From Sinorhizobium sojae CCBAU 05684 (GTDB lineage: Bacteria; Pseudomonadota; Alphaproteobacteria; Rhizobiales; Rhizobiaceae): DNA of 64,000 nt. Each line of letters starts with the position of its first letter. The first letter of the stretch is position 1. The notes below the pieces were generated by a model, which saw only the letters and a list, made by a program, of their open reading frames with translations, made no database searches and was not told the origin of the DNA. Location: contig NZ_CP023067.1 in the NCBI RefSeq assembly GCF_002288525.1, positions 992,001 through 1,056,000 of the forward strand, given 5' to 3'. The position numbers were made by a program, and so were the translations under genes. This document shows, piece by piece, positions 1 through 64,000 of this stretch.

Positions 1-183
1 GCTAAAGGCCACCTACGGAGAAACCGAATCCTGGTCGGCAAGGACGCCAAGGACAAGGCCGCTGTCTTTCCTGCTGATGAGGGCAAGAACGGATCTTGGA
101 CCTTGCTCAAGGTCATGCCCGACGTCGCCTGCGTGATTGCAGCCGGATCCGAATCCACCAACCTGTTTGGAACGCCGGTATGA
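1..183 (+). pseudogene. 3' part of small secreted/membrane protein gene, frame broken
   Basis: This is the partial left copy of the 105-residue protein encoded at 54697-55014. Three single-base indels (near 33, 69 and 81) disturb the reading frame relative to the intact right copy. The clustering of pure indels at the extreme edge of the window suggests sequence error as much as true decay. Confidence 0.75.
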
Positions 184-489
184 CGACCGAAAGCGAAACC
201 AGCGCAGCCTCGGCGCCTCGAGGGCAAGCTCGACATGATCCTGGCCGATCAGGAACAAGCCCGGTTTGCCCGTCAACATCAAATGGAAAAGTCGGAAGCG
301 ATCGAGCGCCGGCTGGATGCGACCGATCAAAAGCTCTCGTCGGTCACCGACCGCTTCAATGAAGCTGCGCCGATCATCTCGGATATCAAGCGGTGGAAGG
401 AACGGTTCATTGGGGCGCAGATGCTCATTGCCGGCGTCTTCGTCGCCATTGGCGGGGGATTGCCCTGCTGTGGAAATGGCTGGCCGTGA
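180..489 (+). pseudogene. Left copy of coiled-coil/TM protein gene, frame broken
   Basis: This matches the gene at 55011-55322 but lacks one C near 200 and one C near 214. The ATG reading frame is lost after about seven codons, while the remaining frame reads the same coiled coil and hydrophobic end as the right copy. It could be real decay or sequencing error. Confidence 0.75.
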
Positions 490-506
490 AGGTCGGGATG
501 CAGTGA

Positions 507-534
507 CGGCGGCGAGTGAAACAACCCGCCGCCG
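507..534 (+). terminator. GC-rich hairpin at prophage right end (left copy)
   Basis: An 8-bp perfect stem (CGGCGGCG with CGCCGCCG) follows the last phage gene and is duplicated at 55340-55367. There is no strong T tract, so terminator activity is tentative. Confidence 0.45.
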
Positions 535-557
535 TTAGAGACACGCCTATTGCCTCA

Positions 558-565
558 GTGACACG
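558..565 (-). promoter_or_regulatory. Candidate integrase arm-type site
   Basis: GTGACACG here is the reverse complement of CGTGTCAC, which occurs twice in tandem on the other side of the core (668-675 and 677-684). The placement on both arms of the att core suits arm-binding sites of a tyrosine integrase. Binding is inferred. Confidence 0.45.
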
Positions 566-594
566 GCTATATTGATTCTATTCACAGTTCTCGA

Positions 595-642
595 AGCCTT
601 CCAAGCTGAATACGCGGGTTCGATTCCCGCTACCCGCTCCAA
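595..642 (+). other. attP-like core: 3' part of tRNA-Gly(UCC)
   Basis: The segment runs from the anticodon loop (CTTCCAA, anticodon TCC) through the variable loop, T arm (GGTTCGATTCC) and acceptor strand to CCA. The sequence just upstream cannot complete the anticodon stem or D arm, so the 5' half here is phage DNA and not a tRNA. The same 48 bases occur at 55428-55475. This is the usual attachment core of tyrosine integrases that use tRNA genes. Confidence 0.88.
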
Positions 643-667
643 CTTTTTCAATGACTTAGAAGAATGG

Positions 668-684
668 CGTGTCACTCGTGTCAC
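668..684 (+). promoter_or_regulatory. Tandem candidate integrase arm-type sites
   Basis: Two direct copies of CGTGTCAC are separated by one base, between the att core and the 3' end of the integrase gene. They have an inverted partner at 558-565. The spacing of 9 bp would put the two sites on nearly the same face of the helix. Confidence 0.5.
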
Positions 685-690
685 GGCGTT

Positions 691-1833
691 TCACTTCCGC
701 TTTTCAGCCCGAGCCTTGGCAATCTGCCGGCTCTTCTCCAGACCATCGCCCCGGCTATAGCGGCGAGTGGTCTTCGTCGTGCTGTGCGTCGCCAGATTGC
801 TGGCGTCTTCCAATGAGCCGGTAGCCTCGACCGTCTCCGTCACAGCACCCGCCCGCGCATCCATCGACCAGACATTCGACGGGACGCCGGCCGCATCGCG
901 CACCTTCCGGAATTTCTCGGTGTAGCGATTCTCCCAATATGGTTTCCCATAGTCCTCATCGATAACCACAGGTCCGATATCCGGTATTCGGTAGGCTTTT
1001 AGCGCCTCCTGCACCAACGGCATGACCTTCAAGTCCCGAGACACCTCGGCACCTGTCTTGCTCGTCTTGAGCGTCAGGATCATATCCTTCGATATGTTCT
1101 GCCCCGTGAGTCCGCGCCAGCGGAAAGCGCCACCTTCGGGCGGCGGGGCCCACTCCCCAATCACGTCAATGCGTCTCAGGGCTGATTCGAACTTCAGCGC
1201 CTCGACAAACCCGATCGACGGGCATTTCAGTTCGATGCTTTTCTGCACGATTGCTAGGCACTGGTCATAGGTCATGACGACCGTGCGCGCCGTCGGCTGC
1301 TCAAACCGCATGTCGGACAGGATTTCACGCGCCTGTGCGCAGCCGCTGAGGCGTTCGCCGGCTCCGTAGGAGATGATCAGCCGCAACAGCTTGATCGCGC
1401 CTGACGCCCTCCTGTGGCCTTTCTTGCGCCATTTCCCGAACCAGTCCTTGAAGTCGGACGCCCGAAGCGCGTCTATGCGCCGGGTGCCGACGTTTTTCTC
1501 GAGCACGCGCAAGCTGGGTTCATAGTCCCTGATGCGTGTCGAGTGCTTCACAGAATGAAGCGAGCTCGTCGGATCGTGGCGGTAGCAGTCTATCAGGGCT
1601 TTGATGGTGCCGTCGTATTTCGGCGGGGCGTCGAGATTGCGCAGATCGTCGCGCAACTGATCTGTGAGACGCCGGCACTCCGCGGCGATGGCCTCATCGG
1701 CAAGGCCATCAGCAAGACGAATTGTCGTCAGATAGTCGGGCGCTCCCTTTATCGCCCGCTTCGGATTCCAGTAGTGAACGGTTTTCCCGTCCTTGTTCAG
1801 CCGGTACTGGTAACCCGGCCTGTCAGTCCTCAT
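691..1833 (-). CDS. int: Tyrosine-recombinase integrase
   Basis: This 380-residue site-specific recombinase would integrate and excise the prophage at tRNA-Gly. In this numbering the catalytic residues appear as Arg220 (ALRRIDVI), Lys259 (KTSKTG), Arg327 (MDARAG, so the usual box II His is not conserved), His350 (THSTTKTT) and nucleophile Tyr359 (RRYSRG). An upstream in-frame ATG exists at 1851. I prefer 1833 because a purine-rich ribosome site (GGAAAGGAAAATTGGG) sits directly before it. The gene overlaps the end of its upstream neighbour by 11 bases and ends beside the att core, the normal position for a phage integrase. Confidence 0.93.
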   Translation of the reverse strand: MRTDRPGYQYRLNKDGKTVHYWNPKRAIKGAPDYLTTIRLADGLADEAIAAECRRLTDQLRDDLRNLDAPPKYDGTIKALIDCYRHDPTSSLHSVKHSTRIRDYEPSLRVLEKNVGTRRIDALRASDFKDWFGKWRKKGHRRASGAIKLLRLIISYGAGERLSGCAQAREILSDMRFEQPTARTVVMTYDQCLAIVQKSIELKCPSIGFVEALKFESALRRIDVIGEWAPPPEGGAFRWRGLTGQNISKDMILTLKTSKTGAEVSRDLKVMPLVQEALKAYRIPDIGPVVIDEDYGKPYWENRYTEKFRKVRDAAGVPSNVWSMDARAGAVTETVEATGSLEDASNLATHSTTKTTRRYSRGDGLEKSRQIAKARAEKRK

Positions 1834-2041
1834 CCCAATTTTCCTTTCCATCTGGGGCGAGATTGCCCGATGGTAGGATGCCTCCCTGTTGCTGGGATGT
1901 GTCAACAGGTTCAGCCGGCGCAGCATTGGGGATTGCGGTAATAACGAGCGAGCGAAGATCGATCTGCACGATTGCGCCCGAGCTCTTGGCCGCCTTGAAG
2001 ATGCGTTCCATGTCTGACTGGCGGAAATTGGCTCTGCTCAT
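1823..2041 (-). CDS. Small conserved phage protein upstream of integrase
   Basis: 72 residues, starting MSRANFRQSDMERIFKAA. The charged amphipathic N-terminus followed by a low-complexity tail resembles small proteins that often sit next to integrases in rhizobial prophages. It might be a DNA-binding or excisionase-like protein, but no clear domain is visible. Its start overlaps the stop of the next gene upstream (ATGA type) and its end overlaps the integrase start, so it is translationally coupled. Confidence 0.7.
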   Translation of the reverse strand: MSRANFRQSDMERIFKAAKSSGAIVQIDLRSLVITAIPNAAPAEPVDTSQQQGGILPSGNLAPDGKENWDED

Positions 2042-2310
2042 CACCACAAATCCTCGCTGAATAACCTCGGCGCATCGTCCTTGGCGCCGATCTGGCCGGC
2101 CCGGTGCGCGATGTAGAAAGCCTCGACGCGGTTGACGAATTTCCCCTCGCTCGTGAGGAATCCTTGATTGGCCGGCGGGACCGTTGTCGGGTCGATACCC
2201 ATCTCGCAATCCATGCTGTGCAAGATGGTGTGGTGGCGTGCTGGCGGCGGCAGGGATATGACCGAGCCGTGAAAGATGGCGGCCGCAACGATGGTGACGC
2301 GGTCGGTCAT
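2041..2310 (-). CDS. Conserved hypothetical phage protein
   Basis: 89 residues. The start at 2310 (MTDRVTIVAAAIFHG) was chosen over a longer frame because it overlaps the DUF2493 stop. The pattern GFLTSEGKFVNRVEAFYIA is a motif seen in small proteins of many phage early regions. The function is unknown to me. Confidence 0.75.
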   Translation of the reverse strand: MTDRVTIVAAAIFHGSVISLPPPARHHTILHSMDCEMGIDPTTVPPANQGFLTSEGKFVNRVEAFYIAHRAGQIGAKDDAPRLFSEDLW

Positions 2311-2678
2311 TCGCTCGCTCCTGGTGGGCTTGGGAGAGGCTGCACCTCGTGAACTGGGATGCTGGCGGCTTTGGCTCGGCGGATCATGTCTGCAGTTCCG
2401 TTGCCGCCTGGGAATGCGACAACCAGCGCCGGACGATGCCCGAGCATTGCCTGATTGCGCTTTGGTCCGGCTGCTTTCCCGTATTTTGCCCACTGAGCCG
2501 GGACCGGCCAGCAAGGGACATTCCGCAGCTTCGCCCAAACCCCACTCAAGCGATCGGCACCGCGCGAATTGCCGTGGATGACAGCCTCGATCGGATGTTC
2601 TGCGTGCAGATCATCTAGGACGCGCTTGATCGTTTCATAGTCGCAATAGTCTCGGCCGCCGCAAACAAGGACTCTCAT
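2307..2678 (-). CDS. DUF2493 / SLOG-family protein
   Basis: 123 residues. It begins with MRVLVCGGRDY, the typical start of DUF2493 (YspA/cpYpsA-related SLOG) proteins, and continues with a conserved GADRLSGVWA segment and GGNGTADMIRRA near the end. The family has a Rossmann-like fold thought to bind nucleotide-derived ligands. It is very common in phage early operons without a settled role. The start at 2678 is preferred to 2717 because the family starts at MRVLV. Confidence 0.85.
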   Translation of the reverse strand: MRVLVCGGRDYCDYETIKRVLDDLHAEHPIEAVIHGNSRGADRLSGVWAKLRNVPCWPVPAQWAKYGKAAGPKRNQAMLGHRPALVVAFPGGNGTADMIRRAKAASIPVHEVQPLPSPPGASE

Positions 2679-2995
2679 TTCGCACCTCGTCTGATTTCTT
2701 CGCGGCGCTCTATCCACGTCTCGTCATCTTCCGGTGACCCTCGGAACTCAAACGGATATTCCCCGTTCCAACCTTCGCCGCTCGCCATGAAGCCCGAGAG
2801 GTAGCCGGCGTTCCAGGCGCGCTCCCGTTCTGCCAAAACGGCTTGCCCCACGGCCAGCAGCATTTCCATATGGCTCATCGGCCGTGGCAGGTGTCCGACT
2901 GCATCAAACGAAGCGGCTTGAATGTCGGCCGGAAGGTTGCGGAAAGCAACGGTCGTTGGGGAGGCGGTGCAGTGGATGTCCGATGAGGATGTCAT
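2675..2995 (-). CDS. Hypothetical phage protein
   Basis: 106 residues, no recognised domain, with an acidic, aromatic C-terminus. It overlaps the DUF2493 start by 4 bases (operon coupling). Confidence 0.65.
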   Translation of the reverse strand: MTSSSDIHCTASPTTVAFRNLPADIQAASFDAVGHLPRPMSHMEMLLAVGQAVLAERERAWNAGYLSGFMASGEGWNGEYPFEFRGSPEDDETWIERREEIRRGAK

Positions 2996-3004
2996 GGGCG
3001 CTCC

Positions 3005-3190
3005 TCAAAGAAAATACAGGGCGACCGCGCAGGCGATTACGCCAGCCACGAAGCCTTGGAGGCGGAAGCCCATAGCCGCATAGAACAAAATCGAACGGCG
3101 CCGGTCTTCGTCCCATTTTTCAACGTCGGCGTGCCACTCTTCGAGAGTGATCTCGCGCCATTGACCTTCGATGTTAACGCGTTCAATCAT
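3005..3190 (-). CDS. Small protein with C-terminal membrane segment
   Basis: 61 residues: a charged, tryptophan-rich N-terminal half followed by a hydrophobic segment (about residues 39-60) reaching the C-terminus, suggesting a tail-anchored inner-membrane protein. Function unknown. Confidence 0.65.
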   Translation of the reverse strand: MIERVNIEGQWREITLEEWHADVEKWDEDRRRSILFYAAMGFRLQGFVAGVIACAVALYFL

Positions 3191-3244
3191 GCGTTATCCT
3201 TTCCTGTCTTTCGTCGGCGGAAGTGGAGGCGGTGCGGGTGAGGG

Positions 3245-3427
3245 TCATGGCTTCATGCCACCGCCGCTTCTATGATCTGGAACTGGTCGCCCGAAGTCGC
3301 CAGCAGCAATGATGCGGAAGTACAGCAACCTCTCTTCATCGGAGAGTTCACCGCGCTGCCAGAATTCATGGAAGAACCGGCAGATGGCTTCGCCGTCTTC
3401 TTTTGTGAGTTCGAACTTTTCGGTCAT
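3245..3427 (-). CDS. Small hypothetical phage protein
   Basis: 60 residues, acidic, beginning MTEKFELTKEDGEAICRFF. The start overlaps the stop of the 59-residue gene upstream (ATGA), so it belongs to the leftward early operon. No domain recognised. Confidence 0.65.
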   Translation of the reverse strand: MTEKFELTKEDGEAICRFFHEFWQRGELSDEERLLYFRIIAAGDFGRPVPDHRSGGGMKP

Positions 3428-3603
3428 GGCTGCTCCTTGGATGCTTTTCGGCGCTCGATCTCAAGGCTCATGCTATAAGCCCACATCGCGAATCCATACC
3501 TGATGCCGCTGTCCGGAGGGCCGAAGGGGTATTGCCGAAAGGCCAGATCGGTCTTCCAAATGCGCAGAGCGATCCACAAAAGCACGTCGGCTATTAGGGT
3601 CAT
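3424..3603 (-). CDS. Small hypothetical protein with hydrophobic N-terminus
   Basis: 59 residues, starting MTLIADVLLWIALRIW. The stop overlaps the ATG of the downstream gene and the start overlaps the stop of the upstream gene, both in ATGA style. This tight fit is the main support that it is real. Confidence 0.65.
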   Translation of the reverse strand: MTLIADVLLWIALRIWKTDLAFRQYPFGPPDSGIRYGFAMWAYSMSLEIERRKASKEQP

Positions 3604-4724
3604 GACTGCTGATCCTTGGCTGCGAGGGCCATGTCAACTAGCTGGTTCCACGCGCCCACGAGGATGCGAGCGTGCTGCGGCGAGTTCGGGCTATTGCCGG
3701 TGTGCGCAAGGACTGTCCCGGTTCCTTCCAGATAGACGCCGTGGATGGCCGTCTCATCTGCTTCTGTAGCGAAATGCTCTCGCGTGATGCGCAGCGTGTC
3801 TCGGAAATCCTCGACGTGCTTTTCGTCGGCCTGATACAGGGACGTTCCCCATTCCACTCGGCCAACAGCGAGAAGCCGCTCGATAATGTCGTCTGGAAGG
3901 CGCGCATCCCGGCTTTCTCCCACCGGAGAGGGAGGGGCGGAGCGATATAGGGCGACATGCTCTCGGCCGGTTGGCTTTCCCCACATGGTCAACGCCAGTT
4001 CCGGGTCGTGTTTCGCGGCGGCAAGGTTAGTCTCTGTCGTCCAAGCCACCGGATCGCTTTCCACCGTAACCGGAGAGGGAGAGGCGGAGAGGGCGGCTCC
4101 TGCCTCACATTCGCAGTCACCATCTGAGGCGATTTTCGCCTTTAGCCATTCGTTATCGAAGCGCAGTTTCATGCGTCCCGCGCGATCCGCCATTATGACG
4201 CTTGCGATCGATTTAGGCATATGGTCGAAATGTGCTTCGCGCCCAAGAATAGCCTTGCATGCTTCGCGGGCCAGTTTCATCACGTCGTCTGGGAATTCAC
4301 CGTTGTCCGTAACCGGCTCTGCGGGAGGGGTGGAGGACGCGAGTTCGAACGCCGCCCGAATGATGTAATGGTCCCGGTTCTCGTAGTTCCAGAGGCATGG
4401 GGCTTGGTCATCGTTCCAATGCTTCAGAGCAAGCCGCACAACCTTCTTGCGCGTCTCCGGGTCTTCCCACGCAACCGGCTCCGCCTTCCTCTCGATCGCA
4501 GACCGGATACGCGCGTCGAAATCGGATTGGGCTGCGGAGCGGGCTTCGACCTCAGAACCACATTCGCCTTCTGTGGCGATGGAATTCTCAAGACGCCAAA
4601 ACCAGCGGCCGTTTGCTTCATGATGGGTCCATACGGCATACGCGCCGATGATAGTTACCGCACGGCTTAGGTTTATGCTCCATGGCGGGGTGTGCCATTC
4701 AAGCGGCTTTATCTCAATGCTCAT
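3600..4724 (-). CDS. Large hypothetical early phage protein
   Basis: 374 residues. The N-terminus (IKPLEWH, then VWTHHEANGRWFWRLE) resembles a short domain repeated in many phage early proteins, and the rest looks like a mosaic with proline/serine linkers near residues 130 and 215. No catalytic motif recognised. Confidence 0.7.
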   Translation of the reverse strand: MSIEIKPLEWHTPPWSINLSRAVTIIGAYAVWTHHEANGRWFWRLENSIATEGECGSEVEARSAAQSDFDARIRSAIERKAEPVAWEDPETRKKVVRLALKHWNDDQAPCLWNYENRDHYIIRAAFELASSTPPAEPVTDNGEFPDDVMKLAREACKAILGREAHFDHMPKSIASVIMADRAGRMKLRFDNEWLKAKIASDGDCECEAGAALSASPSPVTVESDPVAWTTETNLAAAKHDPELALTMWGKPTGREHVALYRSAPPSPVGESRDARLPDDIIERLLAVGRVEWGTSLYQADEKHVEDFRDTLRITREHFATEADETAIHGVYLEGTGTVLAHTGNSPNSPQHARILVGAWNQLVDMALAAKDQQS

Positions 4725-4762
4725 GGTCTTGCCTCCTGCGCTGTTCGCGCCAAATACGGTTG

Positions 4763-4978
4763 ATGGTTCAGCGAATTTCCAAAGGCGACCGCGTCAAAAT
4801 CTCCGGCAAGGTCTCGCGCGTCTGGCCCAACGGCCTCGTCAGCCTGTATCCGGATGGCCTCGATTACCCGATAACCGTCAGACCCGAGGACATCGACGAA
4901 GTCCTCCCGAAAGAGAGACCGCCCAAGGAAAAGCCGGTCGGGGGAAGGCGGAAGCCGATTTATGACGAGCAGGATTAG
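4763..4978 (+). CDS. Small KOW/SH3-like protein on the opposite strand
   Basis: 71 residues. The segment GDRVKISGKVSRVWPNGLVS looks like a small beta-barrel (KOW/SH3-like) domain, and the C-terminus is rich in lysine and proline. It is the only rightward gene inside the leftward early operon. Its TAG overlaps the TAA of the convergent neighbour. The start lacks a strong ribosome site. The protein-like sequence is more convincing than the reverse frame, but the call is moderate. Confidence 0.6.
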   Translation: MVQRISKGDRVKISGKVSRVWPNGLVSLYPDGLDYPITVRPEDIDEVLPKERPPKEKPVGGRRKPIYDEQD

Positions 4979-5151
4979 CATTGGTCGGCCTCCTTGTTCT
5001 TCATCAGCGCGTTGCGGCTCGTGACCATCGTGTATCCATCCGCGAACCGAACGAGACAGCTATTCATGACCTTGGCTCGGATGAGGACTTCGCAGGGCTG
5101 GCCTTTGCGGCCTTGTCGATTCCAGCGGTAGATGTAGGGGAGAGCGACCAT
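4975..5151 (-). CDS. Small hypothetical phage protein
   Basis: 58 residues, beginning MVALPYIYRWNRQGRKGQPC, beta-rich in appearance. The start overlaps the upstream stop (ATGA). The family is unknown to me. Confidence 0.65.
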   Translation of the reverse strand: MVALPYIYRWNRQGRKGQPCEVLIRAKVMNSCLVRFADGYTMVTSRNALMKNKEADQC

Positions 5152-5405
5152 CACGCTTCCTCCGCGAGTTTGCGGATGGCGTCTGCAGCCATGATGTGCA
5201 CCGAGTACGCAACACCTCGCGCTGTCTTCTCCGCGTCCGTCATTTGTTCCGGGTCGGCGTTCCAAATCTCCGCAACTTTCTCGTCGTGATATCGCGCCGC
5301 TTCCTGAAGCGCGGTACGGCGGGAGGTGGAAAGCTCGGAACCGAGGCGTTCGATCTCGGCGTCTTTCTCTTCGAGCGTCACCATAAGTTTTGCGCTGAAG
5401 GTCAT
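5151..5405 (-). CDS. Coiled-coil hypothetical phage protein
   Basis: 84 residues from the ATG at 5405 (a GTG lies one codon earlier). It is mostly charged helix, with heptad-like EEKDAEIERLGSELSTSR at residues about 12-30. It overlaps both neighbours by a base or more, within the leftward operon. Confidence 0.65.
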   Translation of the reverse strand: MTFSAKLMVTLEEKDAEIERLGSELSTSRRTALQEAARYHDEKVAEIWNADPEQMTDAEKTARGVAYSVHIMAADAIRKLAEEA

Positions 5406-5620
5406 CACTCATCTCCTTTGAGCGCTGCGCGGGCTCGGCGGAAATCCTGCATGTACGCATCAGACAGCGCCAAGGCGTCGATCTTGTAAGCGGGCTGCTG
5501 GACAAGCGACGCAATCGCCGATTTCGGAGCCGTGTATTCGTTCCAGAACGCCGGGTGCTCGACCATCTGCCGCAACGTCTCTTTCCCCTCGTGCGACATG
5601 GAGAGATGGGTGGGGGTCAT
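5405..5620 (-). CDS. Small hypothetical phage protein
   Basis: 71 residues starting MTPTHLSMSHEGKETLRQ. It shares the type of the 9974-10267 product: both contain a short FWN-centred motif (FWNEYT here, FWNNDYT there), suggesting distant paralogy. The function is unknown. Confidence 0.65.
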   Translation of the reverse strand: MTPTHLSMSHEGKETLRQMVEHPAFWNEYTAPKSAIASLVQQPAYKIDALALSDAYMQDFRRARAALKGDE

Positions 5621-6012
5621 GGGCGTCTCCCGTTGATGACTTCGCCGGTGCGCGTGTCGATCACGTCGCCATTCATCCGGCGCTTGAACCGCTTGCTGAA
5701 CCCGCTGGCCTTCGCCTTGTTGTCGAGCCCGAGGTGTTTCTTGCGGGTGCGATTGCACTTGGCCCGGACTTTCGCCTCGGTCGCCGTCTTGCGCTTGTGC
5801 GGCTCATGCAGGACCGCTTGCAGATTGCCTTCGGTATTGGTCCCGCCAAGCCAGAGCGGGGTTACATGGTCGTATTCGATCTTGTCGCCGGGGCGGAATT
5901 CCTTGCCGGTGAGAGCGCAACGGTTATCCTGGCGCTCGCGGATGCGGTCCTTGACGCGCGCGGGCGGCATGGCGTCGTCGGTCTTGCCGATCCACTCCGG
6001 GACGCTCCTCAT
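5617..6012 (-). CDS. HNH endonuclease
   Basis: 131 residues. The HNH core is visible as CALTGKEFRPGDKIEYDHVT followed by PLWLGGTNTEGNLQAVLH and a K-x-K-x-T segment, giving the first His in DHV and the Asn in GNLQ. HNH proteins cut or nick DNA using one metal ion. Phage HNH proteins often assist terminase, but this one lies in the early operon beside a DUF5131 gene, so a role in recombination or host takeover is also possible. The start at 6012 overlaps the DUF5131 stop. Confidence 0.85.
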   Translation of the reverse strand: MRSVPEWIGKTDDAMPPARVKDRIRERQDNRCALTGKEFRPGDKIEYDHVTPLWLGGTNTEGNLQAVLHEPHKRKTATEAKVRAKCNRTRKKHLGLDNKAKASGFSKRFKRRMNGDVIDTRTGEVINGRRP

Positions 6013-6758
6013 GCTACCTCCGGCCACTGGCGGATTAGGAGATCGGCCGGGATCGGCTCCTTGCGCGTCATCTGCTTCATGAAGAACGCACGGCCTAGCG
6101 CTGCGCTCTGGTCGCGCAGATAGCGGAAGTTATCCGGATCGGTGCGCCGGGCCTTGTGCGGTCCCTGATCGGTCTCGCCGCCCGTGATGATCCAATCGGG
6201 CGCGTACTTGTCGAGCACGATGCGGCCGAGGAGTGGTTCGAAGCTACCGAACGTGAATAGCGGCTCGCGTGTCTCTTTGACCTCCCAGAGCTTCATCCGG
6301 TCTCGGTCGTATTCTTCCTGATTGGCTATGGTCGCGCCGATGGCGGCGTTGCGCGGCAGAAGACGGCAACCGCGCTCCGGGTCCGTCATCTTCCTGACAT
6401 TGCCGATGCGCTTCGTCAGCAACAGCCAAATGAGGTTCGGCGTTGCCTCGATCAGGTTCATGAGGTCGTGGCGCCACATCTCGTCAACTTCGTTATCGAA
6501 GACGTCGGCGAGCGATGCGCAGAAGACGTAGGGGCGGCTCCCGGCTTCCTTGGCAGCCTTGTCCCATGCGTAGGGCTTGCGCCAGTTGGCTTTGCCTGTG
6601 CGCTGCCTGTCCTCGCCTGCTCCCCACTGGACGCGACCGTATCGGTTCGCCATGAGGTTTTCGGCGTAGCAACCATCACATGCCGGCGAAACCTTAGTGC
6701 AACCAATCCACGGATTGAAGGTGTGATCGGTCCATTCGATCTTGCTGTTCTCAGCCAT
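6009..6758 (-). CDS. DUF5131 / phage Gp37-Gp68 family protein
   Basis: 249 residues, beginning MAENSKIEWTDHTFNPW. Three cysteines in the pattern C-x6-C-x2-C (CTKVSPACDGC, residues about 20-30) could hold an iron-sulfur cluster, as in radical-SAM-like proteins. Later segments (FCASLADVFD, WLLLTKR, IITGGETDQGP) are typical of DUF5131. The family is frequent on phages and mobile elements and its biochemical activity is not settled. It sits between the HNH nuclease and RecT in one operon. Confidence 0.88.
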   Translation of the reverse strand: MAENSKIEWTDHTFNPWIGCTKVSPACDGCYAENLMANRYGRVQWGAGEDRQRTGKANWRKPYAWDKAAKEAGSRPYVFCASLADVFDNEVDEMWRHDLMNLIEATPNLIWLLLTKRIGNVRKMTDPERGCRLLPRNAAIGATIANQEEYDRDRMKLWEVKETREPLFTFGSFEPLLGRIVLDKYAPDWIITGGETDQGPHKARRTDPDNFRYLRDQSAALGRAFFMKQMTRKEPIPADLLIRQWPEVA

Positions 6759-6759
6759 C

Positions 6760-7863
6760 TCAGCCCCCGATTTCTTCGACAGAGCAATCCAGCAGGTCGG
6801 ACGCGATGAACTTCCGCGCCTGCTCGACCGAGCGTTTGCCGGTCATGACTGCGTGCATGCTGATCTTGATGGTCGACAGCTTCGGCCAGTGCTCCTCGGC
6901 GATGACGTCGCGGTAGTTCACGAGCATGTCGTCGATCGTTTCCATCTTGGCGGAATCATCGAGTTCCTTGTCCGCGACCGTCTTTGTTGCCTTCCGGGCG
7001 AAGTCCATCAGGTGTTGCCGCAACTCTGCGGAAAGGGGGGAGGACGACGGCTCCGAGGTGGTCTGGCCGCCGTCCTCTTGCGATGCGGAGGGGGAGTCCG
7101 CGTCGGCCGGCGTGGAGGCTTCGCCGGTATCGGGTTCCAAAATCTCGCCCGTCAGCGCGTCCGAGGTCTCGCGGGCTACGTGTGCCGGGTCGAAGCCTTC
7201 TTGCGCGTCCTGGGGCTGCTGTGTGGCTTCCTGAGCCGCCCGCAAGCGCTGCATGACGCTCGGCTGTTGCGGGGTGACGTCCTTCGCGTTGTCGGGCCCG
7301 CGGAACTCTTCGGCCTCGTCCCGATCATAGACCCCGAGGAGCACTTCCGGGCAGTGGCGCCGAGCCCAATTGCGGGCGCTGTAGTAGCCGAGTTGCTGTT
7401 GCGGGTCCGTCTTCCAGAGTGGTGAATTTTTCGTGGTGATGTTGCCGGCCCGAGGGGAGGTGTAGACGCAATCCTCGCCATCGAGCGTGCCCGTGACGGT
7501 GCAGGTGAGATCATCGCCTTCGCCAGCGAACTGGTACTTGAGCCGCCCCTTGATGCCGGAACGCGAATTGATGACGGCCGCGATCAACTGTGCTTCGTAG
7601 GCCAGAACGTCCTTAACTTTGTAGGACTTCTGCGCGACGGAAAACGGATCAAATCCCCACTTCAACGCTTGCATGGTGATCGCTGCGCAGTCGGGCGCGT
7701 TGCCCCGGAGATAGCTGGGGATGCTTGCGTTGGACAACGCCATGAACCGGGCGAACTCTACAATGTCGTTTAGGGTCTGGGGGGTGACGGCAAAGCCACC
7801 ATCGCTGCTGGTAAGCGAAACCTGTTCGCCGAGCCTCGGCTGCTGAGTTGCGATCTGGTTCAT
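6760..7863 (-). CDS. recT: RecT-family single-strand annealing protein
   Basis: 367 residues from the ATG at 7863. The RecT core (DIVEFARFMA; IPSYLRGNAPDC; MQALKWGFDPFSVAQKSY; AQLIAAVINSR; WKTDPQQQLGYYSARNWARR) covers residues about 30-210. A long acidic, Ser/Pro/Gln-rich linker and a small C-terminal helical domain follow. RecT-type proteins anneal single strands made by a partner exonuclease, and the PD-(D/E)XK gene directly upstream is the likely partner. Confidence 0.92.
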   Translation of the reverse strand: MNQIATQQPRLGEQVSLTSSDGGFAVTPQTLNDIVEFARFMALSNASIPSYLRGNAPDCAAITMQALKWGFDPFSVAQKSYKVKDVLAYEAQLIAAVINSRSGIKGRLKYQFAGEGDDLTCTVTGTLDGEDCVYTSPRAGNITTKNSPLWKTDPQQQLGYYSARNWARRHCPEVLLGVYDRDEAEEFRGPDNAKDVTPQQPSVMQRLRAAQEATQQPQDAQEGFDPAHVARETSDALTGEILEPDTGEASTPADADSPSASQEDGGQTTSEPSSSPLSAELRQHLMDFARKATKTVADKELDDSAKMETIDDMLVNYRDVIAEEHWPKLSTIKISMHAVMTGKRSVEQARKFIASDLLDCSVEEIGG

Positions 7864-7865
7864 GA

Positions 7866-8879
7866 TTAAGCGGCCTCCGCCTGCAGTTCGATGTTGATCC
7901 GGGTCTTGGCCCAAGAGGGCATTTCCACCCATCCGAATTCCCGGTCGAAGCCGTCGTATCCGGGCCAGTGATTTACCTTCAGGCAGCGCTCGACGATGGC
8001 GATTGCCTTGCGTGCCTGGCGCTCGCCGAGGTCGATGTCCTCGTCCTTCAACTGCAGGACCCGGACGTCGTAGGGCGGAGCCTTCTCGACAAAGACGAAG
8101 GTGAACGAGGTGAAGGCATCCGGCCCGAGCACGTCGCGGACGATCATCCGGAGAAGCCCTGCCTGGACGTGATAGCCGTGCGAATAGATCGCCTTGGACA
8201 GGCTTTCGTCATCGACCGACGCCGCAGTCTTCAGGTCAACGAAATCGCCGCTGTCGTTCGGGACGACGTCGGGGCGGCCCTTCAGCCAGATGTTGCCGTG
8301 CTTGCAGAAGATCGACCGCTCGATTCGACCATTGAGAATGCCGAGCCGGATTGGTTCCTTCGTCGCTAGAGCGGCAGCGATGTTCTGGATATGCCCGAGC
8401 TCGTTTTCGGTGATGACCGATCGACCGGCCCCGCGCTGTTTCTCAAGCCAGCCCTTGCACCAGTTCGAATTGCCGTTCCAAGGCTTCTCATTGCCCTTCT
8501 CGTCCGGATACGTCGCCGGACGGAGCGAATAGCGCTCCTTGAAGCCCTCTTCGCCCAAGAGCAGCATGTGAGCCGCTTTGCCAAACTCGAGAGAGGATTT
8601 TTCCTCGCGGTCGAAGGGCGTCGGATTGTATGGCGAATAGGCCCAATATTCGGACGGCCGGCGCAGGACGGCACGCAAGCCAGAGCTCGAGATCGAGAAG
8701 CTCGGGAACAGGCTTGTATCGCCGTGGTAGGCCTCGATCGGTACGCCGGCATAGACGCCGCGAAGATCGATCTGGCCGCCCTGGTACTGGCGCTCCTGCT
8801 TGAAGCCGTTCACCAGCTTGGACGCAATGCCGCCGATCGACTGGAAGCCGTCGCGGTCGATATCAACATGGTTGCTCAT
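7866..8879 (-). CDS. PD-(D/E)XK exonuclease, RecE/YqaJ-like partner of RecT
   Basis: 337 residues. Motifs of the restriction-like nuclease fold are visible: GKAAHMLLLG near residue 100 and GRPDVVPNDSGDFVDLKTAA near 205-225, where Asp and D-x-K form the metal site. QAGLLR follows. The family digests duplex ends to give 3' single strands. Two bases separate it from recT, so the pair forms a phage recombination module. Confidence 0.9.
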   Translation of the reverse strand: MSNHVDIDRDGFQSIGGIASKLVNGFKQERQYQGGQIDLRGVYAGVPIEAYHGDTSLFPSFSISSSGLRAVLRRPSEYWAYSPYNPTPFDREEKSSLEFGKAAHMLLLGEEGFKERYSLRPATYPDEKGNEKPWNGNSNWCKGWLEKQRGAGRSVITENELGHIQNIAAALATKEPIRLGILNGRIERSIFCKHGNIWLKGRPDVVPNDSGDFVDLKTAASVDDESLSKAIYSHGYHVQAGLLRMIVRDVLGPDAFTSFTFVFVEKAPPYDVRVLQLKDEDIDLGERQARKAIAIVERCLKVNHWPGYDGFDREFGWVEMPSWAKTRINIELQAEAA

Positions 8880-8894
8880 GACTTCCTCTCGGGA

Positions 8895-9119
8895 TTATTC
8901 GGCGGCTTGCTTGGCGGGGGCTGCGACTGTCTCGCGGCGAACGAGATCGAACCCCATCTTTTCCGCCAACTCGCCGAGCTTCTCTTCGGCGTCACGCGCC
9001 CCGAAGCCGGACGGGGCCGGGTCGTATTCCTGCTGTGCGTATGCGAGCAGGAGCGACTCCTCGAGGTAGCGGCAGGCCAGAAAGGCCCGGTAGAATTCCA
9101 TGCTGTCCTTGATCACCAT
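8895..9119 (-). CDS. Small hypothetical phage protein
   Basis: 74 residues starting MVIKDSMEFYRAFLACRYLEE, helical, with an alanine-rich C-terminus. It overlaps the end of its upstream neighbour, in the operon feeding the recombination genes. No family recognised. Confidence 0.65.
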   Translation of the reverse strand: MVIKDSMEFYRAFLACRYLEESLLLAYAQQEYDPAPSGFGARDAEEKLGELAEKMGFDLVRRETVAAPAKQAAE

Positions 9120-9448
9120 GGCAGTTGATCCTCCCATTCGCGTTCGCGCTTCGCCTCGGCGGCGTCTTCCGCAGCCGCAGCGTCCTTGTCGGCGGCGTCT
9201 TCCAGAAGCGAGGACTTGAAGCCGTCGCTCTCCGAAATCGCGTCATCCAGCCAGCCGGGAATGACGATCTCGACCTTGTCTCGGAAGGTGCGGATGTTCT
9301 CGACCTCGACCGATCGCGGCTCTTCCGGCTGCGTAAGGGTCGCGGCGCGATAGCGCGAAACCGAGTAGGTGACATCAAGGTCAAGCTCGATATCGAGGCC
9401 GGAGACCGAGACCAGGAGCGGCTTGCGGGTGTGGTATTTCGTGGTCAT
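9113..9448 (-). CDS. Conserved hypothetical phage protein with acidic tail
   Basis: 111 residues. A beta-rich N-terminal part (LLVSVSGLDIELDLDVTYSV) precedes an alanine/aspartate-rich tail ending WEDQLPW. Acidic aromatic tails are typical of proteins that contact SSB-like partners, but that is only an analogy. The start at 9448 was chosen by overlap with the next gene. Confidence 0.65.
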   Translation of the reverse strand: MTTKYHTRKPLLVSVSGLDIELDLDVTYSVSRYRAATLTQPEEPRSVEVENIRTFRDKVEIVIPGWLDDAISESDGFKSSLLEDAADKDAAAAEDAAEAKREREWEDQLPW

Positions 9449-9651
9449 TGCATCGGTTCCCATGTTGAGCATTCGCCGACCCGGTCCATTTCCGAGGCGC
9501 GAATGTCGGCGGTCATGGCATTGACCCATGAGGGGTCTCCAGCTTCCGGGCGAGGCGCTTTGGCGATCGTGACAGGATGGGCGCAGCAGACCCATTCGCA
9601 GTCCTTGATGTCGCGATAGGCGTTGTGCTTGCAGGTGCGGCAGTCGCTCAT
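9445..9651 (-). CDS. Small cysteine-rich (zinc-finger-like) protein
   Basis: 68 residues starting MSDCRTCKHNAY. A C-x2-C pair, a second CC pair near residue 24 and one late Cys suggest metal binding. It is coupled to neighbours by short overlaps on both sides. Confidence 0.65.
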   Translation of the reverse strand: MSDCRTCKHNAYRDIKDCEWVCCAHPVTIAKAPRPEAGDPSWVNAMTADIRASEMDRVGECSTWEPMQ

Positions 9652-9908
9652 CACCCAGCCCTCCGGTTGAATTCGTCGATTGCTTCCCGATGGTCGAGAC
9701 GAGCGCCGCGGACAATCAGATCCGCGAAGTCGGAATACCGACGGAACTCCTCGACAGTTGCGCCCGGGAAAGACGATGCTTCCTCGTGGGCGGCGTCTTC
9801 ATCGGTGAACTCGGCGGCGTCGTCGCGCTCGCTGGTGAAAAACCCCTCGTCGGTCAGGACGCAGCCTTTCGCGTTCTCGACGCGGTAGCGGGTGACCATC
9901 GTGCCCAT
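9651..9908 (-). CDS. Small acidic hypothetical phage protein
   Basis: 85 residues from 9908, or 82 from an internal ATG at 9899. Acidic and alanine-rich, with no domain recognised. It is the second gene of the leftward early operon. Confidence 0.65.
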   Translation of the reverse strand: MGTMVTRYRVENAKGCVLTDEGFFTSERDDAAEFTDEDAAHEEASSFPGATVEEFRRYSDFADLIVRGARLDHREAIDEFNRRAG

Positions 9909-9973
9909 CGTCGTTTCCTCGGTTGAGATCAGTTTCGATATCCGCCGCAGTGAAGGGCGGATGCCGAAGCGGA

Positions 9974-10267
9974 TCAGGCGGCGGAGCGGAGCCGCTCGCG
10001 GGCGGCGCGGTCTTCGATGTCGATCTCACGAGCGCGAAGGAGGTACTGTTCGCAAAAGTCGCGGTCTTCGTCGGTTAAGGCCGCTGCAAAGAATGTCGGT
10101 TTCGACATGAAGGACGGGTCGCGGATGATCGCGATCATGTCGTCCGTGTAGTCGTTGTTCCAGAATTCGTGATCCGTGATTGCCGGGCGGGCTACCTCAG
10201 CCATGTGGCGAGCCTTACGGAACGCTTCGCTGTGGGTGAGCGTGTATTTGACCTTTGCCTTTTCCAT
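9974..10267 (-). CDS. First gene of leftward early operon, hypothetical
   Basis: 97 residues from the ATG at 10267 (MEKAKVKYTLTHSEAFRKAR), preceded by GGGAGACGAGAG. It is the first coding region after the operator-covered PL promoter at about 10311-10338. The FWNNDYT motif is echoed in the 5405-5620 product. Function unknown. Confidence 0.7.
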   Translation of the reverse strand: MEKAKVKYTLTHSEAFRKARHMAEVARPAITDHEFWNNDYTDDMIAIIRDPSFMSKPTFFAAALTDEDRDFCEQYLLRAREIDIEDRAARERLRSAA

Positions 10268-10310
10268 CTCTCGTCTCCCATCCGGCCGTTGCCGTTGTTG
10301 ATGAGAAGAG

Positions 10311-10338
10311 ACTATACGCAAGAAACGTAAAGCGCAAG
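10311..10338 (-). promoter_or_regulatory. Leftward early promoter (PL)
   Basis: On the minus strand a -10 box TATAGT (10316-10311) lies 16 bases after CTTGCG (10338-10333). It precedes the long leftward operon and is overlapped by operators at 10315-10329 and 10345-10359, so repressor binding would block it. Confidence 0.55.
10315..10329. promoter_or_regulatory. Operator OL1 (TACG-N7-CGTA)
   Basis: TACGCAAGAAACGTA, an imperfect palindrome with half-sites TACG/CGTA. The same 15-bp pattern recurs at 10345, 10367, 12948 and 12971, on both outer sides of the immunity region. It is the likely binding site of the S24 repressor or Cro. Confidence 0.65.
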
Positions 10339-10344
10339 CAGAAT

Positions 10345-10359
10345 TACGAACAGTGCGTA
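10345..10359. promoter_or_regulatory. Operator OL2 (TACG-N7-CGTA)
   Basis: TACGAACAGTGCGTA keeps both half-sites of the 15-bp operator pattern. It lies 30 bp from OL1 and next to the candidate -35 region of PL. Confidence 0.62.
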
Positions 10360-10366
10360 AAATTCT

Positions 10367-10381
10367 TGCGTATCGTGCGTA
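10367..10381. promoter_or_regulatory. Operator OL3 (one mismatch)
   Basis: TGCGTATCGTGCGTA has one change in the left half-site. The centre-to-centre distance to OL2 is 22 bp, about two helix turns. Confidence 0.5.
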
Positions 10382-10389
10382 CGTGTGCC

Positions 10390-10426
10390 AAAAGAAAAGC
10401 CCCGGCGGGACGATCCGACCGGGGCT
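10390..10426 (-). terminator. Rho-independent terminator on the minus strand
   Basis: AGCCCCGG (10398-10405) pairs with CCGGGGCT (10419-10426). Read on the minus strand the stem is followed by TTTTCTTT. It would stop leftward transcription from the secreted-protein gene before it reaches the PL region. Confidence 0.75.
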
Positions 10427-10943
10427 GATGGCTTCCATGTGCTACCGATTGCTTAGCAAAACTGCTCACGAAATGCAATCGGATTGGTCGCTGTCAGGCG
10501 CTGAAAATCGCAAAATCTTGGGTCTGCTCGGAGGTTCCCGCCAAGATGATGTGTTCGGAGGCGCAAGGGCAGCGGTCTTTCCCGGGGTTCCTCCCGCGCC
10601 GCCGATCGATCCGGCTAAGAAATCCCTCGCGGTATCGGCGCCAGGCTCACCGAGCGGAATCGAACGGGGTTGATGGCCCGCCGGGGAAACGCGCTTGCAC
10701 CGCGCCGGGAAAACTGAAGCAGCTTATACCGTCGCCCGAAGAAAAGGGACGATGCTCGTACCGGACAAGAAAGGCGCCTGACCAGCGCGAGAAAAAGACA
10801 CCCGGTGTTAGACCCAGTTAGCGGCTGGGATACCAAACCGAGCTTCAGGAGAGGTTCATTCCACGGATGCTTTGGTGTCGGCAGGACCGGCACAGGGTCG
10901 GATGTCTCGTGTGTTAGAGACCATCCTAATGCCTTGGTTATGC
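10427..10943. other. About 500 bp without a supported gene
   Basis: Open frames here have no protein-like pattern or good ribosome site. It separates the PL terminator from the secreted-protein gene. I see no tRNA or clear conserved element; it could hold an unknown RNA or be a remnant. Confidence 0.5.
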
Positions 10944-11360
10944 CTACCGGCACAGAGCCTTGCGCATCTTCACCCGATCAACGCGGAATTTCTGGTACTC
11001 CGCATCCATCATCTGCGAACATGCGATCATCACCTCGTCGCGGCTCGCGTCGGAAGATTGGAGTTCCGTATCCTTGGCCGCCTCGGATCTGGCCTTGGCG
11101 TTGAGCTCGTCGGCCTGAATGGTCGCATCGGTCGACGAGACCCCGAAATCCTCAAGCAGACCCTCGACGTGGACGATGCTGCTTTGAGCCAGATCATCGC
11201 CGATGTAGGGCGAGCACACCCAGGCAAAGCCCTGATGCCTGTAGATCGACGCAAACGCCACGTCGAAGTGTTCCTTGGCCTGATCGAAGTCAGGCTTGCA
11301 TTCTTCTGCAGCGGCCGGCGTCGCCATTGCCAAAATGATCATCGTCAAGTATCTGCGCAT
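10944..11360 (-). CDS. Secreted/periplasmic protein, probable lysogenic-conversion gene
   Basis: 138 residues. The start MRRYLTMIILAMATPAAAEE is a signal peptide with an AAA-E cleavage site near residue 18, and a perfect AGGAGG lies 8-10 bases upstream. The mature part is helical and acidic with four cysteines that could form disulfides. It has its own terminator downstream (10390-10426) and sits outside the early operons, as morons expressed from a prophage do. No family recognised. Confidence 0.72.
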   Translation of the reverse strand: MRRYLTMIILAMATPAAAEECKPDFDQAKEHFDVAFASIYRHQGFAWVCSPYIGDDLAQSSIVHVEGLLEDFGVSSTDATIQADELNAKARSEAAKDTELQSSDASRDEVMIACSQMMDAEYQKFRVDRVKMRKALCR

Positions 11361-11582
11361 TGCCAAATCCCCTCCTGTGCAACGCTTCATTGAGCCGGAT
11401 GGTACGCCACCATCTGACCGCGCGAAATTCACGCTAGATTACAGGTTTTTACGATAAGTGAAGGCGCGCCAATTTTGGACACAATCCGGCTTGGTCGGCT
11501 ATCTTTCGTCAACCAGACCACAAAACACCCCATGATTTTTAGGGGGCGTCCTATACCTGGACTAGTCCGCAATTTCACAAAA

Positions 11583-11631
11583 CTGTCACAGACGACGGCT
11601 TGACGCTCGGCTGGCGAAAGAAATGTGACAG
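11583..11631. promoter_or_regulatory. 8-bp inverted repeat upstream of the orphan S24 gene
   Basis: CTGTCACA (11583-11590) and TGTGACAG (11624-11631) are perfect inverted copies 33 bp apart, in the 373-bp gene-free stretch between the secreted-protein gene and the orphan S24 gene. It could be an operator for a regulator other than the TACG-N7-CGTA binder. The rest of 11361-11733 shows nothing else clear. Confidence 0.35.
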
Positions 11632-11733
11632 CGTTTATGACAATCCACAGGGGGCACGACTGAAAAAAATCCACTCGCTAAAATACAACCTTCGGATAAC
11701 GTGAGGTGGTATTTCGACTGCTGGGGAGAACAC

Positions 11734-12105
11734 ATGTTTTCAGATATTGGGGTTGCCCTTCCGCCTATCCCGCCGGGCAATGTGCTGTCCGGCCGATTCC
11801 GCGTTCATGCGGTCGTTGGCGACGCGATGGAACCGACATTTCGAGGGGGCAGGGACTATGCATTGCTTGCGCCTGTATCGGACTATCGAGGGGAGGGCGT
11901 TTATCTTCTGGACGTCGGCGGGGGGCAGGAACTCTTCCGCGTCAGCAACGCATTTGACGGACAAGGCGGGCTCATGCTGTCGCAGGAGAACCGCCGCGGC
12001 TCTGTCCATCACTTGAGCAGAGAGAGATTTGATGCTCTGGTCACTGCGATCGTGATCGCCGATATTCGGACACGAGACGAGCGCTTCCTGAGAGAGCCGG
12101 GCTGA
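11734..12105 (+). CDS. Orphan S24/LexA-fold protein lacking catalytic residues
   Basis: 123 residues from the ATG at 11734, with GGGGAGAA just upstream. The sequence VVGDAMEPTFRGGRDYALL matches the S24 nucleophile region (normally GDSMEPT...GD), but the serine is Ala31. The region that should carry the general-base lysine reads ELFRVS. No DNA-binding domain is present. The gene is convergent with the full-length repressor and 10 bp from it. It may bind the repressor as a non-cleaving partner, or antagonise or stabilise it. This is inference from fold and position. Confidence 0.75.
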   Translation: MFSDIGVALPPIPPGNVLSGRFRVHAVVGDAMEPTFRGGRDYALLAPVSDYRGEGVYLLDVGGGQELFRVSNAFDGQGGLMLSQENRRGSVHHLSRERFDALVTAIVIADIRTRDERFLREPG

Positions 12106-12116
12106 TCCCCGGCTTT
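12095..12116. terminator. Bidirectional hairpin between convergent S24 genes
   Basis: AGCCGGG (12095-12101) pairs perfectly with CCCGGCT (12108-12114) across a 6-base loop, with a short T run on the plus strand. It covers the 10-bp gap between the orphan S24 gene and the repressor. Confidence 0.6.
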
Positions 12117-12946
12117 CACTTCCGGGCGATGTGCCCGCAGATCCTGCCGATGATGGTCAGACGATCAAGCTCGACGGTTACCGTCTCAAGATTGGGATTG
12201 TCCGAAATAATCTTCACCTGGACCGGATCGCTGAACATGACGCGCTGTAGCCGCTTGATCTGCGGCTCCGAAAGCCCATCGCTGATCGCATAGACCGTGT
12301 CGGAGACGAAGCGGTTCTGCGACAGATCGACGATCACCCGATCACCAGGCATGTAGGTCGGGAACATCGAATCGCCGATGACTTCCATGACGATCGTCTG
12401 GTTAGGCGAAGCCTTGGCCTCGCTACGCAGATAGTCCTGCGGGATCACCCATTCAGCAACAACGCGATGGCCTGAGACGTTTTCCTTGCCGACCGGCAGG
12501 TTGATGACTTCGCCGACCGCGCCTTCGCCGGCGCCGAGTTTCACGTCGATCTCTGGCAGGGCGCCAGTGATTTGCGGGCTCCAATGTTCCCGCGAATAGA
12601 CGTCGTCTTCGCCGCTGCTTTCCCCCTCTGCTGCGTCCGGATCGAAGCTCGAAATCAAATTACCGCTGGGTGTCGGCCGGGAGAGCGCCCATACCTCACG
12701 GGCTTCAATGGGCGGGGTTCCCCTCCCTACGACGGCCTTTGCTAGCTTCTCGGCGACATCTGGGTCCAGATAGGTCTTCTTGTAATCGGTCTGGCTCTCA
12801 TAGCGCTGAATGCTCGAGGCCGCCGCATAGCCCATCTTCTTGGCGAGCGCAGTCATCGACAGGCCCGAGCGCTCGCGAAGCTCACGGAATTTCTCGGTCA
12901 CTGGGATTGGCGGTTTTTGCATCGAATCGTCATACGTGAGTCTCAT
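12116..12946 (-). CDS. LexA/S24-type prophage repressor (CI-like)
   Basis: 276 residues: an N-terminal helix-turn-helix (residues about 15-55, LRERSGLSMTALAKKMG), a linker, and a C-terminal S24 autoprotease domain. Nucleophile Ser193 (GDSMFPT) and general base Lys231 (IKRLQRV) are present. The Ala139-Gly140 pair (KLGAGEGAVG) is a candidate self-cleavage site, so RecA-dependent (SOS) induction is expected. It faces the Cro-like gene across an operator region. From the 12946 start no ribosome site is visible, so a leaderless mRNA or the internal ATG at 12922 is possible. Confidence 0.92.
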   Translation of the reverse strand: MRLTYDDSMQKPPIPVTEKFRELRERSGLSMTALAKKMGYAAASSIQRYESQTDYKKTYLDPDVAEKLAKAVVGRGTPPIEAREVWALSRPTPSGNLISSFDPDAAEGESSGEDDVYSREHWSPQITGALPEIDVKLGAGEGAVGEVINLPVGKENVSGHRVVAEWVIPQDYLRSEAKASPNQTIVMEVIGDSMFPTYMPGDRVIVDLSQNRFVSDTVYAISDGLSEPQIKRLQRVMFSDPVQVKIISDNPNLETVTVELDRLTIIGRICGHIARK

Positions 12947-12947
12947 T

Positions 12948-12962
12948 TACGTTTTCCACGTT
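12948..12962. promoter_or_regulatory. Operator OR (one mismatch)
   Basis: TACGTTTTCCACGTT follows the 15-bp TACG-N7-CGTA pattern with one change, directly before the repressor start codon. It is 23 bp from the site at 12971. Confidence 0.5.
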
Positions 12963-12989
12963 GACATATTTACGCAAAGAACGTACAAG
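12961..12989 (+). promoter_or_regulatory. Rightward early promoter (PR)
   Basis: TTGACA (12961-12966), a 17-bp spacer and TACAAG (12984-12989) lie upstream of the Cro-like gene at 13021. The operator at 12971-12985 fills the spacer, so occupancy would shut off rightward early transcription. Confidence 0.68.
12971..12985. promoter_or_regulatory. Operator OR within PR (TACG-N7-CGTA)
   Basis: TACGCAAAGAACGTA has perfect half-sites, matches OL1 (10315) at 13 of 15 positions, and lies between the -35 and -10 of PR. Confidence 0.68.
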
Positions 12990-13020
12990 TGCGTAAATAG
13001 AACGGAATGAGGCAAACACC

Positions 13021-13254
13021 GTGACCGACATTTCCCCTGCGGAGAAGATCATCGAAGCGCTGGGCGGCCTGTCCAAGACGGCCCGTCTACTGTCCACCGA
13101 CGACAAGGACTTCGCCATCTCGACGGTCCAGGGCTGGAAGGAACGGAAGCGCATCCCGCAGGACTACTGGGAGCGCCTGATTGCGGTCGGGAAGGTGGCC
13201 GGCGTTGAGATCACGGCAGACATGCTCCTTGGTCTCGCCGAGGTGTCGGCATGA
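13021..13254 (+). CDS. Cro-like / YdaS-type HTH regulator
   Basis: 77 residues from a GTG start (MTDISPAEKIIEALGGLSK). Its size, helix-turn-helix look (LGGLSKTARLLSTDDKDFAISTVQGW) and position divergent from the repressor point to the early switch protein that represses the repressor promoter. The PR promoter lies directly upstream. Confidence 0.82.
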   Translation: MTDISPAEKIIEALGGLSKTARLLSTDDKDFAISTVQGWKERKRIPQDYWERLIAVGKVAGVEITADMLLGLAEVSA

Positions 13255-13259
13255 CCGGC

Positions 13260-13526
13260 TCATCCCTCCAGCCCCTGCAGGTCTTCGCAGAACTGCCTTG
13301 CAACCTCCTTCGGCATTCGAAGTCGGACGACCAGTGTGCCCTTTGGAATGCCGTCGCCATTGATGGATACGGCGGCGAAGGAGACGTGAACGACGCCGCG
13401 GCGCTCGTGCATTTCGGTGACGAGGTCGGCGTAGAGGGTCGGGGCTCCTCGATCGAAGAGGAACACCCATTCCCCATCCAGGTCTTGGGCCTTTCCGACG
13501 GTTCCACCGATTGCAGCTTTGGTCAT
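13260..13526 (-). CDS. Hypothetical protein on the strand opposite its neighbours
   Basis: 88 residues from the ATG at 13526, preceded by AAGGTG. It has alternating beta-like segments (GEWVFLFDRGAPTLYADL; VVHVSFAAVSINGDG) and a helical end. The plus-strand frame over the same bases has weaker protein character. The stop lies 5 bp from the Cro stop, so the two converge. Function unknown. Confidence 0.55.
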   Translation of the reverse strand: MTKAAIGGTVGKAQDLDGEWVFLFDRGAPTLYADLVTEMHERRGVVHVSFAAVSINGDGIPKGTLVVRLRMPKEVARQFCEDLQGLEG

Positions 13527-13561
13527 TTCAGCACCTTCGAAAACAGTGGGGAGACACGGCA

Positions 13562-13639
13562 ATGATGCACGCCATCGGGATTGTCTTGATCGCGCTCGCG
13601 GTCGCTTTGGTCCTCCACGACATCTACCTCAAGGATTGA
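13562..13639 (+). CDS. Single-pass membrane micropeptide
   Basis: 25 residues (MMHAIGIVLIALAVALVLHD, then IYLKD): almost one hydrophobic helix. It is followed closely by another small gene in the rightward early operon. Too short for certainty, but the pure membrane-helix pattern is suggestive. Confidence 0.45.
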   Translation: MMHAIGIVLIALAVALVLHDIYLKD

Positions 13640-13644
13640 TCGCC

Positions 13645-13782
13645 ATGACCTTCAGATATCGCCTTCTGGCTTCCGGTCGATATGAGGTCTTGCGCGCCGA
13701 CGGCTTCATTATGGGCGTCTTCGGGACTCGCGATCAGGCTGAGACCTACTGCGACCAGAAGAACGCGGAGGCCGCTCGGTGA
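13645..13782 (+). CDS. Small hypothetical protein
   Basis: 45 residues starting MTFRYRLLASGRYEVLRADG, probably a small beta-strand fold. Its stop overlaps the ATG of the next gene (TGATG). Confidence 0.6.
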   Translation: MTFRYRLLASGRYEVLRADGFIMGVFGTRDQAETYCDQKNAEAAR

Positions 13783-14045
13783 TGGACACGTATCTCTACA
13801 CGTCAACCAGCCCGTACGAAGTCGGCAAGCACGCGATGGCTGTTGCCTCGATCGGCGCGACCGGTTCGCTTCTGATCCTCTCGGCCGTCGGTATCGTTCT
13901 GATCGTTTCCTGGGGCGTCTCTCGTGTCCGCCAGAAGGCGAACGAGGAAACTAAGACCCCGGACTATGCCGGTGTTCGCGAGGCCGTCTATCGGGCCTCT
14001 GAGCAAGAGCGCGCCCGCGTCGAAGAAGCGGCGCGTCAGCAATGA
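13782..14045 (+). CDS. Small membrane protein with cytoplasmic coiled tail
   Basis: 87 residues from the ATG at 13782. One hydrophobic segment (about residues 25-47, IGATGSLLILSAVGIVLIVS) is followed by a charged helical tail ending EEAARQQ. It is coupled to the preceding gene. Role unknown; early phage membrane proteins of this type can act in exclusion or host takeover. Confidence 0.65.
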   Translation: MDTYLYTSTSPYEVGKHAMAVASIGATGSLLILSAVGIVLIVSWGVSRVRQKANEETKTPDYAGVREAVYRASEQERARVEEAARQQ

Positions 14046-14210
14046 GTATTTTTATTTATTCGCATGCTTCGGCGTAGGCGCCTTGCCTGTCTCGCAAACT
14101 GCTTTGCGCCCCGCCGTTGTCGTTCCTGAGTAAGCGTTCAGGAGGTTCTGAGTAACGCCTTTCATAACCGCCTCCTGTTCACAAAAAGAAGACTATCAGG
14201 AGAACGGAAC

Positions 14211-14660
14211 ATGGTTCGGAAAATCTCAGACCGAATTTTGGCAATGGGAATCAACAAGGGAAGTTCGAAAGCGATGTTTGGAGTAGACGCATTCGGCCCA
14301 GAAGAGGCGGCGGAGTTCGCCCGTAGAATGCTCAAGAAAGAGAGCAGCGGCAACGGCGATCAGATGAACGCCTATGAACGTGTCGCCGCCCGTTGCGGGA
14401 TGACGGCCCGCCAACTTCGCCGGTTCCTTTCCGGCGAGATCAAGGAACCCGCATGGGGGTTCATTCACGGCATCCGTATCGGATGGTTCGGCCTCTGGGA
14501 AGAAGAGGTCCGCAAGATGCAGCACGAAATGGACATATACCGGAAGAGGTTCGCCAGTGATCGTTTTCAGGATCTTAAAGCTCAAATCGAGGCTTTGGCT
14601 GCTGAAGCTCAAGCTCTCTCTGATGAGCTTCAAACACGCAAAAAGGACATCTCTCAATGA
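14211..14660 (+). CDS. HTH plus coiled-coil phage protein
   Basis: 149 residues with AGGAGAAC directly upstream of the ATG. The middle (AYERVAARCGMTARQLRRFLSG) looks like a helix-turn-helix, and residues about 100-149 form a heptad-rich coiled coil. A DNA-binding dimer is plausible. It overlaps the next gene by 4 bases. Confidence 0.7.
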   Translation: MVRKISDRILAMGINKGSSKAMFGVDAFGPEEAAEFARRMLKKESSGNGDQMNAYERVAARCGMTARQLRRFLSGEIKEPAWGFIHGIRIGWFGLWEEEVRKMQHEMDIYRKRFASDRFQDLKAQIEALAAEAQALSDELQTRKKDISQ

Positions 14661-15202
14661 CGGCTATGATCGGCGATAACAGCAAGGCAGAGCGCGAACG
14701 CCGCGTTCTCTTCGCCTACTACCACAAGAAAGACCGCGACATTGCGGCGAAGATAAAGGCGCTCGGCGAGGAGAAGAAGTCGAACCGCCAGAACGCCAAG
14801 GCAAGCGGCTTCCCCGCGCAGAAGCTCGACCACTACCTGAAAGCCTTCCAAGCCGAAGACCATCAGAAGCCGGTCGATAAGCTGAAGTCCGAGCGAGAAA
14901 ATCTCGAGTGGCTCGGCTACATCCCGGCGACCAGCGGCGGCGACCTTCTCTCCCAAATGGACCGCGTCGACGGCGAACAGATGATCCGCGCCAAGGGCTT
15001 CCATGCAGGCCTGACCGGCCTTGACCGAGTTTCCGGCTACGACGCCGGCTCCGTCGACGACAAGCTGTGGCTGGATTCCTACGACGCCGGCAAAGCCGAA
15101 TACGAGTCCGACATTCCCGACATCCTGGCGCGCATCAATGCCGCCGCATCGAAGGAAGAGCCGCCGGCGGATGGCTCCGATCCTTTCGAAGACGCCGCAT
15201 GA
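14657..15202 (+). CDS. Phage protein with weak GapR (DUF2312)-like segment
   Basis: 181 residues. Residues about 20-60 (DIAAKIKALGEEKKSNRQN, then AKASGFPAQKLDHYLKAF) echo the pattern of GapR, an alphaproteobacterial nucleoid protein (E-E-K-K ... A-K-x-x-G-F-x-x-x-x-L). The rest is unlike GapR, so the similarity is only suggestive. An acidic C-terminus follows. Between this gene and the next lie two hairpins. Confidence 0.6.
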   Translation: MTAMIGDNSKAERERRVLFAYYHKKDRDIAAKIKALGEEKKSNRQNAKASGFPAQKLDHYLKAFQAEDHQKPVDKLKSERENLEWLGYIPATSGGDLLSQMDRVDGEQMIRAKGFHAGLTGLDRVSGYDAGSVDDKLWLDSYDAGKAEYESDIPDILARINAAASKEEPPADGSDPFEDAA

Positions 15203-15250
15203 GTTTCTAGGCGGCCGGCTCCCCTCCCAGGCGTGGCCGCAACACCTGTC

Positions 15251-15266
15251 GGGGCGCGAATGCCCC
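15251..15266 (+). terminator. Hairpin followed by CTTTCTC
   Basis: GGGGC and GCCCC pair around a GCGAAT-type loop, with GGCCTTTCTC following. It is one of two similar hairpins in the 164-bp gap 15203-15366. It may be a terminator, attenuator or antitermination element. Confidence 0.5.
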
Positions 15267-15319
15267 GGCCTTTCTCTCCCCGGCCTGCCGCCATGACAGC
15301 TTTGCGGCGAGGCTACCTG

Positions 15320-15347
15320 CCCCGAGGAGCGCGAATGCTTCTCGGGG
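15320..15347 (+). terminator. Second hairpin with the same loop motif
   Basis: CCCCGAGGAGC pairs (with a bulge) with GCTTCTCGGGG around a GCGAAT loop and is followed by CTTTCTC, repeating the layout of the hairpin at 15251. It ends just before the ribosome site of the next gene. Confidence 0.5.
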
Positions 15348-15366
15348 GCTTTCTCAAGAGGTTCAC

Positions 15367-15681
15367 ATGATCTGCGTCACATGCCCGACCTGCGGCGGTC
15401 ACCTCGGAGAATTACCGGAACCTGACAAGGTGCGCGGCTGCCTAACTCCGGCGGAAATCCGCGTCTTCGACAAGCTTCTCGCCTCGGGCCCGGAAGGTAT
15501 CGCCAAGGTGGATCTTTCTATCCATCTGTTCGGCGATCTCGGCACCGCCGAATCGAAGATGAACCGGACGGCAAAACTCGTTTCTCGCATCCGCCAGAAG
15601 CTCGACCGCTACGGCTACCACATCCAGCGCAACCCGCCACTGAAGCACGGCGTCTATCGCCTGATCCCGGAGGCTGCGTGA
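15367..15681 (+). CDS. Winged-helix-like regulator with N-terminal Cys pair
   Basis: 104 residues. An N-terminal C-x4-C-x2-C cluster (residues 3-11) precedes a winged-helix pattern (LTPAEIRVFDKLLASGPEGI ... RIRQKLDRYGYHIQ ... GVYRL) like the DNA-binding domain of response regulators. Probably an early transcription regulator. It overlaps the GcrA-like gene. Confidence 0.7.
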   Translation: MICVTCPTCGGHLGELPEPDKVRGCLTPAEIRVFDKLLASGPEGIAKVDLSIHLFGDLGTAESKMNRTAKLVSRIRQKLDRYGYHIQRNPPLKHGVYRLIPEAA

Positions 15682-16325
15682 TGCTCAAGCAAACCCCCTC
15701 ATGGAACGACATCAGCCATAGAAAAGCGATGTACATGTGGGCCGGCGGTGCCTCGCAATCGGAGATCGCCAACGCCCTGGGGATGACGACATGCCAAGTC
15801 GCCGGGCGGATGAACCGCAACAGGGACGACTTCCCCAAGCGGAACCCGGAAGCAACCAAGACCGACGGTAAGCCAATCGCTCCCCGCAAGAACTCGGTCT
15901 GGACGGAAGCCCGGCTATCGACCGCCGCCAATCTCTGGAAAGCCGGATGGACCGAGGAAGAAGTCGCGGATGCTCTCGACGTGTCCAAGGCGGCGTTCGT
16001 CCAGGTGAAGAAGCGCTACAAGCCGATGTTCTCCGTCGATCGGTCCAAGCAATACCGACCGCGCAAGCCCCGCCTCGATATCCCCGACAATCTCGACGAA
16101 CTGTTCGAACAATCCGAGGGGAAGGCAGCTGCTGACGGGCGTCGGTTTATTCTGGCTGGGGTGGAACCCGTCGCCTTTGTCGATTTGCGGCTCAACCAGT
16201 GCCGTTTCCCGGTCTCGAGCCCCGATAGCCCCAACGGCCCCACGATGCCTTGCTGCGGCGCCCCACGGGCCGAAGGCAGGCCGTATTGCGCAGCCCATGC
16301 CGCTGTCAGCCGGAGGACCGCATGA
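15681..16325 (+). CDS. GcrA-family cell-cycle regulator homologue
   Basis: 214 residues. The N-terminal half holds two helix-turn-helix-like segments (SQSEIANALGMTTCQVAGRM; TEEEVADALDVSKAAFVQVK). The C-terminus has the GcrA signature CRFP ... CCGAPRAEGRPYCAAH. GcrA of alphaproteobacteria binds sigma-70 and methylated GANTC sites to time cell-cycle transcription. A phage copy could redirect host or phage promoters according to methylation. The ATG at 15681 overlaps the preceding stop (TGATG). Confidence 0.85.
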   Translation: MLKQTPSWNDISHRKAMYMWAGGASQSEIANALGMTTCQVAGRMNRNRDDFPKRNPEATKTDGKPIAPRKNSVWTEARLSTAANLWKAGWTEEEVADALDVSKAAFVQVKKRYKPMFSVDRSKQYRPRKPRLDIPDNLDELFEQSEGKAAADGRRFILAGVEPVAFVDLRLNQCRFPVSSPDSPNGPTMPCCGAPRAEGRPYCAAHAAVSRRTA

Positions 16326-16933
16326 AGATCCTCTCCTTCGACACGAGCAAAACCGCCGGCTGGGCCTTCTACGACACGAGCAAGCACGTCTCGTCGATCG
16401 AGTGCGACGTGCTCGAGTTCCCGGCCAAGGCATCGATCGAATATTGCGCCGATCAGATGGGGCTCAAGGTGACGGCGCTGATCAAGCGATTCCGTCCCGA
16501 TTTCGTCATCATGGAAACGGCCTTGAAGATGAGCCCCGGCGGTACGCTGGCGACGGTCGTCTCCTGCATGCTTCATGGGGCGGTGCTCTCCACCGTGGCG
16601 AATTTCGGGATTCCGTGGGGCACGATCTCCTCGGCGACCTGGCGCGTGATGTTTTACGGCAAAGGGTTCAAACCGCCGCACAAGGTCATCAAGCTCGCCA
16701 AGCCTGACAAAAAGGGCCGGATGGAGAAGATCGAATACCTCTGGAAAGAGGCGATCGTCACGCAATGCGAGCGCGAAGGCATCACCCTGCCAACGAAGAA
16801 GACGATTGCGCACAACGCCGGCGAGGCCGCCGCAATCGCCATCTGCTGGCGCGGTGCTCAGATTCACGCCGGCCGCTACCGGCCCGCATTCCAGAACATG
16901 CTTCAGCAGAGACACGAAAGGGCGGCCGCATGA
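16322..16933 (+). CDS. RuvC-like Holliday-junction nuclease
   Basis: 203 residues from the ATG at 16322. The RNase-H-like fold is shown by MKILSFDTSKTAGWAFYD (catalytic Asp7), FVIMETALK (Glu65) and late acidic/helical motif AHNAGEAAAIAI. It probably resolves branched DNA made by phage replication or recombination before packaging. It is coupled to both neighbours by 4-base overlaps. Confidence 0.85.
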   Translation: MKILSFDTSKTAGWAFYDTSKHVSSIECDVLEFPAKASIEYCADQMGLKVTALIKRFRPDFVIMETALKMSPGGTLATVVSCMLHGAVLSTVANFGIPWGTISSATWRVMFYGKGFKPPHKVIKLAKPDKKGRMEKIEYLWKEAIVTQCEREGITLPTKKTIAHNAGEAAAIAICWRGAQIHAGRYRPAFQNMLQQRHERAAA

Positions 16934-17058
16934 CCATTCCCCACTCTCTCCGCTGCCCAGATTGCAAGCGTGACCTGACCGCCGCCGAGGTGATCGAGCG
17001 CTGGTGCGAGGAATGCCGCAAGCCTACCAAGACGGAAGACAAGAGGAGGGCGGCATGA
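16930..17058 (+). CDS. Zinc-ribbon micro-protein
   Basis: 42 residues with two C-x2-C knuckles (CPDC at 9-12, CEEC near 26-29), a typical small zinc ribbon. It overlaps the RuvC-like gene and the helicase start by 4 bases each. This tight fit supports it. It may be an accessory of the helicase or nuclease. Confidence 0.7.
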   Translation: MTIPHSLRCPDCKRDLTAAEVIERWCEECRKPTKTEDKRRAA

Positions 17059-18452
17059 TGGACGCTTACAGCCAATTCCTCGAACGCAAGCGCCTCGTCG
17101 ACCCTGAAACCGGCATCGCCTCCGAAGTGTCCTTGCCGGACGTCCTCAAGCCGCACCAGCGCGACATCGTGCGTTGGTCACTCCGCCGCGGGCGCGCCGC
17201 CATCTTTGCGGGCACGGGACTAGGCAAGACGCTGATGGAGCTCACATGGTCGAGCCGGGTGTCTGACCACACCCGCAAGGCCGTCCTGATCTTCGCGCCG
17301 CTCGCCGTTGCCGAGCAGCACATTTCCGAAGCTGAGAAGTTCGGCATGGCTGCCAATCTCGTTTCCTTCCATCCCGAGGAAGGATGGGGCGTCAACGTCT
17401 CGAACTACCAGAAGATGGATCATTTCGACCTGTCGGCATTCGGCGGCGTGGTTCTGGATGAAAGCTCCATTCTCAAGAGCACGGACGGGAAGTACCGCAC
17501 GCGGCTGATCGAGGAATGCGCGAAGGTGCCGTTCCGCCTGGCAGCGACGGCGACGCCGGCCCCGAACGACTTTATGGAGCTCGGCAACCACGCCGAGTTT
17601 CTCGGCGTCATGTCCTACACCGACATGCTCGCAACGTTCTTCACCCACGACGGCGGCGACACTCAGAAATGGCGCCTGAAAGGCCACGCTGAAACAGAGT
17701 TCTGGAAGTGGATGGCGTCCTGGGCCGTCATGCTCCGCAAGCCATCGGATCTCGGCTACGACAACGCCGGCTATGACCTGCCACCGCTCAACTATTCGTC
17801 TCACACCGTCCAGGTCGACTATGCCCCGAGCATGGATACGGGGCTGTTGTTCCCGATTGAGGCGCGGACGCTGCAAGAGCGAATTTCGGCCCGCCGCGAT
17901 AGCGTCGAGGGACGTGTCGAGCTCGCGGCAAAGATCACGCCGACCGATCGTCCGTTCGTGTGGTGGTGCAACCTCAATTCGGAGGCGGACGGTCTTGCCA
18001 AGGCCATCCCCGGCGCAGTCAACCTGTCCGGCTCCGACAAAGATGATGACAAGCGCCGAAAGCTGGTCGACTTCTCGCAAGGGCGCATCCGCGTTCTGAT
18101 CACAAAGCCATCAATCGCCGGGTTCGGAATGAATTGGCAGCATTGCGCCGATACCGGGTTCGTCGGGCTCAATGACAGCTTCGAGCAGGTCTATCAGGCA
18201 ATCCGCCGCTTCTGGCGCTTCGGCCAGACAAAGCCGGTCAACGTGCATTTCATCGCCTCCGAGATGGAAGGCGCCACGGTTGCCAATATTCGCCGCAAGG
18301 AAGCCGACGCAGAGCGAATGGCCGCCGCGATGGTTCTCCACATGGCGGACCTGTCGAGCGCGATTGTACGGGGTTCTGTGCGTGATCGGCCCGACTACAA
18401 CCCGCAAGTTCCAATGACAATTCCAGCATGGGTAGGGGAGTGCGCTGCATGA
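17055..18452 (+). CDS. SF2 (SNF2-like) DNA helicase
   Basis: 465 residues. Walker A GTGLGKT (residues about 53-59), motif II VLDESS, motif III ATATPAP and motif VI QAIRRFWRFGQ are visible across two RecA-like lobes. Phage helicases of this type drive replication initiation or branch migration. The start at 17055 gives an ATGA overlap with the zinc-ribbon gene. Confidence 0.9.
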   Translation: MMDAYSQFLERKRLVDPETGIASEVSLPDVLKPHQRDIVRWSLRRGRAAIFAGTGLGKTLMELTWSSRVSDHTRKAVLIFAPLAVAEQHISEAEKFGMAANLVSFHPEEGWGVNVSNYQKMDHFDLSAFGGVVLDESSILKSTDGKYRTRLIEECAKVPFRLAATATPAPNDFMELGNHAEFLGVMSYTDMLATFFTHDGGDTQKWRLKGHAETEFWKWMASWAVMLRKPSDLGYDNAGYDLPPLNYSSHTVQVDYAPSMDTGLLFPIEARTLQERISARRDSVEGRVELAAKITPTDRPFVWWCNLNSEADGLAKAIPGAVNLSGSDKDDDKRRKLVDFSQGRIRVLITKPSIAGFGMNWQHCADTGFVGLNDSFEQVYQAIRRFWRFGQTKPVNVHFIASEMEGATVANIRRKEADAERMAAAMVLHMADLSSAIVRGSVRDRPDYNPQVPMTIPAWVGECAA

Positions 18453-19444
18453 CAGTGAACGCCGTCGATCAAGTCGTGACCGATCGTTATGCGATCTACC
18501 AGGGCGACGCCTGCGAGCTCATCCGCGCCGTTCCTGGAGACAGTGTGCACTTCGGCATTCACTCCCCGCCGTTCGAGGGACTGTACAAGTTCTCTAACTA
18601 TGATCGTGACATCAGCAACAACGACGGGCCGGCATTCTGGGAGCATTACGCCTTCCTGATCTCCGAGCTCTTTCGCGTCACCCGTCCGGGCCGCATTCAT
18701 TCCGTTCATTGCATGCAGCTTCCCACGAGCAAGACGCGGCACGGCTTCATCGGCATGCGCGACTTCCGTGGCGAAATCGTCCGGGCCTACGAGGACGCTG
18801 GCTGGATCTTCCATTCCGAGGTCTGCATCTGGAAAGACCCGGTGATTGCGCAGCAGCGCACCAAGTCAATCCGGCTTTTGCATAAGCAGATCACCAAGGA
18901 CAGCACGATTAGCGGCATGGGACTTGCTGACTACATCGTCAGCTTCCGCAAGCCGGGCGACAACGAAAACCCGGTCTCCGGCATGTTCGATCGCTGGTCT
19001 GGCGACGAGAGCCTCGACATCAGCCGAGAGGCATACGATCGCCACCGGAAGCAGACCGAGGCAGAGGGCCGCAAGGCATGGCCGTTCGAGCAATGGCGAT
19101 CGATCCTCGTTTGGCAGCGTTATGCCTCGCCCGTCTGGACGGACATCAACCAGACGAACACCCTGCAATATCGCGCCGGCCGCGACGAGAAGGACGAGCA
19201 GCATATTTCCCCGCTGCAACTGGACGTGATCGAGCGTTGCCTTGATCTGTGGTCGGCACCCGGTGAAACCGTCCTGACGCCGTTCCTTGGCATCGGCAGC
19301 GAGGTTTACAGCGCGGTCAAACTCGGCCGCAAGGGTATCGGGTTCGAGCTCAAGCCGTCCTATTTCCGCCAAGCGGTCAAGAACATCGCCGAGCTCGACA
19401 AGGCGGCGACCGACAGCCTCTTTTCAATGGCTGGTGTGGCATGA
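18449..19444 (+). CDS. DNA methyltransferase (N6-adenine/N4-cytosine type)
   Basis: 331 residues from the ATG at 18449. The catalytic motif reads HSPPFEG (S-P-P-F near residues 39-42). The AdoMet motif near the C-terminus is TPFLGIGSEVYSAVKLGRKG, so the order is beta class. There is no adjacent restriction gene, so it probably protects phage DNA or marks it for regulation. It overlaps the helicase and DnaB genes by 4 bases each. The SPPF form is less usual than SPPY. Confidence 0.88.
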   Translation: MTVNAVDQVVTDRYAIYQGDACELIRAVPGDSVHFGIHSPPFEGLYKFSNYDRDISNNDGPAFWEHYAFLISELFRVTRPGRIHSVHCMQLPTSKTRHGFIGMRDFRGEIVRAYEDAGWIFHSEVCIWKDPVIAQQRTKSIRLLHKQITKDSTISGMGLADYIVSFRKPGDNENPVSGMFDRWSGDESLDISREAYDRHRKQTEAEGRKAWPFEQWRSILVWQRYASPVWTDINQTNTLQYRAGRDEKDEQHISPLQLDVIERCLDLWSAPGETVLTPFLGIGSEVYSAVKLGRKGIGFELKPSYFRQAVKNIAELDKAATDSLFSMAGVA

Positions 19445-20919
19445 ACGCCCACGCGAGAGACCTATCCACCGAGGAAAGGGCGATGCACTCGGGCACACAG
19501 CGCGAGTTGCCCGCCAATCTTGACGCAGAGTGCGCGCTGATCGGCGCGGTACTCGTCAACAATGCCGCATTTGACGTACTGCCCTCTGGATTCGAAGCCC
19601 GACACTTCTTCGAGCGACTTCACGTCGAAATCTGGGAAGCGATCTGCGAGATGCGCAAAGCGGGCCGGATCGCGAATCCGGTCACCGTCAAGATGCTCGT
19701 CCCCGAGGGCCAGGTCGGGACGATGACCGTGGCGCAATACCTGGCGCATCTGGCATCCAATGCGGTCAACGTCGTAAGCGCTCCCGATTACGCGCGAGCG
19801 ATCATGGACTGCGCCGCCCGGCGCGCCTGCATCACGCTTGGCGAGAAGCTGGAGGATGCAGCCTTCTCCAGAGACATCGAGATCATGGATCAGGTCGACG
19901 CGCTCCGGGTGCGGTTCGATGAAGTCGTGAGGGCTCTCAATGGCGAGCAGCGGGCAAAGACGCTGGCCGATGCAGCGAAGCGGGCTTTGGCTTCAACCGC
20001 AGACGCCTACCAGGGCAAAGGCGTGGCCGGCGTCGACTACGGCCTGTCATGGCTGATGAACATGATCGGGCCATTCCTTCCGGGCCAATTGATCATCGTG
20101 GGCGGTGCGACCAAGCAGGGCAAGTCGACCCTTATCGAACAGATCATTGCCGGCGCCGCCATCAACGGCCATGCGGCATGGGTGAATTCCGGCGAGATGA
20201 AGGACGAGGAACTGGCGCATCGGGCGCTGTCCCGGCTCACCGATATCCAGGCATGGCGGCAGATCCGCGGCAAGGTCTCCGATCAGGAATATGAAAAGCT
20301 GGATCAGGCCCGCCGCAATGCCGAGACGTGGCAAGACCGGGTTTATATCCGCGACGACTCTATGACGCTCCGGCAGATCAAGCGCGAGATTGCCGACTTC
20401 TCCAAGCGTCACCCCGGCGGCATGGCCGTAGTTGACCATATCGGCCTCGTGGAGCGCGAAGCGGGCCAGACACGCATGAGTGACGCGGAATTCGCGCCGC
20501 TCGTCACGCGGTCTCTGAAGATGGCTGCAGGGGAATGCAATCTGCCGATTGTCGCGGCGGCCCAACTCAAGAAAAACACCTTCGAGATCACCGACCGCAA
20601 CATCAGCCGCAAGACCTATCTGGCCGCGATCAGCCGCCGGCCGAAATACGGCGACATCTTCGGCTCCTGCGAGAAGGACGCCAACCAGGTGATCATTCCC
20701 TTCCGGGCCGAAACCATCCTGACCGAGCTCGAGCCGGCCGAACAATCCGATCTGCATCCAATCTGGGAAGAGGTCATGTCGACGGTGAAGGACAAGGCGG
20801 AAATCGTGCTTGCGCTCTCCCGCCATACGAGATGGCCGCAACGCCGCGAAGTAGGGTGGGATGGACCGCGGACGATGTTCACCGACCTGCAGCAGACCGC
20901 GCAGACGAGGATGCTCTGA
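19441..20919 (+). CDS. dnaB: DnaB-type replicative helicase
   Basis: 492 residues. An N-terminal DnaB helical domain (ANLDAECALIGAVLVNNAAF) is followed by a RecA-like motor with Walker A GGATKQGKST (near 220), Walker B region MAVVDHIGLV and the DnaB-like AAQLKKN segment. It would unwind the phage replication fork. It sits with the DnaA-like gene downstream, so together they may open the phage origin. Confidence 0.92.
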   Translation: MNAHARDLSTEERAMHSGTQRELPANLDAECALIGAVLVNNAAFDVLPSGFEARHFFERLHVEIWEAICEMRKAGRIANPVTVKMLVPEGQVGTMTVAQYLAHLASNAVNVVSAPDYARAIMDCAARRACITLGEKLEDAAFSRDIEIMDQVDALRVRFDEVVRALNGEQRAKTLADAAKRALASTADAYQGKGVAGVDYGLSWLMNMIGPFLPGQLIIVGGATKQGKSTLIEQIIAGAAINGHAAWVNSGEMKDEELAHRALSRLTDIQAWRQIRGKVSDQEYEKLDQARRNAETWQDRVYIRDDSMTLRQIKREIADFSKRHPGGMAVVDHIGLVEREAGQTRMSDAEFAPLVTRSLKMAAGECNLPIVAAAQLKKNTFEITDRNISRKTYLAAISRRPKYGDIFGSCEKDANQVIIPFRAETILTELEPAEQSDLHPIWEEVMSTVKDKAEIVLALSRHTRWPQRREVGWDGPRTMFTDLQQTAQTRML

Positions 20920-21224
20920 TGAACCTCGCCGAAGCAAGAGGCGTCCTAACAGCCAAAGGATGGAAGGGCGAATACCGCCTCGTCTGGAAGGCCAAGCACG
21001 AGCCTGTCCGGTTTCTCCGCAACGACGGGAAGCCGGGACCGATCATGTATTTCACGTCCGAGGTCGAAGCCGAACTCGTGGCGTGGCGGCGCAAGAGCCA
21101 ACTCGAGCAGCCCGTCATGGTTCGCAGTGGCGACAAGCTGGCGGCGCACAAGGCCGAAGCCGAGCGGGTCTTCAAGCAGAAAGGCAGCGCATCCCCGAAA
21201 CCAAAGCAAAGGAGGTCCGCATGA
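20919..21224 (+). CDS. Hypothetical phage replication-operon protein
   Basis: 101 residues starting MNLAEARGVLTAKGWKGEYR, with a basic C-terminus (KPKQRRSA). The start overlaps the helicase stop (TGATG). No domain recognised. Confidence 0.65.
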   Translation: MNLAEARGVLTAKGWKGEYRLVWKAKHEPVRFLRNDGKPGPIMYFTSEVEAELVAWRRKSQLEQPVMVRSGDKLAAHKAEAERVFKQKGSASPKPKQRRSA

Positions 21225-21535
21225 CGTGCAATTTCTACGTCGGGCAGAAGGTTGTCCTTGCCGAACCCTATGGTGCCGACGCCATTATCAGAGCCACGAT
21301 AAACGGTGATGTTCTCCCTTCTCCGGAAGTCGTTTATACGATCCGCCGTATTCGGCCGCCGTTTGAGGGCATCGTTTTCATCCTGCTCAACGAATTGGTC
21401 AACCACACCACGCCTGGGACGGACGACGAGGCATCTTTCAACGCCGCCCGCTTCCGCCCCGTCGTCGATCGCAAGACCGACATCAGCGTTTTCACCGACA
21501 TGCTGACCGAGCAGAAAGCGAAGGTGGACGCATGA
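21221..21535 (+). CDS. Conserved small phage protein
   Basis: 104 residues. The ending ARFRPVVDRKTDISVFTDML is a pattern common among small proteins in rhizobial genomes and phages, and residues 5-60 look like a small beta-barrel. The role is unknown to me. Confidence 0.7.
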   Translation: MTCNFYVGQKVVLAEPYGADAIIRATINGDVLPSPEVVYTIRRIRPPFEGIVFILLNELVNHTTPGTDDEASFNAARFRPVVDRKTDISVFTDMLTEQKAKVDA

Positions 21536-22116
21536 ACCTGCATGTTCCATCCCCTGCCGAGATCACCGCCCGTCGGGCAAGACTGATGGGCTCCGGCCGG
21601 GTCGTCAACCTTGCTGTCAAGCCGAAGGAGCAGCAGCCGAAACGGCCAGACAGCCCCGCAGACGCGCATGTGAAGGCGTACCGGGAATTCATGGCCAAAG
21701 TGGCCGAATGCCCATCAGCGTCCTCGTATGTGCGAATGCGATGCAAGATGTCTGATCTGCCGCACGCCAAAATCGTAGACCCAAAGATCAGGGCGTACCC
21801 TGTAGTCGTCGCGAGGCGTCAGCTAATCAGGGAGGTGAAGGCGCGATACCCGCAGATGAGTTCGGTTCGGATCGGCTGGCTGTTCGGCGGCCTTCACCAT
21901 TCCGCCGTGCTCGACGCCTTTAAGGGAGAAGCCCCGAGGTGGCAGGGCATCCCCGCAGATAAGGTCGAAGAGATCAAAAGGCTGCGATCGAAGGGGCTCA
22001 CCTACCCGCAGATCGCAGAAGCAGCGGGGGTGAATAGGACGACGGTTCAAAAGTATCTGAACCCTGGACTCCGCGAGCGCGAGAACTTGCGCCGGAGGGA
22101 GAGGGCGAAGCGATGA
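21532..22116 (+). CDS. DnaA-domain-IV-like DNA-binding protein
   Basis: 194 residues. Residues about 105-130 (RIGWLFGGLHHSAVLDAFKG) follow the DnaA box-binding signature (IGxxFGGRDHTTVLHA). A second HTH (GLTYPQIAEAAGVNRTTVQKY) lies near the C-terminus. It lacks an ATPase domain. It is a plausible phage origin-binding or replication regulator that recognises DnaA-box-like sites. It overlaps both neighbours by 4 bases. Confidence 0.78.
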   Translation: MNLHVPSPAEITARRARLMGSGRVVNLAVKPKEQQPKRPDSPADAHVKAYREFMAKVAECPSASSYVRMRCKMSDLPHAKIVDPKIRAYPVVVARRQLIREVKARYPQMSSVRIGWLFGGLHHSAVLDAFKGEAPRWQGIPADKVEEIKRLRSKGLTYPQIAEAAGVNRTTVQKYLNPGLRERENLRRRERAKR

Positions 22117-22325
22117 CCGTCACCTTTGAATTCCCGACCAGTGCGGCCGACAAGGATCGTCTGATAGCCAAGCACAAGCGCAAGGGCCTGCAATGGGTAT
22201 CGTCGGCCTATGTCGACGGCCGGATGCGGATGAAGTTCAAGCGGGCCAAGCATTTAGAGAAGCCGAAGGTCATCCCTTATGCGGGCTATGCCAACAACGG
22301 CGGACGGGGAGAGTGGGAGCGATGA
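22113..22325 (+). CDS. Small basic hypothetical protein
   Basis: 70 residues, basic (KHKRKGLQWVSSAYVDGRMRM), coupled by 4-base overlaps. No family recognised. Confidence 0.65.
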   Translation: MTVTFEFPTSAADKDRLIAKHKRKGLQWVSSAYVDGRMRMKFKRAKHLEKPKVIPYAGYANNGGRGEWER

Positions 22326-22549
22326 CCGGCGACCACGAACCCATCGCGATCGGCGACGAGGTGCGGATGAGAGACGGTCGCACCGTCGAGGTCAAGAGCT
22401 TCGATCGCGCGACCGGGCTCTATGCAGTCACCGGCCACCCGGTCTTGATCCTTCTCTATCGCCACCAGTTCACTCCGCTCAAATGGGAAAACGACGTGAT
22501 CGGGGTGACTGGCATCGGCGTATGTGCCGCAGGAGGAGCAGGGCAGTGA
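22322..22549 (+). CDS. Small beta-rich hypothetical protein
   Basis: 75 residues with a KOW/SH3-like look (IAIGDEVRMRDGRTVEVKSF). It is coupled to both neighbours. Confidence 0.62.
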   Translation: MTGDHEPIAIGDEVRMRDGRTVEVKSFDRATGLYAVTGHPVLILLYRHQFTPLKWENDVIGVTGIGVCAAGGAGQ

Positions 22550-22965
22550 TCGACCCGCGTGTCAAAGCCCTTTGCGAGGAAGTCGGCATCGAGTGCATCG
22601 AGAGCACGGCCTATCCCCGCATCGGGCAGACGCGCGCGACCAACACCATTCGCCGGATTATCGAGCGATACGGCGAAGAGCATGCCCGCCTCGTGCTGAC
22701 CACCTTGGCGGAGACGGAAAACAACAAGGCTGCAGTCGACGAGGTAGGGCTATGGATGGCCTCGGACATGGTGCGGGTATTCCATGCCGAGATAGAGCAG
22801 GACGCCTCTCTGTGGCTATCCCTGTGGGACAGGATGCCGATCGGATATCTGCAGTACCTCGCCCAGGGGCTGCGCGGGACAGTAAAGCAACGTGACGCCC
22901 TATCAGGCATGGTTTATGAACGGCTCCGTCGTGTCTATGGCGAGCCACAAATCGGAGAGCTTTGA
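22546..22965 (+). CDS. Conserved hypothetical phage protein
   Basis: 139 residues from a GTG start that overlaps the preceding stop (GTGA). Helical throughout, with TRATNTIRRIIERYGEEHAR near residue 30. It belongs to the end of the rightward early operon. Function unknown. Confidence 0.68.
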   Translation: MIDPRVKALCEEVGIECIESTAYPRIGQTRATNTIRRIIERYGEEHARLVLTTLAETENNKAAVDEVGLWMASDMVRVFHAEIEQDASLWLSLWDRMPIGYLQYLAQGLRGTVKQRDALSGMVYERLRRVYGEPQIGEL

Positions 22966-23594
22966 TGACGCCAGAGGAAATCGAAGAGCTTTTCATAAGA
23001 GGCGCGGAGATCGACCGGCGCTTGCCCGACACCGCCCGCCCGGCACGCCTCAAGGCCCAGGCCATGCCCTATGTCCATGACTTCGACGACATGCTCGGAT
23101 GGGGAACAGACCGTCTCATCGAAGAACGGCAAGCCTTCTGGGATGCTAGATCGACGAGGATGCAGACCAAGGACGTGGCGATTTGGGAAGAGTGTATGAA
23201 CCTGATCGTCCTCGTCAGCAGGGAACGCGACCGGCGATGCCTCTGGGCCTGGTCGCGATCGAAGGCCGGCGGAATGCCTTTCAATCGCTGGTGCAAGGAT
23301 ATAGAACACATCCATCGGAACTACGGGAATGAGTGCCGGCGGCGTGCATCGACGGAAATAACGGCCCATCTTCTTCGTAACGCATTGATCGATATACACA
23401 ATTCAGAAAACAGCGCCTTGCAAGACACCCCGGAAATCGGCGATAAAAGTGCCAACATCGGAGAGACGCGCACCTACTCATGGATGGCGCCGGACGCCTT
23501 CACCAGAGAGATGCAGCCAGAGGCGCAAGACTTCACTTGGGCCAATCTCCAGAACGAACGCCGCCGCCAGCGCCAAGCGAGGAAGGCGGCATAG
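22965..23594 (+). CDS. DUF6362-like phage protein
   Basis: 209 residues from the ATG at 22965. The segment RDRRCLWAWSRSKAGGMPFN resembles the DUF6362 core (RxRxxLWAWAR...), a family near the end of early or before late regions of many alphaproteobacterial phages, possibly late regulators. It is the last gene of the early operon before the structured RNA segment. Confidence 0.65.
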   Translation: MTPEEIEELFIRGAEIDRRLPDTARPARLKAQAMPYVHDFDDMLGWGTDRLIEERQAFWDARSTRMQTKDVAIWEECMNLIVLVSRERDRRCLWAWSRSKAGGMPFNRWCKDIEHIHRNYGNECRRRASTEITAHLLRNALIDIHNSENSALQDTPEIGDKSANIGETRTYSWMAPDAFTREMQPEAQDFTWANLQNERRRQRQARKAA

Positions 23595-23676
23595 AGATCG
23601 GGGCCTTTGGCAAGCAGCCAGCAGCGGGGTTGATCGCCCGACTTTGATCCTCTTTACAGGGGTCATGAGCGAAAAG

Positions 23677-23763
23677 GCGCGGGCAGAACGCGCGGGTTCC
23701 ACCAATTCGCCACATAGGTGGCAGCAAAGGCGTGTGGTCCACCAGCCCTCCGAACGTGTGGAC
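23677..23763 (+). ncRNA. Cluster of three hairpins upstream of the ribozyme candidate
   Basis: Three perfect stems follow each other in a gene-free stretch: GCGCG/CGCGC (23677-23693), CCACC/GGTGG (23699-23721) and GTCCAC/GTGGAC (23737-23763). No open frame here is protein-like. It could be the 5' part of a larger structured phage RNA. The function is unknown. Confidence 0.4.
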
Positions 23764-23776
23764 ATCTGGCCCGGCA

Positions 23777-23829
23777 TTTACGCCTGATGAAGCCGAAAGG
23801 CAGAAACGGACTTAGGTTCGTCGCGTGGA
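23777..23829 (+). ncRNA. Candidate type I hammerhead ribozyme
   Basis: The parts occur in order. Stem I 5' strand is TTTACGC (23777-23783) and the core box CTGATGA is at 23784-23790. Stem II hairpin GCC-GAAA-GGC (23792-23801) is flanked by an A-A mismatch, then GAAA (23803-23806). Stem III is CGGAC-TTAG-GTTCG (23807-23820, 5 bp with one G-U), then U-C (23821-23822), so the cleavage triplet is GUC. Stem I 3' strand GCGTGGA (23823-23829) pairs with the 5' strand (7 bp, two G-U). Predicted self-cleavage is between 23822 and 23823. The one weak point is A-A where the hammerhead core normally has a G-C pair at the base of stem II. Confidence 0.68.
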
Positions 23830-23977
23830 GTAGCCCCAGCCGGGGAATAACTGGCTACCTAGGGAGGGCGCCAATTCGCGGCAATGCCTCACCGAGATCG
23901 GGAAGCGAGTGCCATAAGGGCCTATCACAGCCGGTTTCCGGCGTGGTGACGGATCATGCCCCGGCTTCCTGAACCCA

Positions 23978-24051
23978 TACCGGTTAGCTTAGTGGTAAAG
24001 CGTCGGTCTCCAAAACCGATTACGTGGGTTCGATTCCCGCACCGGGTGCCA
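23978..24051 (+). tRNA. Phage-encoded tRNA-Trp(CCA)
   Basis: 74 bases with encoded CCA. The anticodon stem TCGGT/ACCGA is perfect around loop CTCCAAA (anticodon CCA), the D loop is AGTGGTAA, the T arm is GTGGG-TTCGATT-CCCGC, and G73 is the tryptophan discriminator base. The acceptor stem pairs at five positions but the two outermost pairs (1-72 and 2-71) mismatch. It therefore may be weakly charged, decaying, or have an unusual end. The reverse strand gives a misleading open frame typical of tRNA genes. Confidence 0.8.
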
Positions 24052-24244
24052 ACAAGACCCGCTCCGCCTCTCACAGAAGCGCACCGTTGCGGGTTACTCA
24101 TCAGGACCGCGGCGGAGTGATGGCAAGTAGCCGAAGCGGCAGATAGCGGACGCCGGAACTGCGCCGGAAGAAGCAAACACCGCACCTCAGAGGGTATCGG
24201 TCCCGTAGGCGAATATACCGGACTGCCCGTCCTGACAATCACAG

Positions 24245-24277
24245 CCCGTCTCTGTTCGCAGGGGCGGGTTTTCGTTT
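24245..24277 (+). terminator. Strong intrinsic terminator with UUCG tetraloop
   Basis: CCCGTCTCTG pairs with CAGGGGCGGG (10 bp including two G-U) around a TTCG loop, followed by TTTTCGTTT. It ends the early/tRNA transcript 30 bases before the second methyltransferase gene. Confidence 0.85.
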
Positions 24278-24306
24278 GAGTGCATCAGTCACGAGGTGGG
24301 ATCTTT

Positions 24307-25089
24307 ATGCTTCTGCTTGGTGACTGCCTCGACGTTATACGAGGCATGGATGACGGCTGCATAGACCTGACTGTCACGTCTCCGCCCTACGACAATCTGC
24401 GCACCTATAACGGCACGCTGAACGATTGGACGCCTGAGAAGTGGAAGGCGATCATTGCTGAACTGTACCGCGTCACCAAAGAGGGAGGCGTGGTTGTCTG
24501 GGTGGTTGGAGACGCCACGGTCAAGGGAAGCGAGACTGGCACCAGCTTTCGTCAGGCGCTCCACGCGACGGAATGCGGGTTCCGGCTGCATGACACGATG
24601 ATTTATGAGAAGCAGAACCCGGTTCCTTATCATCATAACCGTTATCAGCCATGCTTCGAATATATGTTTGTATGGAGCAAGGGAAAGCCAGAATCGTTTA
24701 ACCCCATCATGGTCCCTTCAAAAGGCCTTGTGGGCGGCTCAAAGCAGAGGCTAGCCGATGGGAGAAGCGTTGCATTTAATTCAGGCGGGGCGGTTCATCC
24801 GCACAAGTACCGAACAAGTATTTGGACTTATTCGGTAGGGAGCGACAGATCTGGACATCCTGCGGTATTCCCAGAATGCCTTGCGCGCGACCACATTCTA
24901 AGCTGGTCGAACGAGGGCGATACGGTCTTCGATCCGTTCCTTGGATCGGGAACGACCGGGAAGATGGCTCTGGTCCACGGTCGGAAGTTCATCGGCATCG
25001 AGCGAGATCCGATCTACTTCGAGATAGCGAAGAAGCGTATTGCCTCATGCCCAAGCCTCAATGGCGTCCCGGCTGGTTCGGACCAATGA
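24307..25089 (+). CDS. DNA methyltransferase (N6-adenine/N4-cytosine type), second copy
   Basis: 260 residues from the ATG at 24307, preceded by AGGTGGGATC. TSPPY (residues 24-28) is the catalytic motif and DPFLGSGTTG (about 213-222) binds AdoMet. It lies behind a strong terminator, so it must have its own promoter or depend on late transcription. It is not closely similar to the methyltransferase at 18449 and appears AT-richer than its neighbours, which suggests separate acquisition. No restriction partner is seen. Confidence 0.9.
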   Translation: MLLLGDCLDVIRGMDDGCIDLTVTSPPYDNLRTYNGTLNDWTPEKWKAIIAELYRVTKEGGVVVWVVGDATVKGSETGTSFRQALHATECGFRLHDTMIYEKQNPVPYHHNRYQPCFEYMFVWSKGKPESFNPIMVPSKGLVGGSKQRLADGRSVAFNSGGAVHPHKYRTSIWTYSVGSDRSGHPAVFPECLARDHILSWSNEGDTVFDPFLGSGTTGKMALVHGRKFIGIERDPIYFEIAKKRIASCPSLNGVPAGSDQ

Positions 25090-25250
25090 CCGGCAAGCCG
25101 AAGCCAGGGAAATAGTTTTCGCAGGAGCGGACATCTCACCCGAGTCAACCGACACTTGGCACAAGGCCTTCACTCGTGGCTGTAGAAGCCAGCGCGCCGC
25201 TCCGGGGTGGCATTCCCTTCATGAACGCGCTGAAGTGGGCAAGTCGGGAT

Positions 25251-25469
25251 TCAACGCTTCTTCTCTGCCTTTTCAAGCTTCTCGTCCATCTTGGCCAAGC
25301 GGTCGCGCAACAGGGTCTGGTCTGCTCGAGCAATCGCGAGGTCGTTCTGATGCGCCTCTTTCCTGGCATCTGCGAGAAGCCGGCGCTGTTCACGGTAACG
25401 CTCGGCAGCCTCCTCGTTCGAGGCAGTCCAAGCGCGGACCTTCGCACGAAGCTTTGAGATAAACGACAT
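25251..25469 (-). CDS. Small coiled-coil protein on the minus strand
   Basis: 72 residues, nearly all charged helix (EAAERYREQRRLLADARKEA ... MDEKLEKAEKKR). A ribosome site AAGGGGG precedes the ATG. It lies opposite to its neighbours between the methyltransferase and terS. The spaces 25090-25250 and 25470-25494 hold no other gene and could include the packaging site. Confidence 0.6.
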   Translation of the reverse strand: MSFISKLRAKVRAWTASNEEAAERYREQRRLLADARKEAHQNDLAIARADQTLLRDRLAKMDEKLEKAEKKR

Positions 25470-25494
25470 GATGACCCCCTTCGAAGGTTAACTG

Positions 25495-25965
25495 ATGCCC
25501 GTCCTAAAGAACGCGCGGCACGAGAAGTTCGCCCAGGCGCTCGCCAAAGGCAAGACGGCGACGGATGCATATGCGGCCGCCGGGTACAAGGGCGATCGAA
25601 CCGCCGCATCGCGGTTGTCAACAAATGTCAACATCAGTCGACGTGTTGAAGAGATACAGGGCAGGGTGGCCGAGAGGGCCGAATGGACGGCCGCTGACAG
25701 GCTTTTAGCCCTCAAGACGATATTCGATGCCGCCGCAGAGAAAGACGCGCGTGTGGCCATCTCTGCCATTGCTGAAGCGAACAAGATGCAAGGCAGCTAC
25801 GCGCCGGCCAAACGCGAGATCACGGGCGCCAACGGCGGCCCGATCTCAACAGTCGATCTGACCAACGTGAGTGCTGATGACCTCGAACGCCTCGAAGCTC
25901 TCTTTGGTCCGCTTGCCGGTGGACCCGGCGGCGATGATGAGGGCGATACGAGCGGAGAAGGCTAG
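25495..25965 (+). CDS. terS: Terminase small subunit
   Basis: 156 residues. The start (MPVLKNARHEKFAQALAKGK, then TATDAYAAAGYKGD) is the typical Terminase_2 helix-turn-helix domain that recognises the packaging site. A helical oligomerisation part and an acidic tail follow. The end overlaps terL. Confidence 0.9.
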   Translation: MPVLKNARHEKFAQALAKGKTATDAYAAAGYKGDRTAASRLSTNVNISRRVEEIQGRVAERAEWTAADRLLALKTIFDAAAEKDARVAISAIAEANKMQGSYAPAKREITGANGGPISTVDLTNVSADDLERLEALFGPLAGGPGGDDEGDTSGEG

Positions 25966-27418
25966 GCGAGCCGCTGAATCCGAACGCGAGCGTATTGCCA
26001 AGGATGCAGAGCGTATCCGGGCGCGGTGCCAGTCGCTTGCGGGGTTCGTCCGCGAAGCCTGGCATGTGCTCGAGCCGACGCAGAAGCTGGTATGGAACTG
26101 GCATCTGGACGCGCTTTGCGCTCACCTCGAGGCGATAACCGACGGCCGGATCAATCGGCTGCTGGCAAACGTTCCGCCAGGCTCGTCTAAGTCGGTCATC
26201 GTCTCGGTCATGTGGCAGGCATGGGAGTGGGGGCCGAAGGGTCTTGCTTCCCTCCGCTACCTGACGACGGCGTTCAACGATGGCCCGGTCAAGCGCGATA
26301 CCCGCAAGTGTCGCGACCTCATCCTGTCGGAGTGGTATCGCTCGCTCTGGCCGGAAGTGAAGCTGAACCGGACGGGCGAGACATCCTTCGCCAACACATC
26401 GACAGGGACGCGGGAAGGCGTTCCCTTCGGCTCCCTGACGTCACAGCGCGGCGATCGGCTGATCATCGACGACCCGCATTCGACTGAGACCGCAGAGAGC
26501 CCGGCAGAGCGCACGGCGACGACCCGCAAGTTTCGCGAGGGTGCTCAGAACCGCCTGAACGATCAGGAAGCATCCGCCATCGTGGTCATCATGCAGCGCC
26601 TGCATGAGGAAGACGTGTCGGGTGTGATCAAGAAACTCGGCATGGACTATGTCCACCTGATGCTTCCGATGGAATTCGAGCCGGAGCGCAAGTGCGTTAC
26701 CTGCATCGGCTTCGAAGATCCGCGGACATATGACGGCGAGCTTCTGGACCCTGTCAGATTCCCGCCCGACGTTGTCGCCAACCTAAAGCGCGACATGGGC
26801 TCCTATGCATTCGCCGGCCAGTATCAACAGCGGCCCGTGCCCCGTGAAGGCGGCATGTTCAAGCGCGAATGGTTCGCCGGCAAGATCATCAGCCAGGCGC
26901 CGGCCGGAACGCGATGGGTCAGGCATTGGGACTTAGCCGCGACAAAGAAGGTCACCGCAGCGCGCACCGCCGGCGTGAAGCTCGGTCGCGCGCCTGATGG
27001 CTCGTTCATCGTCGGCCACGTCGTCAAGACCCAGGACGAGGGCAATAAGGTCAGGATGCTGATCAAGGCCACAGCGGAAGTGGATGGCAAGAGCGTCGAT
27101 ATCAGCCTCCCGCAGGATCCAGGACAGGCCGGCAAGGTGCAGGCGAAAGACATGGTCGCAATGTTGGCGGGCTGGAAGGTGACCGCCGAACCGGAAACGG
27201 GCGACAAGATCACGCGAGCCGAACCGTTCTCGAGCCAGTGCGAGGCGGGAAACGTCTATCTCGTCGCGGGTGAGTGGAATGAGGACTACCTCGACGAGCT
27301 CTGCATGTTCCCGGGCGGCTCGTTCAAAGACCAGGTCGACGGCTCGTCCGGCGCCTTCGGGAAGCTGATAAACGCACCGCGGAGCGGGCACGAAGTCGAG
27401 ATAACGGGGCTTTACTGA
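25934..27418 (+). CDS. terL: Terminase large subunit
   Basis: 494 residues from the ATG at 25934. This start gives a 32-base overlap with terS; a frame start at 25871 would overlap by 95 bases. The packaging ATPase has a Walker-A-like NVPPGSSKS (about 79-87) and Walker B LIIDDP (about 178). The C-terminal nuclease domain contains HWDLAAT and acidic residues further on. It docks on the portal and pumps DNA into the prohead. Confidence 0.93.
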   Translation: MMRAIRAEKARRAAESERERIAKDAERIRARCQSLAGFVREAWHVLEPTQKLVWNWHLDALCAHLEAITDGRINRLLANVPPGSSKSVIVSVMWQAWEWGPKGLASLRYLTTAFNDGPVKRDTRKCRDLILSEWYRSLWPEVKLNRTGETSFANTSTGTREGVPFGSLTSQRGDRLIIDDPHSTETAESPAERTATTRKFREGAQNRLNDQEASAIVVIMQRLHEEDVSGVIKKLGMDYVHLMLPMEFEPERKCVTCIGFEDPRTYDGELLDPVRFPPDVVANLKRDMGSYAFAGQYQQRPVPREGGMFKREWFAGKIISQAPAGTRWVRHWDLAATKKVTAARTAGVKLGRAPDGSFIVGHVVKTQDEGNKVRMLIKATAEVDGKSVDISLPQDPGQAGKVQAKDMVAMLAGWKVTAEPETGDKITRAEPFSSQCEAGNVYLVAGEWNEDYLDELCMFPGGSFKDQVDGSSGAFGKLINAPRSGHEVEITGLY

Positions 27419-28857
27419 TGACCGATACCGAATTCGACATCACCGCGAAGCATCCGAGCTACGACGCCTATATCGACCAGTGGCGGATGATGCGCGATGC
27501 GGTCGACGGCGAAGACTGCGTGAAGGCGCGCGACACGGTCGGGCATCAAAAGTATCTGCCGATGAAGTCCGCGATGCGGGCGATGTCCGACCAGCAGGCG
27601 AAGGAAGCCGCATACAAGGCATACAAGGACCGGGCGGAGTTTCCGGAGATCGTTTCACCCACGGTGCGCGGCTGCCTCGGGCTCATCCATTCGAAGCCGT
27701 CGGTTTATGAACTGCCGTCCAGCCTGAAGCCGCTCTTGGAGAAGGCCACCAAAGAGGGTTTGACGCTTGAGGGGCTGCACCAGCGCATCACCGCAGAATT
27801 GCTGCGTGTGGGGCGCTATGGGCTGCTGGCGGGTGTTGCGGAAGACGGTGCATTCCACATCGCCGGCTACACCACGGAAACCGTCATCAATTGGGACGTC
27901 GACGAGACGGGAAAGCTCTACTTCCTCGTCCTCGACGAATCCTCCCAGGTCCGCAACCCGGTAACGAACAAATGGGACGGCCGCGAGCAATATCGTGAAT
28001 GCCTCGTCGATACCGAGCGCGGCGTGTTCCTGTCGCGCGAATGGGTCGCGAAGGTCGTCGACGGCAAGAAGGAATGGCTCATAGGCGAGTGGGTCTCCGC
28101 CACGATCAAGGGCAAGGACGCCCTGCCGATCCTGCCGTTCACCTTCATCGACACGATGGACCTGACGACAGAGCCGGACGACATCCCTCTCTATGGCCTG
28201 GCAAAGCTCGCCTTCCGGGCCTACCGGCTTGACGCGGACTACGTCACCGCCTTGCACATGACCTCGGAGCCGACGCCTTGGGTGTCTGGCGTCAATAAGG
28301 ATGCTGCGCCGATCACGATCGGAGCTTCGAAGCTTTGGGTGCTTGAGCCGGAAGGGGCTGAGTGCGGCTTTCTCGAATTCAACGGCCCTGGCATCGCGGA
28401 GCAGGAAAAAGCGATCAAAAACACGCTCGAGCGGGCCATTATCTTCGGAGCTCAGCTTTTCGCGGACAATAAGCGGGCGGCGGAATCGGGCGAGGCATTG
28501 GAACTCCGCCTTGGCACGCAGACGTCGACGCTCACCATGATCGCCAAGGCATCGGCCGCCGGTCTCGAGCAGACACTGCGCCAGATCGCAGTGTGGAATA
28601 GCGAAGATCCTAAACAGGTCACTGTCAAGCCCAACCTCGACTTCATCGATCGGCAACTGACGCCGCAGGAGATCATGGCGCTTGTCTCCGGCTGGCAGTC
28701 GGGCGGCTACTCGCGCCTGACGCTTTACGAGAACCTGCAGCGCGGCGGTGTCGCCAACCCGGAACGCACATTCGAAGACGAAAGCGAACTGATTGCCGGC
28801 GATCCGGTGCTTGCCGGTATGACGTCGGGTGAGGGCGACAATGGCAACGGCGAATGA
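27418..28857 (+). CDS. Portal protein (DUF4055 family)
   Basis: 479 residues. It opens with HPSYDAYIDQWRMMRDAVDG and contains SPTVRGCLGLIHSKP and a long helical C-terminal half (EQEKAIKNTLERAIIFGAQL), as in DUF4055 portal-like proteins. Its ATG overlaps the terL stop and it precedes the minor head gene, the standard position of a portal. Confidence 0.88.
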   Translation: MTDTEFDITAKHPSYDAYIDQWRMMRDAVDGEDCVKARDTVGHQKYLPMKSAMRAMSDQQAKEAAYKAYKDRAEFPEIVSPTVRGCLGLIHSKPSVYELPSSLKPLLEKATKEGLTLEGLHQRITAELLRVGRYGLLAGVAEDGAFHIAGYTTETVINWDVDETGKLYFLVLDESSQVRNPVTNKWDGREQYRECLVDTERGVFLSREWVAKVVDGKKEWLIGEWVSATIKGKDALPILPFTFIDTMDLTTEPDDIPLYGLAKLAFRAYRLDADYVTALHMTSEPTPWVSGVNKDAAPITIGASKLWVLEPEGAECGFLEFNGPGIAEQEKAIKNTLERAIIFGAQLFADNKRAAESGEALELRLGTQTSTLTMIAKASAAGLEQTLRQIAVWNSEDPKQVTVKPNLDFIDRQLTPQEIMALVSGWQSGGYSRLTLYENLQRGGVANPERTFEDESELIAGDPVLAGMTSGEGDNGNGE

Positions 28858-29911
28858 GGAAGCCTTAGACGCCTCGGTGCGTCACCAGATCGGCATCCTG
28901 CGGTATTCCTCGTCGGTCGTCCGCAAGGTCGTCTCGCTGCTGAATAAGGTCGACGACCGGCTCGTCAATGAAATCGCCAGGCGCGGGGTAGGGGATCAGG
29001 GTTTTACCCAGCGCCGCCTGGAACTGCTGTTGGACTCGGTGCGCGCCATCATAGCCGAAGCCTATGGCAAGGCCACCACGGCGCTGAATGACGAACTGAA
29101 AGACCTGTCGACCTACGAGCGCGACTTTCAATTGAACATGCTCGGTCGATCTATCCCGGTTCGCTTCGACTTCATCAAGCCGACCAGCGCACAGCTTTAT
29201 GCAGCGGTGACGGCCCGCCCATTCAACGGCCTGCTGCTGCGGGACTGGTACAAGGATCTTGAGGCCGGCGCCTACCGCCGCCTTCGGGACTCAATCCGCA
29301 TGGGCTATGTCGAAGGCCGGACGACGGATCAGATCGTCAGGGACATTCGCGGCACCAGGGCGCAGCGATACAAGGACGGCATTCTCGAAATCTCCCGCAG
29401 GGGAGCCGAGGCCACCGTCCGCACGGCGATCAACCACACCGCCACCGTTGCCCGCAACGAGACGTACAAGGCGAACAGCGACGTCATCAAAGGCGTCGTC
29501 TGGGTGGCGACTCTCGATCATCGTACGACTGCGGTCTGTCGCGGTCGTGACGGCAAGGTCTATCCGCTCGACAGCGGACCCCGGCCGCCGGCGCATATCA
29601 ACTGCCGCTCCTCGACGGCCCCTGTGCTGAAGTCGTGGAAGGAAATGGGCATCAACCTCAAGGAAGCGCCGGAAGGCACGAGAGCGTCAATGGACGGTCA
29701 AGTCCCGGCGTCGATGACCTATTCGGATTGGCTGAGAAAGCAGCCGAAAGAGGTACAGGACGACATTCTCGGGGTTGCCAAGGCGAAACTGTTCCGCAGC
29801 GGCGGCTTGACCCTCGACAGGTTTGTTGACGCCAAAGGCCACGAGTATACATTAGCGGAACTCGCCAAGCGCGAGAGCGAGGCTTTTGCAAAGGCTGGCA
29901 TTGACCGATAA
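28841..29911 (+). CDS. Minor head protein (SPP1 gp7 / Mu F type)
   Basis: 356 residues from the ATG at 28841. The C-terminal domain has the family motif DHRTTAVCRGRDGKVYPL ... PPAHINCRSSTAPV with conserved Cys and His. Such proteins help head assembly or DNA ejection. It overlaps the portal end. Confidence 0.88.
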   Translation: MATANEEALDASVRHQIGILRYSSSVVRKVVSLLNKVDDRLVNEIARRGVGDQGFTQRRLELLLDSVRAIIAEAYGKATTALNDELKDLSTYERDFQLNMLGRSIPVRFDFIKPTSAQLYAAVTARPFNGLLLRDWYKDLEAGAYRRLRDSIRMGYVEGRTTDQIVRDIRGTRAQRYKDGILEISRRGAEATVRTAINHTATVARNETYKANSDVIKGVVWVATLDHRTTAVCRGRDGKVYPLDSGPRPPAHINCRSSTAPVLKSWKEMGINLKEAPEGTRASMDGQVPASMTYSDWLRKQPKEVQDDILGVAKAKLFRSGGLTLDRFVDAKGHEYTLAELAKRESEAFAKAGIDR

Positions 29912-30170
29912 ACCGCAACGCTTCCGAGTGATTCCAGGCGGCCCCGCTGGCGACGGCGAGGCAAAGCCCAAGGCATATCGCGCAAGGAAGCGTGGCGAGC
30001 CGGAAGTTCTGACCTGCAGCGTCTGCGAACAGGACACGGGCATCGCAACGGCGCTCACCTTCGAAATGAAACAGGGCCGGATGATCCGCGACGGGCAACC
30101 GTTCGGCGGGTCGAAGGTCATCTACTGCGGGTTCTGCTTGGCCCGCGGGAAGCTGACGAGGTTGGTGTGA
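29901..30170 (+). CDS. Zinc-finger-like small protein in head region
   Basis: 89 residues from a TTG start (MTDKPQRFRVIPGG); another TTG lies at 29886. Two C-x2-C knuckles (CSVC, CGFC) about 40 residues apart imply a zinc site. It overlaps the minor head gene. Role unknown. Confidence 0.68.
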   Translation: MTDKPQRFRVIPGGPAGDGEAKPKAYRARKRGEPEVLTCSVCEQDTGIATALTFEMKQGRMIRDGQPFGGSKVIYCGFCLARGKLTRLV

Positions 30171-30376
30171 GCGAGTGGCGATTGATCCACGAGAGCGACG
30201 ACTGGCCGGATTGGCAAGACGTGGGCAAGCGCGTCGAAGTCGAATTGGAAGACGGGCGCACAGTCACAGGTCTGCTCAACGCTGACACGGCCGGAAGCGA
30301 TAACCCGATATTTGAAATCGAAACCGCTGACGGGGCGTTCCCGTTCGGCTACCCGGTTCGCTGGCGCGTCATCTAA
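30167..30376 (+). CDS. Small hypothetical protein
   Basis: 69 residues from a GTG start that overlaps the preceding stop (GTGTGA). Beta-rich: WQDVGKRVEVELEDGRTVTG. No domain recognised. Confidence 0.62.
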   Translation: MSEWRLIHESDDWPDWQDVGKRVEVELEDGRTVTGLLNADTAGSDNPIFEIETADGAFPFGYPVRWRVI

Positions 30377-30392
30377 ACCTCAAGGAACATCG

Positions 30393-30995
30393 TTGCTCAC
30401 AGTTGCATGCGTCCTTCGCTCTGGCGGAGTGTATGACGCTGAGGATGTCTTGCGCCTTGAAGCCGGCGTGAGCGCGCATCTTGGCATCCCGCATCGCTTC
30501 GTCTGCCTGACCGACATGCATGTGCTCTGCGACATGGTCCCGCTCGAGGAAGGCTGGCCCGGCTGGTGGTCGAAGATGGAACTGTTCCGCGCAGATATCG
30601 CTGGCGATCTGCTCTACTTCGATCTCGACACGATCATCACCGGCGACCTGTCGGACATGGCATCGATCGGCCGCCTCGCCATCATGCGGGACGTCTACCG
30701 GCCGGACGGGCTGCAATCCTCGGTCATGTTCATTCCGGAAGCCGTGCGGAAACAGGTCTGGGAAGTCTTCACAGAGGATCCGGCGCATTACATGGCGCAA
30801 TACTCCTGCGGAGGCGATCAAGCGTTCCTCGAGCTTCTGTGGCTCGGGAAAGCGGCCATTTGGCAGGATGTTCTTCCGGGGCAAGTTCAATCCTACAAGG
30901 CGGCCCACATGGCCGAACGCGGCGTTCCCGACAACTGCCGAGCGGTGATCTTTCACGGTCGGCCGAAACCAAGAGACATCGGATGGAAACTGTAG
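30393..30995 (+). CDS. Glycosyltransferase-like protein
   Basis: 200 residues from a TTG start with CAAGGAAC upstream (MLTVACVLRSGGVYDAEDV). The fold is GT-A-like, with LLYFDLDTII containing a D-x-D metal motif near residue 77, and a later GGDQAFL segment as in GT8/galactosyltransferase-type enzymes. It probably transfers a sugar to a phage or host surface component. It starts a cassette with an FkbM methyltransferase inside the head module. Confidence 0.75.
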   Translation: MLTVACVLRSGGVYDAEDVLRLEAGVSAHLGIPHRFVCLTDMHVLCDMVPLEEGWPGWWSKMELFRADIAGDLLYFDLDTIITGDLSDMASIGRLAIMRDVYRPDGLQSSVMFIPEAVRKQVWEVFTEDPAHYMAQYSCGGDQAFLELLWLGKAAIWQDVLPGQVQSYKAAHMAERGVPDNCRAVIFHGRPKPRDIGWKL

Positions 30996-31144
30996 TGCGC
31001 TTCAAGGTGCTCAAAGCCCGTATACCGGTCGTCCCGCGCTTCTGGTGGCATGTCGCAGGCCGTCGTCTTTTCGACAGGTCGGTTTCGCCGCGCATCAAAG
31101 CTATGTGGAAACTCGGCGCATACAATACCGAGGTGGCGCGATGA
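30983..31144 (+). CDS. Small basic hypothetical protein
   Basis: 53 residues (METVVRFKVLKARIPVVPRF), basic, overlapping the glycosyltransferase stop by 13 bases and ending in an ATGA overlap with the FkbM gene. Confidence 0.6.
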   Translation: METVVRFKVLKARIPVVPRFWWHVAGRRLFDRSVSPRIKAMWKLGAYNTEVAR

Positions 31145-31782
31145 GTGTTCTGCCTTTGCCCACCGGCTACCGGCTGGAGCGCGGCTTGCTCTGGCCTGCC
31201 GATGACCGGGACTGCGCGGCCGTCGTGTTCGACACCGTGCCCGACATGGACCATGCGCTCAAGCACTGCCGGAAGTTCGATCTCGCAGTGCAGGCCGGCG
31301 GCAACATGGGCGTCTGGGCTCTGTCGCTTGCCCAGGATTTTAAGCGGGTAGTGACGTTTGAACCGGATCCGGTCAACTTCCGGGCGCTCGTCCACAACAC
31401 CTCGACGGCAAAGAACATCCTGGCGCTGCCCTGCGCTCTCGGTTCGAAGGGCGGCACATGGTGCGATCTGGAGCGGGAAGCGGGCAATGCCGGCGCCCAT
31501 CAGGTCAAACTCGGCGATGTCGCCCCGGTCGTCACGCTCGACGATCTGAACCTGCCGGCGCTGGATCTGCTCTATCTCGATATCGAGGGCTTCGAGATGA
31601 TGGCCTTGATGGGCGGTCTCTCCACCATCGTCAAGTTCAAGCCGGTCATTGCGATCGAGGACAAGGGCCTCTCCGAGCGCTACGGCTACAAGCAGAACCA
31701 GGCGGAGAAGTTCCTTGCCTCGCACGGCTATGAGGTCGTGGCGCGGCCGCACCGCGACGTGGTGATGGTATGCGGGCGGTAG
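31141..31782 (+). CDS. FkbM-family methyltransferase
   Basis: 213 residues from the ATG at 31141. AdoMet-binding DLAVQAGGNMGVWALSLA and VVTFEPDPVNFRAL are followed by LLYLDIEGFEMMALMGG, the FkbM pattern. FkbM enzymes O-methylate sugars or polyketides. Next to a glycosyltransferase it may cap a glycan. Confidence 0.85.
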   Translation: MSVLPLPTGYRLERGLLWPADDRDCAAVVFDTVPDMDHALKHCRKFDLAVQAGGNMGVWALSLAQDFKRVVTFEPDPVNFRALVHNTSTAKNILALPCALGSKGGTWCDLEREAGNAGAHQVKLGDVAPVVTLDDLNLPALDLLYLDIEGFEMMALMGGLSTIVKFKPVIAIEDKGLSERYGYKQNQAEKFLASHGYEVVARPHRDVVMVCGR

Positions 31783-32303
31783 TCATCGGCGGCGGGGCGC
31801 CCGTCTGGGACGAGCTCGAGCAAGCGGAATCGCTCTGTGACTTCGATCTGCTGATCGCGATCAACGATGCTGGGGCGAAATATCCCGGCATTGTCGACTA
31901 TTGGGTGACCCTGCATCCGGAGAAACTTGGAATATGGGCCAAGCAGCGCCAGGAAAACGGCTTCGCACCGGCGAGGCACCATGTCGCTCATGAAGACAAC
32001 ACGCATGCCGCGCGGCGTAATGCGTTCCCGCTTTCCTTCATGGTTCCGTATACCTGGCCCGGATCGTCGGGCCTTTTCGCTGTGGAAGTGGCGATCAAGA
32101 AGCTGGGTTGCGAAAAGATAGTCCTTTGCGGCGTGCCGATGACGGCGACCCCGCATTTCTTCGACAACGTGAACTGGGATGCGGTCGCGGGCTTCTGGGA
32201 TGCCTGGCCGATCGCCTATCCACATATCAAGGACAAGGTCCGTTCGATGAGTGGACGCACCAAGGAATTGCTCGGGGCTCCGTCCCGCGCATGGCTCGAA
32301 TAG
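31770..32303 (+). CDS. Hypothetical protein of the sugar cassette
   Basis: 177 residues. It starts MRAVVIGGGAPVWDELEQAE and has ground pattern (LLIAINDAGAKYP; KIVLCGVPMT) reminiscent of MptE-like/DUF115 Rossmann-type proteins that act on nucleotide or sugar substrates. The resemblance is weak. It overlaps FkbM by 13 bases and ends before a terminator. Confidence 0.65.
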   Translation: MRAVVIGGGAPVWDELEQAESLCDFDLLIAINDAGAKYPGIVDYWVTLHPEKLGIWAKQRQENGFAPARHHVAHEDNTHAARRNAFPLSFMVPYTWPGSSGLFAVEVAIKKLGCEKIVLCGVPMTATPHFFDNVNWDAVAGFWDAWPIAYPHIKDKVRSMSGRTKELLGAPSRAWLE

Positions 32304-32333
32304 AGCGCAAACTACCGAACCCCGACCCCAACC

Positions 32334-32359
32334 GGCTCGTCAGTGACGGGCCTTTTTTT
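32334..32359 (+). terminator. Intrinsic terminator after the sugar cassette
   Basis: GGCTCGTC pairs with GACGGGCC (one G-U) around AGT, followed by seven T. It lies inside the late operon between the sugar cassette and the scaffold gene, so late transcription must read through it or restart. Confidence 0.8.
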
Positions 32360-32373
32360 ATGGAGCAAGGCCA

Positions 32374-33135
32374 GTGGCCATCAAAGCAATCGTACAAGAC
32401 CTCGACAGTGTCGAAGAACAGTTCCGCGGCCTTTATGCCGAGAAGGACGGCGTGTTCGTCCTGCAGATCGGCGGCCTGCAAGAGCATCCGGACGCCAAGG
32501 CGCTGAAGGGCGCACTGGACCGAGTCCGCGGCGAGAAGCGCGAATTGACCGAGAAGCTGACGGCTGTCGAATCCCGCCTGACCGGTCTGCCGGACGATTT
32601 CGACGGTTCCGCCTACGAGACCCTGAAGCAGGCGGCGGAAGGGAAGGGCGGCGCCCCGACCGAGGAGCAAATCCAACAGATCCGCGACAAGGTCCGCCAG
32701 ACCCTCGAGACCAAGTACAACGGCGAAATCCAGACCCGCGACGAGCGCAACGCCAAACTCAACGCCGCCTTGCAGCGGATGACGATCGACGACGGCCTTT
32801 CCCGCGCCATGGACGAGGCATCGATCGACCCGCGGCACAAGGCGAAGCTGCTGCCCTACCTGAAGTCCGCCGGCAAGATCCAGGTCGAAGAAGACGGAGA
32901 CGTCTTCAAAGCCTCAGTCGAAACCGATCTCGGCCCCGTGTCGCTGTCTCGCTTCGTCACTGACTGGGCGGGCTCGGATGACGGCAAAATCTACGTCGCC
33001 AAGTCCACCGGCCCGAACCCTCCGGGCGGCAAGGGCAACCTCGGCGGCAAGACGATGAAGCGCGCCGACTTCAACGCCCTCGACCACAAGGCACAGCGCG
33101 AAACCGTGTCGGGCGGTACCCAGATCGTCGACTGA
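32374..33135 (+). CDS. Capsid scaffolding protein
   Basis: 253 residues from a GTG start. Heptad-rich charged helices (residues about 45-150) with QQIRDKVRQTLETKYNGEIQ and a Gly-rich C-terminus are typical of phage scaffolds. It precedes the coat gene directly. Confidence 0.8.
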   Translation: MAIKAIVQDLDSVEEQFRGLYAEKDGVFVLQIGGLQEHPDAKALKGALDRVRGEKRELTEKLTAVESRLTGLPDDFDGSAYETLKQAAEGKGGAPTEEQIQQIRDKVRQTLETKYNGEIQTRDERNAKLNAALQRMTIDDGLSRAMDEASIDPRHKAKLLPYLKSAGKIQVEEDGDVFKASVETDLGPVSLSRFVTDWAGSDDGKIYVAKSTGPNPPGGKGNLGGKTMKRADFNALDHKAQRETVSGGTQIVD

Positions 33136-33230
33136 CAACTCCCCGCGGGCGTCCAGTGGTCGCCCGTTCCCCCAAGGCCAGTGGCCTCTTTCAGCCTCAA
33201 ACCATCAATTGAAACCGAAAGGAGCCCACT

Positions 33231-34376
33231 GTGGCCAATACGCTTACCAACCTGATTCCGGACCTCTACGAGGCTCTGGATGTCGTTTCCCGCGAACTGA
33301 CCGGCTTCATCCCGGCGGTTTCCCGCAACTCCTCGATCGAGCGCGCGGCTCTCAACGAGACCGTTCGTATCCCGGTCACCCCGTCCGCGTCGTCCGCCGA
33401 CAACACCGCTGGCGTCAACGCCCCGGATACCGGCGACCAGACGATCGATAACGTCTCCGTGTCGATCACGAAGTCCAAGCACGTTGCGGTGCGCTGGAAC
33501 GGCGAAGAGACTAAGGGCCTGCAGAACGCCGGCACCTTCTCCAGCATCCAGGCGCAGCGCTTCTACCAGGGCATGCGCACGCTGGTGAACGAGATCGAAA
33601 CCGATCTCTGGACGGAAGCCTATCAGAGCTCGTCCCGCGCCTACGGTACGGCCGGCACGACTCCGTTCGGCACCGCCGCCGACATGTCCGACTTCGCGGG
33701 CGTCATGCGCATCCTCGAAGAGAACGGCGCCCCGAAGACCGACCTGCAGCTTGTCCTCGGTCATGCTGCGGTTGCCAACCTCCGCGGCAAGCAGTCCGGC
33801 CTCTTCAAGGTCAACGAAGCCGGTTCCGCCGACATGCTCCGCAACGGCATGACCGACCGCGTCATGGGCATGGCTCTCCGCCATTCCGACGCTGTTAGCC
33901 TGCACACCAAGGGCACGGGCGCAAGCTACCTGCTCAACGATGCGTCCTCGGCAGTCGGCGACACCACGATCGCAGCTGACGGCGGCTCCGGCACGATCCT
34001 GGCCGGCGACATCGTGACCTTCGCGGGCACGACCGACAAGTACGTGGTCAACACGGCCCTGTCGTCCGGCTCCTTCGTCATCGGCAAGCCCGGTCTTGTC
34101 GCTGCCGAAACCGACAACGACGCGATCACTGTTGGCAACAACTACACCGCCAACGTCGCCTTCGACCGCTCGGCTATCGTCCTTGCCACCCGCGCTCCGG
34201 CTATGCCGAACGGCGGTGACATGGCCGATGACGCGATGATGCTTGTCGACGACCGTACCGGTCTCGCCTTCGAAATCGCCGTCTATCGCCAGTTCCTGCA
34301 GGTCGTCTACCACGTCCGCCTGGCTTGGGGCTTCAAGGTCATCAAGGAAGCGCACGTCGCTACCCTGCTCGGCTAA
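33231..34376 (+). CDS. Major capsid protein (P22 coat-like)
   Basis: 381 residues from a GTG start with GAAAGGAG upstream. The start NTLTNLIPDLYEALDVVSRE is typical of the P22 gp5-like coat family in siphophages. The region around residues 235-295 (AADGGSGTILAGDIVTFAGT) looks like the inserted beta domain of that family. Codon use is strongly biased, as expected for the most expressed late gene. Confidence 0.9.
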   Translation: MANTLTNLIPDLYEALDVVSRELTGFIPAVSRNSSIERAALNETVRIPVTPSASSADNTAGVNAPDTGDQTIDNVSVSITKSKHVAVRWNGEETKGLQNAGTFSSIQAQRFYQGMRTLVNEIETDLWTEAYQSSSRAYGTAGTTPFGTAADMSDFAGVMRILEENGAPKTDLQLVLGHAAVANLRGKQSGLFKVNEAGSADMLRNGMTDRVMGMALRHSDAVSLHTKGTGASYLLNDASSAVGDTTIAADGGSGTILAGDIVTFAGTTDKYVVNTALSSGSFVIGKPGLVAAETDNDAITVGNNYTANVAFDRSAIVLATRAPAMPNGGDMADDAMMLVDDRTGLAFEIAVYRQFLQVVYHVRLAWGFKVIKEAHVATLLG

Positions 34377-34386
34377 CCATGAGACG

Positions 34387-34410
34387 GGGGCGGCGCAATC
34401 CGCCCCTTCT
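34387..34410 (+). terminator. Hairpin after the coat gene
   Basis: GGGGCGG pairs with CCGCCCC around CGCAAT and is followed by TTCT. It is a probable partial terminator that lowers expression downstream of the coat gene. Confidence 0.6.
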
Positions 34411-34433
34411 CCCAACCATGAAGGAATCCAGAC

Positions 34434-34700
34434 ATGAGCAACCAGATCCCGACAGTGAAGATTGCCGACCCCCGCAAGCCGGGCGACTACGCGATCATCA
34501 ATGAAAGCGACTTCGATCCGGCCGTCCACAAGCGGTGGGGTGAAGCGAAGGCAGAGGCAAGCACCGCAGAAATCCCAGCCGACTGGCAGGAGATGAAGTG
34601 GTTTGCGCTCCGCTCTCTGGCCGCCAACTTCTCCAACAAACCGCCGGCGAACAAGGCCGAGGCCGAAGCCATCATCAAGGCGGAACTGGCGCGCCGCTGA
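34434..34700 (+). CDS. Small head-region protein
   Basis: 88 residues starting MSNQIPTVKIADPRKPGDYA, ending in a lysine/alanine-rich helix. Its position between coat and connector suggests a head decoration or completion role. No specific family recognised. Confidence 0.65.
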   Translation: MSNQIPTVKIADPRKPGDYAIINESDFDPAVHKRWGEAKAEASTAEIPADWQEMKWFALRSLAANFSNKPPANKAEAEAIIKAELARR

Positions 34701-34712
34701 TAGGGGTATCCC

Positions 34713-35222
34713 ATGGCCATTGACGTTACAGCCGGCTCCGCAACCGCCGTTGCCTATGGCTCTGCTGCTGAAGCCGCCACCTATTTCACGGCCCGCGGCA
34801 TTTCCACATGGACGGGCACAGAAGGCGATAAAGAGGAAGCCCTCATCCGAGGCTGCGATTACCTTGAACGCCTCTATGCGGGCCGCTGGGTGGGCGTGAA
34901 GACGTCTTCGACACAGGCGCTCGCCTGGCCTCGGGCCTATGTCAACGATCTCGATGGCTATCCGATAGCATCGGACGCGATCCCGACCGCGATCAAACGC
35001 GCCAACTTCGAAGCGGCGTTGCTGATCCTGACCGGAACCGACCTCGAGCCCGTGCTCACCCGCGGCAATGCCATCAAACGCAAGAAGGTGAAGGCCGGAC
35101 CTGCCGAAGTCGAGACCGAATATGACGGCGGCGCACCGACGCGCTCGACGGTCACCTCGATCGATGGGCTGCTGACCGGCTTCATCACCAACAGCAACGG
35201 CATCGACCTTCTGAGGGCCTGA
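34713..35222 (+). CDS. DnaT-like head-tail connector protein
   Basis: 169 residues. The pattern AATYFTARGI ... EEALIRGCDYLERLYAGRWVG ... ALAWPRAYV is that of phage DnaT-like connector proteins (head completion). It sits after the coat gene as expected. Confidence 0.78.
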   Translation: MAIDVTAGSATAVAYGSAAEAATYFTARGISTWTGTEGDKEEALIRGCDYLERLYAGRWVGVKTSSTQALAWPRAYVNDLDGYPIASDAIPTAIKRANFEAALLILTGTDLEPVLTRGNAIKRKKVKAGPAEVETEYDGGAPTRSTVTSIDGLLTGFITNSNGIDLLRA

Positions 35223-35224
35223 CA

Positions 35225-35410
35225 ATGTGGTGGATCGTCCCGGCGGCTCTCTCGTTCGGGGCGTTCTTCATCGCTTTCAGCCTTTGCGACGGGGAGCCGA
35301 TGCGGAGCGAATGGGGATCGCTGCTGATCGGCTTTGCCAACTTCATGCTGTTCGCGTTCGCGACACTCGTCTCGCTGGTCGCCTGGCTGGTCTACTTCAT
35401 CGTGAATTGA
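35225..35410 (+). CDS. Small two-helix membrane protein
   Basis: 61 residues with two hydrophobic segments (about 3-22 and 32-58) and a short acidic loop. It lies two bases after the connector gene. A membrane protein inside a head module is unusual; it may be an inserted accessory gene. Confidence 0.65.
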   Translation: MWWIVPAALSFGAFFIAFSLCDGEPMRSEWGSLLIGFANFMLFAFATLVSLVAWLVYFIVN

Positions 35411-35421
35411 TCGGAGATCGC

Positions 35422-35808
35422 ATGGACCGCGTCATCTGGTGTGACAAGGGCTGGCAGCCGATGTACTTCGGCTTCTGCCCCAGCGAGAAGGCGTGGAAGA
35501 AGGAAGTCAAGCGTCTGGGCCATATAGACGCTGAGTACCCCACCAATGCTGGAACGTGCACGGTCTTTCACGAGACCAAGGGCTGGGGGGAATGCATCCT
35601 CGTCACCATTGCCGACGGCGCCGAGAGCGAGCGGAATATGCTCGAAATCGTCGGGCTTCTCGTCCACGAGGCAACCCACGTCTGGCAGTACATCCTGAAG
35701 CACATGGGCGAAAAGAGCCCTAGCGCCGAATTCGAAGCCTATTCGATGCAGGCCATATCGATGGCGTTGGTCCAAGCATTCGATAAGACGAGGGGGTTGC
35801 CGAAATGA
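35422..35808 (+). CDS. HExxH putative metallopeptidase
   Basis: 128 residues from the ATG at 35422. LLVHEATHVWQYI gives the zinc motif H82-E83-A-T-H86 in a helix, followed by a downstream Glu-rich helix (SAEFEAYSMQAIS) that may give the third ligand. It is related in look to small phage metallopeptidase-like proteins. The substrate is unknown. Confidence 0.72.
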   Translation: MDRVIWCDKGWQPMYFGFCPSEKAWKKEVKRLGHIDAEYPTNAGTCTVFHETKGWGECILVTIADGAESERNMLEIVGLLVHEATHVWQYILKHMGEKSPSAEFEAYSMQAISMALVQAFDKTRGLPK

Positions 35809-36194
35809 CCACCACCGTCGCCGCAATAGCCGAGGAAGTCTTCGACGCGGTCGCCGAAGAGCTTTCGGACGTCATCCTGTCCTGCACCGTCACCCACAAG
35901 ACGCAGGGCGCCTATGACGCCACCACGGGCGCTTATAGCGAGACGACGAGCACCTACACTGGGCGGGCGCTGATCTGCACCGGCGCGACCGTGGAAGGCG
36001 TAGGCGGGGCCAAGATCACCGACATCTTCCCCGGCTATGTCGCGGGGCCGGCGGACGTCGTGATGATCCTCGAGGGGCTGACCGGCGACCCAAAGGAGAA
36101 CGACACGATCGCGGCCGGCGGTGTCACGCGCACGATCAAGGCTGTCGGCGATGTCGTCGGGGCCGGTTCGTTCTTCATCGTGATCGCCGCATGA
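35805..36194 (+). CDS. Head closure / head-tail adaptor protein
   Basis: 129 residues with a beta-rich pattern (DVILSCTVTHKTQGAYDATT ... AAGGVTRTIKAVGDVVGAG) typical of HK97 gp7/gp9-type joining proteins, in the right place between connector and tail genes. It overlaps its neighbours by 4 bases. Confidence 0.7.
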   Translation: MTTTVAAIAEEVFDAVAEELSDVILSCTVTHKTQGAYDATTGAYSETTSTYTGRALICTGATVEGVGGAKITDIFPGYVAGPADVVMILEGLTGDPKENDTIAAGGVTRTIKAVGDVVGAGSFFIVIAA

Positions 36195-36379
36195 GCGAGC
36201 CCGTCCCGATGATGCTCACGACCGAGGAAGGCGAGGAACTGCCGATCGTCTGCCTACTCGATGACGATGGCGATGAAACGGACGACCTCGATGACGCGGC
36301 TTTCGCTGTCTGCCAGACGGGAGACGGGCGGCTGCTCGCTTTCGAAATCACCTCTTGCGAAGAAATGACGGTCCACTGA
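36191..36379 (+). CDS. Small acidic hypothetical protein
   Basis: 62 residues, strongly acidic (CLLDDDGDETDDLDDAAFAV). Coupled by overlaps on both sides. Role unknown. Confidence 0.6.
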   Translation: MSEPVPMMLTTEEGEELPIVCLLDDDGDETDDLDDAAFAVCQTGDGRLLAFEITSCEEMTVH

Positions 36380-36771
36380 TGGCGCAGAAGGCTATGGACT
36401 TCGCCTTGAGCCTCCAGGCGCTCGGTGAGGAACTGACCGACGACGCCGTTCAGCAGGTCGTGCAGAAGGTCGCGCTGCAGGCGTTGCGCGGCGTCGTGAT
36501 GAAGAGCCCGGTCGACACTGGACGCTTCCGCGGCAACTGGACGGTCTCGGTCGACGCCAAAGACACATCGATCACGGATGCGACCGACAAGGGCGGGGGA
36601 GAGACCATCGCCAAGGGTGCGGCGCTGATTGCCGCCCTGCCGCCTTATCGCACCGTCTGGATATCCAACAATCTGCCCTATGCGCGCCGCCTGGAAACGG
36701 GCTGGTCGAAGCAGGCGCCTGCCGGCGTCGTCGCCCTGACCATTGCTGAAATCGAGAGCCAATTCAGATGA
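36379..36771 (+). CDS. HK97 gp10-like tail component
   Basis: 130 residues from the ATG at 36379, overlapping the preceding stop. SPVDTGRFRGNWTVSV and NLPYARRLETGWSKQAP are the typical gp10 pattern (VDTGxLRxSW ... YAxxxExG). Confidence 0.88.
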   Translation: MAQKAMDFALSLQALGEELTDDAVQQVVQKVALQALRGVVMKSPVDTGRFRGNWTVSVDAKDTSITDATDKGGGETIAKGAALIAALPPYRTVWISNNLPYARRLETGWSKQAPAGVVALTIAEIESQFR

Positions 36772-37184
36772 CCTTGGAAACGGAACGCTCCGCGATCGAA
36801 TCCCGCTTCGCGACGCAATGGGCGGCCTCTGCCTACTCGGCTCTCAAGGTCGGCTACGACGGGCAGAAGTTCGAATTCGTCGCCAACACCACGTCGGTTC
36901 GGATGCGGATCGCCGACGGCGCCGCAGAGCAGATCAGCTTCGGCAGCCCAGGCACCAATCTCATTCGGAACGTCGGCGTGATCCTCTTCCAGATCGCCAC
37001 GCCTGGCGGGGTAGGGACCGCGACACTCCGCCCGATCGAAGAGACGATCATGGGGTTCTTCCGCAACGTCACCTTCGGCGGCGTCAGGTGTCGCGTCCCC
37101 TACGTCATCGGAAGGGAAGACGAACCGCCCTTCCTGCTCTCGACCATTGCCTGCCCCTTCGAGCGTGACGAGTACAACGGCTAA
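36768..37184 (+). CDS. Tail terminator protein
   Basis: 138 residues. It follows gp10 and precedes the tube gene, the usual slot of the tail terminator (DUF4128-like). It has N-terminal helix ERSAIESRFATQW and beta segments later. Confidence 0.75.
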   Translation: MTLETERSAIESRFATQWAASAYSALKVGYDGQKFEFVANTTSVRMRIADGAAEQISFGSPGTNLIRNVGVILFQIATPGGVGTATLRPIEETIMGFFRNVTFGGVRCRVPYVIGREDEPPFLLSTIACPFERDEYNG

Positions 37185-37191
37185 CAGCACT

Positions 37192-37214
37192 GCCCGGTTG
37201 ACGGGCTTCTTCTT
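37192..37214 (+). terminator. Hairpin before the tail tube gene
   Basis: GCCCG pairs with CGGGC around GTTGA, followed by TTCTTCTT. It may tune expression between connector and tail tube genes. Confidence 0.55.
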
Positions 37215-37228
37215 GAAAGGAACCCTCA

Positions 37229-38170
37229 ATGACCATTGCAGATACCTCGGGCACCCGCCTTGCCTTCGTCACGGAGTCGACGGAAGGCACGACTCCTTCC
37301 TCCCCCACCTTCCAGGTTCTCCGCTTCACCGGCGAATCCCTCGTCGGCGAAAAGCAGACGGTCTCGTCGAACGAAATCCGCTCCGACGGCAACGTGCCGG
37401 ACGTCACCAAAGTCGGCAAGATGGTCTCGGGCGGCTTTGACTTCGAGCTGACCTATGCCACCCTCGACAGTCTGCTCGAAAGTGCGCTGCTCGGCACCTG
37501 GTCTTCGAACGTCCTGAAGAACGGCCGCGACCGGCACGCCTTCACCTTCGAAAAGACCTTCGAGACCGGCGCGACCGACGTCTTCCGCCGCTATGCCGGC
37601 TGCCTCATCAACACCACGACGCTGAATTTCCAGGCGAAGCAGATCGTCACCGGCAACATGTCCCTGATTGGCCGGTCCTATTCGGCGGCTGCCGCGGCAC
37701 TCTCCGGCGCCACCTATACCGCCGCCAACACCAAGGCGGTGATGAACTGCTCTTCCGACTTCGCCTCGCTGACGATCGGTTCCGTCTCCCCGGCGCTGCA
37801 GGTCCGCTCCATCCGCCTCAACCTCAACAACAACCTGCGGGCTCAGGACAAGATAGGTTCCGATGATCTGGCCGGCGTCGGCCTCGGTCAGCACGTCGTC
37901 ACCGGCTCGATCGAGGCATACCTCGAGAACAAGGCGGTCCTCGACCTGCTCGACAACCACACGAGTTCGTCGCTGTCCTTCACGGTCGGCTCGGTCTCGG
38001 GTGAGAAGTACACGATCAACCTGCCGAAGCTCTACATGACCGCAGGCGACGCGCAGACCCCCGGCAACAACCAGGACGTCATGGTCAACATGGACTTCCA
38101 AGCGATCTATGACACCTCGGGCTCGCCGGCCAACAACGCCAGCATCATCATCACGCGGGCCGTCTCCTAA
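37229..38170 (+). CDS. Major tail tube protein
   Basis: 313 residues preceded by GAAAGGA. TSGTRLAFVTESTEGTTPSS at the N-terminus and a beta-rich body are typical of tail tube proteins of this type. It is placed directly before the chaperone genes and tape measure. Strong codon bias fits high expression. Confidence 0.85.
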   Translation: MTIADTSGTRLAFVTESTEGTTPSSPTFQVLRFTGESLVGEKQTVSSNEIRSDGNVPDVTKVGKMVSGGFDFELTYATLDSLLESALLGTWSSNVLKNGRDRHAFTFEKTFETGATDVFRRYAGCLINTTTLNFQAKQIVTGNMSLIGRSYSAAAAALSGATYTAANTKAVMNCSSDFASLTIGSVSPALQVRSIRLNLNNNLRAQDKIGSDDLAGVGLGQHVVTGSIEAYLENKAVLDLLDNHTSSSLSFTVGSVSGEKYTINLPKLYMTAGDAQTPGNNQDVMVNMDFQAIYDTSGSPANNASIIITRAVS

Positions 38171-38346
38171 TGGCAGTCGTCCGCGTCATCCCCTCGCAGG
38201 ACTTCGATGGCTACCCGGACGGCATCAAGAAGGTGTCGTTCCAGGCGGGCGTCGAAGCCTCCGTTCCCGAGCATTACGCCAAGCTCCTGACCGACAAGGG
38301 CATGGCTACCCGCAAGAAATCCAAAGCCACCCCCGACAACGAATAG
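38170..38346 (+). CDS. Small tail-region protein
   Basis: 58 residues (MAVVRVIPSQDFDGYPDGIK ... basic tail). The ATG overlaps the tube stop (TAATG). Function unknown. Confidence 0.62.
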   Translation: MAVVRVIPSQDFDGYPDGIKKVSFQAGVEASVPEHYAKLLTDKGMATRKKSKATPDNE

Positions 38347-38357
38347 TGTGCACGCTA

Positions 38358-38388
38358 GGCCGTGGCGGGTGTCGGGCTCGCCACGGCC
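38358..38388 (+). promoter_or_regulatory. Perfect 10-bp hairpin before the tail chaperone genes
   Basis: GGCCGTGGCG (38358-38367) pairs with CGCCACGGCC (38379-38388) with an 11-base loop and no T tract. It probably acts as an attenuator or mRNA stabiliser between the abundant tube message and the chaperones. Confidence 0.6.
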
Positions 38389-38415
38389 ACCCCTCCCGAC
38401 AGAAGGAATCCCGAT

Positions 38416-38838
38416 ATGCAGATTGACGGCTTTGTTCCCGCCGACAAGACGATTGCGCTCGAAGAGGGCGTGACGTTCGTCTATGACACGCCCTACGGCA
38501 ACGTGACGATCATTTCCAAGATTGCCGGCGACGATAACGAGGACTTCACGCAAGCCTTCGTCAAGCTCTCCCAGCGCCATGACCGCGAGCGCAAGCTCGG
38601 TCAGGTCGACGCGGTGAAGCAGTTCTCCGACATCATCCGCCTCTATGGAACGACGGTTGTCCTGAAATGGTCGACGACGGCGAAGTCTGCAGGCAAGCCG
38701 ATCGAGTCCACCGTCGACAACTTCGTGGCGATGATGGAAACCCCGGCCTTCCGGCGCGTCTTCGCGCTGTTTCAGGAGGATTGCGGCGACCTCGCCAACT
38801 TCCGCGCCAAACAGGAAGAGGACGCCGCAAAAAACTGA
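38416..38838 (+). CDS. Tail assembly chaperone (gpG-like)
   Basis: 140 residues from the ATG at 38416 with AGAAGGAAT upstream. It ends at the slippery site ...GCA AAA AAC TGA. As in lambda G/GT, the short form is made without frameshifting and coats the tape measure during tail assembly. Confidence 0.85.
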   Translation: MQIDGFVPADKTIALEEGVTFVYDTPYGNVTIISKIAGDDNEDFTQAFVKLSQRHDRERKLGQVDAVKQFSDIIRLYGTTVVLKWSTTAKSAGKPIESTVDNFVAMMETPAFRRVFALFQEDCGDLANFRAKQEEDAAKN

Positions 38839-39170
38839 TCGAGGCCCTGCTCTGGAATCTGGAGTGGGGCGAACATCTCGAATTTCTCCAGGATAGACGA
38901 GATGCCGGTAAATCGGCTCCAGCGCTCGACAGGCGCGTTTTGCCGGATCAGGGCAACGCATTCTTCTGGAAAGCCTTCCAGACGCTCAGCAAGGCCCGCA
39001 GGCCGGCTTTTGACGGTGTCTCCGATATCCTGATTGCCGACATTCTCGCCTATGCCGATCTGGTCGGGGTCCGTGACCTCGATCTTCGGGGGCAACTCTG
39101 CCGGATCGTCGTCGCGATGGACGAGGCGGCTCTCGAATGGGCTCGCGCCCGCAAACCACAACCGAAATAA
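38416..39170 (+). CDS. Tail assembly chaperone frameshift product (gpGT-like)
   Basis: A canonical -1 slippery heptamer A AAA AAC (38829-38835) lies directly before the gpG stop. Slipping back one base joins residue 140 to a downstream frame (38835-39170: LIEALLWNLEWGEHLEFLQD and onward), giving a 251-residue fusion. The second part has no good start of its own. This layout is a conserved feature of long-tailed phages. Confidence 0.85.
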
Positions 39171-39182
39171 GGGTCTGACGCT

Positions 39183-41999
39183 ATGGAAAGAGGAGTTTCG
39201 ATATTCATCGATCCGTCCGGCGCGCAGACCGGCGGCCGCGTCGTCAAGCGGGAACTGAAGGAGATCGGCGACGCGGCGATCGGCGCGCAGAAGATGACCG
39301 ATCAACTGACGCGCGCCCAGCAGGAAATGGCCAAGTCGGCCCAGGCATCGGCGCAGGCTCTCACCCAGCAACAGGACGCGCTTCGGGCCAAGTTCAACCC
39401 GACCTTCGCCGTGCTCCAGCGCTACAAGCAGGTGCAGGACGAGATCCGCATGGCGCATCGTGTCGGGGCACTGTCTGCCAATGAGATGGCGAACGCGCTG
39501 TCTCGCGAGCGGCAGGCGGCGCTTGCCAATGTCGCAGCGCTCAAGTCGCACACCGTCGCCATCCATGCGAACAATGCGGCAATGCGCATGGCTTCCTTCC
39601 AGCGCACGAACCTGATCTTCCAGTTGAACGATATCGCGGTTTCGCTCGCCTCCGGCATGAATCCGCTGATGGTCTTTGCGCAGCAGGGCAGCCAGATCAG
39701 CCAGATCTATGCCGGGCAGGGCGGGGTAGCGGCTGCACTCCGCGAGACGGCGGACATGGCCGGTCGCGCTGCATCCCGTTTCGGCCGCTGGGGCGCCGTG
39801 CTTGCGCCTGTCGCTCTCGGGCTTGGTCATATCAAGAGCGAGGCTGAAGCCGCTCTACGGTCCTCTGTGACCTGGGGTGAGGTGATGACCGCGACCTTCC
39901 AGACGATATGGGAAGGATTGCAGAACACCTTCGGGCCGGCGGTCTCCACGCTGCTCGACCCGCTGTTCTATGCCTTCGAAAAGCTCTCTTCGGCGGCCGT
40001 CGACGTGGGCGAATTGGTGATCAACTCCTTCCGGGCGGCCTACGAGGACGTCAAGTTCATCTGGAACCAGTTCCCGAACATGATGGGCGCTGCCTTTGTC
40101 GGCGCTGTGAACTTTGCCATTCGCGAGCTCAACAGCTTGATCAAGAGGAACGCCGACGCGGTCGATCAGATCATAGCAGCGTTCAATCGCATCCCCGGCG
40201 TGGATATCCCCACCATAGGTGCCTCTGACCAGACCATCCCGGAACAGCGCAACCCCTATGCGGAGGAACTGGCGCGCGCCGCACAGCAGCGCAATGCCGA
40301 TATCGAATCCATCATGACGAGCACGCCCTTGCGCGACTTCGGCTCTGACGTCGTTGATCGCATCGGAACCAACCGCGCGCAGTCCCGCCTTGCCGATCTG
40401 GCTAATATGGACTTTTCGCGGTCCATCCAAGGCGCTACCGGTCTCAGCCAGGCAGTCGGAGGAATTGCGACGGCAGCACAGCAGGCGCGTTCCACCGTCA
40501 TCGACGTCAACCAGCAGATGATGGACGCGCGCCGCGCCACGCTCGCGGGGTTCGAGCAGTCTGGAAACCAGCTTCGTTCCATGAAGTCGGAACTGAAGGA
40601 CATCCAGGCAACGCTTGCCGCTGCGGCTCAGACGCCGGTGGCGGACGTGTTCGGACGGGACATCAACGGGGCCTCCAGTGCCATCGAAGCGGCTGCTTCC
40701 TCTATACAGAAGGTGTTCAACGCCCTCGATAGCGGCACCATGACGGCAAGGACGGCGCACGAAAGCCTTGAACTGATCCGGCAAAGCCTTCACCAGCTTG
40801 GCGGCAACACCGCGTCCGTCGACGCTTTCATCAACGCCCTGATCAACGGCAACATGCGCGCCCGCGATCTGGAGTCGGCGGTCAAGTCGCTCTCCAACTC
40901 CATTCAGAACATCCCGGACAAGCTGATCCGCATCGGCATCCAGCAATACACCGTTCCTTCGGCCAACGGCGGTACGGCCAATGTCAATGTCATCGGCGGC
41001 AACGCCGATTTCTCCTATTCGCAGTATCAGGTCGGCGGCGGCAAGACCGTCGGCGTGTCGGCCGGCAACGGCTCCTATGGCGGCCAGAGCGGCTATTACT
41101 ACGACTCGCCCTACGACATGCAGACGCTCCAGCAGATGGGCCGTCTCAGCGGCACCCGCGCGGCCGGCGGTCCGGTATCGGCGGGCGGCACCTATCTCGT
41201 CGGCGAAAATGGCCCGGAGCTGCTCACCATGTCCGGGGCCGGGAACGTCACCGACACGAACTCGACGGCGGCGATCCTCTCCGGCGGCCGTGACACGCTC
41301 TCGCTGATCGAGGACCATCTCTACAACGTCGTCCAGGAGCTCCGCATCCACACGAACTATTGGGAGACGGCGGAAAGCGAATTCTCCGAAATGGTCGCTT
41401 GCCTCAAGTCGCTCAAGTCGGCTGTCTCCAGCGGTGGCGGATCCTATTCGGGCGGTTCGTCCTATTCTCGTGGATCGTCACGGGGTTCCTATGGCGGTTC
41501 GTCCGGTTCGTCGGGCGGACAAAGCCATCTCGACCCGTATTCGCCCTACTATTTCAATGCTGCGCGCAATTTCGCCGGCACGGGCGGGGGCCGGTACGAT
41601 CCGGTCGCGGATGCGATGCTCAACGGCAATGTCGGCGCCCTTGCTGGCGTTGGCCAGGGGCCCGGGTATTTCGGCGGCGCCTATCTCAGCAGCATCAATA
41701 TCGGGGGCGCCGGTTCCTCTCCGACCTTGCTCGATCGCCTCAAGCGGCAAGTCGGCTTCGCCAACAACGGCCAGATCATGCCGGGCGAAGACCAGAAGGT
41801 CGAGTTCTTCAAGCGCAACAAGGAACGGGTGATCATCGTCGATGACAACCGGGTGTCGGATCAGCGCGGCGCGCAGCCGGCGAAGAGCGACCGGCCGATC
41901 CAAATCATCAATAACTTCAATGGCGGCAACATCGGCGACGCCAGATCCCGCCAAGCGATGGAAGACCAGTTCCGCCGCGCCGTGCAGCAGGTGAAGTAA
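39183..41999 (+). CDS. Tail tape measure protein
   Basis: 938 residues, the second longest gene of the phage. N-terminal coiled-coil (KRELKEIGDAAIGAQKMTDQ), a central hydrophobic part (MNPLMVFAQQGSQISQIYAG), long helical repeats, and a Gly/Ser-rich C-terminal stretch (about 740-790). Its length sets tail length; by the usual about 0.15 nm per residue a tail near 140 nm is expected. Confidence 0.93.
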   Translation: MERGVSIFIDPSGAQTGGRVVKRELKEIGDAAIGAQKMTDQLTRAQQEMAKSAQASAQALTQQQDALRAKFNPTFAVLQRYKQVQDEIRMAHRVGALSANEMANALSRERQAALANVAALKSHTVAIHANNAAMRMASFQRTNLIFQLNDIAVSLASGMNPLMVFAQQGSQISQIYAGQGGVAAALRETADMAGRAASRFGRWGAVLAPVALGLGHIKSEAEAALRSSVTWGEVMTATFQTIWEGLQNTFGPAVSTLLDPLFYAFEKLSSAAVDVGELVINSFRAAYEDVKFIWNQFPNMMGAAFVGAVNFAIRELNSLIKRNADAVDQIIAAFNRIPGVDIPTIGASDQTIPEQRNPYAEELARAAQQRNADIESIMTSTPLRDFGSDVVDRIGTNRAQSRLADLANMDFSRSIQGATGLSQAVGGIATAAQQARSTVIDVNQQMMDARRATLAGFEQSGNQLRSMKSELKDIQATLAAAAQTPVADVFGRDINGASSAIEAAASSIQKVFNALDSGTMTARTAHESLELIRQSLHQLGGNTASVDAFINALINGNMRARDLESAVKSLSNSIQNIPDKLIRIGIQQYTVPSANGGTANVNVIGGNADFSYSQYQVGGGKTVGVSAGNGSYGGQSGYYYDSPYDMQTLQQMGRLSGTRAAGGPVSAGGTYLVGENGPELLTMSGAGNVTDTNSTAAILSGGRDTLSLIEDHLYNVVQELRIHTNYWETAESEFSEMVACLKSLKSAVSSGGGSYSGGSSYSRGSSRGSYGGSSGSSGGQSHLDPYSPYYFNAARNFAGTGGGRYDPVADAMLNGNVGALAGVGQGPGYFGGAYLSSINIGGAGSSPTLLDRLKRQVGFANNGQIMPGEDQKVEFFKRNKERVIIVDDNRVSDQRGAQPAKSDRPIQIINNFNGGNIGDARSRQAMEDQFRRAVQQVK

Positions 42000-42002
42000 G
42001 CT

Positions 42003-42635
42003 ATGGTCGATCATTCCACCGCGATCCTCTCCGACAATCTGGCGGTCGGCTACACCTCGGGGCCGGAGTTCCTGACGGCGATCACGTCGGTTTCAGGCGG
42101 CTATGAACGTCGGAACGCGCGCAGGGCCAACCCCCGCTGGCGTTTTGACTTCTCCATTGCCGAGCTCAACGACGATGAAATCCGCGACATGCTCGACTTC
42201 TACATGGGCCGCCGCGGGCCGCTCTATTCGTGGCTCTTGAAAGACCCGTGGAATTTCGAGCTCGTCGACGAAACGGCGCTGATCGGCGGGACGGTGCTTG
42301 TCGCGGCCGGCGGCGAAACCACGGCCCAGGTCATCAAGCGCTATGACATCGGGGGGAACCCCTTTACCCGCACGATCAAGTACATCGCCTCGGGCACGCT
42401 CAAGGTCTATGTCGACGGCGTTCTTGATGGTAGCGCAACCCATACAGACGGACTCGTCACGCTCTCCGCTCCGCTCACCGCGGGACAGGTGGTGACGATC
42501 GGCACGGCTGCATCACCGACCGAATATTATTTCCCCGTCCGCTTCCGGAACGACTTCGCCGGCCTGCAGATGTCCTCGCAATCGGCCAATTACGGTTCCA
42601 TCCAGAGCTTTGACGCACAAGAGGTGCTGGAATGA
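42003..42635 (+). CDS. Distal tail protein (DUF2460, GTA-like)
   Basis: 210 residues. GPEFLTAITSVSGGYERRNA and MLDFYMGRRGPLYSWLLKDP are typical DUF2460 motifs of GTA and siphophage tail proteins. It is first of a three-gene baseplate set. Confidence 0.88.
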   Translation: MVDHSTAILSDNLAVGYTSGPEFLTAITSVSGGYERRNARRANPRWRFDFSIAELNDDEIRDMLDFYMGRRGPLYSWLLKDPWNFELVDETALIGGTVLVAAGGETTAQVIKRYDIGGNPFTRTIKYIASGTLKVYVDGVLDGSATHTDGLVTLSAPLTAGQVVTIGTAASPTEYYFPVRFRNDFAGLQMSSQSANYGSIQSFDAQEVLE

Positions 42636-43549
42636 GGAACGCCTCGGCCGCCCTCAAGAGCGCCGCTGCATCAACCGTGACGACGCTTGGCTGGCTGTGC
42701 CGGATCACGACCATCGACGGCGCGAATGTCTACCTGAACAATTTCGGCAAGAACGTCACCGTCGGCGGGAATGTCTACCTCGGCAATCCAGGCTTTGACA
42801 TTGGCAATATCCGGGTGACGGACGGCCGCGACCCGCCCTCGGTCGAATTGATCCTGCCAATCGACGACACGACGCCCATTCTCTTCGACGCCGCCGCACG
42901 GCGCAAGCTCGACCAGGCCCGCATCCGGCTTTACATCATAGATCATTCCTCCCTGGAAAACGTCGAGATTGGCTTTCAATGGTATGTCGGCGCCGTCGAT
43001 GCGCTGGACAGCCGACGGGCGACCTTGGACGTCAGAGCGGCAGAGCGCGCCCAACGCGAATTGATGCTGAAGTCGTTCAAGCCGGGCTGCCAATGGGATC
43101 TAGGGGAAACGGGCTGCGGCGTCGACGTCGCCGGCTCATGGCAGGACTCTGTCACCGTCGCGACCTATACCGACGCCTTCACCTTCACGATTTCCGGTGC
43201 GCGCGGCGCGGCGGTCGATGACTTCTTCGCCAATGGCGCAATCAAGTTCACGTCGGGCGAGAATGAGGGCTTTTCCTATGCCGTCCGACGTTGGGTGCAG
43301 TCCTCGTCCACGGTGAAGCTCTGGGAGCCTCTGCGGGCTCCTGTGGCGGCTTCTGATACCGCTCTGATCCATGCAGGGTGTGACAAGTCCGTCGGGGCCA
43401 ATGGCTGCGAGCGGTTCTCCAACATCGCCCGGCGCTTCGCCTTCGAGGATCTTCCGACCGGCGATCTGACCTTCAACGTCAAGCAACCGGCGCCCGCGCA
43501 GGAATCGAGCGGCGACAACGACAGCTATGTAAGGTGGGCTCAAGGCTAA
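42632..43549 (+). CDS. Baseplate hub protein (DUF2163 / phage BR0599)
   Basis: 305 residues. The DUF2163 body is followed by the BR0599 C-terminal domain (LIHAGCDKSVGANGCERFSN) with paired cysteines. GTA homologues carry an iron-sulfur cluster in this type of hub. It overlaps both neighbours by 1-4 bases. Confidence 0.88.
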   Translation: MRNASAALKSAAASTVTTLGWLCRITTIDGANVYLNNFGKNVTVGGNVYLGNPGFDIGNIRVTDGRDPPSVELILPIDDTTPILFDAAARRKLDQARIRLYIIDHSSLENVEIGFQWYVGAVDALDSRRATLDVRAAERAQRELMLKSFKPGCQWDLGETGCGVDVAGSWQDSVTVATYTDAFTFTISGARGAAVDDFFANGAIKFTSGENEGFSYAVRRWVQSSSTVKLWEPLRAPVAASDTALIHAGCDKSVGANGCERFSNIARRFAFEDLPTGDLTFNVKQPAPAQESSGDNDSYVRWAQG

Positions 43550-46500
43550 TGGCGTGGGGGATAGTCGGACAGAGCGGCGTAACGCCATATGGCCCGTTCT
43601 ATGGCATTGCGACGACCGAACCCGTTGTCACGTCTTCCGGCGGCACGTCGTCTGGAGAAATCGGCCTGCCGTCTCCGCTGGGCGACAAGATCCCGCAGGG
43701 CATCGGCACGTTCCCGGTCTACGGCAAGCTGATCGTCGACCCCGATCTGCTGGGCGGCGTCACGCAATCCGGCGACACGACCAAGGTCAATCTCGTTCTG
43801 GCGTTCTGCGAAACGTCCCTGGGCGGCACGGTGTCGCTGATCAACCTCAAGGCCAACGACAAGTACATCTATCGCACGGAGACGCCGACCAAGACCTTTC
43901 CCGGCACGATCCGCTTCTATGGCGGCGACCAGGCGGCGCTCGACACGTTGCTCGAGGACAACCTCGATAACCCGACCTATTGGCCGAAACTCGCCTATGC
44001 GGTGCTGGAAGGGTTTGATATCGCGCCCTATGGCAATCAGCTTCCGTCATTCCAGGCAGAGCTTTCGACCGGGGCAAGCTCGAGCGCGCTTTCCAGCGCA
44101 GAGGCAACGCTCAATTTCGGCGCGATCCATGATGGTTCCGGCGGCGATGAAAACGCCATAGACCGGGTCCGCAACCACTTCTACACGTCCGACCTCGATA
44201 ACTCGACGGGCGACGTCTACATCCTCACCATCGATATCCTGACCAATCAGGAGATCAACCGGGCCAAGGTCTCGTGGGCTGGCGGGACGACCGACTACAT
44301 CGGCTATTGGGTGTCTCTCGACGGCTCGGATTACATCGTCGGCGCCCTGATCGATGACGCGGACAACCTCTATAAACTCGCCCTCATCAACACGGTGACG
44401 GGCGTCGTTGATGAAGTCCTGGCCCCGCTCACCAAGACCGGCACGCCGTTTGAGCCGAATCCGATCCGGGCGCAACTGATCTCGAGCGGAGCGGCGACGA
44501 AGTATCTCGTCTATTCGGATGCAATCGGCACGGTCAGCGACGGCAATTGCCCGCTGATGGTCACAGTAGCCGACATCACCGCCGGCACGCTCACGAACAT
44601 CGTACACCAGTTCACAAACCCGGTTGCGGCGAGTGGGTCGGGTGAAATCAGGTCAACATGCCCCGGCCCATCCGTCGATGGCACGGCGATCATGTTTTTC
44701 GTTCCGTCCGACGCAGGCGGCGGCGAGGATAACAACGTCTGGAAAGCGGTCTTTTCTGAAGCCGGAATCGTCTCCGTTGCCATCGCCCATACCGGCACGG
44801 ATTGCCGAGACGTCGCCTACGATTGGACCGATGACACCATTGTCGTCTACGACGCCACCGGCGCGCTGAAGAAGATCGATAGCCTGGGGTCCACCCTCTA
44901 CACGGTCGCGACTGGCGTTACCGATCTCCGGATCAACTATTCGCATTACGAGACGGGCGGCCAGTTCAATTTCAAATGCCGGGACGGGTTCGCGGCCGGC
45001 TGCCGGGTCTTCGGCGATGGCGCGGTCTATCTGATCGACCTCTCCGACGGCTCCACGTCGTTCATCATCGACGATAGCGACTACATGAGCGGCTACGTCT
45101 ATTACGACCAGTCGAAGGGCTATCTGACCACGGACGCGGTGAACCTGACGTTCTCCGGCATGACGCGCTACACCCTGCCGCTCTCCACGGTTCCCGTCTT
45201 CGACCTGCAGACCGTTTACACGAAGCTGGCGGAGTACCGCGGCAAGTTCTCGTCCTCGGATCTGACCTTCACCAACTTCTCCGGGGGTGAGTGCTACGGC
45301 GTCGTCTATGAGAACGACACCACGCTCGACAATGCCGAGCAGGACGCCAACAACATCTTCGACGTCAAGATCGTCCCCTCCGACGGCAAGCGGAAATACA
45401 TCAAGGCCAAGCGCGACGGCTCCTTCGCCGTGGACGACACCCTTGCATCAACCGATATCGTCGAGCAGGCCGAATTCAACATCCGCAAGACCATGCTCTC
45501 GGACGAGCAATCGCTTGTCGGGGCCCGGATCTCCTACATCGACAAGAACGCCCGGTTCGAAAGGACGGAGCAGGAATACCGCCGGCCGGTCGGCATCTAC
45601 TCGGTCACCCGCTCCGATCGGGTCGAAGACGTCTCCACCAACTTCGTCCTGTCGTCCACCCAGGCGATGCAGGCCGTCACGACGAAGGTCTACCGCTCGA
45701 ATTTCGGGCTTGATCAGTATGCCTTCACGCTGGCACCGAGCAATTTCTACAACGAGCCCGCCGATATCGTGCAGTTCGATTTCGAAGGCTTCACCATCGT
45801 CGGCCAGATCAACGAGGCGAACCTTTCCGGAGAACTGTTCACCCAGGACGTGGTTGTCACCCAATACGTGCAGGCGATCGATGCGGACTTCACCGGCGTC
45901 GACCTCAACCTGTCGGACATTACCGACCCGTCATGGCTGACGCGGTTTCTGTATCTCGACGCGCCGCTTTTGAGCCTGGGCGATGACCTCGGGGGAACAG
46001 CGGTTCGGCAATATGCAATGCTGTCCGGCTATGGGTATGGCACATTCCAGGGCGCCACACTGTACCGCTCGTACGATGGAAGCTCATACGGGGTGCTGAC
46101 CTCCCGCTATGGCGTCTCGCCCGTCGTTGGGCGTCTGGAGGCGATTACGGGTAGCCCTGTGGTTAATCCGGGCACGGACACCGCGTCGAGCCTCACGGTC
46201 GCGGTCATCTCGGGCGATACGGCCGACCTCGCCAGCATTACACAGGCCGAGCTCTACACCGGTCAGAACAAGGCGCTGGTCGGCAAGCCTGGGCGGTGGG
46301 TGATCATCTATTTCCAGACTGTTTCCGTCACCGACAAGACCGCGACGATTTCCAACATCATCTGGTCGGCTCCGCACTATCAGACGTTCTTGGATGACCT
46401 GACGGCCGGGGATTATTTCGTCCTTCTCCAGCCCGGTCACCATGTCCGGTTCGCGGGCGAGGCCGGGCGGCTCGGCGATAGCGTCTTCTACAAGGCGGCG

Positions 46501-46896
46501 TCGGATGCCTTCAACATCTCGCAGGTTCCGACCGAGTCGCATACCCTCGTCGGGCGGGCGGAAATGCCGTTCCCAGCCACGAACCTCACGGCGTCAATCG
46601 TCGGATCAGACATTGCGCTCGGCTGGGATTGGCGCTCAAGGCTCAACCCGATCGCCATTCTGACCGGGCCGGCCGATACGGTTCATGGAGAATCCAGCCT
46701 GTCCTTCGAGATCGACATCATGGACGGCTCGACGGTGAAGCGCACGCTGACCGCAACGACCAACGAAAAGACCTATCTCGCCGCGGACATCTCTTCGGAT
46801 TGGGGCTCAATGCCGGCCGATATCACCTTCCGCGTCTACCAGATCAGCGCGCTCGTCGGGCGCGGCTATGTCGCTGAAGATACCATAACCCTCTAG
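43549..46896 (+). CDS. Tip-attachment / central tail protein
   Basis: 1115 residues from the ATG at 43549 (TAATG overlap). It begins MAWGIVGQSGVTPYGPFYG and contains a GTA gp15/J-like core (residues about 560-800: YRGKFSSSDLTFTNFSGG ... RRPVGIYSVTRSDRVEDV ... NEPADIVQFDFEGF). Beta-rich domains and a fibronectin-like end (ATNLTASIVGSDIALGWDW) follow. It forms the tail tip that meets the host surface. Confidence 0.85.
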   Translation: MAWGIVGQSGVTPYGPFYGIATTEPVVTSSGGTSSGEIGLPSPLGDKIPQGIGTFPVYGKLIVDPDLLGGVTQSGDTTKVNLVLAFCETSLGGTVSLINLKANDKYIYRTETPTKTFPGTIRFYGGDQAALDTLLEDNLDNPTYWPKLAYAVLEGFDIAPYGNQLPSFQAELSTGASSSALSSAEATLNFGAIHDGSGGDENAIDRVRNHFYTSDLDNSTGDVYILTIDILTNQEINRAKVSWAGGTTDYIGYWVSLDGSDYIVGALIDDADNLYKLALINTVTGVVDEVLAPLTKTGTPFEPNPIRAQLISSGAATKYLVYSDAIGTVSDGNCPLMVTVADITAGTLTNIVHQFTNPVAASGSGEIRSTCPGPSVDGTAIMFFVPSDAGGGEDNNVWKAVFSEAGIVSVAIAHTGTDCRDVAYDWTDDTIVVYDATGALKKIDSLGSTLYTVATGVTDLRINYSHYETGGQFNFKCRDGFAAGCRVFGDGAVYLIDLSDGSTSFIIDDSDYMSGYVYYDQSKGYLTTDAVNLTFSGMTRYTLPLSTVPVFDLQTVYTKLAEYRGKFSSSDLTFTNFSGGECYGVVYENDTTLDNAEQDANNIFDVKIVPSDGKRKYIKAKRDGSFAVDDTLASTDIVEQAEFNIRKTMLSDEQSLVGARISYIDKNARFERTEQEYRRPVGIYSVTRSDRVEDVSTNFVLSSTQAMQAVTTKVYRSNFGLDQYAFTLAPSNFYNEPADIVQFDFEGFTIVGQINEANLSGELFTQDVVVTQYVQAIDADFTGVDLNLSDITDPSWLTRFLYLDAPLLSLGDDLGGTAVRQYAMLSGYGYGTFQGATLYRSYDGSSYGVLTSRYGVSPVVGRLEAITGSPVVNPGTDTASSLTVAVISGDTADLASITQAELYTGQNKALVGKPGRWVIIYFQTVSVTDKTATISNIIWSAPHYQTFLDDLTAGDYFVLLQPGHHVRFAGEAGRLGDSVFYKAASDAFNISQVPTESHTLVGRAEMPFPATNLTASIVGSDIALGWDWRSRLNPIAILTGPADTVHGESSLSFEIDIMDGSTVKRTLTATTNEKTYLAADISSDWGSMPADITFRVYQISALVGRGYVAEDTITL

Positions 46897-46904
46897 GGGC
46901 ACCC

Positions 46905-47657
46905 ATGACGAACAACACTGGACGCACCCCGGTTGCCGCCAACCAGGGGTCAGGGGTCTTTGACGACCTTGAGGACAACCTCGGGCGGCTCGACGCGAAA
47001 CTGACGGAAGCCCTGACGGTTTCCGTTGACAGCACGTCGGAAAGCCTGACGTCGGCACAGATGCAGGCCAATGCCTGCTTCATCCTCAACACCGGTTCCC
47101 CGGCTCCTGGCGGCCCGGTAACGCTCACGGTCGCCGCGGTCGAGATCGGCCGCTTCACCGTCGTCAACAACACCAGCCAGACGGTCACGGTGACCATTTC
47201 CGGGCAGGTGGTAACAGCGCCGACCGTCGCCAGCGGATCGACGCAAACCTTCATCTCGGACGGTGTCAATGTCCGGGCGGCGGTCTCGGCTCCGAGCACG
47301 GGAACGGCGTTCGAACTCGTCGTCGCTGCTTCCGACGAGACAACGACGCTCACCACCGGCACGGCAAAGGTCACGTTTCGCATGCCGCGGGCGGTCACGC
47401 TTACGGCGGTTCGGGCATCGCTCACGACGGCTTCATCTTCCGGTGTCGTGACCGTCGACATCAACGAGGGCGGCGTTTCGATCCTCTCCACGGCAATCAC
47501 CATCGACGCGAACGAGAAGACATCGACCACGGCGGCGACGCCTCCCGTCATCTCCGACTCCTCACTCGCAGACGACGCAGAAATGACCATCGACATCGAC
47601 ACGGCAGGGACAGGGGCCAAGGGGCTCAAGGTCGCGCTGATCGGAACAAGGAGCTAA
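46905..47657 (+). CDS. Tail fibre-like structural protein
   Basis: 250 residues. The C-terminal 130 residues (FELVVAASDETTTLTTGTAK ... PPVISDSSLADDAEMTIDID) are a module found in many phage structural proteins next to receptor-binding genes. Beta-rich and threonine-rich. Confidence 0.75.
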   Translation: MTNNTGRTPVAANQGSGVFDDLEDNLGRLDAKLTEALTVSVDSTSESLTSAQMQANACFILNTGSPAPGGPVTLTVAAVEIGRFTVVNNTSQTVTVTISGQVVTAPTVASGSTQTFISDGVNVRAAVSAPSTGTAFELVVAASDETTTLTTGTAKVTFRMPRAVTLTAVRASLTTASSSGVVTVDINEGGVSILSTAITIDANEKTSTTAATPPVISDSSLADDAEMTIDIDTAGTGAKGLKVALIGTRS

Positions 47658-47661
47658 AACA

Positions 47662-48081
47662 TTGGCGGCTTTCAACAAAATCAACGCTTTCGTCGAGAAC
47701 CTGGCGGAGAAGGTGCACAACCTTGGGGCGGACCAACTTGTCGTGGCCCTGACGGCGGCGGCAAATGCGCCGGTTGCGACCAACAGCGTCTTGGCCGATC
47801 TCACGCAGATCAGCTACACGAACCTGTCATCGCGCAACGTCACGACCTCGTCGTCGTCACAGACGTCCGGCACTTACAGCCTTGTGCTCGCCGACCTGAC
47901 GCTGACGGCGTCCGGCGGCTCTGTCGGGCCGTTCCGGTACATCGCGCTCTACAACGACACGCCGACGTCGCCGGCAGACCCGCTTATCGGCTGGTACGAC
48001 TATGGCTCCGACCTGACGCTTGCCGACGGCGAAAGCCTCACCATCGACTTCAGTGCAAGCGGCGCGATCACGATCGCCTAA
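47662..48081 (+). CDS. Small tail/fibre protein
   Basis: 139 residues from a TTG start with ACAAGGAGC upstream. N-terminal helix NKINAFVENLAEKVHNLGAD followed by beta-rich sequence (YIALYNDTPTSPADPLIGWY). Likely part of the fibre or its attachment. Confidence 0.7.
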   Translation: MAAFNKINAFVENLAEKVHNLGADQLVVALTAAANAPVATNSVLADLTQISYTNLSSRNVTTSSSSQTSGTYSLVLADLTLTASGGSVGPFRYIALYNDTPTSPADPLIGWYDYGSDLTLADGESLTIDFSASGAITIA

Positions 48082-48092
48082 GCGGAGCATTC

Positions 48093-49223
48093 ATGAGCTT
48101 CCTCATCAACCCGTTCGTCTATCTGTCGGCCGGCGCGACGCTGACGGCAGAGGCCGGCACGTTCACCCTGACCGGTGTTAATGCGGGCCTGTTGCGCGCC
48201 TTGCGCATGGAGGCGGCTGCCGGCGCCTTCACGCTGACGGGTAACGACGCGGATATCTCGACCGGCTATCCCGATCTCGTAGCGGAGACCGGGACATTCA
48301 CCATCACGGGCAATGCCGCTGCGCTCACACGGGCGCTGCGCATGGAAGCAAGCGCCGGGGCGTTCTCGCTTACCGGCAACGTGGCAGGTCTCAGTAAGAC
48401 CCTCACCGTCCTTGCAGAGGGCGGGTCGTTCACGCTGACTGGCGTCGACGCGGCGTTCAAACGGGCGCTCGCCATGGCGGCGGCACAGGGCTCATTCACG
48501 CTAACGGGGAACGCGGCGACGCTAACTTATGGCGCGACAGACCCGAACTTCTCAAGCGTCGTTCTTCTGTGCGGCTTTGACGGTACGGACGGGGCGACCA
48601 CATCAACGGACGACAGCAACTCCGCCCACACGCTCACCTTCGTAGGCAACGCGCAACTCGACACGGCGCAGCAGAAGTTCGGCGGGTCCAGTCTGTTGCT
48701 TGATGGGACTGGCGATATAGTCACTTGCGCGGCAAGTACCGACTGGGACTTCGGAAGTTCCCCCTTCACCATCGAAATGTTTGCTCGTTTCAACACGATC
48801 ACATCCACAAGTAGGTCGGTTCTCGGCAGTTCTGGATCTAACGCAGCCAGCTTTGTGATGGGCATCAATGCTGGGCTGAGTAATTTCCAATTCGCATTCA
48901 GCTCGAATGGGGGATCGTCCTTCAACGAGATCATCACATCGTCCGGAGTCACTGCGGCGACCGGCCAGTGGTATCACCTCTGCGTCGATCGCGACGGCTC
49001 GAACAAGATCCGACTCTATATCGACGGCGTCATGCGCGGCAGCCTGACCACAGCCAACGCCATCAACTACGAAAGCACGGCTCTAGCGATCGGTGCGACT
49101 GACGGCACCGGGTCTTCAGACATGGATGGCTGGTTAGACGAGGTCCGCATTACCAAGGGCGTGGCGCGGTATGCATCCGATTCCGGCTTCACGGTTCCGA
49201 CGTCCGCCTATCCACGGTCATAA
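48093..49223 (+). CDS. Tail fibre with six short repeats and a LamG-like domain
   Basis: 376 residues. The first 150 residues contain six copies of a motif near G-(T/A/S)-F-(T/S)-(L/I)-T-G-(N/V), spaced about 20-23 residues apart. Residues about 150-370 form a concanavalin/LamG-like domain (DGTGDIVTCAASTDWDFGSS ... PFTIEMFARF ... GWLDEVRITKG) that usually binds glycans. It is the probable receptor-binding protein. Confidence 0.82.
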   Translation: MSFLINPFVYLSAGATLTAEAGTFTLTGVNAGLLRALRMEAAAGAFTLTGNDADISTGYPDLVAETGTFTITGNAAALTRALRMEASAGAFSLTGNVAGLSKTLTVLAEGGSFTLTGVDAAFKRALAMAAAQGSFTLTGNAATLTYGATDPNFSSVVLLCGFDGTDGATTSTDDSNSAHTLTFVGNAQLDTAQQKFGGSSLLLDGTGDIVTCAASTDWDFGSSPFTIEMFARFNTITSTSRSVLGSSGSNAASFVMGINAGLSNFQFAFSSNGGSSFNEIITSSGVTAATGQWYHLCVDRDGSNKIRLYIDGVMRGSLTTANAINYESTALAIGATDGTGSSDMDGWLDEVRITKGVARYASDSGFTVPTSAYPRS

Positions 49224-49239
49224 GAAATGCCGCGTTGAC

Positions 49240-49395
49240 CTAGTTGTGGGGCAGCACCGAAAAATACGAGAGGTCGAGCGACGAGCCCGAAACGACCAGG
49301 GCCGCCAAGCCGGAAACGATTATGGCGGTCAGCACTAACCACTCGACACCGGTAATGTCGGCTTTGCGCTTAGGCGGACGATATTCGGTGGGCAT
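49240..49395 (-). CDS. 51-residue membrane protein of the lipid cassette
   Basis: It begins MPTEYRPPKRKADITG and has one hydrophobic helix (residues about 19-39). The start is 6 bases downstream of the ICMT-like stop, so it is the last gene of the leftward cassette. Its stop lies 16 bases from the convergent tail fibre stop. Confidence 0.68.
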   Translation of the reverse strand: MPTEYRPPKRKADITGVEWLVLTAIIVSGLAALVVSGSSLDLSYFSVLPHN

Positions 49396-49401
49396 CGCTC
49401 T

Positions 49402-50079
49402 TTACCCTTCTTCAGCCCTTGCAACGGGCGTCAACGGCCTTGGGATCAACATGGGAACGCTGCTGGCGTAGCTGTCGTATTCAGGGAAAGTGCGTCTGAG
49501 GACGCGCTCCTCGTTGAACATCCGCCGTAACTGGAAGGCGAAGTGGGCGGCACCGACCAGCAACGCGGCCAGCGACCAGTTGGCGATCAGGAACCCGACG
49601 GCGCTGATTGCCTCCGCAGCATACAGCGGGTGGCGGACGATTGCATAGGGACCGGTCACGACGAGTTTGCGAGCTGATGCCATTACCGAGAACGAGCGCC
49701 CTAGCCAGAACAGACAGTAGATCGACAGTGCCGTGCCGATGAGGGCCAGGACGGTCGACGCGACGAGCATCCCAGGTCCGGCGGTGCCCCGCGGCAGCAC
49801 TATGAGGACCATCAGCCCAAACGTCCCCGCGAGCGCGCTCAGTCGGGGCTCTATCCCCTCCGCGCTCCGCCGCGGCGGCAGTCGAACCACTGTCAGGCCG
49901 ACGACCAAGCACAAGAACAGCAAACCCAGCAATCGCGAAGAGAGGACGAGCGGCCAGAATTCTATGCTCTCCCGAAACCGAATGACCGCTACGATCGAGG
50001 CGACCTGCTGCAGCGCCAGGTAAAAGAAGACGAGTGTAAGGAAAGTCTTGCCCAGAAGATCTTCGATCCTGCTGATCAT
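49402..50079 (-). CDS. Isoprenylcysteine carboxyl methyltransferase-like membrane enzyme
   Basis: 225 residues with five or more hydrophobic helices. The ICMT/PEMT signature is present: VTGPYAIVRHPLYAAEAISA, then NEERVLRRTFPEYDSYASSV. The family methylates small lipids, phospholipids or prenyl carboxyls using AdoMet. It overlaps the fatty acid hydroxylase-like gene by 4 bases, so both act in one pathway or complex. Confidence 0.85.
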   Translation of the reverse strand: MISRIEDLLGKTFLTLVFFYLALQQVASIVAVIRFRESIEFWPLVLSSRLLGLLFLCLVVGLTVVRLPPRRSAEGIEPRLSALAGTFGLMVLIVLPRGTAGPGMLVASTVLALIGTALSIYCLFWLGRSFSVMASARKLVVTGPYAIVRHPLYAAEAISAVGFLIANWSLAALLVGAAHFAFQLRRMFNEERVLRRTFPEYDSYASSVPMLIPRPLTPVARAEEG

Positions 50080-50888
50080 GGGTGCGTGTCTCCTGGTTGT
50101 TGCTGCGATAACGCGCCCGCAGGAACTCGAAGCTGCTTGAGTGGATAGGCGAGTTGCTGGTGATAGAGCGGGGGCACCGGATCATCGGTGCCGTAGACCC
50201 TCGGCATACGCTCAGGCATGTACAAAGTGCCAGCGAGGGCATCGATGAAGGGCAGCTGGCCGGCGAAGTTTTTGTCGTAGGCCTGTCGCTCGTTGGCATG
50301 GTGCCAGTGATGGAATTGAGGAGAGGCGAGCACCCATTTGAGAGGGCCGAACCTGATCCGAGTGTTTGAATGGATCAAAAGCGACTGCGCCTGATAAATC
50401 AAAGCATAGATCGCGATTGCAGATCCGGAGAAGCCAAGAGCGTAAACCGGAATCAGGGAGGCAGCCGAGGTCACGATCTGGTCGACCGGATGAACACGAT
50501 GCGCGGCCAGCCAATCCATCTCCTCGATGCTGTGGTGGACAGAGTGAAACTTCCACAGGAACGGCACGGAATGGAAGGCGCGGTGCGCTAGGTAAAATCC
50601 TATATCGGCAACAAGAGTGACCTCGATCGCCTGCAACCATATCGGCTGGGCTTGCACCACAGCGAACACGCCTCCCGGAATGACAAACCGGATGGCGATC
50701 ATGATCGAGCCGACCAGGGCGATGAAACCGAGCTTGATCAGAATGCTGTTGAAGAAGAGGTAGATCACGTCGTTCAGCCAGTGCTTTCGCAGCACTTTCT
50801 GATCAGCGTGAAGCGGGAGAAGCCGCTCGAGCGGAATGAAGATCATGGCGATTATCAGGATCGCCTTCAGGTCGATGAGCTCTAACAT
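50076..50888 (-). CDS. Sterol desaturase / fatty acid hydroxylase family protein
   Basis: 270 residues from the ATG at 50888. It has membrane helices and all diiron histidine boxes: HRAFH, HSVHH, HRVHP and FHHWHH. The family hydroxylates or desaturates lipids at the membrane with O2. It overlaps the PAP2 gene by 7 bases and the ICMT-like gene by 4. The substrate is unknown; a lipid acyl chain or ceramide-like lipid is a reasonable guess from the neighbours. Confidence 0.88.
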   Translation of the reverse strand: MLELIDLKAILIIAMIFIPLERLLPLHADQKVLRKHWLNDVIYLFFNSILIKLGFIALVGSIMIAIRFVIPGGVFAVVQAQPIWLQAIEVTLVADIGFYLAHRAFHSVPFLWKFHSVHHSIEEMDWLAAHRVHPVDQIVTSAASLIPVYALGFSGSAIAIYALIYQAQSLLIHSNTRIRFGPLKWVLASPQFHHWHHANERQAYDKNFAGQLPFIDALAGTLYMPERMPRVYGTDDPVPPLYHQQLAYPLKQLRVPAGALSQQQPGDTHP

Positions 50889-51880
50889 GTAACACCCGAT
50901 GATTGCTTGTTTTGGCTCGGCGCATCGAAAAGCCGCCAAAAAAAGAAAACGGCAGCAGCAGAGACATACCCGTCCACCGCATAGTGCCAGCCGAAGTAGA
51001 CCGAGCCGAGCAACGTCAGGGCGGCGAAAGCCCATCCCGCGAGCCCGAGCCACCGGTTAATTTGCGTCAGAAAGAGTGCGTTCAGGCTTGCAACTGCCAC
51101 GTGGATGCTCGGCATTGCTGAGATGCCGGCGAAGATGTCCTCCGCGCCGGAAACATAGGCGGCATATAGCCGCTCGGCGACAAAGAAATGGTATCTGGCG
51201 TCCGGGTTTTGTTTGAGTGTCAGGACGAGCTCTGCGAACCGGCCTTCACCGAAAAACTGATCATAGAATATGGGCCCGACGGAGGCAGTTACGGCGGCCA
51301 GCAGGGTGCCCAGGACCGCGTAAGTCGCGGCGAATGATCGCAGGTATCTTGATCGCAGCCGATCGCTTGGGTGGAAGGCGGCCAAGGCAATGCAGCCGAT
51401 GAACTCGAGCAGCCAAAGTGGGAAATAGACGATGAGCATGGGTTGCATCGCGATCGGGGGAATTATGGAGTGCACCAAACGCCACGGATCGCCGAAGTGA
51501 ATCATGCGGTCAGTCTCTGCGAGAGCGTGATCTGCGTAGAACGGAACGACGAGCGGGATATGGAACTTCACTGTCCAGAACGCCGCCATGCCGACGCATA
51601 TAACCGCAGCGATGACAAGCGCTCCGCTTCCTCGGCGCCTAATGATGCCGGCCACGTGGCTGAGAGGTGCCGTCGGGCGGCTAACAATGGCGGAAGCCAA
51701 CAGACCGAGGGCGGACAGGACAAGCGCTGCGGGCAGCACTTGCAGCGCGAATGCGCTCAGGTTCCGCATGTACAGCGCGGGAGCGAAACTGAAGGCCGCG
51801 ATCACATAGGCTCCGCAAGAGATGCTCAACCACCGCGACGGTCGCCTTGATGCGGAAGTGCTGATTACAGCTTCGGTCAT
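50882..51880 (-). CDS. PAP2_3 / inositol-phosphorylceramide-synthase-like membrane enzyme
   Basis: 332 residues from the ATG at 51880 (a start 36 bases upstream is possible). It has seven or so membrane helices and the lipid phosphatase/transferase motifs S-A-M-P-S-I-H and GWHYAVDGY in the C-terminal third, as in Aur1/IPC-synthase-type PAP2 proteins. Such enzymes move a phospho-headgroup between lipids or remove phosphate. First gene of the leftward cassette. Confidence 0.82.
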   Translation of the reverse strand: MTEAVISTSASRRPSRWLSISCGAYVIAAFSFAPALYMRNLSAFALQVLPAALVLSALGLLASAIVSRPTAPLSHVAGIIRRRGSGALVIAAVICVGMAAFWTVKFHIPLVVPFYADHALAETDRMIHFGDPWRLVHSIIPPIAMQPMLIVYFPLWLLEFIGCIALAAFHPSDRLRSRYLRSFAATYAVLGTLLAAVTASVGPIFYDQFFGEGRFAELVLTLKQNPDARYHFFVAERLYAAYVSGAEDIFAGISAMPSIHVAVASLNALFLTQINRWLGLAGWAFAALTLLGSVYFGWHYAVDGYVSAAAVFFFWRLFDAPSQNKQSSGVTC

Positions 51881-51906
51881 AATAGGTAGCCCCCATATCC
51901 CACGCG

Positions 51907-51935
51907 ATTGAACCACTGGTTGCGCCTGACGGCAA
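51907..51935 (-). promoter_or_regulatory. Candidate promoter of the lipid cassette
   Basis: On the minus strand TTGCCG (51935-51930) and TTCAAT (51912-51907) are separated by 17 bases, 27 bases before the PAP2 start. It would let the cassette be expressed from the silent prophage, independent of late transcription. Confidence 0.45.
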
Positions 51936-51972
51936 TATCATCCTTTCTGGTTAGTTAATGGGGTCAACACCG

Positions 51973-53193
51973 ATGGCAACTCCTCCGGTTCCGGACGACG
52001 TGATCCTGCGCTCGCTTGAGGCGTTGGCGGCCTGCGGCGGGAACCAGTGCAGGGCCGCCGAGATGATCGGCATCAGCCGGGCCGGGCTACAGGGTCACTT
52101 GAAGATGGCCGCACGCCGGGGGTTGGTTGCGCCGGCCAATGCCGCGCAGGTGATGCCCGGATTTGAGGTCACGCGAGTCCAGACAGGCCCGCGCGGAACC
52201 ACGATCGAACAGAAGCCGGGGCCGGGAGAAGTCTTCACCGTCCCGGAAGGCCACAAGATCAAGGGCGTCTCCGCCTTCATCGATCCGGACGGCCGAGTCC
52301 GCGGGCAATGGGTGAAGACGCGGGAAGGGGAGCCGGATCCGGAGCGCACCGCCGAAATCATCAAGGCCGCATTCGAAAACTTCGAACCGAAGGCTCCGAT
52401 CGTGCTTCCGCCGCGGGACAGCGATACCGAAAGGCTGACGGCCTACATCTTCTGCGACTGGCATGTCGGGCTGTTCGCCTGGGGTCGGGAGACGGGCGGG
52501 GCCGATTGGGATCTGACCATCGCTCGAGAGACGCTTTCCGCCGCGGTGCGTGAGATTGTCGAGACGTCGCCGCCAAGTGCTCAGGCGGTCATTCTCGGCC
52601 TTGGCGACCTTCTCCATGCTGATAACGGCCGGAACATGACGGAGCGATCCGGCAACGTTCTGGACGTCGACACCCGCTATTCCAAGTGCCTCGAAACCGT
52701 CTGCGACCTGATGGCCGAATCCTCGGAACTGATCGCGGCGAAACACAAGCACGTCGAAGCTGTCTTCAAGCCAGGCAATCACGACGAGAACAGCACCGTG
52801 GGCATCCGCCAGGCGCTCCGCATGTACTGGCGGGATAATGAGCGGGTTTCCGTCGACACCAGCCCGGACGCTTTCTACTGGCGCCGCTTCGGCGTCAACC
52901 TGATCGGCGGGACGCATGGAGACAAGGCGAAGCCCCCAGACCTTCCGATGATCATGGCGAACCGGCGGAAAGAAGACTGGAGCGCCACGGCGACCCGACA
53001 CATCCACACCGGTCATATTCATCACGATACGGAGCGCGAGATCGGCGGCGTGCATGTCTATTCGCACCGGGCTCCGGTCGCACAGGACGCCTACCACGCC
53101 TGGCACGGCTATCTCTCCGGCCGATCGATGAAGAGCTACACCTATCACGTCGAGAAGGGCGCCAGAGGCCATTCCGAAGTCGAAATCTCATGA
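51973..53193 (+). CDS. HTH-metallophosphoesterase protein
   Basis: 406 residues from the ATG at 51973 (an ATG at 51958 is possible). An N-terminal helix-turn-helix (NQCRAAEMIGISRAGLQGHL) is joined to a calcineurin-like phosphoesterase: DWHVG, GLGDLLHADNG, GNHDEN, GTHGDK and HTGHIHH supply the metal ligands. Similar HTH-phosphoesterase proteins occur in late regions of alphaproteobacterial phages; I do not know their role. It is divergent from the lipid cassette. Confidence 0.82.
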   Translation: MATPPVPDDVILRSLEALAACGGNQCRAAEMIGISRAGLQGHLKMAARRGLVAPANAAQVMPGFEVTRVQTGPRGTTIEQKPGPGEVFTVPEGHKIKGVSAFIDPDGRVRGQWVKTREGEPDPERTAEIIKAAFENFEPKAPIVLPPRDSDTERLTAYIFCDWHVGLFAWGRETGGADWDLTIARETLSAAVREIVETSPPSAQAVILGLGDLLHADNGRNMTERSGNVLDVDTRYSKCLETVCDLMAESSELIAAKHKHVEAVFKPGNHDENSTVGIRQALRMYWRDNERVSVDTSPDAFYWRRFGVNLIGGTHGDKAKPPDLPMIMANRRKEDWSATATRHIHTGHIHHDTEREIGGVHVYSHRAPVAQDAYHAWHGYLSGRSMKSYTYHVEKGARGHSEVEIS

Positions 53194-53200
53194 GGCAACC

Positions 53201-53350
53201 ATGGCGCGCTTCCACATCAGGGTCACGAAAAACGAAGACGGCAGCATCAAGCGCGAATTGATGCGGGAAGAATACAAGATCGCGGACGTGTCGAAGGCCG
53301 AGATCATCGACATGCTGATGCAGTTTTCGAGCTCGCTCCGGTACGACTGA
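53201..53350 (+). CDS. Small hypothetical protein
   Basis: 49 residues (MARFHIRVTKNEDGSIKREL), seven bases after the phosphoesterase gene with TGAGGCAAC as ribosome site. Helical C-terminus. Function unknown. Confidence 0.62.
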   Translation: MARFHIRVTKNEDGSIKRELMREEYKIADVSKAEIIDMLMQFSSSLRYD

Positions 53351-53410
53351 CCCCGCGTTATACCCTTTCCGCAGATTCGTTATAACCGGCATCTCCCCAT
53401 AGGAACCCCC

Positions 53411-53644
53411 ATGAAACTGATCGCCGATTGGCGGGCGGTGCTGCGCTATGCGTGGTCGTTCCGGCTGAACATCCTTGCCGCCCTGCTTTCCGGGCTCGAG
53501 GTCTGGTTCACGTTTATCAACCCCGAAAGCCTGCCGATCCCGCACGGCACGTTCGCCGCCTTGGCGTGCGTGACGACCATCCTCGCGAACATCGCCCGCT
53601 TCGTGGCGCAAACGTCCATCTCAGGAGGAAAGCCCGATGAGTAG
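53411..53644 (+). CDS. Holin-like membrane protein
   Basis: 77 residues with two hydrophobic segments (about 16-34 and 47-65) and short charged ends, preceding the endolysin by an 8-base overlap. It is the usual holin slot; similar proteins in rhizobial prophages (DUF7940-like) are annotated as holins. Confidence 0.75.
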   Translation: MKLIADWRAVLRYAWSFRLNILAALLSGLEVWFTFINPESLPIPHGTFAALACVTTILANIARFVAQTSISGGKPDE

Positions 53645-54104
53645 GCTTAAGAAGGCCGGCAAGATGACGGCGATCGGTGCGGCCGCAATCGCCCTCGTCG
53701 GCGCATGGGAAGGGCTGCGCACAGTGGCCTATCGCGATGTTGTCGGGATTCCCACCGTCTGCTTCGGCGAGACCCGCGGCGTAAAGATGGGCGATCGGTA
53801 TTCGGTCGACGAATGCAAGGTGATGCTCGGTGACGCGCTCGTTGAGTTTGAAGCCGGTATGCGCGCTTGCCTGAAGAACCCCGACGGCCTGCCTGACAAG
53901 GTCTATGTGTCGTTCCTGTCCGCCTCCTACAACATCGGGACGCGGGCGTTCTGCGGCTCGTCAATGGCTCGCAAGGCGAATGCCGGCGATCTCCGCGGTG
54001 CGTGCGATTCCCTGGCGCTCTGGAATAAGGCCGGCGGCCGCGTCGTCAAGGGCCTCACCAATCGCCGCGCCGAAGAGCGCCGGCTTTGCCTTGAGGGGCT
54101 GTGA
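53637..54104 (+). CDS. SAR-type endolysin (GH24 lysozyme)
   Basis: 155 residues. An N-terminal hydrophobic segment (residues 11-23, rich in Ala/Gly) looks like a signal-arrest-release anchor. Catalytic residues follow with T4-lysozyme spacing: Glu25 (GAWEGLR), Asp34 (YRDVVG) and Thr40 (IPTVCFGET). Cysteines at 42, 59, 78 and later could regulate release by disulfides. It degrades peptidoglycan at lysis. Confidence 0.92.
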   Translation: MSRLKKAGKMTAIGAAAIALVGAWEGLRTVAYRDVVGIPTVCFGETRGVKMGDRYSVDECKVMLGDALVEFEAGMRACLKNPDGLPDKVYVSFLSASYNIGTRAFCGSSMARKANAGDLRGACDSLALWNKAGGRVVKGLTNRRAEERRLCLEGL

Positions 54105-54460
54105 TGCTCGGTCGCTTCTTGGACTGGGTTTATATCGCCGTCGGCGCGCTCGCAGCCTTTGCACTCTTCAGCCTGTACGACGGCATGGTCGACGATCCTC
54201 TCGTGAGACGTGAAGCGCTCCGGGGGTACGTCCTCAAATCGGAACGCGATGCAATCGCCTCTCAGCTTGCCGAGGAACGACGTCGAGCGCTCGCTGCGGC
54301 ACAGACAGCCGAAGAGTTCAAACGGCGATACACGGCCCTCTCTGAGCGGAACAAGGCCAACAGCGAAAAAGCGGAGCAGGACATTGAAAGCGACAACCGC
54401 ACTGACGACGGCGCTCCTCGGGTTACTTCTGGGGATCTCGACTGGCTGTCAAAGCACTAA
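54104..54460 (+). CDS. i-spanin (Rz-like)
   Basis: 118 residues from the ATG at 54104. One N-terminal membrane segment (8-24) and a long periplasmic coiled coil (about 40-90). It lies after the endolysin and overlaps the o-spanin gene, the standard Rz/Rz1 layout. Confidence 0.8.
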   Translation: MLGRFLDWVYIAVGALAAFALFSLYDGMVDDPLVRREALRGYVLKSERDAIASQLAEERRRALAAAQTAEEFKRRYTALSERNKANSEKAEQDIESDNRTDDGAPRVTSGDLDWLSKH

Positions 54461-54695
54461 CCAGCGCCTCCAGCAAGCCGCCATCCAGCAAGGACAGGCG
54501 AGGGCGACGGTGATCCTGCCCGACCTTCCGCAAGCCTGCCGCGATGCAACCGGCGTCGTGAACCCGAAAGAGGGCGAGAAATGGCGCGGCGTCCAGCTTC
54601 GATGGCAGGTGGTCCGTGAGAACGAGAACGAGATCAAGACTGCATGCGCTGAATTCTACGACCAACTCCGGCAACGCCTGGCGAAAGGGGAATGA
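54384..54695 (+). CDS. o-spanin lipoprotein (Rz1-like)
   Basis: 103 residues from a TTG start. A signal peptide with lipobox GISTGC (Cys near residue 21) is followed by a proline-containing helical domain. It overlaps the i-spanin end by 77 bases in another frame. Together they fuse inner and outer membranes at lysis. Confidence 0.75.
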   Translation: MKATTALTTALLGLLLGISTGCQSTNQRLQQAAIQQGQARATVILPDLPQACRDATGVVNPKEGEKWRGVQLRWQVVRENENEIKTACAEFYDQLRQRLAKGE

Positions 54696-54696
54696 C

Positions 54697-55014
54697 ATGC
54701 TGAAGGGCATCATCTTGGGCGCGCTGTCTCTGATCGCGCTGGCGTTCATCCTCTTTTGCTTCTGGGTCCAGCCCGCCGTGGCGCAAGTAGACCCCAGCAC
54801 ATGTGCACCGCGCCGCGAGTTGATCGATTCGCTAAAGGCCACCTACGGAGAAACCGAATCCTGGGTCGGCAAGGACGCCAAGGACAAGGCCGCTGTCTTC
54901 CTGCTGATGACGGGCAAGAACGGATCTTGGACCTTGCTCAAGGTCATGCCCGACGTCGCCTGCGTGATTGCAGCCGGATCCGAATCCACCAACCTGTTTG
55001 GAACGCCGGTATGA
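54697..55014 (+). CDS. Small exported protein at the prophage right end
   Basis: 105 residues from the ATG at 54697. The start MLKGIILGALSLIALAFILF is a signal peptide or anchor with a cleavage-like AVAQ near 29. Two cysteines follow. It lies after the spanins and is duplicated, broken, at 1-183. Function unknown. Confidence 0.75.
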   Translation: MLKGIILGALSLIALAFILFCFWVQPAVAQVDPSTCAPRRELIDSLKATYGETESWVGKDAKDKAAVFLLMTGKNGSWTLLKVMPDVACVIAAGSESTNLFGTPV

Positions 55015-55322
55015 CGACCGAAAGCGAAACCCAGCGCAGCCTCGGCCGCCTCGAGGGCAAGCTCGACATGATCCTGGCCGATCAGGAACAAGCCCGGTTT
55101 GCCCGTCAACATCAAATGGAAAAGTCGGAAGCGATCGAGCGCCGGCTGGATGCGACCGATCAAAAGCTCTCGTCGGTCACCGACCGCTTCAATGAAGCTG
55201 CGCCGATCATCTCGGATATCAAGCGGTGGAAGGAACGGTTCATTGGGGCGCAGATGCTCATTGCCGGCGTCTTCGTCGCCATTGGCGGGGGATTGCCCTG
55301 CTGTGGAAATGGCTGGCCGTGA
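55011..55322 (+). CDS. Coiled-coil/TM protein at the prophage right end (DUF1515-like)
   Basis: 103 residues from the ATG at 55011, overlapping the preceding stop. The start TTESETQRSLGRLEGKLDMI and the coiled coil up to about residue 70, then a hydrophobic segment (about 77-95), resemble DUF1515-type proteins of rhizobial prophages; identification is from memory of the pattern. It is the last phage gene before the att site. Confidence 0.72.
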   Translation: MTTESETQRSLGRLEGKLDMILADQEQARFARQHQMEKSEAIERRLDATDQKLSSVTDRFNEAAPIISDIKRWKERFIGAQMLIAGVFVAIGGGLPCCGNGWP

Positions 55323-55339
55323 AGGTCGGGATGCAGTGA

Positions 55340-55367
55340 CGGCGGCGAGTGAAACAACCCGCCGCCG
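55340..55367 (+). terminator. GC-rich hairpin after the last phage gene
   Basis: CGGCGGCG pairs with CGCCGCCG, 8 bp, loop of 12 bases. It is the intact copy of the hairpin at 507-534. Confidence 0.5.
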
Positions 55368-55390
55368 TTAGAGACACGCCTATTGCCTCA

Positions 55391-55398
55391 GTGACACG
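55391..55398 (-). promoter_or_regulatory. Candidate integrase arm-type site (right copy)
   Basis: GTGACACG, 29 bases before the att core, is the right-hand copy of the site at 558-565. Confidence 0.42.
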
Positions 55399-55427
55399 GC
55401 TATATTGATTCTATTCACAGTTCTCGA

Positions 55428-55475
55428 AGCCTTCCAAGCTGAATACGCGGGTTCGATTCCCGCTACCCGCTCCAA
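55428..55475 (+). other. attR core: 3' part of tRNA-Gly(UCC)
   Basis: Same 48 bases as 595-642. The upstream side is phage DNA and the downstream side is host DNA leading to tuf. The functional tRNA-Gly with its host 5' half must lie left of the window. A tRNA-Gly upstream of tuf fits the tRNA-tuf clusters known in proteobacteria. Confidence 0.88.
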
Positions 55476-55739
55476 ACCTCCATTGCACCGTTCCGCAGTC
55501 TTTATATGAGACTTTAGGGAATTGCCGCATATGCCTGATTGTGTTGACTTTCATGGCTTTGGGCGATCTATGGGCCGGCGTTTGGCGAATCTTCGTGACA
55601 AACTTACGAAGTGGGGTCAGGCTGTACCGTCAAGCGGACGCAATTAAGTCTTGCGCAAAGGCCGCGAAACCCTTAAACGGCTCGACAAACCGGCCCAGCC
55701 GGCTGATCCATCGTATTTTTGACCACAGGAAGCGTACCC
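55476..55739 (+). other. Host leader of tuf
   Basis: 264 bases without a gene. TTGACT at 55544-55549 could be a -35 box of a tuf promoter, with a weak -10 17 bases later. A purine-rich stretch ACAGGAAG precedes the tuf ATG. Confidence 0.5.
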
Positions 55740-56915
<1,176 letters not shown>

Positions 56916-56940
56916 TTTCGGCCACAACCGGATTTCGAGA

Positions 56941-56965
56941 CCCCGCGGGCGACTGCGGGGTTTTT
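56941..56965 (+). terminator. Intrinsic terminator after tuf
   Basis: CCCCGC pairs with GCGGGG around an 8-base loop, followed by TTTTTC. Confidence 0.88.
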
Positions 56966-57151
56966 CTATGTGCGGTCGACAGCGTCGGGCATCTGTCAAG
57001 TCGGACAGCGCTGTGTGATGTCTGCAACAGTGTGAACAGGGTTCTGCCCGTCGCCGCCAAGTATCTAAGGTCTTTGCCGCCAGGCTGTGCTATTCTCCGA
57101 TCCCGATGAATGTCCGCGTGGCACGGTTACGGCCGAGGATCGGAATCCCCA

Positions 57152-57813
57152 ATGAGAAGACGTATCGCGGCGCGGTTCACCGCTGCCGGCATCGCTCTGA
57201 TTTGCGTGGGCCCTTTCGCGCCGGCATTGGCGGGTGAAAGCGGCCCGCTTGTCTGGGCCCCCTCCAGGACCGGCTCCAATGCCTATAGGCTCCGGTTCGG
57301 CCTCCGCTCACCGGGCCTATGGGAGACTGCGGGCGGCGCCGAGATGTCGATGAAGGCGGCTCCCTCCGGCAAGATCGTCCCGCCGGAGGCGCCGGTTCGC
57401 CTCTGGGGCACGGTCTCGCGCAGGAGCGTCCCGCGGGCGGCCCAACGCTCTTCTCGGATCAGTATGGCGTTCGATCCGGTGACCGGCGCCGGCAATATCG
57501 GTGCAGGTTCCGCAAGGACGTGGATCCTTACCCCGATGCTCGATGTGGAGGTCCAGCGGAACATCGCCGTTCAGTGCAATGTCTATGAAAAGCACTGCGA
57601 TCGCCCCAGGTTGACGCAATCCGCGAGGCTCGCCTCCACCGCAGCGAGGACCTCGATTGCGGTGCAGAGCAGGCTATCGGGTGAAGGCTTCAGCGGTCTC
57701 GACCGCATTCGCGTCGAAAAGGGGTCGGCAATCTCGAACTCGGCGCCGCTGTCGTCGACCCGTTGCTGGCACCGCGTAGTCTGTTCACCCTGCGCTACAG
57801 TTGGAAGTGGTAA
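57152..57813 (+). pseudogene. Outer-membrane beta-barrel-like gene with one frameshift
   Basis: The first frame gives a signal peptide (MRRRIAARFTAAGIALICVG, cleavage after ALAG) and beta-barrel-like sequence to about 57718. At the AAAAGGGG run (57717-57724) the reading frame must gain one base to continue as GVGNLELGAAVVDPLLAPRS and end FTLRYSWKW, a typical outer-membrane protein C-terminus at 57813. It is either a natural pseudogene or a one-base sequence error in a homopolymer. Confidence 0.65.
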
Positions 57814-57890
57814 GCTGCGAGCATGCATCTTGCATCTTGCGCAACGAGGTGAAGCAACTAACCTGTTTGTGTCTTTTCAAGGGGGGCGTC

Positions 57891-58790
57891 ATGAAAAAGC
57901 GTATTCTGTTCACCGGCGGCGCCGGCAAGGCCGGGCGGCATGCGGTGCCCTATCTCGTCGAGGCGGGCTATGAAGTGCACAATGTCGATCTCGTGCCGCT
58001 CGACAGTCCCGGCGTCACCAATCTGATCGCCGACATCACCGACGGCGGCCAGATGTTCAACGCGCTTTCCATGCATCGCGATTTTCCCGATCTCGATCCG
58101 GGGCGGGGGCCGCAAGGCTTCGACGCCGTCGTTCACTTCGCCGCCGTTCCGCGAATTCTCATCAAGCCGGACAATGAGACCTTCCGGGTCAATGTAATGG
58201 GAACCTATAATGTGATCGAAGCGGCGGTGAAGCTCGGGATCCGCAAGATCATCATTGCCTCCAGCGAAACAACCTACGGCGTTTGCTTCGCCGAGGGCCA
58301 CCGGGACTTCCATCACTTTCCGCTCGAGGAGGACTACGACGTCAATCCAATGGATTCCTACGGGCTTTCCAAGGTGGTGAACGAGCAGACGGCACGGGCT
58401 TTCGCGGAGCGTTCCGGATTCGATATCTATGCCTTGCGCATCGGTAATGTGATCGAGCCGCACGAATACGAGCACTTCCCGCACTATTTCGCGCATCCGG
58501 ACATCCGCAAGCGGATTGCATGGAGTTATATTGACGCGCGCGATCTTGGCCAGATCGTCAAGCTCTGCATCGAAAAAGACGGGCTCGGCTTTGCAATCTT
58601 TAACGCCGCGAATGACACCGTCTCTGCCGATACGCCGTCTCGCGAGCTTGCCAAGCGCTTCTACCCGAATGTTCCGTTCAAGCGGGAGATCGGCGAGTTC
58701 GAGGGACTTCTTTCGAATCGTAAGATTCGCGAGGTGCTCGGCTTTGAGGAACAGCATGACTGGCGAAAATACGTGCGCGTCGACCGCTGA
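57891..58790 (+). CDS. NAD-dependent epimerase/dehydratase (extended SDR)
   Basis: 299 residues from the ATG at 57891 with AAGGGGGG upstream. Rossmann motif TGGAGKAG (8-15), HFAAVP, and the catalytic SSETTYG plus YGLSK pair show an extended short-chain dehydrogenase acting on a sugar nucleotide or similar substrate. Host gene between tuf and tRNA-Trp. Confidence 0.88.
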   Translation: MKKRILFTGGAGKAGRHAVPYLVEAGYEVHNVDLVPLDSPGVTNLIADITDGGQMFNALSMHRDFPDLDPGRGPQGFDAVVHFAAVPRILIKPDNETFRVNVMGTYNVIEAAVKLGIRKIIIASSETTYGVCFAEGHRDFHHFPLEEDYDVNPMDSYGLSKVVNEQTARAFAERSGFDIYALRIGNVIEPHEYEHFPHYFAHPDIRKRIAWSYIDARDLGQIVKLCIEKDGLGFAIFNAANDTVSADTPSRELAKRFYPNVPFKREIGEFEGLLSNRKIREVLGFEEQHDWRKYVRVDR

Positions 58791-58992
58791 GCTGGTTCAT
58801 TCAAGTCGCAAGGAAAGGCGCGGTGCCGGCGGGGCGCGAGCACCCTCGCGAGAGAGAGGCGGGGAGCGGCGCGGAAATTTTCCCGGATTTTTCCGCTTTT
58901 GTTGCAAATGCGCTTGAAAGCGCCCGTCAAACTGAATATGAAGCCGCTGACTTGAGGCGCTTCCCGCGGTATTTGGATGGCGCCACGATCAT

Positions 58993-59068
<76 letters not shown>

Positions 59069-59164
59069 TTTCTTTCAAGCACTTGGCATAGACAAGCCGC
59101 GGAAACGGGCTCTCCAGCGCAATCTGGACAACGGATTTGGACAACGGGGGCGGCACCGGTCTCC

Positions 59165-59491
59165 TCAAGGCCGTTCCTCCGGGCTCGTTCCCGGACCCGT
59201 CGAAGCGGAACCCGCGTCGGTGCGGGCGGCGGTTGCGTTTCGCTCGGACTTCCTGAACCTGCGTGCCGCCAGGTGCTCCCACCGTGCCCGCGCCTGCTCC
59301 TTCCCGGACGGCAGCGCCAGAATCCAGGCCCAGACGTCGCCACCCAGCCACCTCAGATCACCGCCGGGCAGCCGAAGGGCGCCGGGGAAGCGACCGTCGC
59401 CTTCGTAGCGCCAGAGGGTTGTGCGCGAAAGCCCGGTGATGAGCTCCACCTCCCTGCGCCTGAGCAGTCGCATCATCTCGTCCCATCCCAT
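59165..59491 (-). CDS. AlpA-like excision/regulatory DNA-binding protein
   Basis: 108 residues from the ATG at 59491 (GGAGG 7-8 bases upstream). The core MMRLLRRREVELITGLSRTT, LWRYEGDGRFPGALRLPGGD and WLGGDVWAWI is the AlpA winged-helix pattern found next to tRNA-integrated islands, where it activates excision or integrase expression. It has an extra basic C-terminal tail. Confidence 0.85.
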   Translation of the reverse strand: MGWDEMMRLLRRREVELITGLSRTTLWRYEGDGRFPGALRLPGGDLRWLGGDVWAWILALPSGKEQARARWEHLAARRFRKSERNATAARTDAGSASTGPGTSPEERP

Positions 59492-59549
59492 GGGTTGCCT
59501 CCAAAGCGCAAGCTGTAGCGTTCGCGTTCCGGCATCGGGAACGCGGCAC

Positions 59550-59765
59550 TCAGTCGAATGATTTGACGGTTGAGGTGATCCTAGCACTAAAATTCCACGA
59601 CGTAAAGCCTATCTGGATTTGTGTTCTACCGAAGCGCCGAATGAAGTCGAATGGGCGACCATAATTGTTGACATAAGGAAAAATCGTTCCGAAACGAATC
59701 CAGTGGCCCTGCGGCTCTGCGAATGCGGGCGGACCGACGCCGATCACGGCAATAAAAGTTGACAT
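59550..59765 (-). CDS. Possible small exported protein
   Basis: 71 residues, with a short hydrophobic start (MSTFIAVIGVGPPAFAEPQG) and an aromatic, beta-like rest. The ribosome site is weak. It may be a gene fragment. Confidence 0.35.
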   Translation of the reverse strand: MSTFIAVIGVGPPAFAEPQGHWIRFGTIFPYVNNYGRPFDFIRRFGRTQIQIGFTSWNFSARITSTVKSFD

Positions 59766-59919
59766 TGGCCGCGCATGATCGTAATGCTTACAGAGTGAGC
59801 ATAATGTTTTGATTTAGGGACTCGTTGTTTGCGACGGGTGGACGTCGCTGTTTGGGCGCGAATCCTTCAGGGATTCGAGTACGCCATGGACGTCGGCGGC
59901 GACGGGAGGCGGTCTCGGC

Positions 59920-60327
59920 GTGACGGCGCCGGATCCGGCGGACGGGGCGCCGAGACGTCCCAATCCTGAGGAGGTATCCGGAGAACGCGGAGCGACACGG
60001 CAATCGAAAGGACAGGATGTCGTCGAGATGATGCGCGCCCGTCGGCGCGAGCAGGATTCCTCTGACCAACCCGAGGTCATTCCGACCCCGCGGTTGCGAC
60101 GCCGGGGCTCCCGCTTCGGCCGCCTCCGATACATCGGCAGGAACTCCGCCCTTGCGGGGAATGAACGTGAACTCGCGACGGTGCGAGACGTGAGCAGGAA
60201 AGCGCTTGAACTTTCATTGGATGGACAGCGAGACGGTAGAACGCCTTCTCGAAAGCATTCACAGCGCGAACGCGGGGGGGCTGGACCAAGCCGTCATCGC
60301 GGAAGCCCCCTTGCTGGAGTGCTATAG
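59920..60327 (+). CDS. Possible proline/arginine-rich hypothetical protein
   Basis: 135 residues. The first about 95 look protein-like (KGQDVVEMMRARRREQDSSD), but the last 35 overlap the DUF6634-like gene in another frame and are low-complexity basic. It may be a decayed or frameshifted start of a longer gene. Confidence 0.35.
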   Translation: MTAPDPADGAPRRPNPEEVSGERGATRQSKGQDVVEMMRARRREQDSSDQPEVIPTPRLRRRGSRFGRLRYIGRNSALAGNERELATVRDVSRKALELSLDGQRDGRTPSRKHSQRERGGAGPSRHRGSPLAGVL

Positions 60328-60505
60328 GACCGCTGTGGGGCACGCATTCGCCCTGACTGGCATCGTGCAGGGGCATCCCCGCATCGATGACGGACGCAGG
60401 GTCGTCACCAGCCAGCTTTTCTACTTGGATCCGAACCTGGGCATCGCCCGGACGATGAACCGGTGGTATCGCCTCGGCGCCCGCGACAGAAGCTGGGGGC
60501 AATGA
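60221..60505 (+). CDS. DUF6634-like protein
   Basis: 94 residues from the ATG at 60221. GHPRIDDGRRVVTSQLFYLD and IARTMNRWYRLG match the small DUF6634 family, common on rhizobial mobile elements. It ends one base before the AAA+ gene, so the two are cotranscribed. Confidence 0.72.
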   Translation: MDSETVERLLESIHSANAGGLDQAVIAEAPLLECYRTAVGHAFALTGIVQGHPRIDDGRRVVTSQLFYLDPNLGIARTMNRWYRLGARDRSWGQ

Positions 60506-60506
60506 G

Positions 60507-62363
60507 ATGAGGTTCGAGATTGATCGCGCGCTCGCCCGAAAGCAATCCGGGGATCCCGGCATATTCCTCGCGTCCTGCACTCTCGTGCGCGCACTGCGGG
60601 CCGCCGGGCTGTTCCGGTCTGGTGCCACCGGATTTGTCATCTTCGTGGTCCCAAGGGGCTACCGCACGCAGGAATACGAAGCGGCAGCATTGAGCCTCCT
60701 GGGACCCGAGCGTGGTGATTGGCTGGACCAGCAGGTCAAAGTTCAGTTTGCCAATCCACCCAGGAAGAAGGGCGTCCCCCAAAAGCGCGTGTCCGTATTC
60801 GACCTCACGGGGCTGGAGGTGCTGATCGCCAGGGACATCGGCGAGCTCCCGAAAGACGTGCGCTTTGCAGCCACGGCGGTTATGCTGGTGGAGCGGCCAA
60901 CGCCGGGACACATCAATGCCGTACGCCGGCTCTCGGGGCGGACGCCATTCTCCCGGGAGGTGGCAACTCTACTGGCAGAAAAGCCGCAGAACGCCCTTCT
61001 CGCCGCGGTTCTTCAGCCGAACATGGCTGAAGGCAGGATTGGCGAAGTCAACGATTTGAATCGCTGCGAAACCGGCGCGCCAAGCCTCTTCGAATTGCCG
61101 GGGTATGAGGAACTGAAGCCGTGGGCGAGAAGGCTCTCGTCTGACCTCGCCCGCTGGCGGAGCGGCGAGCTGCCCTGGAGACTTGTCAATCGGGGCGCCC
61201 TCATATCCGGCCCTCCCGGGACCGGCAAGTCCCTCTTCGCGTCGGCGCTGGCCAACGCGCTTGGTGTGAAGCTGATCTCGACCACGATAGGGAGCTGGCA
61301 GTCAGAAGGCCATCTCGATGACACGCTCGCGGCGATGAGGAAGAGCTTCAGCGATGCCGATGACGGGGAGGGCTCGGTCCTGTTCATTGATGAATTCGAT
61401 AGTATCGGAAGGAGATCCGCTCGTCCCACTCACCGCAATGACCACTATTGGCAGGTCGTCCTCAACGATTTTCTCTACCTGTTGAGCAACCTGGGCGATG
61501 GCGTGGTGGTGATCGGGGCCACAAATCTTCCCGAGTGGATCGATCCAGCTATCTTGCGCGCCGGGCGCCTCGAAAATCAGTTCGAGCTAGCTCTCCCAGA
61601 CCACAAGTCGCGGGCCGGGATCTTAAAGCATCATGCTGGTGATGCCATATCGCTCGATTCCCTGTCCGATATCGCCGAGAACTTGGACGGCGCCTCGGGG
61701 GCTGACCTCGAGAAGCTGGTGCGCGATGCACGCGAGGCTGCGCGAAGCGAGGATCGAGAGCTGGAACTACGGGATCTCATCAACCGCCTCCCGGAGAAAA
61801 TGCGATACACGGCGGAACAGCAGCTCAGGCTTGCGGTCCACGAAGCCGGACATGCCCTGGTCTCGCTCGCGCTGGGATATGCAACGAGCGTGACCATCGA
61901 GATCAAGGACAGCTTTGATCCGACTGCAACAGAGTTTCTTGGGGGGCTGGCATCATACACCCTGGTTCCGGATCACTTTCCAACGGAAACGAGTCTGCGC
62001 AATCGCATCGCAGTGAGCTACGCCGGGATGGCGGCTGAGGCAGCGGTGTACGGCGATCGGTCAGTCGGCTCGGGTGGCACGGTTGGCAGCGATGTCGAAC
62101 GGGCGACCTCAATTGCCCGGCGGATGGTTGGAAGCTTTGGGCTCGGCAAGACGCCAATTTTTCTCGGCACTCCTAAAGACCTCGGAAACGGGCCGCTGCC
62201 CGAACGGCTGGAAGCGGAAGTGGCGCAAATGCTGTCGGAGGAGTGGGAGCGGGTGCTCGCGATGCTCACGGAGGGGCAGAAACGCATCCTTGACCTGGCG
62301 GCCGAAGTCGTCACCAATCGTTCGGTGAGGATCGAGCGCGATGGAATAGCGGAGGCCGCCTAG
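60507..62363 (+). CDS. Soluble FtsH-like AAA+ protease (AAA plus peptidase M41)
   Basis: 618 residues. A novel N-terminal domain of about 200 residues has no FtsH-type membrane helices. Then come AAA+ Walker A GPPGTGKS (235-242), Walker B VLFIDEFDS (291-299), sensor ATN, arginine finger region RAGRLENQFE, and M41 zinc motif HEAGH (445-449) with the third ligand in GSDVERATS (about 526). It unfolds and degrades proteins. The new N-terminal domain probably selects substrates or senses a signal. It is likely the central effector of the island operon. Confidence 0.88.
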   Translation: MRFEIDRALARKQSGDPGIFLASCTLVRALRAAGLFRSGATGFVIFVVPRGYRTQEYEAAALSLLGPERGDWLDQQVKVQFANPPRKKGVPQKRVSVFDLTGLEVLIARDIGELPKDVRFAATAVMLVERPTPGHINAVRRLSGRTPFSREVATLLAEKPQNALLAAVLQPNMAEGRIGEVNDLNRCETGAPSLFELPGYEELKPWARRLSSDLARWRSGELPWRLVNRGALISGPPGTGKSLFASALANALGVKLISTTIGSWQSEGHLDDTLAAMRKSFSDADDGEGSVLFIDEFDSIGRRSARPTHRNDHYWQVVLNDFLYLLSNLGDGVVVIGATNLPEWIDPAILRAGRLENQFELALPDHKSRAGILKHHAGDAISLDSLSDIAENLDGASGADLEKLVRDAREAARSEDRELELRDLINRLPEKMRYTAEQQLRLAVHEAGHALVSLALGYATSVTIEIKDSFDPTATEFLGGLASYTLVPDHFPTETSLRNRIAVSYAGMAAEAAVYGDRSVGSGGTVGSDVERATSIARRMVGSFGLGKTPIFLGTPKDLGNGPLPERLEAEVAQMLSEEWERVLAMLTEGQKRILDLAAEVVTNRSVRIERDGIAEAA

Positions 62364-62507
62364 CGGCATCCGGGCGATGCCATCCGTTCGCTAGCGGCAC
62401 CGCCATTGCAGCGGCAGGGCATTCAGCCGGCCGCTGGTGGAGGGCGTATGCACACTCGTTGCTGAGATAGTGAACGGTTGGCGGCTGCTGCGAAATCGGA
62501 GTCAGGC

Positions 62508-62708
62508 ATGTCACACGGCGGAAAGGACGATGCAGGCAAGGCCGGCGACGCCGGCCGGATCGGCGAAGAGGCAGACCACGACGAAACGCTCGGCGAAGCT
62601 TTGTCAAGAGAGGGATTCGAGCCGGCCAAAGTCGGTCGCAAAGTCATGTCGCAAGGGAGACGCAGAGAGCCTTTGAAGAAGGGGCCTCCCAAAGGCTCCA
62701 GCAGGTAG
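62508..62708 (+). CDS. Small basic hypothetical protein
   Basis: 66 residues from the ATG at 62508 with GGAG upstream. Charged and glycine-rich at the start, lysine/proline-rich at the end (LKKGPPKGSSR). No family recognised. Confidence 0.5.
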   Translation: MSHGGKDDAGKAGDAGRIGEEADHDETLGEALSREGFEPAKVGRKVMSQGRRREPLKKGPPKGSSR

Positions 62709-63287
62709 ACGTTTCCGGAATGTGACCGATATGCGCGCTCCTTCTCCCCCCCCGACTTCCACTACCGAAGCTTGATCCATCGGCAGTCTTCCTTCCTCGA
62801 GGCACGTGCGGCTCTATTAACCGCATACCGTCATCCCGTCCGCCAGGGTGGGCGCATGGGCTGCGCCATCGGCGAACCCGCCGCCGAGCGCAGGCTCCGG
62901 CACTGATTGTTCAAGACCCGGAAATACTGGCCGGCGCGATTTCGAAACGTGGGATCGGATCATTGTGCTGCTGGATGCTCAGGTGCGAGGGATAGCAGAA
63001 GCGCTCCCATCGCCGCCCGTGGATATGAAATGCGTTTGGGGGTTGCCTCGATGCGATCGTCTATGCCCTGGGGCGGCGCTTGCGTCCTCGATGGCTTGGC
63101 GAAGGCGGATGGGATCAGGTTTCGGCAATATGGGTGGGCAACGGGATTGCGTAGGGCGTCTCGTAAAATAATAAGTAATCAATCTTCGATGCGATGAAGA
63201 GCTTGGCCTATCATAGGGTCCTGTGACCTGCGCTCTCCGCCGTAGAAGGCAACTGGACGGCCTATCTTTCGTATTCTAGGAGCTGTT
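62709..63287. other. About 580 bp without a supported gene
   Basis: Open frames are low-quality and no ribosome sites stand out. I see no RNA gene. It may be decayed island sequence. Confidence 0.5.
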
Positions 63288-63521
63288 ATGGACGCGCAAG
63301 CACTCATCGAATTCAGGAAGAACATCGACTTCATGGAGATCATGTTTCGGATGTCATGCGCTTCGACGCGCTTGGCGTTTGGGGCGGGCCTTGAGCAGCT
63401 TTCAGTTCTCAACCACGGCAATAACGATGCCGACGTTGAGGAAGGCCGCCGACGCTTGCGCGCCGCCATTACCTCACAACTCGCCGAATTCGAGAAGCTA
63501 TTGGAGCTCGTGGGCGAGTAG
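63288..63521 (+). CDS. Small helical hypothetical protein
   Basis: 77 residues with AGGAG before the ATG. Helical (MDAQALIEFRKNIDFMEIMF ... AITSQLAEFEKLLELVGE). Function unknown. Confidence 0.65.
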   Translation: MDAQALIEFRKNIDFMEIMFRMSCASTRLAFGAGLEQLSVLNHGNNDADVEEGRRRLRAAITSQLAEFEKLLELVGE

Positions 63522-63618
63522 TCCTGGTCTTCGGTTTCACGTCTCTTGTTCGCCGATCCCGCCCGCTCTACGCTCGCCCGCACGCGCCGGATTCGGCAGA
63601 CGAGGGCAGGGGCAATTT

Positions 63619-64000
63619 GTGAAGGGCATTTTCGACACCAAACGCGATTCTGGGTACGACGACGAGATCGCGTTTCGGTACCATTTTCCTAAACGTTACC
63701 GCCCGATCGCCGAGACACTGGTTGGCGACCGGGTCATCTATCGCGAGCCCCGTCGTAATGGCGGAAGACAGGCGTATGTCGCGACGGCTAAGGTAGTGCA
63801 GGTGAACGACGATCCCCTCCGACTGGGGTTCGCATACGCTGCTATGGCCGAATACCAGGAGTTCGATGAACCCGTGCCATTCTTCCAGGGCGGCCGCTAT
63901 TGGGAAACGGCACTGCTAGTGGTCGCAGATCCCAGCCGTGTCGGGGCCTTTCTTCAGGGAAAGTCCATTCGCACAATTCCGGAAAGCGACTTCGCAGCGA
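63619..64000 (+). CDS. Probable HNH-type endonuclease, 5' part only
   Basis: The frame is open from a GTG at 63619 to the window end (127 codons, no stop). The start MKGIFDTKRDSGYDDEIAFR and YREPRRNGGRQAYVATAKVV resemble the N-terminal domain of HNH restriction-like endonucleases common on rhizobial islands; the nuclease domain would lie beyond the window. The identification rests on pattern memory. Confidence 0.6.
   Translation, partial: MKGIFDTKRDSGYDDEIAFRYHFPKRYRPIAETLVGDRVIYREPRRNGGRQAYVATAKVVQVNDDPLRLGFAYAAMAEYQEFDEPVPFFQGGRYWETALLVVADPSRVGAFLQGKSIRTIPESDFAA

Follow-up and report, generated by a model that had tools for sequence, protein, structure and literature searches.

Surface conversion by prophages mostly alters sugars or proteins, and gtr, oac and sieA are moron, or lysogenic-conversion, genes of phages; the Acyl_transf_3 family also includes surface-conversion enzymes. 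The cassette described here, four genes in a prophage of Sinorhizobium sojae, is like morons of the gtr, oac and sieA type in being an accessory unit between phage genes that is absent in close relatives and runs opposite to the late genes. It is unlike them in that its genes are probably envelope-lipid genes, encoding likely lipid-tailoring enzymes with Tad-linked relatives, and not enzymes for the sugar or acetyl modification of O-antigen.

The second point of comparison is the Tad/Flp (type IVc) pilus loci of rhizobia. The PAP2, fatty acid hydroxylase and methyltransferase genes lie next to cpaA in Pseudaminobacter soli and all four genes lie near tadDCBA on a megaplasmid of Rhizobium sullae, whereas the window, the whole stretch of 64,000 nucleotides that was analysed, contains no match to our Tad queries. 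Table 1 of PMC10934763 names no such gene in the S. meliloti flp clusters, and none of the literature matches listed describes the set, whether for prophages or for Tad loci, in a search whose scope was mostly papers free of subscription.

Results

The window carries what looks, from its sequence, to be a complete prophage of about 55 kb (643..55475), recognised by its phage gene families and an end repeat. Its ends are flagged by a 748-bp direct repeat (98.8%), one copy running from 11903 of L058 to 642 of the window and the other lying at 54729-55475. Matches to phage families identified the integrase (691-1926, minus strand), the terminase (25871), the portal (27418) and tail genes (39183-46896). 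The cassette sits between a LamG (Laminin_G_3) tail gene on the left (48093..49223, plus strand; PF13385, 4.6e-22) and, on the right, a phage phosphoesterase gene (51958..53193, plus strand; 'DNA repair exonuclease' phrog_704, 4.3e-90) and the genes for a small DUF7940 protein and a phage lysozyme (53411..54104, plus strand, with the lysozyme at 53637-54104; PF25612, 4.4e-16, and PF00959, 1.4e-35). As these flanking genes are all on the plus strand, the cassette is antisense inside the late region, as an earlier note on this DNA had it.

All four of the minus-strand reading frames described in that note were found. From right to left they encode a PAP2_3/Aur1-like membrane enzyme (PAP2; 50882..51916, with its start at ATG 51880, giving 332 residues, or at GTG 51916, giving 344), an FA_hydroxylase-family diiron enzyme (FAH; 50076..50888, 270 residues), a PEMT/ICMT-like membrane methyltransferase (MT; 49402..50079, 225 residues) and a 51-residue membrane protein with one hydrophobic stretch (49240..49395, beginning MPTEYRPPK). 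The families of the enzymes, their arrangement as an operon and their place in a prophage are as first read from the DNA. The statement that the genes overlap each other as one operon held for PAP2 and FAH (7 nt) and for FAH and MT (4 nt), but not for the 51-residue frame, which a 6-nt gap separates from MT. The base composition of the cassette differs from that of its neighbours, though the lowering of GC that had been suggested is modest (0.588 against 0.618 for the late region, in which the lowest 2,677-bp segment has 0.603).

A promoter had been proposed at 51907-51935, but the scan gave it no support: the sigma-70 consensus gave 0 sites, against 1.2 in shuffled sequences, and the 3 terminators found compare with 2.9 expected by chance. 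With this consensus scan no promoter, and no terminator beyond chance, was detected, which may be a further difference from the known phage morons. DNA homology to Mesorhizobium albiziae extends to 51916, the alternative GTG start of PAP2, and the proposed -10 element may therefore fall within coding sequence.

Chance reading frames were ruled out by the families, the homologues and the low dN/dS, which is about 0.1-0.3 across PAP2 (0.15-0.30), FAH (0.115-0.265) and MT (0.17-0.29), with motifs intact; these ratios come mostly from comparisons with bacterial copies (dS is 1.6-2.3 against phage copies) and are silent on selection of the prophage copy itself.

PAP2 matched Pfam PAP2_3 at 2.2e-17 (63.9 bits against a gathering cut-off of 27), and its catalytic-type residues are invariant, with a conserved Ser/His/His/Asp pattern. 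Its predicted model most resembles IPC synthase/Aur1, as the description 'IPC-synthase-like' had implied, the Foldseek matches being weak (best E 9.3e-3). Within the PAP2 superfamily it has the predicted fold and residue pattern of Aur1/inositol phosphorylceramide synthase and LpxE but is just 10-15% identical to them.

FAH matched PF04116 (8.4e-30, 104.3 bits against 31) and contains the boxes HRAFH, HSVHH and HHWHH, nine His residues being invariant across 13 homologues; a relative carries the annotation sterol desaturase family. The best named NCBIfam match was the ornithine-lipid hydroxylase OlsE (NF052566, 2.7e-31), but with 109 bits FAH is far under the equivalog cut-off of 475 and by that test is not a true OlsE. 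The structure model of FAH was poor (pLDDT 67) and a structural search gave no useful match.

MT scored above cut-off with both PEMT (PF04191, 1.4e-8, 35.5 bits against 25) and ICMT (PF04140, 2.7e-8, 34.6 against 24). In its C-terminal PEMT/ICMT domain it is like the ICMT, LmtA, MddA and PEMT membrane methyltransferases, but it was rejected as an ICMT, LmtA or MddA because it missed the NCBIfam cut-offs (isopcys_mtase 41/160, LmtA 35/325 and MddA 19/270 bits). A phage family of unknown function, phrog_26245, matched it weakly (6.5e-7).

Searches of Pfam, NCBIfam and PADLOC at E 1 found nothing for the 51-residue protein. It was at first suspected to be noise, a view that was dropped because R. 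sullae has a homologous 52-residue frame in the same position, directly 3' of MT (40% across 52 aa; E 1e-6 in a comparison with this single locus). Neither the loci examined nor 394 genomes of the family gave a further convincing homologue; the sole other match in those genomes had E 0.005. A resemblance to Flp pilin, considered by eye, was set aside, as Pfam gave no match and the motif GXXXXEY, named in PMC10934763, is absent.

Viral and genome contigs were searched with short peptide patterns, so that the counts that follow are lower bounds. At least seven IMG/VR viral contigs hold FAH (L017-L020) or PAP2 (L021, L160 and L161), antisense and beside the last tail genes, and never the full set; their phage setting was judged from tail and lysis-type neighbours, of which the endolysin-like ones in L017, L018 and L161, and most of the others, were named by eye. 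MT and the 51-residue gene were not seen in the stretches of these contigs examined, nor did an MT query of the viral contigs find a relative, and at E 1e-5 neither MT nor PAP2 had a match among 50,697 phage records. Since each of the seven contigs holds one enzyme, the full set has so far been seen in a phage setting only in the window and in a relic in S. shofinae.

The neighbours of these genes recur in part. LamG homologues flank FAH in L018-L020, and an acyltransferase gene (Acyl_transf_3) accompanies PAP2 in L161, which is a likeness to the known morons. A multi-span protein adjoins FAH of L019 and L020 and, in P. soli and R. sullae, is found close to the operon; L163, a relative of L019 and L020, has a TadG-like gene in that place instead. 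The cassette itself is inserted between conserved phage genes and was absent from 5/5 IMG/VR contigs with a 70-72% identical central tail protein, in the stretches examined (L084 and L085, two of the five, appear to be the same phage), as well as from L118. In near-relative phages this region has SNase or SocA-like genes.

The FAH tree leaves out three copies that failed a motif filter (G339, the second of G286 and the first of G144) and G225, whose match lay in two frames. In it the FAH of the window clusters with those of Sinorhizobium (99/98), and L017-L020 fall in a separate clade (99/99), mixed with bacterial copies. In the PAP2 tree L160 is sister to the PAP2s of Mesorhizobium Tad loci (100/99). 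Alignment A2 was made without L005, L007, L010, L011, L014 and L016. The trees support at least three captures by phages.

The gene set is not peculiar to phages. Bacteria carry relatives of it on chromosomes and a megaplasmid, often adjoining Tad/Flp pilus genes. All four genes have the same order in R. sullae, the P. soli order is cpaA-PAP2-FAH-MT, and loci in Mesorhizobium and Sinorhizobium have PAP2 alone adjoining Tad genes. A Tad gene lay within 6 kb at 10/15 PAP2 loci and in 0/40 control regions (p 1.0e-7), the controls being 13-kb regions chosen by hand, non-randomly, at round positions in genomes (G000, G002, G017, G019, G276, G286 and G411) that do not match all 15 PAP2 loci. Six or seven of the 10 positive loci are from Mesorhizobium and look orthologous; with likely orthologues collapsed by hand, linkage was seen at 4/9 loci (p 5.9e-4). 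At one positive locus (L010) the sole Tad match is TadG-like, five of the 15 gave no Tad match, and three (L007, L009 and L016) are under 8 kb. For FAH, 6/20 loci were linked and 14/20 had no Tad match, in stretches of 6.5 kb per side (10.8 kb overall for L182); L055, L155, L163 and L181 supplied the nine Tad queries, and three of these four count among the six FAH loci with a Tad match. Bacterial relatives therefore adjoin Tad genes more often than the controls do. The host genome has no close second copy of the cassette genes, its own cpaA locus is without them, and the operon is variably present in related Sinorhizobium.

Discussion

The best explanation, to which we give slightly better than even credence, is that the cassette is a moron operon, made up of genes with Tad/Flp-linked bacterial relatives, which alters an envelope lipid of the lysogen. 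In the lysogen the operon would be transcribed in the direction opposite to the late genes. Acting on a lipid of the inner membrane, the PAP2_3 enzyme would move or remove its phosphate-linked headgroup by Aur1/LpxE-like chemistry, the diiron enzyme would hydroxylate that lipid and MT would cap the product with a methyl group. The last two may work as a pair, since their relatives are fused as one 502-aa protein in Loktanella salsilacus, and the 51-residue protein may be a membrane partner. The envelope would change with the altered lipid, and lysogen and prophage would gain from this in stress or surface life or through fewer infections by rival phages. Lysogenic conversion, as the earlier note put it, has indirect support in the recurrence in phage contigs, the intact motifs and the accessory status, but the set is not peculiar to phages. 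The possibility allowed for in that note, of a chromosomal lipid operon that had moved by chance, is half borne out, because bacteria do carry relatives on chromosomes and a megaplasmid, but a single accident is disfavoured, because other phage contigs hold FAH or PAP2 in a like place and orientation.

Two sub-cases of this explanation differ in what is gained. Host-fitness cargo without an anti-phage role, tailoring a lipid of surface or plant-associated life and favoured in soil or on roots, is possible, though we hold it tentatively and well short of even confidence. In its favour, chromosomes and the R. sullae megaplasmid carry these genes too, and a passage of PMC3972451 ties hydroxylated ornithine lipids to stress and host interaction, but by itself it leaves unexplained the lone FAH and PAP2 genes beside the last tail genes of phage contigs.

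The other sub-case, superinfection exclusion proper, in which an altered envelope or Tad/Flp pilus keeps out adsorbing competitor phages, seems rather unlikely. phiCbK and other phages of Alphaproteobacteria use Flp pili, many of the bacterial relatives are Tad-linked, and the genes found in the like place elsewhere (Acyl_transf_3 with PAP2 in L161, TadG-like in L163 and the multi-span protein in L019/L020) would suit such a role. Against this, PADLOC 2.0.0 matched 0/4 cassette proteins at E 1, which also removed a known anti-phage defence system as a candidate, nothing indicates use of a Tad pilus by this phage or its rivals, and the genes of near-relative phages in this place (SNase or SocA-like) are not surface genes. 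A broader and decidedly speculative proposal is that the Tad/Flp pili of rhizobia work with a lipid-tailoring pathway devoted to them, made up of a PAP2/Aur1-like transferase, a diiron hydroxylase, a methyltransferase and a small membrane partner. Temperate phages would repeatedly have taken parts or all of it, rebuilding the envelope around the pilus and excluding rivals, with the Tad pilus, or its base in the membrane, as the target.

A lipid-tailoring moron of the kind we favour would, if recurrent, be a new target of prophage conversion, and the unexpected link of these enzyme families to Tad/Flp genes suggests that a widespread adhesion machine may have a lipid partner. With four genes and a variable presence among related Sinorhizobium, the operon is a tractable test case.

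That the cassette is a chance hitch-hiker, functionless in the prophage, we regard as improbable. Bacterial copies exist and some are decaying in Sinorhizobium, PAP2 being lost or truncated in G002, G014 and G027, so that the function is dispensable there; the failure of the sigma-70 scan to detect a promoter and the near-relative phages without the cassette point the same way. However, motifs and frames are intact here, captures in a like place and orientation recur in other phage contigs, and in S. shofinae PAP2 and FAH are whole beside a broken LamG gene, which they have outlived. A lytic-phase role, with the membrane adjusted for lysis or virion release, would account for the DUF7940/lysozyme genes close to the cassette in the window and to PAP2 in L021 and L160, but is very improbable, as in the window and all seven contigs the genes run opposite to the adjacent tail genes, no lysis gene was identified next to FAH in L019/L020 and the bacterial relatives are not lysis genes.

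FAH has further matches among viral sequences. Five more distant ones (30-34%) are in the viral contigs L078-L082, and the 50,697 phage records contain two, both 'Acinetobacter phage MD-2021a' (41.6%), in records of 232 and 306 kb.

Results and discussion

The window (positions 992001–1056000 of contig C1, in a host genome of 6.09 Mb and three contigs) carries prophage genes for an integrase (691–1926), for terminase, portal, tape-measure and tail proteins (25871–46896), for a LamG protein (48093–49223) and for phosphoesterase, DUF7940 and lysozyme (51958–54104). The two prophage ends carry a direct repeat of 748 bp and 98.8% identity (window 1–642 with 98 bases to its left, against 54729–55475), which is long for an attachment-site duplication. 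A phage-borne tRNA-Trp (23978–24051) is ~80% identical over 61 bases to a tRNA-Trp outside the prophage (58993–59068).

The cassette lies between the LamG and phosphoesterase genes, opposite in direction to both. An ORF check of the window bore out the four minus-strand ORFs of the earlier note: PAP2 (50882–51880/51916), fatty acid hydroxylase FAH (50076–50888), methyltransferase MT (49402–50079) and a 51-residue membrane protein (49240–49395). The claim that they overlap as one operon holds for PAP2/FAH (7 nt) and FAH/MT (4 nt), but the 51-residue ORF starts 6 nt after MT. PAP2_3, FA_hydroxylase and PEMT/ICMT each scored over the Pfam cut-offs, and a Pfam search with the 51-residue ORF gave no match. 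Nine histidines across three diiron-type boxes of FAH are invariant in 13 homologues, and S258, H260, H299 and D303 of PAP2 are kept in 16.

Many of the bacterial relatives are linked to Tad/Flp pilus genes. On R. sullae pWSM1592_1 the gene order is the same (PAP2 76%, FAH 90%, MT 83%, 51-residue homologue 40%), with tadD-, tadC-, tadB- and tadA-type genes 2–8 kb beyond the operon. P. soli has the order cpaA-PAP2-FAH-MT, and in three Sinorhizobium genomes (G002, G017 and G019) cpaA is followed by FAH-MT without PAP2, of which G002 retains a likely 42-bp trace (E 6e-4). With nine Tad queries, at least one match was found within 6 kb at 10 of 15 PAP2 loci and a match within 6.5 kb at 6 of 20 FAH loci, against none in 40 control regions (Fisher p 1.0e-7 and 7.7e-4); with likely orthologues collapsed by hand, PAP2 gave 4/9 (p 5.9e-4). 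In another set of ten PAP2 stretches (L060–L066, L069–L071, of which L061 repeats L006), cpaA lay within about 1.5 kb in seven. These seven are apparently orthologous copies of a single Sinorhizobium locus; the three without such a cpaA include an S. shofinae locus discussed below and its second PAP2. The PAP2_3-like gene adjoining cpaA in several Sinorhizobium genomes (L062–L066, L069) is more distant (about 32–34%). The cpaA locus of the window's own host is present without cassette genes.

Single genes of the set occur in other viral contigs. With FAH as query, four IMG/VR contigs were found (L017–L020; FAH 51–54% identical), where FAH is antisense and adjoins a gene homologous to the window's LamG (L018–L020) or another tail-like gene (L017). 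On its other side stands a gene judged endolysin-like by eye (L017, L018) or a multi-span protein (L019, L020). PAP2 queries found L021, L160 and L161: in the first two, PAP2 is antisense, with tail-type genes on one side and, on the other, DUF7940 and lysozyme genes homologous to those of the window; L161 has an Acyl_transf_3 gene ahead of PAP2_3 in a like place. Each of the seven has FAH or PAP2, none both, and neither MT nor the 51-residue gene was seen in their stretches. In L163, a relative of L162 and L164 (the contigs of L019 and L020), a TadG-like protein (PF13400, 7551–9080) stands where the related contigs have FAH. More distant FAH-family genes (30–34%) occur in further viral contigs (L078–L082).

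The FAH tree places the window copy together with four Sinorhizobium copies (99/98) and P. soli next to that group (82/69). L017–L020 lie in a different clade (99/99) among bacterial copies, where the partner of L017 is a copy from genome G286 (99/98) and that of L018–L020 a copy from G144 (87/86). In the PAP2 tree 9 of 20 inner branches are weak. The window copy falls into one group (99/98) with R. sullae, P. soli, M. albiziae and the cassette copy of S. shofinae, and L160 joins PAP2s from Mesorhizobium Tad loci (100/99); L021 stems from a fork that the tree does not resolve, and the branch of L161 is long. These groupings support at least three captures: the window type, the L017–L020 type and the L160 type.

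The central tail protein as query gave six viral-contig loci. Cassette genes were found in none of the stretches fetched for the five whose tail protein is 70–72% identical to the window's (L084 and L085 look like one phage), nor in that of the sixth, L088 (31%), nor in the genome stretch L118, apparently the same phage as L083. The region is occupied by other genes, namely an SNase gene in L118 and a SocA-like one in L087. In L168, which resembles L160 in part, the LamG and lysozyme genes have no PAP2 between them.

In S. shofinae, PAP2, FAH and MT adjoin the remains of a LamG gene with a disrupted frame, with the relative orientation seen in the window, and no other match to window-phage genes was found in about 36 kb. 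The locus was read as a phage relic whose cassette would have outlived its surroundings. Its MT match contains one TAG; the MT frame is 220 residues long. A second PAP2, 31% identical, diverges from the cassette (L054:11263–12261).

By the Nei–Gojobori method, dN/dS of the window PAP2 was 0.20 against S. shofinae, 0.20 against M. albiziae and 0.15 against P. soli; it was 0.12–0.17 for FAH (five bacterial copies) and 0.17–0.29 for MT (three copies). Against four phage copies it was 0.18–0.30, at a dS near saturation (1.6–2.3). No close second cassette copy was found in the host genome, which gave one DNA, one PAP2 and one MT match (E 1e-40); the only FAH paralogue there is distant (28%).

The multi-span protein beside FAH in L019 (3682–4344) and L020 (1736–2419) has 221 residues and no Pfam match. 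It occurs again close to the operons of P. soli (L004:9383–9880) and R. sullae (L181:17777–18313), and is a candidate further member of the gene set. A Loktanella salsilacus plasmid encodes a natural FAH–methyltransferase fusion of 502 residues (L182:5007–6515).
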